A stretch of DNA of 21,778 nt from positions 1-21,778 of IMG/VR virus record IMGVR_UViG_3300042392_000623. The stretch is one strand, 5' to 3'. Positions 1-21,778 of this stretch are shown here, piece by piece (within the stretch, counting starts at the first letter, position 1; each line of letters opens with the position of its first letter). The notes under the pieces are model-generated. The model did not search any database. It was not told the origin of the DNA and saw nothing but the letters and a program-made list of their open reading frames with translations. Origin of the DNA: a virus. The position numbers and the translations under genes are program-made.

Positions 1-110
1 TACGCCACCCATTTCCCATCGTCGCGGCGCATTGTCTTGATTCCCTTCTTCTCCTGCCACTTTAGGCGAGGTGAAAGCTCTTCTGGCAGGTCGTTAAATA
101 GCAACTCCAT
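1..110 (-). CDS. Hypothetical protein, N-terminal part only (cut by window edge)
   Basis: An ATG on the minus strand at 110 opens 36 codons that run off the left edge without a stop. The visible protein starts MELLFNDLPEELSPRLKWQE and continues with a basic stretch (KKGIKTMRRDDGKW). It overlaps the 3' end of the 52-aa gene just upstream by 17 bases, a compact arrangement like the rest of this operon. There is no SD sequence before the ATG; the preceding bases are A/C-rich. I do not recognise the family. Reality is inferred from the open frame and the operon position. Confidence 0.5.
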   Translation of the reverse strand, partial: MELLFNDLPEELSPRLKWQEKKGIKTMRRDDGKWVA

Positions 111-252
111 ACTTGTTGACTAGGCGTTTGAGTGCTTCCATTAGTCCGCTCCTGCGATGCTTGGGCGATGCCAAGGCAGATATGAGGGACACGGTTAAAT
201 GCGGGTCGCTGCCAATGGCGCGAACGGGTTTGTAAATTTGTTTCAGTTTCAT
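94..252 (-). CDS. Small hypothetical protein, 52 aa
   Basis: A 52-residue frame starting MKLKQIYKPVRAIGSDPHLT and ending KRLVNKYGVAI. The protein is basic, with a central small-residue segment (SLISALASPKHRRSG) and a likely C-terminal helix. It starts 4 bases after the stop of the 68-aa gene at 257-463 and overlaps the next downstream start, so it fills what would otherwise be an unexplained gap in the operon. The leader ends AAAGAATAACACT before the ATG: A/C-rich, no SD, the same style as neighbouring starts. No family recognised. The tight fit between neighbours is the main support. Confidence 0.6.
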   Translation of the reverse strand: MKLKQIYKPVRAIGSDPHLTVSLISALASPKHRRSGLMEALKRLVNKYGVAI

Positions 253-256
253 AGTG

Positions 257-463
257 TTATTCTTTGATCGTGTTTAGTTCTTTTTTATCGCGCCAGACTT
301 CAAGCCCTCTGCCAGTATCCACAAGGGAGAAGTTGCATCCCCTCATGTCTCGCAGGACGGATCGAAGCCATCTCATTTCGTGTTCGTAGTCTTCTCTGTA
401 CGGGCGAGTAAGCGGGACATGACCCAGCTTCTGCGCCTCCATCGGTGTCAACATTTCAATCAT
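257..463 (-). CDS. Hypothetical protein, 68 aa
   Basis: Sixty-eight residues starting MIEMLTPMEAQKLGHVPLTR. The middle has charged, probably helical sequence (YREDYEHEMRWLRSVLRDM), followed by CNFSLVDTGRGLEVWRDKKE, which reads like a beta-hairpin. This is a plausible small alpha/beta domain of a kind common in phage early operons, but I cannot assign it to a family. The start has an A/C-rich leader (GATAACACTT) and no SD. It lies downstream of the SSB-like gene and upstream of the 52-aa gene, all leftward. Confidence 0.6.
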   Translation of the reverse strand: MIEMLTPMEAQKLGHVPLTRPYREDYEHEMRWLRSVLRDMRGCNFSLVDTGRGLEVWRDKKELNTIKE

Positions 464-533
464 AAGTGTTATCGGAAAGTGGTTTGCCCTGCGATGAACC
501 CTCGGGCCAAGGAATGGATACCCATCTTGTCAT
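456..533 (-). CDS. Possible 25-aa ORF between the SSB-like gene and the 68-aa gene
   Basis: An ATG at 533 opens a frame MTRWVSIPWPEGSSQGKPLS + DNTYD whose TGA overlaps the next ATG by 8 bases, the same overlap length seen at the 2826-2833 junction. It would fill the otherwise empty 89 bases between two operon genes. Against it: it is very short, there is no visible SD, and another frame (MGIHSLARG...) is also briefly open here. Treated as a weak candidate. Confidence 0.2.
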   Translation of the reverse strand: MTRWVSIPWPEGSSQGKPLSDNTYD

Positions 534-552
534 CACTCAAGATTCCCACATG

Positions 553-858
553 CTAAAAAGGTATTTCTGAATCCTCATCATCCCACTTGTCGGGGTGAAG
601 AGTCGCCTTGATCACGCTTGGCTTCTGTGCCTCCCAGTCGACGATCTTGCAGTTTCCGAGAATCGGACCTTTCTCTCCTGCGGCTTTGCGTTCTTTGCTG
701 ATCTTCTGGACTACGAAACCATCGTATCCGTACTTGTCCTTCTCCTCACGAATCAGAACCGTGACGGAGAGGTATTTCTTCCCGTTCTTTGGCGACTCAT
801 AGAGAGCGGTCTTGTCGATCTTCGTTGTATCCAGGCTAATGTCTATTGTTTGCTTCAT
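553..858 (-). CDS. Single-stranded DNA-binding-like protein with SSB-type acidic tip
   Basis: A 101-residue protein. Its N-terminal ~75 residues alternate hydrophobic and polar residues as expected of an OB-type beta barrel (KYLSVTVLIREEKDKYGYDG, then FVVQKISKERKAAGEKGPIL). The C-terminus is DKWDDEDSEIPF, closely resembling the bacterial SSB tail (DDDIPF in E. coli), which recruits replication and repair proteins. It is much shorter than bacterial SSB (about 170 aa), as phage SSBs often are. It starts 9 bases after the exonuclease stop in the same operon as RecT, so a role in coating DNA during recombination or replication is inferred. The leader (CAAATAACAATACACC) has no SD. The tail motif is seen directly; the OB fold is inferred. 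Confidence 0.72.
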   Translation of the reverse strand: MKQTIDISLDTTKIDKTALYESPKNGKKYLSVTVLIREEKDKYGYDGFVVQKISKERKAAGEKGPILGNCKIVDWEAQKPSVIKATLHPDKWDDEDSEIPF

Positions 859-867
859 GGTGTATTG

Positions 868-1677
868 TTATTTGATTGCCCACTTGGGGTATGAGAGTTC
901 TTGGATTCCTTCAACTGCCTTGGGGAAATACTTCTCCGAGATGCATTTCTGGTATTTAGCGATTGCGTTCATGTAACCCTCGCGGCCCAGCTTGATGAAG
1001 TCACCGGACAGGTTGACGATTGCGGTCTCATAAGGCGCAGATGTTTCGACAAAGGCAAGCACGAAATTCGTGCGCTCTAGCCCCGTGGCGGCATTGAACA
1101 TGTCCAAATAGACGGCAGCTTGCCAATGGTAGCCTCGGCGCACCACAAGGGACGCTAGGTCGTCAGCTTTGCCAATGCTCGAAGTGGTCTTGATGTCCAC
1201 CAAAGATTCCCCTGCCTGTGGCACTAGGTCAATCATCCCGCGCACCTTGGTTTCCCCGATCTGCGAGTAGACGGCAACCTCGGTCTTGTAGCCGGTGACA
1301 AATAGTGGCTGAAGGTCAAGGTCATTGAGGATCGACTCCGCGCATTCGTTGGCGGCGTTAAGCTGGGCCGGCGTGATGCAGACCTTCCCCTGTGCTACCA
1401 TCGAATCCCGCCATTCCTGCGCCGCTTTAGTACGGAATGAGTCGTATTCGCTAACGGCATAGGTTTCGGCGTACTCGGTGGGCGTGAGAGCAAGGCAATG
1501 CACGAGGCTTCCAAACTCCATCGCCGGCGTTGTCTCTTTCGGGCCGCTATGGAACCATTTCCAAGGACTTTGGTCGAACTCCCAGAGCATGCTTTTTGAC
1601 ACATACCCGCCCAAGTTGGAGGGGCTTGCGCCCCCCTCGTAATACTTGCGCCCTAAATTGTATACTAGATTACTCAT
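868..1677 (-). CDS. PDDEXK exonuclease, RecE/exonuclease VIII-like (DUF3799 type)
   Basis: A 269-residue protein with the hallmarks of the RecE C-terminal/DUF3799 nuclease family: GSLVH at residues 56-60, KTEVAVY at 131-137, VRGMIDLV at 145-152, VDIKTTSSI at 160-168 and YHWQAAVYLDM at 183-193. H60, D150, D161, K163 and probably E133 are the likely metal and catalytic residues (D...DxK core), and Q186 matches the trailing Q motif. The family resects double-stranded DNA ends to give 3' single strands, which the annealing protein encoded just upstream would use. It overlaps that RecT-like gene by 4 bases (ATGA). It has one of the few strong SD sites in the window (AAGGAGG, 7 bases before ATG), embedded in the last codons of RecT, suggesting coupled translation. 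Length is typical for a phage stand-alone version. Confidence 0.85.
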   Translation of the reverse strand: MSNLVYNLGRKYYEGGASPSNLGGYVSKSMLWEFDQSPWKWFHSGPKETTPAMEFGSLVHCLALTPTEYAETYAVSEYDSFRTKAAQEWRDSMVAQGKVCITPAQLNAANECAESILNDLDLQPLFVTGYKTEVAVYSQIGETKVRGMIDLVPQAGESLVDIKTTSSIGKADDLASLVVRRGYHWQAAVYLDMFNAATGLERTNFVLAFVETSAPYETAIVNLSGDFIKLGREGYMNAIAKYQKCISEKYFPKAVEGIQELSYPKWAIK

Positions 1678-2438
1678 GGTTCTACCTCCTTGGTCATTTT
1701 CTCGAATGCTTCTGCGATCTTGTCGGCGTGTGGCTTCGTGTTCCCCTTGGGCTTGTCCTCGACAACCTGTGCCTCGACAACCTCAACGGGTTCTGGCTCG
1801 GGTTCTGGTTCAGCCACGAATGGGTTTGCCTTTGGGGTCACATTGCGAGGTGGTTCGGCAAAGTCTCGCACCTCGTCCTGCGTGTACATGCCCAGCGACA
1901 TATCAGAGGCATAGGCGCGGCTCCAGAATGAAGCGGCGCGATAGCGGAGCATCTGTCCAGGCATCGTGAGCCACTTGCTTCCGTTCTTTGTTGACCAGCC
2001 TTCTTTCTTGGCCATCTCCAGCGTGATGCGCTCACCTTTGAGTTCCTCACCTGTTGCCATGTCCCGCGCAACAGCATAGCACCAAGTCGGGGCTTCGTCG
2101 CTATCGAACACAAAGCGCAGGGGCGAGAACTTCCCGCTTGCGTTGATCATGCCAATGAGCGCAGTAGCAGACCACGAAGGCCGCCCGTGAATGATGGCGA
2201 GGTTTTGGCATACCATCAAAACATCAAGCCGTGTCCGCTTTGATATGTTAAGAGCGATCGCGCAGTTGGCTACATTCCCCGCAAAGTCCTTGGGGACTAG
2301 GGTTGACTTGCTCAACATCATCGCTTGCCGTTGCACAAGCTCGAACGCCTGTGTCTCGGCCTGCACTTGGGCGAGAATGCCCGTGTTTTGTGCTTCCTGC
2401 GGCACAATCGCATCTTGTTTTGTTTCGTCGTTTTCCAT
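1674..2438 (-). CDS. recT: RecT-family single-strand annealing protein
   Basis: A 254-residue protein. The middle carries features of phage RecT-type annealing proteins: LSKSTLVPKDFAGNVANC at 42-59, LDVLMVCQNLAIIHGRPSWS at 71-90, and WLTMPGQMLRYRAASFW at 156-172 followed by GMYTQDEVRDF at 183-193. The C-terminal tail is variable, with a Pro-Glu run (PEPEPEP) around 211-217 and a charged helix. Such proteins anneal complementary single strands after exonuclease resection. Its partner nuclease follows with a 4-base overlap. An in-frame TTG at 2450 would add four residues and overlap the previous gene by 8 bases; I prefer the ATG at 2438 because it follows the previous stop cleanly. No SD precedes this ATG. 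Confidence 0.85.
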   Translation of the reverse strand: MENDETKQDAIVPQEAQNTGILAQVQAETQAFELVQRQAMMLSKSTLVPKDFAGNVANCAIALNISKRTRLDVLMVCQNLAIIHGRPSWSATALIGMINASGKFSPLRFVFDSDEAPTWCYAVARDMATGEELKGERITLEMAKKEGWSTKNGSKWLTMPGQMLRYRAASFWSRAYASDMSLGMYTQDEVRDFAEPPRNVTPKANPFVAEPEPEPEPVEVVEAQVVEDKPKGNTKPHADKIAEAFEKMTKEVEP

Positions 2439-2442
2439 AGTA

Positions 2443-2649
2443 TTAGGCAAAGTAAAAACCCACTTTGTTTTTCAGATCCTCATAGGCCTCGGCAAGTCTC
2501 CTTGCACCAGAAACCTTGAGGTAGTATATGATAGCCGCATCAGCATCGATGTGCGCAATCTCCCTGTCCGACCGTCTTCTGGTATGGAATGTGTCGATTT
2601 CCTCCAGCATGGCTAGAGCCTCTTCAATTTGTCGTTGGTTTGTTTCCAT
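2443..2649 (-). CDS. Hypothetical protein, 68 aa, mostly helical
   Basis: Sixty-eight residues starting METNQRQIEEALAMLEEIDT, with a helical, charged sequence throughout and ending KNKVGFYFA. The middle (RRRSDREIAHIDADAAIIYY) has mixed charge. No domain recognised. The gene overlaps the end of the helix-turn-helix gene by 26 bases and ends just before the RecT start, so it is co-transcribed with the recombination module. The leader (AACTAAACAAAATCGACG) is A/C-rich and lacks SD. Confidence 0.6.
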   Translation of the reverse strand: METNQRQIEEALAMLEEIDTFHTRRRSDREIAHIDADAAIIYYLKVSGARRLAEAYEDLKNKVGFYFA

Positions 2650-2833
2650 CGTCGATTTTGTTTAGTTCATTCAGCTGTTTTGCGATGTGCTTCCCCACCG
2701 CGATGGGATCGAATAAGGGCATTCCTTCCCTCATTACATGTGGAATATAGCCATCGGCGGCCCATAGGGCGACAACGGCTGGAGGCAGTTTTAAGTCATC
2801 TGCCATCTCATGCAAGCTAAAAAGTCTAATCAT
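2624..2833 (-). CDS. MerR/excisionase-type helix-turn-helix protein
   Basis: Sixty-nine residues from the ATG at 2833. Residues 3-50 (LFSLHEMADDLKLPPAVVAL, then WAADGYIPH and PLFDPIAVGKHI) match the pattern of a MerR-like or excisionase winged-helix: a first helix with a DNA-reading turn, a W...GxIP wing entry, then a final hydrophobic segment. Such proteins bind DNA as recombination directionality factors or small regulators. An in-frame ATG at 2947 would give 107 residues but overlaps the upstream gene by more than 120 bases. The start at 2833 gives an 8-base overlap and an A/C-rich leader (AAAGAAAAACACC) typical of this operon. No integrase is visible in the window, so excisionase is only one option. 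Confidence 0.6.
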   Translation of the reverse strand: MIRLFSLHEMADDLKLPPAVVALWAADGYIPHVMREGMPLFDPIAVGKHIAKQLNELNKIDDGNKPTTN

Positions 2834-3119
2834 GGTGTTTTTCTTTATTGGTTCCAGTAAATGCCAAGAAGTCCCAAGGGGTGAATGGCCCAGTCCTGTT
2901 TTTTCGGTGTTCTTCGTAGGCTTCGGTTTCTTTCTTTTTGTAGGCATCGAGCCTCCGTGCTGTCATTTCAAACATTGACAGAAGATATTTATTTTCTGCC
3001 ATGAGTTCGGAAACCTTGTCTTCGAGGTCGGCTTTCGTGATGCGTCTGCGTCTCACGCTATTTTTTCTTTTGGGGTTTCTTCTTCCATAGGGGCTTCGCT
3101 TATTAGGCGTTGGAGGCAT
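2826..3119 (-). CDS. Hypothetical basic/coiled-coil protein, 97 aa (or 76 aa)
   Basis: The first 28 residues are strongly basic (RSPYGRRNPKRK, VRRRRIT). They are followed by a likely coiled coil (KADLEDKVSELMAENKYLLS onward, heptad-like leucines) and a polar tail ending NKEKHHD. The basic region could touch nucleic acid (inference). The ATG at 3119 overlaps the DnaA-like gene by 67 bases. A GTG at 3056 would overlap it by just 4 bases (GTGA) and give 76 residues, which fits the coupling style of the operon equally well. The true start is therefore uncertain. Family unknown. Confidence 0.55.
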   Translation of the reverse strand: MPPTPNKRSPYGRRNPKRKNSVRRRRITKADLEDKVSELMAENKYLLSMFEMTARRLDAYKKKETEAYEEHRKNRTGPFTPWDFLAFTGTNKEKHHD

Positions 3120-3409
3120 TCGCGCACTTTGTCTGCGAATCGATCGTCATGCTCGATAAGGAACCTAACGCGCTCCCGTGCATGCATGACCGCGCCGTGG
3201 TGTCGGTCGAGCCTGTAGCCTGTTTCCTGCAATGAATGGTTTTCGCTCCAAATGGTTGCCACAAGTTGCCTAGGCTCCACCCACCGCGCAAAGCGTGAGC
3301 GGCAAAGGATTTGTTCTGGAGTGACGGAAAAGACCTCGGCAACAATGCGAACGAGGAAAGCGAACTTGTCCGCTTCTGTGTCCTCATAGAGTTTCCAATT
3401 TACTTTCAC
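3053..3409 (-). CDS. Stand-alone DnaA domain IV-like DNA-binding protein
   Basis: A 118-residue protein starting with GTG. Residues 18-85 follow the pattern of the DnaA C-terminal DNA-binding domain: IVAEVFSVTPEQIL at 22-35, a basic loop RSRFARWVEPRQL at 37-49 (R47 and Q48 match the conserved RQ pair), NHSLQETGYRL at 57-67, and DRHHGAVMHARERV at 68-81 in place of the signature RDHSTVLHA. The AAA+ ATPase part of DnaA is absent, so it cannot act as a full initiator. It could bind DnaA boxes, modulate host DnaA, or act as a regulator (inference). The GTGA overlap with the upstream membrane-protein gene and a G-rich SD-like tract (AAAGGGGGTG) suggest coupled translation. The C-terminal tail (EAPMEEETPKEKIA) is acidic and probably disordered. 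Confidence 0.7.
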   Translation of the reverse strand: MKVNWKLYEDTEADKFAFLVRIVAEVFSVTPEQILCRSRFARWVEPRQLVATIWSENHSLQETGYRLDRHHGAVMHARERVRFLIEHDDRFADKVRECLQRLISEAPMEEETPKEKIA

Positions 3410-3597
3410 GCCGCACCCCCTTTCGGGTTGTTGTCCTCATGGATCACATAGGCCGCCCAGACTGCCACAGATAGCAGGGACGATCCGTAGAATGCCCACA
3501 TTTTCCACTTTGTCGGGGCTTCAAAGAGGCTGTCCACGAAAAGGAACAGAAACAGATGGCCGAATATAGCCAAGGCCAAGATCATTTGCTTTTTCAT
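3406..3597 (-). CDS. Small membrane protein, two predicted transmembrane segments
   Basis: Sixty-three residues with two hydrophobic stretches, about 4-24 (QMILALAIFGHLFLFLFVDS) and 33-52 (MWAFYGSSLLSVAVWAAYVI), joined by a short polar loop (EAPTKWK) and ending in a polar tail (HEDNNPKGGAA). This would be an inner-membrane hairpin. A holin-like or membrane-anchoring role is possible, but holins usually sit in late operons near an endolysin, and no endolysin is adjacent. It overlaps both neighbours by 4 bases and is preceded by an SD-like GGAAAGG. Function unknown. Confidence 0.6.
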   Translation of the reverse strand: MKKQMILALAIFGHLFLFLFVDSLFEAPTKWKMWAFYGSSLLSVAVWAAYVIHEDNNPKGGAA

Positions 3598-3818
3598 GCC
3601 GCCGCCTTTCCGTTTGACCTTTCAATTCTGCGGCAATGGCGAAGCATCTTGGCAACCTCTCGCCGCTCGATGCTCACCCCGTAGCACCCGACCATTAGCG
3701 AGGCATAACGCCCCCACGGGTCGCGATTTGTGATAAGATGTATCCTCTCATTAAATGCAGGGCTTGCCATTTGGTAGTCATGCCGTGCGCCGTCTCGTTT
3801 TGCTTTTTCAAGTGTCAT
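3594..3818 (-). CDS. Hypothetical protein, 74 aa
   Basis: From the ATG at 3818 the protein starts MTLEKAKRDGARHDYQMASP and ends with a very basic helix (REVAKMLRHCRRIERSNGKA). A TTG at 3857 would extend it by 13 residues into the preceding gene; I prefer 3818 because the bases before it form the A/C-rich repeat leader (AAACG)3, the style seen at other starts after a gap. The family is not recognised. Its stop overlaps the membrane-protein start by 4 bases. Confidence 0.55.
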   Translation of the reverse strand: MTLEKAKRDGARHDYQMASPAFNERIHLITNRDPWGRYASLMVGCYGVSIERREVAKMLRHCRRIERSNGKAAA

Positions 3819-3841
3819 TTTCGTTTCGTTTCGTTTGTGGT

Positions 3842-4150
3842 TTATTCCATACTCCAATCGTCAACTGGCGGGTCGATACGTTTTCGCCCCCATAGCGTCT
3901 CCAATCGGTGCAAGTCGATGCCAAGGCAAGCCAAGACATCAGCGAAGGTTTCCGCATCGATGTTGCAAAGCGCGGCCTTGTCGTTTGCGTGGTACTCCAT
4001 GAGCAACGGAAATTGGTCGGCATCATCCATTTCGGCTATATCCTCCGCCGCTTTTTGGATGCACTCCAATACCCAGGGCGCGTCATCCGTGGACACCCCA
4101 TCGCGCATGATCGCCAGCAGGGCATTATTCTCCCATTGTGGTCGGCTCAT
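3842..4150 (-). CDS. Hypothetical acidic protein, 102 aa
   Basis: One hundred and two residues, starting MSRPQWENNALLAIMRDGVS and ending DPPVDDWSME. It is acidic, rich in Asp/Glu in the segment IQKAAEDIAEMDDADQF, and probably all-helical. No recognised domain. It overlaps the upstream gene by 4 bases (ATGA) with a G-run (AAAGGGGGGCGG) in SD position, so it is likely translated by coupling. Function unknown. Confidence 0.6.
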   Translation of the reverse strand: MSRPQWENNALLAIMRDGVSTDDAPWVLECIQKAAEDIAEMDDADQFPLLMEYHANDKAALCNIDAETFADVLACLGIDLHRLETLWGRKRIDPPVDDWSME

Positions 4151-4362
4151 TCCGCCCCCCTTTCAAATTGAATCTCGCCAAGTTTCCACTTGAGTCCTTG
4201 AAGTTCCGCCTTGAGTTTCTCAATCTCGCCGGTTCTTTTTTTGTTTCCTTCAATTGACGGAAATTCAATCACGCGCCAGGTGTGAGACACGATCTCTTGG
4301 TTTATGCGATGCATCCTCGCGGTAATGACATCTTCCGTCATTGGTTCCGTTTCTGTTTTCAT
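4147..4362 (-). CDS. Hypothetical helical protein, 71 aa
   Basis: Seventy-one residues starting MKTETEPMTEDVITARMHRI. The second half is a likely coiled coil (TGEIEKLKAELQGLKWKLGE, leucines in heptad spacing), suggesting oligomerisation. Start leader: AACCCGCCGAAACT, without SD. It lies 18 bases after the stop of the acidic 122-aa gene and overlaps the following gene by 4 bases. No family recognised. Confidence 0.6.
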   Translation of the reverse strand: MKTETEPMTEDVITARMHRINQEIVSHTWRVIEFPSIEGNKKRTGEIEKLKAELQGLKWKLGEIQFERGAE

Positions 4363-4380
4363 AGTTTCGGCGGGTTATGA

Positions 4381-4749
4381 TTAGAAGCAAGGCACAATCA
4401 CGCCACCCTCGAATTCGATGGCGGGTTCCGCGTTTTCGAAGATGTAGTGGCGAATGGCGGCATCTATTGTTTCCTCGTCTTCCTCGAATTCGTCGCGGCT
4501 CATGACCAGGTTCAGCCCTAGTTTTTCCGCCGCATCTTCATGGTCGCGAAAGCAGTCTTCTGCCCAGTGGGTCAGACTTCCATATTCGCTCCACTCGCAT
4601 CGTATATCTGTGACGCTTAAAACAGCATCATCGGGGCTGTTTTCATCTAGGAAACTGGCGAGTGCCAAGGCTCCATTTGCGCTCCAATTTGCGTCCTCAT
4701 CGGCGCGGAGTGCGTTTGCAATGTCGTATTTCGTGAGGTTCATTTTCAT
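4381..4749 (-). CDS. Highly acidic phage protein, 122 aa, unknown function
   Basis: From the ATG at 4749 (MKMNLTKYDIANALRADEDA) to the end EFEGGVIVPCF. By hand count about 29 acidic against 8 basic residues, so it is strongly negative. The N-terminal half (YDIANALRADEDANWSANGA, then IRCEWSEYGSLTHWAEDCF) and the terminal E-F-x-G-G-V-I-V pattern resemble small hypothetical proteins I know from many phages. Acidity is compatible with DNA mimicry or anti-restriction activity (ArdA-like proteins are similarly acidic), but no catalytic or diagnostic motif supports this. A TTG at 4854 would extend the frame through a Thr repeat encoded by (AAC)9; I regard that as leader, not protein. The next ATG at 4743 is also possible. 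Confidence 0.65.
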   Translation of the reverse strand: MKMNLTKYDIANALRADEDANWSANGALALASFLDENSPDDAVLSVTDIRCEWSEYGSLTHWAEDCFRDHEDAAEKLGLNLVMSRDEFEEDEETIDAAIRHYIFENAEPAIEFEGGVIVPCF

Positions 4750-4780
4750 CGTTGTTGTTGTTGTTGTTGTTGTTGTTGTA
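4750..4780 (-). repeat. (AAC)9 trinucleotide repeat leader
   Basis: On the plus strand this is GTT repeated nine times (4751-4777); on the coding strand it reads TAC(AAC)9G directly before ATG. It lacks U and G almost completely, so it cannot fold, and it replaces an SD site. Unstructured CAA-type leaders are known to favour ribosome entry; that role here is inference. Copy number could vary between isolates. Confidence 0.8.
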
Positions 4781-4790
4781 GTCTCATCAG

Positions 4791-4822
4791 TACCAGCATT
4801 ACTGGTAGACCGCTCACGCGGT
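4791..4822. promoter_or_regulatory. Two adjacent short hairpins upstream of the (AAC)9 leader
   Basis: TACCAG-catta-CTGGTA (4791-4807, stem 6, loop 5) is followed immediately by ACCGC-tcac-GCGGT (4809-4822, stem 5, loop 4). They lie in the 123-base gap between the 47-aa membrane gene and the acidic-protein gene. They could be a terminator or attenuator, an RNA processing site, or operators. There is no T-run directly after either on the minus strand, so a simple intrinsic terminator is unlikely. Confidence 0.4.
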
Positions 4823-4872
4823 TTCGACTTGAAGATATGCACAGCTGTTGGCAATGCAAGCGGATTTGTGAT

Positions 4873-5016
4873 TTATTTTTGGAGGTTCAAAGGCTCACTA
4901 GCACGCACGCGCGTCTCGATGTCACTAGGCCCGCCGAAGGCTCCGCTTGTCACGGCGATGGCAAGGGCAAGGCAAAGCACAAGGGCAAGGGCAAGGAATA
5001 GGTTGGATAGTTTCAT
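4873..5016 (-). CDS. Small membrane or exported protein, 47 aa
   Basis: A 47-residue frame starting MKLSNLFLALALVLCLALAI and ending RVRASEPLNLQK. Residues 5-22 are a continuous hydrophobic segment behind a Lys, as in a signal peptide or single membrane anchor. A possible cleavage region is AVTSGA. The short tail is polar. The ATG overlaps the upstream stop by 4 bases (ATGA), the junction type common here, which is good support despite the small size. No SD is seen. Function unknown; a spanin-like or superinfection-exclusion role would be speculation. Confidence 0.6.
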   Translation of the reverse strand: MKLSNLFLALALVLCLALAIAVTSGAFGGPSDIETRVRASEPLNLQK

Positions 5017-5285
5017 GCGTCAAAAGGAATGATTGTGAGCTTGCAGTCATGTTCAGCGGCATAGTCATGCGCAAATTCTGAATCCCATTCAGTCCCAATG
5101 TAATCACCATCGTGCGTTTCCAATAGGTACTTGCAAGGGTATGGCGGCAACATCGGAAGCGGTTGGACTAGGTGAGGCTTCCCGCTCATGCGAAACCCCG
5201 CATTCATGCGGACAACCTTGGCGCGGTTTACCTTTGCTAATTGGAATGCCTTTATTTCTACTTGTGCTAATTGGTACGCGTTCAT
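5013..5285 (-). CDS. Hypothetical protein, 90 aa
   Basis: From the ATG at 5285: MNAYQLAQVEIKAFQLAKVN, then a Pro-rich centre (VQPLPMLPPYPCKYLL) and a C-terminal domain GDYIGTEWDSEFAHDYAAEH ending TIIPFDA. A strong SD-like tract (AAAGGGGGAGG) precedes the ATG, and the ATG overlaps the upstream 48-aa gene by 4 bases. A longer frame back to a TTG at 5387 exists but would overwrite that gene. No family recognised; the C-terminal half looks like a small globular domain. Confidence 0.6.
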   Translation of the reverse strand: MNAYQLAQVEIKAFQLAKVNRAKVVRMNAGFRMSGKPHLVQPLPMLPPYPCKYLLETHDGDYIGTEWDSEFAHDYAAEHDCKLTIIPFDA

Positions 5286-5428
5286 GCCTCCCCCTTTCTG
5301 ATTGCATCCAAACGCTTTTCCGCCGCTTCTCGCGTTTTGAATAAGCCAGAAACCGCGACGATTTCCCATCTCCAATTTGTGTCCCAAATTTGGAATTTGC
5401 CCTTTGTTTTGACTATGAACATGCTCAT
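5282..5428 (-). CDS. Small hypothetical protein, 48 aa
   Basis: Forty-eight residues: MSMFIVKTKGKFQIWDTNWR, WEIVAVSGLFKTREAAEKRL, DAIRKGEA. The sequence looks like a compact beta-beta-alpha domain: two Trp-rich strands, then an amphipathic helix with the common phage pattern FKTREAAEKRL. It overlaps both neighbours by exactly 4 bases (ATGA at each end) and has an SD-like GGAAGGGAG 6 bases upstream. A larger overlapping frame obscures it. Confidence 0.7.
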   Translation of the reverse strand: MSMFIVKTKGKFQIWDTNWRWEIVAVSGLFKTREAAEKRLDAIRKGEA

Positions 5429-5646
5429 GCCACGCTCCCTTCCATGATTGCGTTCACGACTCCACGCTGTTCCGTGAGTTGGTTAATCGAGGTGGGCTCA
5501 CCATGAACCTCCCGAACGAACGCTGTTATTGTTGGTCGGTCTTTGTGGTAGATACGCCCTAGGTCAATCAATTCACGGAGGGTCAAACCCGTCCAGTTTT
5601 TATGTTCCATCGTTGCTTCAATCATCGTTTTTTGTGTCGTTGTCAT
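5425..5646 (-). CDS. Hypothetical protein, 73 aa
   Basis: Seventy-three residues starting MTTTQKTMIEATMEHKNWTG, followed by LTLRELIDLGRIYHKDRPTI and ending VVNAIMEGSVA. It is probably a small helical protein; the segment TLRELIDLGRIYHKDRPTITAF could be a helix-turn-helix-like pair, but the match is weak. The leader before ATG is repeat-like (CCAAACCAAACCAACGACGA), A/C-rich and without SD. The stop overlaps the 48-aa gene by 4 bases. Function unknown. Confidence 0.55.
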   Translation of the reverse strand: MTTTQKTMIEATMEHKNWTGLTLRELIDLGRIYHKDRPTITAFVREVHGEPTSINQLTEQRGVVNAIMEGSVA

Positions 5647-5667
5647 ATCGTCGTTGGTTTGGTTTGG

Positions 5668-5853
5668 TTAGATGTAAATTTGAGCTTGGTAATCGTGGCT
5701 TGGATAGTTTTTGCAGAAAAACAGATGCCCAAACTCGTTTGTGTAATATGTATTCTCCTCTCCGATGTCCGTGATCGTGATGGCCCCCGTGGAAAGCCAC
5801 AAGTCTGCGGTCGGGATTTCGATCTCTCTTGGTAAGTCTAATTTCGTTTTCAT
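5668..5853 (-). CDS. Hypothetical protein, 61 aa, first gene of the leftward operon
   Basis: Sixty-one residues starting MKTKLDLPREIEIPTADLWL and ending PSHDYQAQIYI; predominantly beta-like, with a Tyr-rich centre (EENTYYTNEFGHLFF). It has no family I recognise. It is the first clear gene downstream of the leftward promoter region. The leader (AACCAAACCACCACGATACA) is A/C-rich without SD. As the first gene of a phage early operon it might be a host-takeover factor, but nothing in the sequence shows this. Confidence 0.55.
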   Translation of the reverse strand: MKTKLDLPREIEIPTADLWLSTGAITITDIGEENTYYTNEFGHLFFCKNYPSHDYQAQIYI

Positions 5854-6350
5854 TTTGTATCGTGGTGGTTTGGTTATTGTTGTTGGCCTGCCTTGTCTGC
5901 TGGCAACGGAATCAATCTAGAACATGGCAGAAAGATTGCCAACAAAAAATGCCAACAACCTAAAAATATATTTCAACAATTCATCGAAATAAGATTGACA
6001 AGCCATCAAACCCTTAAAAACAAGGCATTCCCAACAATCACAAGCAAGGAACAAATTTCATGGCCACAAGGAAACTTTCAACCACTAGGACAACCAAACC
6101 GCTAGGGAACCAAGCTTCAGAGCGTCTAGACATTCCCTTTAGGCTCTAGGTGATTCAATTAAGCGGAGAGAGAAGCAGAAGCAAAGGGAATAGGATAGCG
6201 TCATCAGAATATCACAGACCCATTGGGAAACCCGTTCACCTATTGAAGAAAAGCAATCACCGCGCTTGATGCTTTAAGCAAAGCTTCATGTCTTGACGCG
6301 TCGCACGATCTCCTATGGTCGATCGGCTTTGGCTTTCGGAATGCACAGCA
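5854..6350. other. Non-coding leader/regulatory stretch before the leftward operon
   Basis: About 500 bases without a convincing gene. It lies between a sigma70-like leftward promoter and the first leftward gene. It holds three copies of GCCAACAA/TTGTTGGC (5880-5958), an inverted repeat AGGGAA/TTCCCT (6104-6109 with 6133-6138) and a small hairpin GCTTT-aagc-AAAGC (6271-6284). A 31-codon minus-strand ORF (6038-6133, MSRRSEAWFPSGL...) and a 70-codon plus-strand frame opening with TTG at 5893 exist but look accidental. No tRNA seen. Confidence 0.5.
5880..5958. repeat. Three copies of an 8-base operator-like repeat (TTGTTGGC/GCCAACAA)
   Basis: TTGTTGGC at 5880-5887 on the plus strand and its complement GCCAACAA at 5938-5945 and 5951-5958. 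The last two are direct repeats with a 13-base period (TGCCAACAA core). They lie 30-105 bases upstream of the first leftward gene, a normal operator or activator position, but no regulator can be matched to them. Confidence 0.4.
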
Positions 6351-6378
6351 ATTATATCCATGAGCGGAAATCCGTCAA
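6351..6378 (-). promoter_or_regulatory. Strong sigma70-like leftward promoter
   Basis: On the minus strand: TTGACG (-35, 6373-6378), 16-base spacer, TATAAT (-10, 6351-6356). The -10 is a perfect consensus match and the -35 matches 5 of 6. Transcription would start near 6344 and run left into the early operon after roughly 490 untranslated bases. It sits just downstream of the terminator-like hairpin of the 64-aa gene, so it starts a new unit. Confidence 0.65.
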
Positions 6379-6411
6379 GCTTTTTTATTGTTCACACTTG
6401 CTGGCAATAGA

Positions 6412-6443
6412 AAGGGTGTGCAGGAACAAACCCACACACCCTT
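6412..6443 (-). terminator. Probable intrinsic terminator of the 64-aa leftward gene
   Basis: A perfect 9-base stem AAGGGTGTG (6412-6420) pairs with CACACCCTT (6435-6443) around a 14-base loop, about 25 bases past the stop of the gene at 6468-6662. On the minus strand the stem is followed by TCTATTG, a weak T-rich tail, so efficiency is uncertain. On the plus strand no T-run follows. Confidence 0.55.
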
Positions 6444-6467
6444 CAAATCAAATCCTACAGCGAAAAA

Positions 6468-6662
6468 CTAGGCTGCAGCAGGAACAATGCAATCACGCCC
6501 TGTTCCCTCAATTGCCTCTTTTATGGTGTCAAATCCCATGACGCTGCAACTTGGGTCCAATTCAAAAACAAACCCTTCGTGCAGGGTGATAATGATTCCA
6601 TGGCCCAGTCCGCGCTCATCATCGATGTGCTGTATCCAACTTCTTTTGCGTAGTGTGTTCAT
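6468..6662 (-). CDS. Small conserved-looking phage protein, 64 aa
   Basis: From the ATG at 6662: MNTLRKRSWIQHIDDERGLG, then HGIIITLHEGFVFELDPSCS, VMGFDTIKEAIEGT and an Ala-rich end. The pattern (ID-DERG-LG-G-III-TL-EG-F-F--DPSC---GFDT-KEA) reads as a compact beta-rich domain with a closing helix. I have seen similar small phage proteins annotated only as hypothetical. It stands alone with its own promoter (6697-6724), leader (CAACAATAACA, no SD) and terminator hairpin. An in-frame ATG at 6794 would add 44 residues of low protein character and cross the promoter, so I reject it. Its isolated, operator-flanked position suggests an early or regulatory role (inference). Confidence 0.65.
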   Translation of the reverse strand: MNTLRKRSWIQHIDDERGLGHGIIITLHEGFVFELDPSCSVMGFDTIKEAIEGTGRDCIVPAAA

Positions 6663-6671
6663 TGTTATTGT

Positions 6672-6691
6672 TGCAGCTGGTATCGGCTGCA
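6672..6691. promoter_or_regulatory. Inverted repeat TGCAGC/GCTGCA at the start of the 64-aa gene's transcript
   Basis: TGCAGC (6672-6677) and GCTGCA (6686-6691) are separated by 8 bases and overlap the predicted start of transcription of the leftward gene. It could be an operator or a 5' hairpin in the mRNA. Confidence 0.4.
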
Positions 6692-6696
6692 GGGGA

Positions 6697-6724
6697 AATT
6701 TAAAAGATGACGGGTGCAAGTCAA
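6697..6724 (-). promoter_or_regulatory. Candidate leftward promoter for the 64-aa gene
   Basis: On the minus strand: TTGACT (-35, 6719-6724, 5 of 6), 16-base spacer, TAAATT (-10, 6697-6702, 4 of 6). The expected start near 6690 gives a leader of roughly 28 bases. Confidence 0.5.
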
Positions 6725-6745
6725 ATGAAAAAAGAAAATATTTTT

Positions 6746-6757
6746 CTGCTGCAGCAG
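6746..6757. repeat. Perfect 12-base palindrome CTGCTGCAGCAG
   Basis: It lies 22 bases upstream of the -35 of the leftward promoter at 6697-6724. The same CTGCAGCAG core recurs near 6473-6481 at the end of the 64-aa gene. A regulator-binding site is plausible. Confidence 0.4.
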
Positions 6758-6768
6758 CTAAATTGAAA

Positions 6769-6844
6769 TGTTCCACAAGGTCAGCGTGGAACACAAGTCA
6801 ACGGACATTGGCACTGCTGTACATGTTCCACGGGAATGTTCCAC
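6769..6844. repeat. Four copies of TGTTCCAC (parS half-site-like)
   Basis: TGTTCCAC at 6769-6776, 6824-6831 and 6837-6844, plus the inverted copy GTGGAACA at 6786-6793. The first and the inverted copy form an 8-base inverted repeat around a 9-base spacer; the last two are direct repeats with a 13-base period. The unit equals one half of the bacterial ParB site (TGTTCCACGTGAAACA in Bacillus), but no complete site is present. Operators for a phage regulator are the simpler reading. Confidence 0.55.
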
Positions 6845-6892
6845 GCACCAGTCTAATACCTTACTAATCCACTACAGATTGTGCGCTCTAAC

Positions 6893-6976
6893 ATTAGCGC
6901 GTCACTCATGAATCCGGCGCTGATCACGCGAACACTGGCCAAGCGAACACCAGGCTAATCATTAGCGCCACGCTAA
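6893..6976. repeat. Cluster of direct and inverted repeats (ATTAGCGC, GCGAACAC)
   Basis: ATTAGCGC at 6893-6900 and 6961-6968. GCGAACAC at 6928-6935 and 6943-6950 (15-base period). A palindrome GCTAAT-c-ATTAGC at 6954-6966 runs into a hairpin TTAGCG-cca-CGCTAA at 6962-6976. Such density suggests an iteron-like origin or an operator array for the divergent region. Confidence 0.5.
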
Positions 6977-6984
6977 GGTATGAC

Positions 6985-7042
6985 GGGGGGAGGGGGTCGA
7001 CCAGCGAAATGTTTTTATCATTGCTATCCATACCCCCCCCCC
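6985..7042. other. Long G and C homopolymer tracts
   Basis: GGGGGGAGGGGG at 6985-6996 and a run of ten C at 7033-7042, 36 bases apart and mutually complementary. They could pair into a long stem, or the G side could form a four-stranded structure. Homopolymers of this length are rare in the rest of the window. The exact run length may also be affected by sequencing error. Confidence 0.5.
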
Positions 7043-7084
7043 AGAAAAATTGTTACAATGGGGCAGTTCCCGTTCGGGGTTATT

Positions 7085-7093
7085 TGTGGATAG
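7085..7093 (-). promoter_or_regulatory. Near-consensus DnaA box
   Basis: TGTGGATAG is one base from TGTGGATAA, the complement of the DnaA box TTATCCACA. It sits in the repeat-rich intergenic region. I saw no second good match, so its use is uncertain; the phage's own DnaA domain IV-like protein makes it worth noting. Confidence 0.35.
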
Positions 7094-7145
7094 GTCTAGT
7101 GTATTGTGCCTAAATGTGCTAGATAGGTAACATTTGTGTTTATGG

Positions 7146-7175
7146 TTGACATTATGTGTGGGATTGTGGTAATTG
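7146..7175 (+). promoter_or_regulatory. Candidate rightward late promoter
   Basis: Perfect -35 TTGACA (7146-7151), 18-base spacer, weak -10 TAATTG (7170-7175). It would start transcription about 40 bases before the first late gene. The -10 is poor, so a phage-controlled or activator-dependent promoter is possible. Confidence 0.4.
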
Positions 7176-7222
7176 GTTGGTTGAGCGCGAGATGGACTTG
7201 TGCTTGATAACTTATTTATATT

Positions 7223-7483
7223 ATGCCTAGAGGCGACTCATATCAATTACAAGGCCAAATGGGTGGCATCGTGCTTACTGGTGCTGACAGCGCGACTGGT
7301 CTATTCCGTTGGATTCAAGCAATTACTGACAGTGTAATTGAGTCTGGTGCTGGTGAGACTGCTGGCAACTTGGATGACATTTCCAACCTTGATGGCAAGA
7401 CGCTTGCTGCTGGTGCTGGCATTGGTGGCATCTTTACCAAAGTTCAAATCAGCTCTGGTACGGTTATTGCGTATTACGCATAA
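7223..7483 (+). CDS. Small virion-like protein (spike/decoration type), 86 aa
   Basis: The first late gene. Residues 26-45 (GLFRWIQAITDSVIESGAGE) are followed by a Gly/Ala-rich centre (NLDGKTLAAGAGIGGI) and end FTKVQISSGTVIAYYA. The closing pattern (G-G-I-F-T-x-I/V-x-x-S-S/G-G-x-V-I-A-Y) recurs in small phage proteins encoded near tail or head genes and is consistent with a trimeric beta spike or decoration protein; the exact role is inferred. The start has no SD; the upstream bases are A/T-rich (AACTTATTTATATT). Its stop and the next start share one base (TAATG). Confidence 0.55.
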   Translation: MPRGDSYQLQGQMGGIVLTGADSATGLFRWIQAITDSVIESGAGETAGNLDDISNLDGKTLAAGAGIGGIFTKVQISSGTVIAYYA

Positions 7484-10200
7484 TGTCCCAGTTCCGATCC
7501 ACTGGTGGGTTAGATGACGCGATTGCCGCCGATGGTGATCGTGGGTTTGTTGGCGTGAACCAACGGTTGCAGCTTAACCAGTTGAAGGCTGGGGAGGTAA
7601 GGGAAAGCATTAACGGGCGCATGGAGGGTTACTGGAAGCCCCGCAAGGTGGTAGTTTCTAGGACTGGTGCGTTAACCGTTGGCGGTGATCCGTTGCAGTT
7701 GCCATTCTACTTGGTTGGCTCAAGCGTAATGATTACTGCCGCCTCAATTACTTCTGGAGTAGTTACGCTAACTACTGCATCAGCACACGGTTTAAGTGCT
7801 GGGGCCACACTGAACATTGCTGGAATTGGATATACTGCTGGAACCAATCCAAATGGAGTTTTTACAGCAACAACTGCAAGTGGATCAAGTATTACATATC
7901 CATTGTCTGGTGGTATAGGCCCATACACAGTTTCCGCTGTTTCACCTATTTCAGAGGTGATTACATCAACATCAAAGACCATCTCGTCCGCCACATACGC
8001 ATCCAATATGGTAACGATTACCATGTCCGCCAATCATGGGTTTGAGATTGGTTCTAGCGGGTACGCTGTAGTGGCTGGACTGACCTTTACTGGCACTAAC
8101 AACAACGGGGCCAAGGTGCTGACTTATGTTTCAGCGAACCAATTAAGCTTCCCTGTAACTGGGGTGACTGCGGTTTCTGGCACTGGCACACTCTCTCAGA
8201 TGCCAATTAACGATGCGGCTAACGCTAATGTCCGAGCCTCCTGCCTGTTCAGCGATCCCAACTCCAACAACAAAGAATATGTGATTGTAGCGTTGGACAC
8301 GGTTGCCAAAAAGATTGATCTAGCGCAAGTCGAGGCTAACTCCCTGTATGTTCCAGAGGACATCTCATATCCCTCTGGAACTGCCTTGGGCGCGGACACC
8401 GACATGATTCAAGTGTTCGACAAGGTGATGCTATTCCGAGAGGGGCAACAGGCGTTGGAGTGGTATCCTAATGGCAGGCCCATTCTCTCTGCGTCACAGA
8501 GTGGAACCACCGTTACGATGAGCGTTCGTGAACACGGGCTTGTGGCAGGAACATCTGTGGTTGTCGCTGGTTTAACTGGTGGCACTCCAGCCAACGGAAC
8601 ATTTACGGTTCTTTCTGGCGCAGGGCTAACTCAAGACCAGTTCCAATATACCTTTACTACAAGTCAAACCCAGACCTTTGGGGTGACTGCCGCCACCATG
8701 ACTGACGGATTTACATTCTCTCCGGGCGGGGCTTACACTCAACCACAGGTGTTTGTTTCTAGTGGTGGGGATGTTTCTGTTTTAAATGGGCAGGTTTCCT
8801 TAGACCTTAGCGTATCTAACGATACCGTATTTGCTGGTGATGTCATTAGGGTTTACGAGAGTGACATACCAGAGTTCTCTGCAATTGTTGGAAAAGACTT
8901 TCAAGTGTCGTCTGCAACGCTGACAAACATCACATTCTTTGCGCCTGTAGCAAACATCACGGCAAGTGGTTCTACTGGACAGATTGAGTTTGGTGGTAGG
9001 TTCAGCGAGGGTGGTGGGTTTATGCACCAACCGGGTGCGCCTTGGGGTGTTCACTTCCAACGCCGCCTGTGGGTTCCGTACTACTACGACCAGTCTGGGG
9101 CTTACAACGCAGTCACCTACACCGACCGCAAGATCACAGACGAGATTGCCGTATCCGACATTCTTGACACCACCACCTTTGACCAGATCGAAAACCAGTT
9201 TCGTGTTTCTGGTGGTACTGCTGACTATGTGGTTGGGATGCATGGGTTCTACGACGATGCGTTGATTGTCCTCAACAGAAACAGCATCCACCAGATTAAG
9301 GGGACGCAGGGGACGCTTCTAGACACTAGGGTTACAGAACTAACCTCCGAGGTTGGCTGCTTAGCTCGCAAGTCCGTAGTGATGAGGGCTAACACCATGA
9401 TGTTCCTGTCGGATGATGGGGTGTATGGTGTGGAGTTCCTTAACGATTACAACCTTCGCGGGGCCGAGGAACCAATTTCCAAGAACATCCAACCTTACAT
9501 TGACAGGCTCAACAGGGATTTGTCTAACAAGTCAGTTGGAATCTTGTTTGATAACAGGTACTACCTTGCGGTTCCGCTGGATTCCGCGCCGGGTATTAAC
9601 GATGCTCGCGGGAACAACTCAATTTTAGTGTACAACTTCCTAAATGGAGGCTGGGAGTCGCTAGATACCTTTGGTGACGATAGTTTTTTGATTGACAACC
9701 TTATTATTGGTTCAGCAGGGGTGAGAAATAACTTGTATGCTGTGACCGCTAACGGTGGATTGCACCAATTAGAGGCGTTTGATGACTCGAATGACACAAT
9801 TAGTGTGTCCAATATCAACGATGTTAAGACATCTTCTCCGATTCTGTCAAAACTAATCACCCGTGGCTACGACCTTGAGACATTGGAGCGGAAAAGGTAC
9901 ACAGACTCGCAGATCAATATGCAGGGGTTGCCCAGCCAAAATTCTGAATACCTAATTGAGTTTGCTGCTGAAGACCCAGATAACTCATCGACCATTGGAA
10001 CTACCACTCAATTCCTTGATGGACAAATCCTACAATCAATCAACCAAGAAGCTGAAACGGCAAGCATTAGGTGCAGGCTTGGTGGCATTAGAGGCTATAC
10101 AGGAACCATGATCTTGACAAGAACACAGGGTTCGGCCAAGATAAACTCAATCAAAGTTGCTGGATCAGTAACAAATAGACAAATAATTTCACAGAAATAA
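7483..10200 (+). CDS. Tail nozzle-like protein (gp12/tail tubular B type) with three inserted beta modules
   Basis: A 905-residue structural protein. The N-terminus (GGLDDAIAADGDRGFVGVNQ then RLQLNQLKAGEVRESINGRM) and the C-terminal half are typical of gp12-like nozzle proteins that cap the podovirus tail tube: QPGAPWGVHFQRRLWVPYYY at 516-535, LIVLNRNSIHQIKG at 594-607, EVGCLARKSVV at 623-633 and MMFLSDDGVYGVEF at 639-652. Three repeated beta modules of 60-70 residues are inserted at about 88-153, 168-236 and 335-402. Each has a V-T-(L/I/M)-T/S start, an A/H-H-G-(L/F) turn, then A-G-(I/L) and N-G-(x)-F/V-T. These look like small carbohydrate- or surface-binding accessory folds. It is roughly 100 residues longer than T7 gp12 (about 790 aa). 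The homology call rests on pattern recognition, not a search. Confidence 0.65.
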   Translation: MSQFRSTGGLDDAIAADGDRGFVGVNQRLQLNQLKAGEVRESINGRMEGYWKPRKVVVSRTGALTVGGDPLQLPFYLVGSSVMITAASITSGVVTLTTASAHGLSAGATLNIAGIGYTAGTNPNGVFTATTASGSSITYPLSGGIGPYTVSAVSPISEVITSTSKTISSATYASNMVTITMSANHGFEIGSSGYAVVAGLTFTGTNNNGAKVLTYVSANQLSFPVTGVTAVSGTGTLSQMPINDAANANVRASCLFSDPNSNNKEYVIVALDTVAKKIDLAQVEANSLYVPEDISYPSGTALGADTDMIQVFDKVMLFREGQQALEWYPNGRPILSASQSGTTVTMSVREHGLVAGTSVVVAGLTGGTPANGTFTVLSGAGLTQDQFQYTFTTSQTQTFGVTAATMTDGFTFSPGGAYTQPQVFVSSGGDVSVLNGQVSLDLSVSNDTVFAGDVIRVYESDIPEFSAIVGKDFQVSSATLTNITFFAPVANITASGSTGQIEFGGRFSEGGGFMHQPGAPWGVHFQRRLWVPYYYDQSGAYNAVTYTDRKITDEIAVSDILDTTTFDQIENQFRVSGGTADYVVGMHGFYDDALIVLNRNSIHQIKGTQGTLLDTRVTELTSEVGCLARKSVVMRANTMMFLSDDGVYGVEFLNDYNLRGAEEPISKNIQPYIDRLNRDLSNKSVGILFDNRYYLAVPLDSAPGINDARGNNSILVYNFLNGGWESLDTFGDDSFLIDNLIIGSAGVRNNLYAVTANGGLHQLEAFDDSNDTISVSNINDVKTSSPILSKLITRGYDLETLERKRYTDSQINMQGLPSQNSEYLIEFAAEDPDNSSTIGTTTQFLDGQILQSINQEAETASIRCRLGGIRGYTGTMILTRTQGSAKINSIKVAGSVTNRQIISQK

Positions 10201-10203
10201 GTT

Positions 10204-11433
10204 ATGGGCGCAGTTAATACGACATACACCTTCACGGCTACTGATGTAATCACTAGCACAAAGATGAATAATATCATTGACGAAACCGTTATGACAGGTG
10301 ACGCTGTTCTTGGTGGATCTGGTGGGAGTGGTGGACTAGATATAGCGTCTGGACGACTGAGCATTTCCAATGGGGCCATTAACTCAAGCCGACTTGCGAC
10401 AAATTCTGTTACAACCAATGCTATTACTGATGGTTCTGTTGAACCAATAAAGTTGTCTACTGGTGGCCCTATTTGGAGTGCTGGCTTAAATGGCGCAACA
10501 ACAATGCAACCAGTAATTGAACTTGGTGGAACAATAACAAGCAGTACATCTTCGTTAATTGATTTTCATTCGGTGTTTCCATTAAATGACTATGATGCAA
10601 GAATACTTAGAGAGACAGGATCAAATGGGAACTTTATATTAAATAATATTGGAACGGGGTCTTTCATTTTATCAAACACAGATGCTGGGCCGATGTACTT
10701 TGTTACATCGTCATCTGAGAGAGTAACCATTACATCTGGTGGTAATGTTGGAATTGGAACAATATCTCCACAAGCAAAATTACAAGTGGCTGGGGGTAAA
10801 ATAAGAATTGAGGGTCACTCTGGAGAGGGTGGACAACTTGAATTGCTAAACGCTGCCAATAATGACATTCAAGCTATTTTTGATGTAGATGCAAACGATG
10901 TAACAAGAATTTGGACATTGCCATATGAACCACTTTCATTTGGAACTAATACTGGTGAAAGAATGAGAATAGATCCAGATGGCAATGTCGGCATTGGGAC
11001 AACGACACCAAGCACGAAGTTACAAGTAAATGGGACTGTAACCGCTACTGCATTTTCCGGGCCTTTAACTGGTAACGCCAGTTCAGCATCAACGGTAAGC
11101 GATAGTGCAATTACCGCAGCTAAACTAAATGGCAGTCAAAGTGGGTCTGCTCCTATTTATGGCATTAGGGCATTTGGATCTGTGGCACTTGGTACGCCCA
11201 GAACACTTGGATCTGGCTCAAAAAACCTTGCATCTACATCACGCATTGATTCGACACATACACAAGTAACATTTTCAACAAATATGGTTGGGACTGATTA
11301 TGTTGTTTCTGGATGCTCTAGGAATGATGCTGACTTTATTTTTAATACATACGATCACCAGACAAATGGATTCAAAATTTTTCACAGTACTGAAGGCGCA
11401 TTAAGAATTGTCCAGTTTGTTGTTATTGAATGA
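10204..11433 (+). CDS. Tail fibre / receptor-binding protein
   Basis: A 409-residue fibrous protein. The N-terminus (MGAVNTTYTFTATDVITSTK) would attach to the tail. A Gly/Ser-rich segment follows, then SNGAINSSRLATNSVTTNAI, a triple-stranded fibre-like repeat region. Two copies of the fibre repeat GNVGIGTxxPxxKLQV occur near residues 179-194 and 261-276, followed by SGPLTGNASSAST. The C-terminal ~90 residues (TQVTFSTNMVGTDYVVSGCS ... GALRIVQFVVIE) resemble the beta-sandwich tip of phage fibres that binds the host surface. No S74 endosialidase chaperone domain is visible. The gene is A+T-rich (three hand-counted 60-base lines gave 28-35% G+C) compared with about 52% in a line of the nozzle gene, suggesting exchange. 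Confidence 0.75.
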   Translation: MGAVNTTYTFTATDVITSTKMNNIIDETVMTGDAVLGGSGGSGGLDIASGRLSISNGAINSSRLATNSVTTNAITDGSVEPIKLSTGGPIWSAGLNGATTMQPVIELGGTITSSTSSLIDFHSVFPLNDYDARILRETGSNGNFILNNIGTGSFILSNTDAGPMYFVTSSSERVTITSGGNVGIGTISPQAKLQVAGGKIRIEGHSGEGGQLELLNAANNDIQAIFDVDANDVTRIWTLPYEPLSFGTNTGERMRIDPDGNVGIGTTTPSTKLQVNGTVTATAFSGPLTGNASSASTVSDSAITAAKLNGSQSGSAPIYGIRAFGSVALGTPRTLGSGSKNLASTSRIDSTHTQVTFSTNMVGTDYVVSGCSRNDADFIFNTYDHQTNGFKIFHSTEGALRIVQFVVIE

Positions 11434-11762
11434 ACCAGCATTTATCAAAAGCATTTTATGACTACACAAGAAAAAACATCAACTTTACCAATGTCATTGA
11501 TTGGCATTTTTGTAATGGTTTTGTATTGTGTAACACAGAATGTTTCGGTATTGGGTACTTTTCGGACTCCTCAGAACCCACAAATCCAACACAGAAACAC
11601 CACGCTAACTCACTATTTGTTACATACTGCGCTGGAGACATGCGGCAAGTGCTTGAACTTTTTGAAGGGCAATTTGACTTTGTGTCATTCCAAAGGGAAT
11701 TTAAAGGATCTGGTAGCGTGAGACTCTGGGACTATCAAAAAACACTTAATAGAATAAAATAA
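11430..11762 (+). CDS. Small protein following the tail fibre, 110 aa
   Basis: One hundred and ten residues starting MNQHLSKAFYDYTRKNINFT. The pattern FGIGYFSDSSEP, then NSLFVTYCAGDMRQVLELFE and QFDFVSFQREFKGSGSVRLW + DYQKTLNRI, reads as a small alpha/beta domain with a C-terminal R-x-W-x-Y motif. Similar short genes beside phage fibres are known to me only as hypothetical. It overlaps the fibre stop by 4 bases (ATGA), is equally A+T-rich and probably travels with the fibre as one exchange unit (inference). A fibre chaperone is possible but unproven. Confidence 0.5.
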   Translation: MNQHLSKAFYDYTRKNINFTNVIDWHFCNGFVLCNTECFGIGYFSDSSEPTNPTQKHHANSLFVTYCAGDMRQVLELFEGQFDFVSFQREFKGSGSVRLWDYQKTLNRIK

Positions 11763-11763
11763 T

Positions 11764-13083
11764 ATGGGATCACTTTTTGGCGGCGGTGGTGGAGATGTTC
11801 CAATGCCCACAGACATCTGGAAGAAAACTGGAAAGAATAAAACTACTCTTCCAGAAAAGCAACTTGCTGGAGTTACTGGTTATTACAGGAAAGCACTTCC
11901 TGCATTCCTCGGGACGAATGCTCAATACACCCCGCAGTTCATGCAACAGGGGTTTGAGTTCGGCGGCCAAGGTGTTACTGGGTTTGAGGCACTTCAACGG
12001 CAGGCTGCTGGTGGTGCTGCACAAACTATTGCCGATCTTCGCGCACAGGAACTTGGAACTATGGGTGGTCAAGCTGGGCTCACCCGTGGACTTATGGAGG
12101 CACTTTCTCCAGAGCAAGCGGCACAAGTCGCAAATATGCAGGATCTAGCCACTCAAGCCGCAGGTGCTGAAGCTGGATACACTAGCCGCATGGGCGAAGC
12201 ACTTGGAATGTACGGAATCCGACCGCAAGAATTTACTCCTACCATTCAAGCAGCAGAACAAGACGCTGCGATGGCGAACCAGATGGCTCAAGAAGCCTAC
12301 GCCCGTCGAGGAACACTTTCCGCTCAAGAGCAACGCATGGCGCAACAATCAGCAAGAGAAGCCGCACAATCCGCTGGCAGGCTTGGAGGGAATGCAGCTA
12401 TTGCCGCAGAGATTCAAAACAGGGAATCTGCACTTGCTGGCCGGAGAGCGCAAGCCGCACAGGTAGGTCAACAAGCATTTGAGCAGCGTCAGAATCTAGC
12501 AAATCTTCGCCTTCAAGAGCAACAAGGTTTGTTTAATCAACGACTTGCTGGAGCACAAGCTACGGCAGAAATGCAACAGGCTGGACTTGGACAATTGCAG
12601 GACATCGAACGCATGCGTGCTGGACTTCGTGGGACTGCGGGCGAAGAGGCAATGAGAGCTTACGGTGCTGCTGGTGGATTTTACACTTCACCCGGACTTG
12701 AAATGCTTCGCTCAACTCCGCAATCCTATACTGCAGGAACATCATTGGCGGGTATGGGTCTTGAACTTGGGCAAAGCATGGGGCCGCAACTTGATTATAA
12801 CCTTCCACTCACCCTTGCCCGTGAGCGTGCTGGTGCACTAGATGAGCGTAACCTTGCTCAATATCAAGCAGATCAACAAGCTAGGGCCGAAAGGGGCAAG
12901 ATGATCGGAAGCCTTGTTGGTCTTGCAGCAATGCCATTTACAGGTGGACTCTCCGCTGGTCTTGGTCTTACAGGTCTAGCAGGTGGAGCCGCAGGAGCAA
13001 CTGGCATGAGCGGTCTTGGACTCTCCGCTGGAATGGGACTAGCAAATATGTTCGGTGGGATTCCACGCGCAACTCCAGTCTAA
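11764..13083 (+). CDS. Internal virion / DNA-ejection protein 1
   Basis: A 439-residue Ala/Gln-rich, mainly helical protein (e.g. AAEQDAAMANQMAQEAYARR and ALAGRRAQAAQVGQQAFEQR). It has a Gly-rich N-terminus (MGSLFGGGGGD) and a hydrophobic Gly/Ala-rich C-terminal segment at about 380-432 (MIGSLVGLAAMPFTGGLSAG onwards). This composition and its position before two larger proteins match the smallest of the three ejection (internal core) proteins of podoviruses, which leave the capsid and form a trans-envelope channel. The start comes 1 base after the previous stop, with no SD (AATAGAATAAAATA). Confidence 0.6.
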   Translation: MGSLFGGGGGDVPMPTDIWKKTGKNKTTLPEKQLAGVTGYYRKALPAFLGTNAQYTPQFMQQGFEFGGQGVTGFEALQRQAAGGAAQTIADLRAQELGTMGGQAGLTRGLMEALSPEQAAQVANMQDLATQAAGAEAGYTSRMGEALGMYGIRPQEFTPTIQAAEQDAAMANQMAQEAYARRGTLSAQEQRMAQQSAREAAQSAGRLGGNAAIAAEIQNRESALAGRRAQAAQVGQQAFEQRQNLANLRLQEQQGLFNQRLAGAQATAEMQQAGLGQLQDIERMRAGLRGTAGEEAMRAYGAAGGFYTSPGLEMLRSTPQSYTAGTSLAGMGLELGQSMGPQLDYNLPLTLARERAGALDERNLAQYQADQQARAERGKMIGSLVGLAAMPFTGGLSAGLGLTGLAGGAAGATGMSGLGLSAGMGLANMFGGIPRATPV

Positions 13084-13090
13084 TAAAATT

Positions 13091-15151
13091 ATGGCACTCG
13101 TAGCAGGAAACATACCCGTATCGGGATATAGGACTCCAGACTATTCTGGAGCGGCAGCGGCAGGAGGAGCGGCACAAGCAGCACCATATCAGATGATCTC
13201 TGATCTAGCTGGGCAGGCAAAGGACTACTTTAAGCAGCAGGGGGAGAAGAAGAAGCTTGTCAAACAAAGCGGCCTTCAGATTGACGCTGCGCTCCAATTA
13301 TTCCCCGACCTTGCCCCATCGCTTCAAAGCGTAAAAGAACGCATGCGCGACGAGAATATCCCACTTGCTGATCGTGCTGCGGAAGCCGAGGTGGTTGCGA
13401 ACTTAATCAACATGGGTGTTGGTGAGATGCGTAATCGCTCAAACATGTCGTTTCAGCAAGATCAAGCACTTGCTGATGCAATCTACAAGGAGCAAAAGCT
13501 TGGGATGGAGGAAAGGCGCACTAGAGCAACTGAGTTTAGTGCTATGCAAGGCGCAAAACCAACATTTGATCTCAAAAAAGCAACCATTACTTCTCCAGAT
13601 GGAAAGACATTTAAAAAGGACATCCCTTACGACGAAGAGAAGGGAATGTTTTTTGATCCAGACGCTGGGAAGTATATTAAGGATATTAACAAGTGGGGTT
13701 TTGGTGAGTCATCTTATGTTGATGGTGAGGCAATGCCGACTCCAACATCTCAAAATGAAATTATTGCCCCAGCTACAGCGTATAGTTTTGGGAAAGCTGT
13801 TGGTGGCCCGGATGAACTCCAAGACAAATGGACAAATAAAGGATACACCTCAACTGGCCCAAATCTAATTGAGGGTGTTGTTGCCGTAAATACTAATAAG
13901 TATCCACTTGGCACGATATTTAAAGATTCAGAAAGCGGAAAAGTCTATGTAGCCGCAGATCGGCATGGAAACAAAGATTCCGGGGTGATTGATTTCTTCC
14001 AGAATCCAGAGAATTATACTGGTGGAAAAACAAATAGAAGGCTTTCGATTATTGGGTCAATACCAAAGAACAAGATCCCTAAGACTAGGGAGGGCATGTC
14101 AGAACTAATCAAACAATACAGTGAGGTTCCAGATTATAGCACAAGTTCAAATGCCTCTCAGATTGATGGTGCGCTTTCGATTAGCGGTGACATGAGCCAA
14201 CAGGCAGCAGGAACTCCAGAGCAACAAGCTGAGATCGCCAGTATGATTGAACAGGGTGCTGGAATGGCGACATCACAGGTAGCACCTGGCGGAGCTATGC
14301 CGACAGAACCTCGAATGGCCCAACCTCAACCAGCAGTCCAGCAAGCACCGCAATACAAAGTCCGTCCTGGATTTGTGCCAGTTAACGGTGGCGATGAATA
14401 TAGACCATCGACGGCAGAGGAAGAGAAATTCTACGGCACAAAAGGTCAAGTAAGCAAGAAAACTGGGAAATTTAGTCCAATCACGCCGCCTCCGGGAATG
14501 GTTATTAGGCAGTCTCCGGGAGGTGGTATTGAATTTATTCAAGGTGCTGGAGCTGCGGATAGATTTACAAAAGCTGCAGAAGAAGCTAAAAAACAAACGG
14601 TTCAATCGGCTGATGTAAATGTTCAAGACTTAATGGAGGTAAAAAGGCTTTACGCTTCTGTAATGCAGTCAAAGGGTATCCTGCCTGCTGCTAAAAGAAA
14701 ACTTGAATCAATGACTCCAGGAACTGAGCTTTATACAATTCAAAGCGAGCTTATTAAGCCGTTTCAAGACAGATTAGGTTTAGAGCAAATTACTCAGATG
14801 AGGCAATCATCTCCAACTGGGGCAGCTCTTGGTAATCCTAGTAATGCTGAAGGCCAACAACTTAGGAGTAAATTTGGATCTCTTGATGCGACCGCAAGCC
14901 CAGCTATTTTCAACAGGAATGTTAATAGGGCTATTGAGTCGTATCTTGATGTTATTCACGGAACGCCAGAACAAAGGGACAAGTTGGTCGAGGAAGGTAA
15001 AATCACAGAACAACAGAATGCTCAAATCGAAGCACTCTATCCTTCATCCACGATGAACACAATGGGTATTGAACAGCCGAGACAAACAGGAGGTACTGGA
15101 AACCCTGCTATTGACGAAATCATCCAAAGGAATAATATCAAAATCAAGTAA
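13091..15151 (+). CDS. Internal virion / ejection protein 2 with 3D (MltA-type) domain
   Basis: A 686-residue protein. The N-terminus is Ala-rich and helical. Residues about 228-325 match the 3D/double-psi barrel domain of MltA-like lytic transglycosylases: LIEGVVAVNTNKYPLGTIF at 259-277, KVYVAADRHGNKDSGVIDFF at 284-303. D290, D296 and D301 are the three Asp that give the domain its name. It would locally cut peptidoglycan during DNA entry. The remainder is Gln/Pro-rich (VQQAPQYKVRPGFVP) and then helical. A GTG at 13055 would extend it by 12 residues into the previous gene; the ATG at 13091, 8 bases after that stop, is preferred. It shares one base with the next start (TAATG). Confidence 0.7.
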   Translation: MALVAGNIPVSGYRTPDYSGAAAAGGAAQAAPYQMISDLAGQAKDYFKQQGEKKKLVKQSGLQIDAALQLFPDLAPSLQSVKERMRDENIPLADRAAEAEVVANLINMGVGEMRNRSNMSFQQDQALADAIYKEQKLGMEERRTRATEFSAMQGAKPTFDLKKATITSPDGKTFKKDIPYDEEKGMFFDPDAGKYIKDINKWGFGESSYVDGEAMPTPTSQNEIIAPATAYSFGKAVGGPDELQDKWTNKGYTSTGPNLIEGVVAVNTNKYPLGTIFKDSESGKVYVAADRHGNKDSGVIDFFQNPENYTGGKTNRRLSIIGSIPKNKIPKTREGMSELIKQYSEVPDYSTSSNASQIDGALSISGDMSQQAAGTPEQQAEIASMIEQGAGMATSQVAPGGAMPTEPRMAQPQPAVQQAPQYKVRPGFVPVNGGDEYRPSTAEEEKFYGTKGQVSKKTGKFSPITPPPGMVIRQSPGGGIEFIQGAGAADRFTKAAEEAKKQTVQSADVNVQDLMEVKRLYASVMQSKGILPAAKRKLESMTPGTELYTIQSELIKPFQDRLGLEQITQMRQSSPTGAALGNPSNAEGQQLRSKFGSLDATASPAIFNRNVNRAIESYLDVIHGTPEQRDKLVEEGKITEQQNAQIEALYPSSTMNTMGIEQPRQTGGTGNPAIDEIIQRNNIKIK

Positions 15152-18100
15152 TGGAAGGTCAATTCAAAGTTGGTCAGTTTAAGGATGTGCTATCTTCTCT
15201 TGTTCAAAAGAGAACCGCACTAAATAATGAGATCGAAGCTCTTAAATCATCAGATCCATATGGGGCTGAGTTAAGGCAAGAAGACCTCAAGGCACTAGAT
15301 CAAGACATTATTTCTGTTGACGAGGCAATTGGGCAAGAAAAAGGGAAAGCGTTAAAGTCCATTGAGACTGGCGAATATAAATTCGTCGGCCCAACTGAGG
15401 GCGTTCCTCCAATGCCTGGGGAAATCAGAGAGCCAGGATTTAAGGCTCCTACCAATACTGAAAAGCTAAAATCCACATTGGCTACCGCATTGGATGTTTC
15501 CCAAGATGCAATTGATTTGGATTCTGGACTTCCTAGTAGGGATCGGTTCAATATGTCATTCCTCCAAGATAAGTCAAAAGAAGACTATCTTATTGGCAAA
15601 TATAAGGATTCGGTTCAGACAGTAAATGTTGAAGGATCTCCAATGTTCCTTGTTAAGCGGCCAGATGGAAAATTAGTTGCAGCGGACGAACGCGGATTCA
15701 ATCCCAAAGACCTACTTGATATTGGAGGTGAAGTTCTTCCGACACTTTCAGCTATAGGCACTACAATCGCAGCTGCTCCAACCCAAAGCCCATTGCTAGC
15801 CGCCGGAGCTGGTTCTACTGCTTCTCTTGCTGTTGGAACTGCTCAAGATCAATTTGTAAGAGCTGTTCTCGGAGTTGGTGAGAAGCTACCAGAAAGCATT
15901 CTCAGGAGAACTACTGAGGAGGCGGTTGGCCTTGGTATTGAGGGTGCGCTTGGACTTGCCGCTAAACCATTTGTTAAACGGATTGGGAAGCCAGTAGAGA
16001 ATAAATACTATAAGTCACTACTTGATGCTGAGGAGAAACTCAACAAATCCCAATTCATGATGGATCGCGGCGATAAGGTTTTCGTGCCTACTGCCGCCGC
16101 TCGTGGTGAAGCTAAACTTGTAGAACAGCTTCAGATTGGCGAGAAGATACCAAGATCGTTGCTTGGAAGGCGCATCTCAAAAACACGGAATATCCTTCAA
16201 GAGTGGATGGATTCAAGAACGCGTCCAGCAGAAGCCAAGGAAAGGCTTTACAAGGCCGCGCAAGATAACCTTGCTCAAAGCAACCAAGAACTTGTTGATG
16301 TTGTGTCGGCTTACGACAAAGACATCGCAAAGCAGCTCCGTGGGGATCTTGATGAGAAACTTTACGATTTGCAAGCGAACATGGGCAAGGACACCAGTGT
16401 TCAACTTGGAAATGACTTAACGAACATTCTGTCAAAAGCTGAGGAAATGACAGATAATGTTAAGAATGATATTTACAAAAACTTTTACGATGCTGCCGAC
16501 CAAACTGGTACATTCCACGATCCCGTGGATGTGGCCGGAATTATTAGGGGTTCATTGAAAAAAAGCTACCCATTGAGGAACTCGGCACTTGAACAACTTG
16601 CCGACCAAATCGAGTCAAGGGCAACTAATGGCGAGAAAGCGGATTTGCTTAGGCAGAAAATAGCGGAAGGTAAGATTGGGGAAGACAAACTAGAAAGCAC
16701 ATTAAAGGAGATCTCCCAACTTGAACTCAATTCCGGCCCGATTGATCCACTTAGTCTTGATAAGTATTTAAGGCTAGTTCGTGACGCAGTTCCAGAGGGA
16801 GGAGCTGTTGGACAAGCTACACCTAAACAGGTCGCTAGCCAAGCTGAATCAGCCCTGCAAAAATACAGAGACGAGTCCTACACCCAGGCTGGGCTAAAAG
16901 GCTTATGGGATGATGCTACGGTCAAGTACAAAGAAAGACTAGGTTTTGAGACTGGATCTGTAGGACAAATACTGAAAGAGGCGTTTGGGGAGCAGAAGAT
17001 GACCCCCAGCCAAGTCGCGGCAAAAGCCATCTCAGATCCAACAATTGCAAGAAAAGTTATTCAAGCGGCATCTATTGCTGATCCAGCTCAAGCTGCGGCA
17101 TTACGCAACAGAATGGCTAACGCTTACCTTGAGAAGGTTGGTTTTAATGGCCGTAATGGAATCGAAGTCGGTGGCCCTGTCAAATTTGACGAGGAAATGG
17201 TTACCGAGTTGTTTGGTTATAGTCCAAATACTGGAGAAAGAAATGAAAACTACGGCATCTCGATGGTTAAGAAGTTGAGAGCTTTAAATCAATCACTCCA
17301 AAGAAATGGTGCAGATGCATCAAAACTATCAATGCGTGATCTTGAACCACTTCGCGCGACGATGTCTGAAAAGAGTTACAATGAAACAGCTGATTTAATC
17401 GCCAAGCGAGCAAAGGCAAAGGCTGATCTTGATTCTTTCACAAATAATAAGATAATTGATGTGGTGCTTAAAGGTCATAATGGAGTTCTGGAGAACGCTC
17501 GTTTGCCGGAAGCAATGTTCACAGCACCAAATGCTCATGTATCACAAATTATGGGCAAGCTCAATGATACTGAGAGAAAGGAGATTAGAAACGATTTCGT
17601 TTCTTACTTGTTTGCTCGTTATCAGCCTAAGGGTGACATCACTAAATATGGTAACGATCTGTGGGATGCTAACAAGTTCCTAAACGAGATCACCAAAGGA
17701 AAGAACAAATCTACAATCGAAAGAAACATTAGAACTGTCCTTGGAGATGAGTTTTACGATGAGTTTAAGAACGCATCAATGGTTGCAACTTCAGTAAGAG
17801 AAGTCGGTCCAATGGGTGATCAGATTGCACCAAGGATGGTGGCATCTGGATCTGGAGTACATGGTTATGTCGCTGGAAAAATTACAGATCCAGTTAAACA
17901 CAAGATTGCATCTTGGATGTATGCTGGTGGACAACTAATGCCATTTATTAGAAAAGTTTATAGAAAAGAAATCTCACCAGAGGACTATGCAAGGAATTTA
18001 ACTGCCGCTATAGCTGCATCTAGCACGACGAGCCGTGGTATTGGTGCTTTGTTTGGAACTGGTCGTAACGATCCAGCATTCATGGATTACATTGTCGAAA

Positions 18101-18198
18101 ACCTCGGCGTTCTTCCGCAGGATGATGAAGATTTCCGCGAGAAGTACGGAACCAAACGCGAATCAATTTCCGGCAAGGATTATGAAATCAAAAAGTAA
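15151..18198 (+). CDS. Large internal virion / ejection protein 3
   Basis: A 1015-residue, mainly helical protein, the largest gene of the window. It starts MEGQFKVGQFKDVLSSLVQK with a coiled-coil-like region to about 70. A hydrophobic/small-residue zone lies at about 193-232 (GEVLPTLSAIGTTIAAAPTQ, SPLLAAGAGSTASLAVG) and again near 258-272. Long charged helices follow. Size, order and amphipathic segments fit the largest podovirus ejection protein (T7 gp16-like position), but no enzymatic motif is visible; the wall-active domain is in the preceding gene instead. The C-terminus (VLPQDDEDFREKYGTKRESI...) is charged. The function call is by context. Confidence 0.6.
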   Translation: MEGQFKVGQFKDVLSSLVQKRTALNNEIEALKSSDPYGAELRQEDLKALDQDIISVDEAIGQEKGKALKSIETGEYKFVGPTEGVPPMPGEIREPGFKAPTNTEKLKSTLATALDVSQDAIDLDSGLPSRDRFNMSFLQDKSKEDYLIGKYKDSVQTVNVEGSPMFLVKRPDGKLVAADERGFNPKDLLDIGGEVLPTLSAIGTTIAAAPTQSPLLAAGAGSTASLAVGTAQDQFVRAVLGVGEKLPESILRRTTEEAVGLGIEGALGLAAKPFVKRIGKPVENKYYKSLLDAEEKLNKSQFMMDRGDKVFVPTAAARGEAKLVEQLQIGEKIPRSLLGRRISKTRNILQEWMDSRTRPAEAKERLYKAAQDNLAQSNQELVDVVSAYDKDIAKQLRGDLDEKLYDLQANMGKDTSVQLGNDLTNILSKAEEMTDNVKNDIYKNFYDAADQTGTFHDPVDVAGIIRGSLKKSYPLRNSALEQLADQIESRATNGEKADLLRQKIAEGKIGEDKLESTLKEISQLELNSGPIDPLSLDKYLRLVRDAVPEGGAVGQATPKQVASQAESALQKYRDESYTQAGLKGLWDDATVKYKERLGFETGSVGQILKEAFGEQKMTPSQVAAKAISDPTIARKVIQAASIADPAQAAALRNRMANAYLEKVGFNGRNGIEVGGPVKFDEEMVTELFGYSPNTGERNENYGISMVKKLRALNQSLQRNGADASKLSMRDLEPLRATMSEKSYNETADLIAKRAKAKADLDSFTNNKIIDVVLKGHNGVLENARLPEAMFTAPNAHVSQIMGKLNDTERKEIRNDFVSYLFARYQPKGDITKYGNDLWDANKFLNEITKGKNKSTIERNIRTVLGDEFYDEFKNASMVATSVREVGPMGDQIAPRMVASGSGVHGYVAGKITDPVKHKIASWMYAGGQLMPFIRKVYRKEISPEDYARNLTAAIAASSTTSRGIGALFGTGRNDPAFMDYIVENLGVLPQDDEDFREKYGTKRESISGKDYEIKK

Positions 18199-18319
18199 AA
18201 AACAAGTACGCTACCTGCTCAGTAAGGTTTCGCCGCTTTCCTCGACGCAACAGAATAAGCTCAAAAAAGAGTTGCACTCTGGGGCCGTTAAGGTTAAAAA
18301 CGGCAAGAAGACCAAATGA
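18182..18319 (+). CDS. Small basic protein, 45 aa
   Basis: Forty-five residues: MKSKSKKQVRYLLSKVSPLS, STQQNKLKKELHSGAVKVKN, GKKTK. It has about 14 Lys/Arg and almost no acidic residues. The pattern KQ-RYLLS--SPLS--Q--KLK-ELHSG looks like a conserved small phage protein. The ATG lies inside the end of the ejection-protein gene (17-base overlap), and the stop overlaps the small terminase start by 4 bases, which argues strongly that it is real. An AAGG sits just upstream of the ATG. It may bind DNA at packaging (inference). Confidence 0.65.
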   Translation: MKSKSKKQVRYLLSKVSPLSSTQQNKLKKELHSGAVKVKNGKKTK

Positions 18320-18867
18320 GCGACGAAGACCTATCAGCGATTGATAGTAAAGAGGCGATGAAAGAGTTCTTCCTTGAGGTCAAGGAAAGGGCTAAGCAGT
18401 TCCCTCGGAACACTATCGAGAACTATAACCCGAATGTGGCGGCACAGATTCTCTGGATGCTTGCGCAGGGTGGGCGTATCAATGCTATTGCCAAGAAGTG
18501 CAAGGTGACGCATGAGACTGTTCGTGCGCTGGAGTGGAGGCATAACGACACACTGGAGTCAAAGCGTAAAGAGTTCTCTAAACGCTATGCCATTGCTGCG
18601 GCTGAGTACACCGACCTGTTGTTCGAGAAAGCCGAACAACTGAGCCGTGACCCAGACCAGCTCAAGGCAATCTCCCCAGACCGATTGGCGTTGACTATTG
18701 GCATTATGACCGATAAGGCTGGACAGCTTTCGGGCATGGCGAGTACCATTGTTGAGCATCGCAAGGGGCCGTCTATTGATGATGCCGCCAAGATGATTGC
18801 AGAAGCCAAGTCTAGGATTGCCAATAAAGTCAAAGCTCAAGCGGTAGAAGCCGAAATCGTAGAATGA
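18316..18867 (+). CDS. terS: Probable terminase small subunit
   Basis: A 183-residue, all-helical protein. Residues 52-77 (GGRINAIAKKCKVTHETVRALEW) form a helix-turn-helix typical of small terminases that recognise the packaging site. A long helical oligomerisation region follows (ESKRKEFSKRYAIAAAEYTD to about 115), then a hydrophilic tail (DDAAKMIAEAKSRIANKVKA). Its place two genes before the large terminase supports the call, but I saw no family signature beyond the HTH, so a different DNA-binding role remains possible. Confidence 0.65.
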   Translation: MSDEDLSAIDSKEAMKEFFLEVKERAKQFPRNTIENYNPNVAAQILWMLAQGGRINAIAKKCKVTHETVRALEWRHNDTLESKRKEFSKRYAIAAAEYTDLLFEKAEQLSRDPDQLKAISPDRLALTIGIMTDKAGQLSGMASTIVEHRKGPSIDDAAKMIAEAKSRIANKVKAQAVEAEIVE

Positions 18868-19217
18868 TACCAGAACCAGAATCAAGATACGCCGACCACC
18901 TCAAGGATGGTGGCAGCTTAGTTCGCCACTACATGGTCGAGCATGACGGGGTTCAGCACAAGTGCCATACCCTGTGCTACGCCTCGTATCTAGCCGAGAA
19001 GTTCAACGCTAAGATTTGGAATGTGGTGCTGGAGAAGTTCGTCAAGCCCTTCATTGGCGTATGTAAGCATTGCAAGAAGCGTCGAGAGCTTCACTTTGTT
19101 GACGGGAATAGAGGATCATTTCCAGCGGAGGAGGATACATTTGGATGTGAGGAATGCGGGAGCGTTTACAGGATTGTTGACATTCTCATGGAGACAGACG
19201 CATACAAAACCAAGTAA
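18864..19217 (+). CDS. Zinc-ribbon protein between the terminase genes
   Basis: A 117-residue protein with two CxxC pairs: CKHC at 67-70 and CEEC at 95-98, 24 residues apart, as in a zinc ribbon; Cys34 and Cys38 form a possible extra pair. The N-terminal part (LVRHYMVEHDGVQHKCHTLC) is rich in His and Cys. It overlaps both neighbours (4 bases ATGA, then TAATG). A DNA-binding or packaging accessory role is inferred from position only. It is not an HNH nuclease: no H-N-H motif is visible. Confidence 0.6.
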   Translation: MIPEPESRYADHLKDGGSLVRHYMVEHDGVQHKCHTLCYASYLAEKFNAKIWNVVLEKFVKPFIGVCKHCKKRRELHFVDGNRGSFPAEEDTFGCEECGSVYRIVDILMETDAYKTK

Positions 19218-20815
19218 TGCAGTGGCGCAAACATCCAATCCTTCAGCCTCCCAGCGATGACGAGGTAGCCTTGATGGAGCCAGATGATCTCGTTGAGCTT
19301 CATCGGGTGTACCATGAGGCTATTGAGAATGCCGAGAAAGATCCATTTCGCTACGGATTTAGGCTTCCGCATTGGGAGAAGGCTGAAGAGCAACTGCTTG
19401 AGGTTAATGAGATCGTGGCATTGGGGGGCAACAGGTCGGGCAAAACGCAATGGGGTGCATACTCGGTTGTAAAAGCCGCTGTAGAAAACCCAAGAGCTGA
19501 GATATTCTGTTTTGCTCAGACCGCAGAGGTCAGTATTCGCCAGCAACAAAGCACTGTATGGGACTGGTTGCCAGCAGAGATGCGCACCAAGCAAACCTCG
19601 GCCAATGCCTATATTTCGTATACCAAGAAAAATGGCTTTACGGATAATTCGCTTATATTACCCAATGGGTCGCAGATAATCTTTAAGACTTACTCTCAGT
19701 ATCAGAACAATCCTACAATTCTTGAGGGAGCCGAGCTTGGTTCGAGATCACCCAAGTGGCACAACATTGGGGTTTGGCTGGACGAGCATTTAGGTGGCCC
19801 AGAGCTAATTAACACTTTGCGCTTTCGACTTGCTACTCGCAATGCCAAAATGCTTGTGACATTTACGCCAATTGATGGATATACGGAAGTGATCAAAGAA
19901 TACTTGGACGGAGCTACTAGCATAGAAAGCCGAGAAGCCGAGCTTCTAGGCGGCGAGCTTGTTCCCTATGTCCAACGGAGCAAGAAACGCAATGCCAGCG
20001 TCCACTACTTTCATTCCAAGGACAACCCTTTCGGTGGCTACGAGCGAATCAAGGAGACCCTAGTTGGAAGGCCTCGGGAGGAGATTCTAATTCGTGCGTA
20101 CGGGGTTCCGGTTAAGTCCCACGCCACCAAGTTTCCCAAGTTCAATAAAGAAGTCAATGTTGTCCAGCCATCAGAGATCCCAACTACGAATGTTACTCGC
20201 TATCAGATTATTGACCCAGCGGGTGCAAAGAATTGGTTTATGGCTTGGATTGCTGTGGATGCGTCTGGCACATTTTGGGTATATCGTGAGTGGCCGGGTG
20301 TCGATGTAGGCGACTGGGCTGAATGGAAGGGTGGCAAGTGGATGCCAGGACAAGGGGCTAAAGGACAGGGCTTTGGTATCCGTGACTACATGGACTTGAT
20401 TGCCGAACTTGAGGGTGACGAGAAGATCTTTGAGAGACTAATTGACCCTCGGCTTGGAGCGGCAAAATACCAGTCTGCGGATGGGGCATCCTCTATCATT
20501 GAGGATTTAAACGATGCCGGCATGGTTTGTATTCCAGCTCCAGGTTTAGACATCGACGATGGACTACAGGCACTTATTGGCAAGATGTCATGGGATACCA
20601 CTAGACCTGCGGATTCGGTCAACCGACCGCATTTCTATGTCTCTTCCGAGTGTGAGAACATTATCCAAGCGTTGTCGGAATACACGGGTGATGGCGGTTT
20701 GAAGGAGGCATGGAAAGATCCAGTCGATGTACTGCGTTACGCCGCCATTGCTGGCATAGATCATGTTGACGAAACCCGAAATCTTGCTACAAGACAAGGA
20801 GCGGGAGGCTACTAA
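19217..20815 (+). CDS. terL: Terminase large subunit (packaging ATPase/nuclease)
   Basis: A 532-residue protein with the two terminase domains. ATPase: Walker A GGNRSGKT at 70-77, Walker B IGVWLDE at 184-190 with the catalytic acid at E190, and motif III LVTFTPIDG at 213-221. Nuclease (RNase H-like): RYQIIDPAG at 328-336 (D333), RLIDPRLG at 407-414 (D410) and the C-terminal acidic site KDPVDVLRYAA at 500-510. It drives DNA into the prohead and cuts genome units. Length is typical. Start: TAATG with the zinc-ribbon gene, no SD. Confidence 0.92.
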   Translation: MQWRKHPILQPPSDDEVALMEPDDLVELHRVYHEAIENAEKDPFRYGFRLPHWEKAEEQLLEVNEIVALGGNRSGKTQWGAYSVVKAAVENPRAEIFCFAQTAEVSIRQQQSTVWDWLPAEMRTKQTSANAYISYTKKNGFTDNSLILPNGSQIIFKTYSQYQNNPTILEGAELGSRSPKWHNIGVWLDEHLGGPELINTLRFRLATRNAKMLVTFTPIDGYTEVIKEYLDGATSIESREAELLGGELVPYVQRSKKRNASVHYFHSKDNPFGGYERIKETLVGRPREEILIRAYGVPVKSHATKFPKFNKEVNVVQPSEIPTTNVTRYQIIDPAGAKNWFMAWIAVDASGTFWVYREWPGVDVGDWAEWKGGKWMPGQGAKGQGFGIRDYMDLIAELEGDEKIFERLIDPRLGAAKYQSADGASSIIEDLNDAGMVCIPAPGLDIDDGLQALIGKMSWDTTRPADSVNRPHFYVSSECENIIQALSEYTGDGGLKEAWKDPVDVLRYAAIAGIDHVDETRNLATRQGAGGY

Positions 20816-20821
20816 CAAGCT

Positions 20822-21010
20822 ATGAAGACTCAAAACAAACCGATAGTTGCCGAGGAGCTTATCATCGATTGCCTAAAAGAAGCGTATCTCAAGAGAGCAA
20901 AAATGGAAGAATATGGGAAAACCCCTAGACTTACCGAGGAGCTTGAAACCCTTGAACATGCGATTCGATACATGAAATCTAAACTAAACCATGAAAACAG
21001 CACCAACTAA
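20822..21010 (+). CDS. Hypothetical helical protein, 62 aa
   Basis: Sixty-two residues starting MKTQNKPIVAEELIIDCLKE and continuing AYLKRAKMEEYGKTPRLTEE; charged and helical throughout, likely a short coiled coil. It starts 6 bases after terL; a GGGAGG tract is present but 13 bases from the ATG, too far for an ideal SD. It overlaps the next gene by 20 bases. Its place between terL and portal suggests a virion-assembly accessory, but this is unproven. Confidence 0.55.
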   Translation: MKTQNKPIVAEELIIDCLKEAYLKRAKMEEYGKTPRLTEELETLEHAIRYMKSKLNHENSTN

Positions 21011-21281
21011 GAAAGCAGCAAAGCGTGGTCGCCCACCTAAAGCTAAGCCAGAAACCCTTGATTCCCCCGTGGAACCTCAAGATGACACCACCTATGAGGG
21101 AGATTATCTAGTTATCCGCAAATGCCCAAACCCTAGTTGGGTAATGGTTCGCATGGACGGTGAGGCAGTCCCAGTTAAGGCTCCACCTCGGGTTTCGCAC
21201 AAACTAGTTGGCAAACCCATAAAAGTTGTTATGATACGCCCCGAAGTAGGCGAGCAGTTCTACGAATATATGCCATCATGA
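20991..21281 (+). CDS. Hypothetical protein with AT-hook-like N-terminus, 96 aa
   Basis: The N-terminus MKTAPTKKAAKRGRPPKAKP contains a GRP core flanked by basic residues (residues 11-17), the classic AT-hook that binds the minor groove of A+T-rich DNA. The rest (TTYEGDYLVIRKCPNPSWVM to the end) looks like a small beta-rich domain. The ATG follows an A/C-rich leader (CTAAACTAAACC) with no SD. Its stop overlaps the portal start by 4 bases. Function unknown. Confidence 0.6.
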   Translation: MKTAPTKKAAKRGRPPKAKPETLDSPVEPQDDTTYEGDYLVIRKCPNPSWVMVRMDGEAVPVKAPPRVSHKLVGKPIKVVMIRPEVGEQFYEYMPS

Positions 21282-21778
21282 GCGCACCAACAGAAGAGCA
21301 AGAAGAGTCGATGATCTACGCCGAGGACGGCCCTAATGTCATGGCGTTGGCTGATGCCTACGACAATTGCCTTATTGACTTGGAGGAATACTTTGAGGCT
21401 TGCTTGCGTTCGTATGATGACCGCCGCAACCTTTGGCCGGGGAAATCAGACGACCTCCGTAAACAAGCCGCAAATGCCTTTCCTTGGCAGGGAGCTAGTG
21501 ATATTGAGGTCAATGTCGTCGGGGAGCGTATCGACGCATTTGTGGCCATCCTAGACCAAGCATTGCAGCGTTCCCACATTAAGGCGTTCCCAACCTCAAT
21601 GGCATCCATGCCACGGGCCTCAATGGTGTCTGGATTCCTTAAATGGATGCGCTCGTCCTATATCCCGAACTTCCGTCAGCAGATGGAATTGGGTGCTAAT
21701 TATCTGCTAGAGAAGGGGTTGATGGTGTCATATGTCGGATGGAAGCGTGAAAAAAGGACATATTTGCAACAGGTATCC
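21278..21778 (+). CDS. Portal protein, N-terminal part (cut by window edge)
   Basis: The ATG at 21278 opens 167 codons to the window end. The segment RRNLWPGKSDDLRKQAANAF then PWQGASDIEVNVVGERIDAF (about residues 51-90) matches the N-terminal signature of a family of podovirus/siphovirus portal proteins (W-P-G...F-P-W-x-G-A-S-D). The following helix-rich region (QALQRSHIKAFPTSM, SGFLKWMRSS) is consistent. The portal forms the 12-subunit ring through which DNA is packaged, and it normally lies after terL, as here. Confidence 0.78.
   Translation, partial: MSAPTEEQEESMIYAEDGPNVMALADAYDNCLIDLEEYFEACLRSYDDRRNLWPGKSDDLRKQAANAFPWQGASDIEVNVVGERIDAFVAILDQALQRSHIKAFPTSMASMPRASMVSGFLKWMRSSYIPNFRQQMELGANYLLEKGLMVSYVGWKREKRTYLQQVS

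Follow-up and report, generated by a model that had tools for sequence, protein, structure and literature searches.

Domain IV of the replication initiator DnaA suffices on its own for sequence-specific binding to duplex DNA (PMC5835720). Stand-alone genes for this domain (hereafter, dnaA-IV, encoding DnaA-IV) are widespread in phages and several are already annotated, among them those of Sulfitobacter phage phiGT1 (gp62), Rhizobium phage RHph_N28_2, and Microcystis phage Mae-JY35. Like the protein described here, which is one more of them, the annotated proteins are domain IV alone, mostly of about 90–190 aa, with Aurantimonas phage AmM-1 carrying the domain within a larger 396-aa protein. 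Structural matches include dozens of proteins titled 'DnaA C-terminal' in uncultured Caudovirales, as well as proteins of a Tenacibaculum phage and a crAss-like virus, and literature searches on stand-alone DnaA-IV in phages returned nothing on function and no study. An isolated domain IV binds DNA and lacks the parts for ATP binding, oligomerization, DNA melting, and helicase recruitment. A described system of analogous logic would be the O/P pair of lambda, a DNA-binding protein and a helicase loader encoded in one early cluster; in the phage group analyzed here, however, the genes are not adjacent, no iterons were found, and the folds differ, so that the comparison is one of analogy only.

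We analyzed a linear phage fragment of 21,778 bases that makes up an entire IMG/VR record (hereafter, the window). An earlier note had proposed that it encodes a stand-alone DnaA domain IV without the ATPase, to be checked by an HMM search with Bac_DnaA_C (PF08299) and by overlay of a predicted structure on the E. coli domain. Both analyses bear the proposal out, and the gene product is confirmed as DnaA domain IV without the remaining DnaA domains. Bac_DnaA_C matches residues 20–81 of the 118-aa protein (8.5e-10, 39 bits, exceeding the gathering cut-off of 31.5 bits), and phmmer against the PDB recovers E. coli domain IV (1j1v) at 1.3e-3. The AlphaFold model (pLDDT 88.3, pTM 0.81) is predicted to adopt the domain IV fold, as its top solved matches in Foldseek are DnaA DNA-binding domains only (3pvp and 1j1v; target TM 0.88–0.89, rmsd 1.0–1.2). 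The AAA+ and N-terminal domains of DnaA are absent from the protein, which reaches 39 of the 344 bits required by the DnaA initiator family TIGR00362 and aligns to model positions 351–436 only. Fold, helix order, the RQ pair, and the equivalents of R399, H434, and H439 are those of chromosomal DnaA, whereas the protein stands alone, lacks domains I–III, and has H, G, and A for E. coli D433, T435, and T436. The domain occupies approximately residues 18–102 and is followed by an acidic, disordered tail (105–118). Translation starts at a GTG at 3409 (ATG in the majority of relatives read), preceded by a GGGGG/GGAGG-type ribosome site.

Table 1. Features of the window discussed in the text.
Feature	Position	Strand	Evidence
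SSB-like 101-aa protein, C-tip-like end DDEDSEIPF	553–858	-	sequence
RecE/exonuclease VIII-like nuclease (DUF3799)	868–1677	-	phrog_412 4.5e-56, Pfam 9.6e-29
RecT-type single-strand annealing protein	1674–2450	-	phrog_561 3.8e-66, Pfam RecT
Small MerR/excisionase-like helix-turn-helix protein (from MIRLFSLHEM)	2624–2833	-	weak HTH matches
Stand-alone DnaA domain IV protein, 118 aa	3053–3409	-	Pfam, phmmer vs PDB, AlphaFold + Foldseek, dN/dS
63-aa ORF with two hydrophobic stretches, probable small membrane protein	3406–3597	-	sequence
Conserved intergenic block with TTGACA promoter-like element, before late genes	7057–7222	+	conservation in relatives
Two one-mismatch DnaA-box-like sites, CTATCCACA (7085–7093) and TTAGGCACA (7105–7113)	7085–7113	-	weak candidate sites

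The gene is present in 22 relatives at 86–99% identity and in one more distant phage (L100) at 70%. Across relatives its dN/dS is 0.02–0.08 at dS 0.5–1.6, which indicates strong purifying selection and hence a working gene. The protein shares only about 25% of residues with E. coli domain IV, as might be expected of a generic helix-turn-helix that is alike by chance or of a decaying remnant; we give this reading next to no credence, and it is already refuted by the Pfam score above cut-off, by top structural matches that are DnaA only, and by the low dN/dS, which holds at dS of up to 1.5.

In the phmmer alignment R39, R47, Q48, H71, and H76 align with E. coli R399, R407, Q408, H434, and H439, the box-reading residues of the 1j1v structure. 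All five are invariant in 17/17 aligned close-family sequences, and each of these sequences retains the RQ pair of the basic loop, as the earlier note had remarked, and reads RHHGAV or RHHGAI instead of RDHTTV. The signature replacement pointed out in that note is therefore real, but the shifted specificity that it suggested is weakened by comparison with DnaA of the likely host phylum. The host is probably a member of the Verrucomicrobiota, as indicated indirectly by relatives of the window terminase, which occur in 11 of 338 genomes from this phylum (that of Haloferula luteola) and in none of 349 from the Pseudomonadota (that of a Caulobacterales MAG); the best genomic relative lies inside a prophage-like stretch whose structural genes are similar. 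At the T435 position, five of 16 Verrucomicrobiota DnaA proteins have G, ten have A, and one has T, and the D433 position is often N; all ten Pseudomonadota DnaA sequences read RDHTT. Because Gly or Ala at the T435 position is normal in the likely host phylum (15/16), the Gly does not by itself demonstrate a phage-specific change. The His at the D433 position is the sole unusual change, and could alter base reading.

Phage groups differ in this signature: most annotated phage proteins read have the RDH[TSA]T type, and the window group has RHHGA. A group of T7-like, marine-type phages (L024, L038–L040, L103–L108) carries dnaA-IV ahead of the gene for a T7-type RNA polymerase; T7-like phages with dnaA-IV encode their own RNA polymerase and a T7 gp4-like protein. 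The DnaA-IV proteins of these phages share with the window protein a Gly at the T435 position (in all read; position 433 varies among D, H, and C) and, in L024, an identical RHHGAVMH, but overall identity is about 25–30% and long branches in the tree leave their joint placement unsettled. In several temperate phages dnaA-IV adjoins DUF1376, replisome organizer, or primase genes. An apparent DnaA-IV gene also lies behind MuA/MuB-like genes in what appears to be a Mu-like phage (L113, about 6000–6300), a type that needs no origin of its own. Phage domains do not form one clade in the tree, and one of them joins proteobacterial DnaA with high support. The window group forms a separate long branch, in a tree that has few columns and weak resolution; within that limit, recent capture of the domain from a host is not supported. 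No relative turned up in a first scan of bacterial genome contigs that used the close family as query. Further short bacterial ORFs (92–220 aa), and one at G032 C5:84175–84363, have weak similarity to DnaA-IV and are perhaps prophage copies.

In the window, dnaA-IV sits in an early operon with the RecT, exonuclease, and SSB-like genes (Table 1). The gene immediately upstream is the probable membrane protein ORF, for which a Pfam scan found no family above cut-off. The link between the two drawn by the earlier note holds insofar as the 4-base overlap (3406–3409) is real and was counted, from coordinates, in 18 of 22 relatives, but it is not universal: about 200 bases separate the genes in L016–L018, and both are rearranged in L022. 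The MerR/excisionase-like gene comes after dnaA-IV and is conserved in relatives, and the SSB-like protein matches phrog_24909 (function unknown) at 2.3e-8. Two relatives, G001 and G002, have a 127-base direct overlap of their ends and, with a length of about 39 kb, probably represent whole genomes. In both, the minus-strand arm runs on beyond what the window holds: the membrane ORF, dnaA-IV, the small helix-turn-helix protein, RecT, the exonuclease VIII-like nuclease, and the SSB-like protein are followed by a RuvC-like resolvase, an HTH_39 protein of winged-helix type, a ribbon-helix-helix-like protein, and a DnaC-like helicase loader (phrog_50 7.4e-41; NCBIfam DnaC 8.6e-18). By the phrog_50 match, complete relatives encode a helicase loader, as a lambda O/P-type system would require, on the dnaA-IV strand and about 6–7 kb downstream, which is outside the window fragment. 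The ribbon-helix-helix-like gene (L025:1262–2184) overlaps the loader by 4 bases and is conserved in the relatives checked. In one relative (G003/L033, contig 3300020043_003188), the first 5.4 kb or so (1–5450) are a partial duplicate in inverted orientation that includes a second copy of dnaA-IV; this is likely an assembly chimera.

The earlier note had suggested that the protein might mark the phage origin and had pointed to 6890–7100 for a binding assay; a phage origin in this region is not supported by the DNA sequence. Exact DnaA boxes number zero in the window and one to three in each larger relative; near-matches number 11 in the window vs 19 expected, i.e., fewer, and in relatives are not enriched and tend to fall below shuffles. 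Box clusters and conserved iterons were sought in the window and its relatives and none was convincing, so that a DnaA-box-rich origin was not found. What this search yielded is one weak pair of near-boxes (Table 1), 20 bases apart and upstream of the conserved TTGACA element. The pair is retained in about half of 19 aligned blocks (window counted), missing from four relatives, and enlarged to five near-boxes in G002. Its nominal P in the window block is 0.04, a value in which the many places scanned are uncounted and for which the relatives are not independent. The distance from near-boxes to promoter differs between relatives by insertions of tens of bases.

Of the readings considered, we lean slightly toward DnaA-IV as a putative competitor for DnaA boxes at host sites, tentatively and at somewhat less than even odds. 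A domain IV detached from its ATPase and expressed early by the phage would bind DnaA-box-type sites on the host chromosome, for example at oriC and at DnaA-controlled promoters. Without AAA+ and N-terminal domains it would occupy these boxes with no initiation complex assembled; host DnaA would be outcompeted and host initiation slowed or re-timed, as the phage draws on the replisome of the host. Fold and family, the equivalents of R399, R407, Q408, H434, and H439 retained in 17/17 sequences, and a T435 change that agrees with DnaA of the likely host phylum are consistent with such a role. Since the phage genomes have no DnaA-box enrichment, they offer no obvious location for the targets, and the presence of DnaA-IV in T7-like, Mu-like, and temperate phages with unlike replication agrees better with a common target on the host side than with a common kind of phage origin. 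Together, the unlike replication systems, reading residues near those of host DnaA, and the lack of clear phage sites are the reason for this slight preference. Against the competitor reading, dnaA-IV beside replication genes in several temperate phages suits phage initiation, the His for Asp433 could change base reading, and the host phylum is assigned by indirect evidence.

A possible but less probable explanation is that DnaA-IV marks a phage origin at which the separate DnaC-like AAA+ protein loads host DnaB, in a division of labor like that of lambda O and P. The loader is on the same strand and is conserved together with dnaA-IV in 5/5 near-complete relatives, as well as in L100 (70% identity); no polymerase, primase, helicase, integrase, or DUF1376-type initiator was recognized among the G001 genes scanned. 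Phage C75C1, whose terminase is 44% identical, has no DnaA-IV and instead encodes a 'replication initiation protein' (not a DnaA-IV homologue, as PF08299 gives no match) and a DnaB-like helicase. The two near-boxes would also suit an origin, but they stand without a convincing cluster or iterons, the loader is touched by the ribbon-helix-helix-like gene rather than by dnaA-IV, and stand-alone DnaA-IV is found in Mu-like and T7-like phages too. The ribbon-helix-helix-like protein is a rival candidate for the origin-binding partner, and the more obvious one. The stronger form of the idea, a split initiator in which DnaA-IV and the loader jointly take the place of DnaA at the phage origin and bring in host DnaB, we regard as unlikely. 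Similarly doubtful is that DnaA-IV regulates transcription near divergent promoters, binding at the near-boxes that precede the TTGACA late promoter so as to time early and late expression. Full-length DnaA also acts as a transcription factor, the near-boxes do precede a conserved promoter-like block, and the T7-like phages carry dnaA-IV upstream of their RNA polymerase gene. However, the shifting distance between near-boxes and promoter, the several relatives without boxes despite invariant reading residues, and the weak statistical support argue against it.

Stand-alone DnaA-IV recurs in phages of quite different replication systems. If it outcompetes host DnaA, it would represent a general means of controlling host initiation; if it marks phage origins, a DnaA recognition domain would be functioning without its motor.

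A separate repeat, TGTTCCACR, occurs four times at 6769–6845 of the window (0.37 expected) in a fixed geometry with the second copy inverted. The array is common to about nine relatives and missing in the rest, and its presence does not track that of three neighboring small genes. Many relatives with identical reading residues lack the array, and for this reason it is not supported as a target of DnaA-IV. The repeat matches the DnaA box at 7/9 bases, and resembles a parS half-site.

Follow-up and report, generated by a model that had tools for sequence, protein, structure and literature searches.

The window analysed in this study comprised all 21,778 bases of the IMG/VR virus record IMGVR_UViG_3300042392_000623, which is probably a fragment. 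On the left, an exonuclease and RecT are encoded by the minus strand; the structural genes are on the right, in plus-strand orientation. The ORF at 3053–3409 contained a DnaA domain IV (PF08299, E 8.5e-10) and is likely a phage replication initiator. Phage C75C1 encodes related terminase and head-closure proteins; its gene map, which was the part of it examined, showed no matching arrangement.

A scan of positions 1–20000 returned 26 promoter-like sites. The top-scoring one was P1 (TTGACG-16-TATAAT; minus strand, 6378–6351), with 11 of 12 consensus matches. Transcription from P1 is expected to start near 6344, and the first gene begins at 5853, ~490 bases later. The original prediction had named both the best promoter of the window and the gap of ~490 bases before the first gene, and both were borne out. 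As the total number of sites was close to the shuffle level (mean: 24.1), P1 alone proves little. A terminator-like hairpin (AAGGGTGTG...CACACCCTT, 6443–6412) follows the upstream 64-aa gene (6468–6662; read from the sequence), and the stretch is therefore set apart from that gene.

When the left part of the window was compared with relatives by blastn, the stretch was matched as noncoding DNA in several of them, with 70–79% identity in the main matches. The genes flanking it were often absent from relatives that kept the stretch. The upstream 64-aa gene was matched in one other contig only, and both flanks varied among the homologs. The first relatives were gathered through a 905-aa protein, and pattern scans with strings internal to the RNA added more, giving 28 close members including the window (group 1; L101 and L093 differ very little from each other). 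Other relatives had an ORF-free gap at the same location, with the same order of elements on reading. A scan with the P1 string of those relatives led to 22 distinct members (group 2). The nhmmer profile of group 1 matched 5 of the 22 group-2 members on the same strand and none of the shuffled group-2 copies, and the profile of group 2 matched 10 of the 28 group-1 members, all on the same strand. Judging from these matches, the two groups are homologous. The RNA was carried by ~50 distinct IMG/VR contigs; a search of the region as DNA in named phage genomes gave no match. For the host, a pattern scan of genome contigs gave six loci, none of them a convincing homolog (best E 0.0088). Literature searches found no paper on such an RNA, which does not prove that none exists.

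A promoter site with 9–12 of 12 consensus matches was present immediately upstream of the aligned RNA in all 28 group-1 members (11 or 12 matches in 13 of them). Because of this conservation, P1 is above chance. The homologs of group 1 were gathered via strings inside the RNA or via the protein, independently of P1. The P1 string served to complete group 2, and the conservation of P1 in this group is partly by construction; six of the 22 members (L033, L050, L052, L054, L059 and L062), and in addition L051, had already been recovered without that string. In L097, the aligned P1 is TTGACA-17-TACCCT, and a chance site ties with it in score.

Table 1. Features of the stretch from P1 to the first gene, with positions on the window
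Feature	Sequence	Position	Strand	Evidence
P1, predicted promoter of the RNA	TTGACG-16-TATAAT	6351–6378	−	11/12 consensus; same place in 28/28 group-1 homologs
Putative conserved noncoding RNA, ~410 nt		5930–6344	−	blastn to relatives, 28-member alignment, no shared frame, no Rfam match
5' hairpin, covarying stem, followed by conserved UGCG	CGATC-GA-CC-ATA-GG-A-GATCG	6306–6325	−	Pairing test versus shuffles
Core common to the distant group	GCGCGGTGATTG...GGTGAACGGGTTTC	6227–6265	−	Same-strand nhmmer cross-hits; both alignments
Pyrimidine-rich tract	CCTATTCCCTTTGCTTCTGCTTCTCTCTCCGCTT	6161–6196	−	Group-1 alignments; group 2 too
Conserved block	GGGAATGTCTAGACGCTCTGAAGCTTGG	6110–6137	−	Alignment; degenerate form retrieved 23 IMG/VR stretches
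Conserved block	GAATGCCTTGTTTTTAAGGGTTTG	6007–6030	−	Alignment; degenerate form retrieved 11 stretches
P2, promoter-like	TTGGCA-17-TAGATT	5914–5942	−	9/12 consensus; 17/25 group-1 and 18/19 group-2 homologs
Hairpin just past P2	TTGCC-AGCAGACAA-GGCAG	5888–5906	−	Relatives have different stems here
A/C-rich leader without Shine-Dalgarno	AACAACAATAACCAAACCACCACGATACAAA	5854–5887	−	Sequence reading
First gene behind the RNA, 61 aa		5668–5853	−	Occupant of the swappable slot

The group-1 hairpin lies ~20–40 nt past the expected transcription start. In the pairing test, 76 of 96 cells were paired, compared with a shuffled mean of 55.6, and none of 10000 shuffles was as high. This test used 24 of the 28 sequences (12 distinct ones); L101, L093 and L096, which have another 5' domain, and L074 were left out. 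A separate pair count, which drew on 13 of the 24 sequences, gave 79% paired versus 57.7% after shuffling and ≤46% when slid. The stem variants that keep the pairing were CGATC/GATCG, ACCC/GGGT, GCCC/GGGC, CAGTC/GACTG and CATC/GATG. The inner two positions were G.A/A.G mismatches in half the sequences and C-G/G-C in the other half.

Up to three hairpins per RNA were found in group 2, with stems that vary and a loop, GNAGCGNAGCGNA, that is fixed. There were 26 units with this loop in 13 of the 22 loci; the other nine were cut or had no strict 13-nt loop. Of these units, 19 were distinct; pairing was seen in 68 of their 76 stem cells (shuffled: 47.5), and again none of 10000 shuffles was as high. 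A further group-2 hairpin showed two doubly changed pairs (nine group-2 loci). The 5' domains of L062, L052, L126 and L135 are built of tandem ~57-nt repeats, each with one hairpin carrying the same loop. Repeats with this loop were absent from L050, L054, L122, L129 and L138.

The shuffle tests of pairing ignore relatedness, and the counts lean high accordingly. This concern is softened because group-1 sites more than ~10 nt apart were nearly unlinked (mean r2 0.06–0.11). Alignment folding of the 5' part (22 of the 28 sequences, leaving out L093, L106, L109, L074, L107 and L108) gave z values of −3.9 and −3.25 in two windows, versus −2.7 and −0.6 on the opposite strand. Compensatory base changes in the 5' hairpins went beyond those of the shuffles, and the 5' domain of the RNA is structured, as judged by this pairing.

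The 3' ~300 nt were conserved in sequence among the homologs. Alignment folding of this part gave z values between −2.0 and +0.25 (22 of 28 used), and in the helix scan its covariation was not above the parallel-strand control. Over 26 of the 28 group-1 sequences (without L093 and L106), one helix exceeded its parallel-strand control. RNAalifold on the full-length group-2 alignment (19 of 22 used), in which the 5' domains misalign, found nothing below z −1.2 on the RNA strand. A fold of the whole RNA was rejected, with a single-sequence z of −0.07 for the window RNA, no better than shuffles. An intrinsic terminator at the 3' end of the RNA was not conserved: 3 of 28 sequences ranked in the bottom 7% of their respective shuffles. 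That the stretch forms a noncoding RNA element, conserved and in part structured, and wider than the long leader of one phage, is well supported by these alignments, while its function is something we infer.

Linkage between sites in the RNA decayed within tens of bases. The decay was equal in recT and exo of the group-1 loci, which points to genome-wide recombination as the source of the mosaic pattern. Mosaic blocks as a special property of the RNA were dropped on this account (six and seven loci for recT and exo). The decay indicates that the group-1 phages recombine very often.

The RNA always had the same orientation and was always located just ahead of a gene, and this gene was exchangeable. 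The 39 first genes behind the RNA fell into 27 unrelated clusters. The 61-aa gene of the window had no Pfam or PHROG match, and the 27 representatives matched one Pfam family (weakly) and four PHROGs, with one member each. The distance from the RNA end to the first ATG was mostly 61–76 nt in group 1, even though the genes are unrelated. Among members with enough sequence, the P2 pattern was found in 17 of 25 in group 1 and in 18 of 19 in group 2, versus 5 of 1000 shuffled segments. Most group-1 members had the form YTGGCA-17-TAGATT or TACCTT, and group 2 had T[TC]G[AT]CA-16/17-TAnnnT. The stems of the hairpin past P2 differed by member (UGCC/GGCA, CCGUU/AACGG, GUUGC/GCAAC, GUCAGC/GCUGGC and GUUAGC/GCUAGC), and its energy was weakly below that of shuffles (mean z −1.24 over 36).

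Some further observations concern the surroundings. The start of the upstream 64-aa gene (region 6468–6740) has an architecture like that of the slot gene: a promoter-like TTGACT-16-TAAATT (6724–6697), a hairpin (GCAGC/GCTGC) and an A/C-rich leader (AACAATAACA) with no Shine-Dalgarno sequence. A Shine-Dalgarno-like string was seen upstream of only 3 of the 32 listed ORF starts (window positions 94–21778), and translation in the phages' host may initiate independently of such a sequence. Positions 6841–7258 form a conserved noncoding control region with repeated TTAGCGC strings between divergent gene sets; in several relatives, it directly adjoins the promoter of the RNA. TTGCYRGCAA-like palindromes, perhaps an operator, adjoin P1 and P2 (5897–5945 and 6398–6407). 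At one mismatch, nine such palindromes were counted in the window versus 4.07 expected.

Several explanations of the conservation were weighed. The stretch as a tiny protein gene has almost nothing left to recommend it. The 31-codon ORF at 6133–6038 exists in the window, but only 4 of 28 homologs kept it intact, with stops or missing starts in the rest, and it was refuted as the reason for conservation. None of the reading frames stayed open through all members. The original prediction had listed a riboregulator, an antitermination site, a small RNA or a tiny protein; of these, the tiny protein drops out, and support was obtained for a structured noncoding RNA that is conserved. The RNA resembles GOLLD and ROOL in size and phage setting, but it is very improbable that it belongs to a catalogued family (riboswitch, large phage RNA or sRNA): the Rfam 15 covariance models gave no match at the gathering score, either for the window or for the 12 group-2 loci searched. 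The leader alone, searched against Rfam at E up to 10, gave chance-level matches only, far under the gathering scores. The RNA is new to Rfam. It is also unlikely that the stretch acts as DNA, i.e. as a replication origin or regulatory DNA in which the blocks would be protein sites and the inverted repeats DNA hairpins. The gene for the DnaA domain IV protein is close by (3053–3409), the GC skew has its minimum at 6–7 kb and the 3' part is T-rich. Moreover, the group-2 loops contain GCGNAGC, a very stable DNA mini-hairpin, and the group-1 hairpin is visible on the opposite strand too (z −2.7). However, the skew changes where the genes switch direction, and DnaA-box-like sites were not enriched (one TTRTNCACA in the window versus 1.58 expected) and were absent before P1 in several homologs. 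No cluster of DnaA boxes, as in a DnaA-type origin, was found in the window. The second folding window was strand-specific (z −3.25 versus −0.6). All 28 close members have a promoter at the corresponding position, which implies transcription and makes a DNA-only role less likely.

The main rival to a separate RNA is a cis-acting leader, because no terminator is conserved between the RNA and the gene. Transcription from P1 would continue into the early operon, the RNA would be its long 5' untranslated region, and the 5' hairpins would influence either the polymerase, by put-like antitermination, or the translation of the gene that comes next, whichever it is. The near-constant spacing in front of unrelated genes is consistent with this, as is the position of the hairpins near the transcript start, like that of HK022-type put sites. 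Against it, the conserved P2 would restart transcription right ahead of the gene, and the ~300 nt past the hairpins are also conserved, beyond what a put site needs. Gene-specific control is unlikely because the first genes are unrelated. The original prediction had read the stretch as a leader and had named a promoter directly before 5853 as an observation that would refute this. The promoter-like P2 (5942–5914) sits at that place and speaks for a separate RNA. We regard a cis-acting leader as possible but rather doubtful.

The best explanation, to which we give about an even chance, is that the stretch encodes an early noncoding phage RNA with its own promoter P1 and with hairpins bound by a partner, followed by a slot with its own start. 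From P1, the RNA would be made as a separate unit early in infection. The fixed hairpin loops would be binding sites for a protein or RNA partner, and the RNA may serve to bind a host or phage factor, either as a platform or as a decoy. The message of whichever gene occupies the slot would start at P2. The presence of P2 and the exchange of the gene behind the RNA point to an RNA separate from the gene message; this is weakened by the missing conserved terminator and by the fixed place before the gene. More tentatively, the RNA might represent a new class of early phage RNAs, in which a hairpin platform with fixed loops and free stems captures a host or phage factor. Such an RNA would persist as the unchanging first element of the early region while phages exchange the gene behind it, and together with P2 it would form a 'socket' for accessory genes. 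It is predicted that P1 yields a transcript early in infection and that the fixed loops have a partner. Searching for the RNA makes the slot occupants readable and could give a handle on the loading of small accessory genes. Structured phage noncoding RNAs without an assigned function are few (GOLLD and ROOL), and the present RNA is outside Rfam despite its presence in ~50 IMG/VR contigs.

According to PMC12286853, GOLLD and ROOL are large phage or prophage RNAs that form Rfam families, and the 5' region of GOLLD is less conserved and its 3' region conserved. The present RNA is likewise a long phage noncoding RNA with its function unassigned. It differs in being shorter (~410–560 nt), in having no match to their Rfam models and no tRNA in the window, and in a 3' part without covariation support. 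The extensive covarying structure that GOLLD and ROOL show over their whole length was not seen here, and covariation was limited to the 5' hairpins. A further hallmark of GOLLD and ROOL is a homo-multimeric cage. The put sites of the HK022 type are short, with hairpins close to the start of the early phage transcript, and polymerase that has transcribed them reads through terminators. The present hairpins are similar in lying near the 5' end of a predicted early transcript. The present element differs in its length of ~410 nt and in the second promoter-like site ahead of the gene, and an antiterminating role for it would be conjectural. RNAs of the CsrB/RsmZ type are arrays of protein-binding hairpins with a GGA motif. 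The tandem hairpins of group 2, with a repeated loop and free stems, resemble them, but their loop, GNAGCGNAGCGNA, is without a GGA motif in all copies, and in group 1 there is a single hairpin, whose loop differs. The d(GCGNAGC) mini-hairpins are very stable DNA hairpins. The group-2 loops hold overlapping GCGNAGC strings, but here these strings lie within a predicted transcript of phage DNA.
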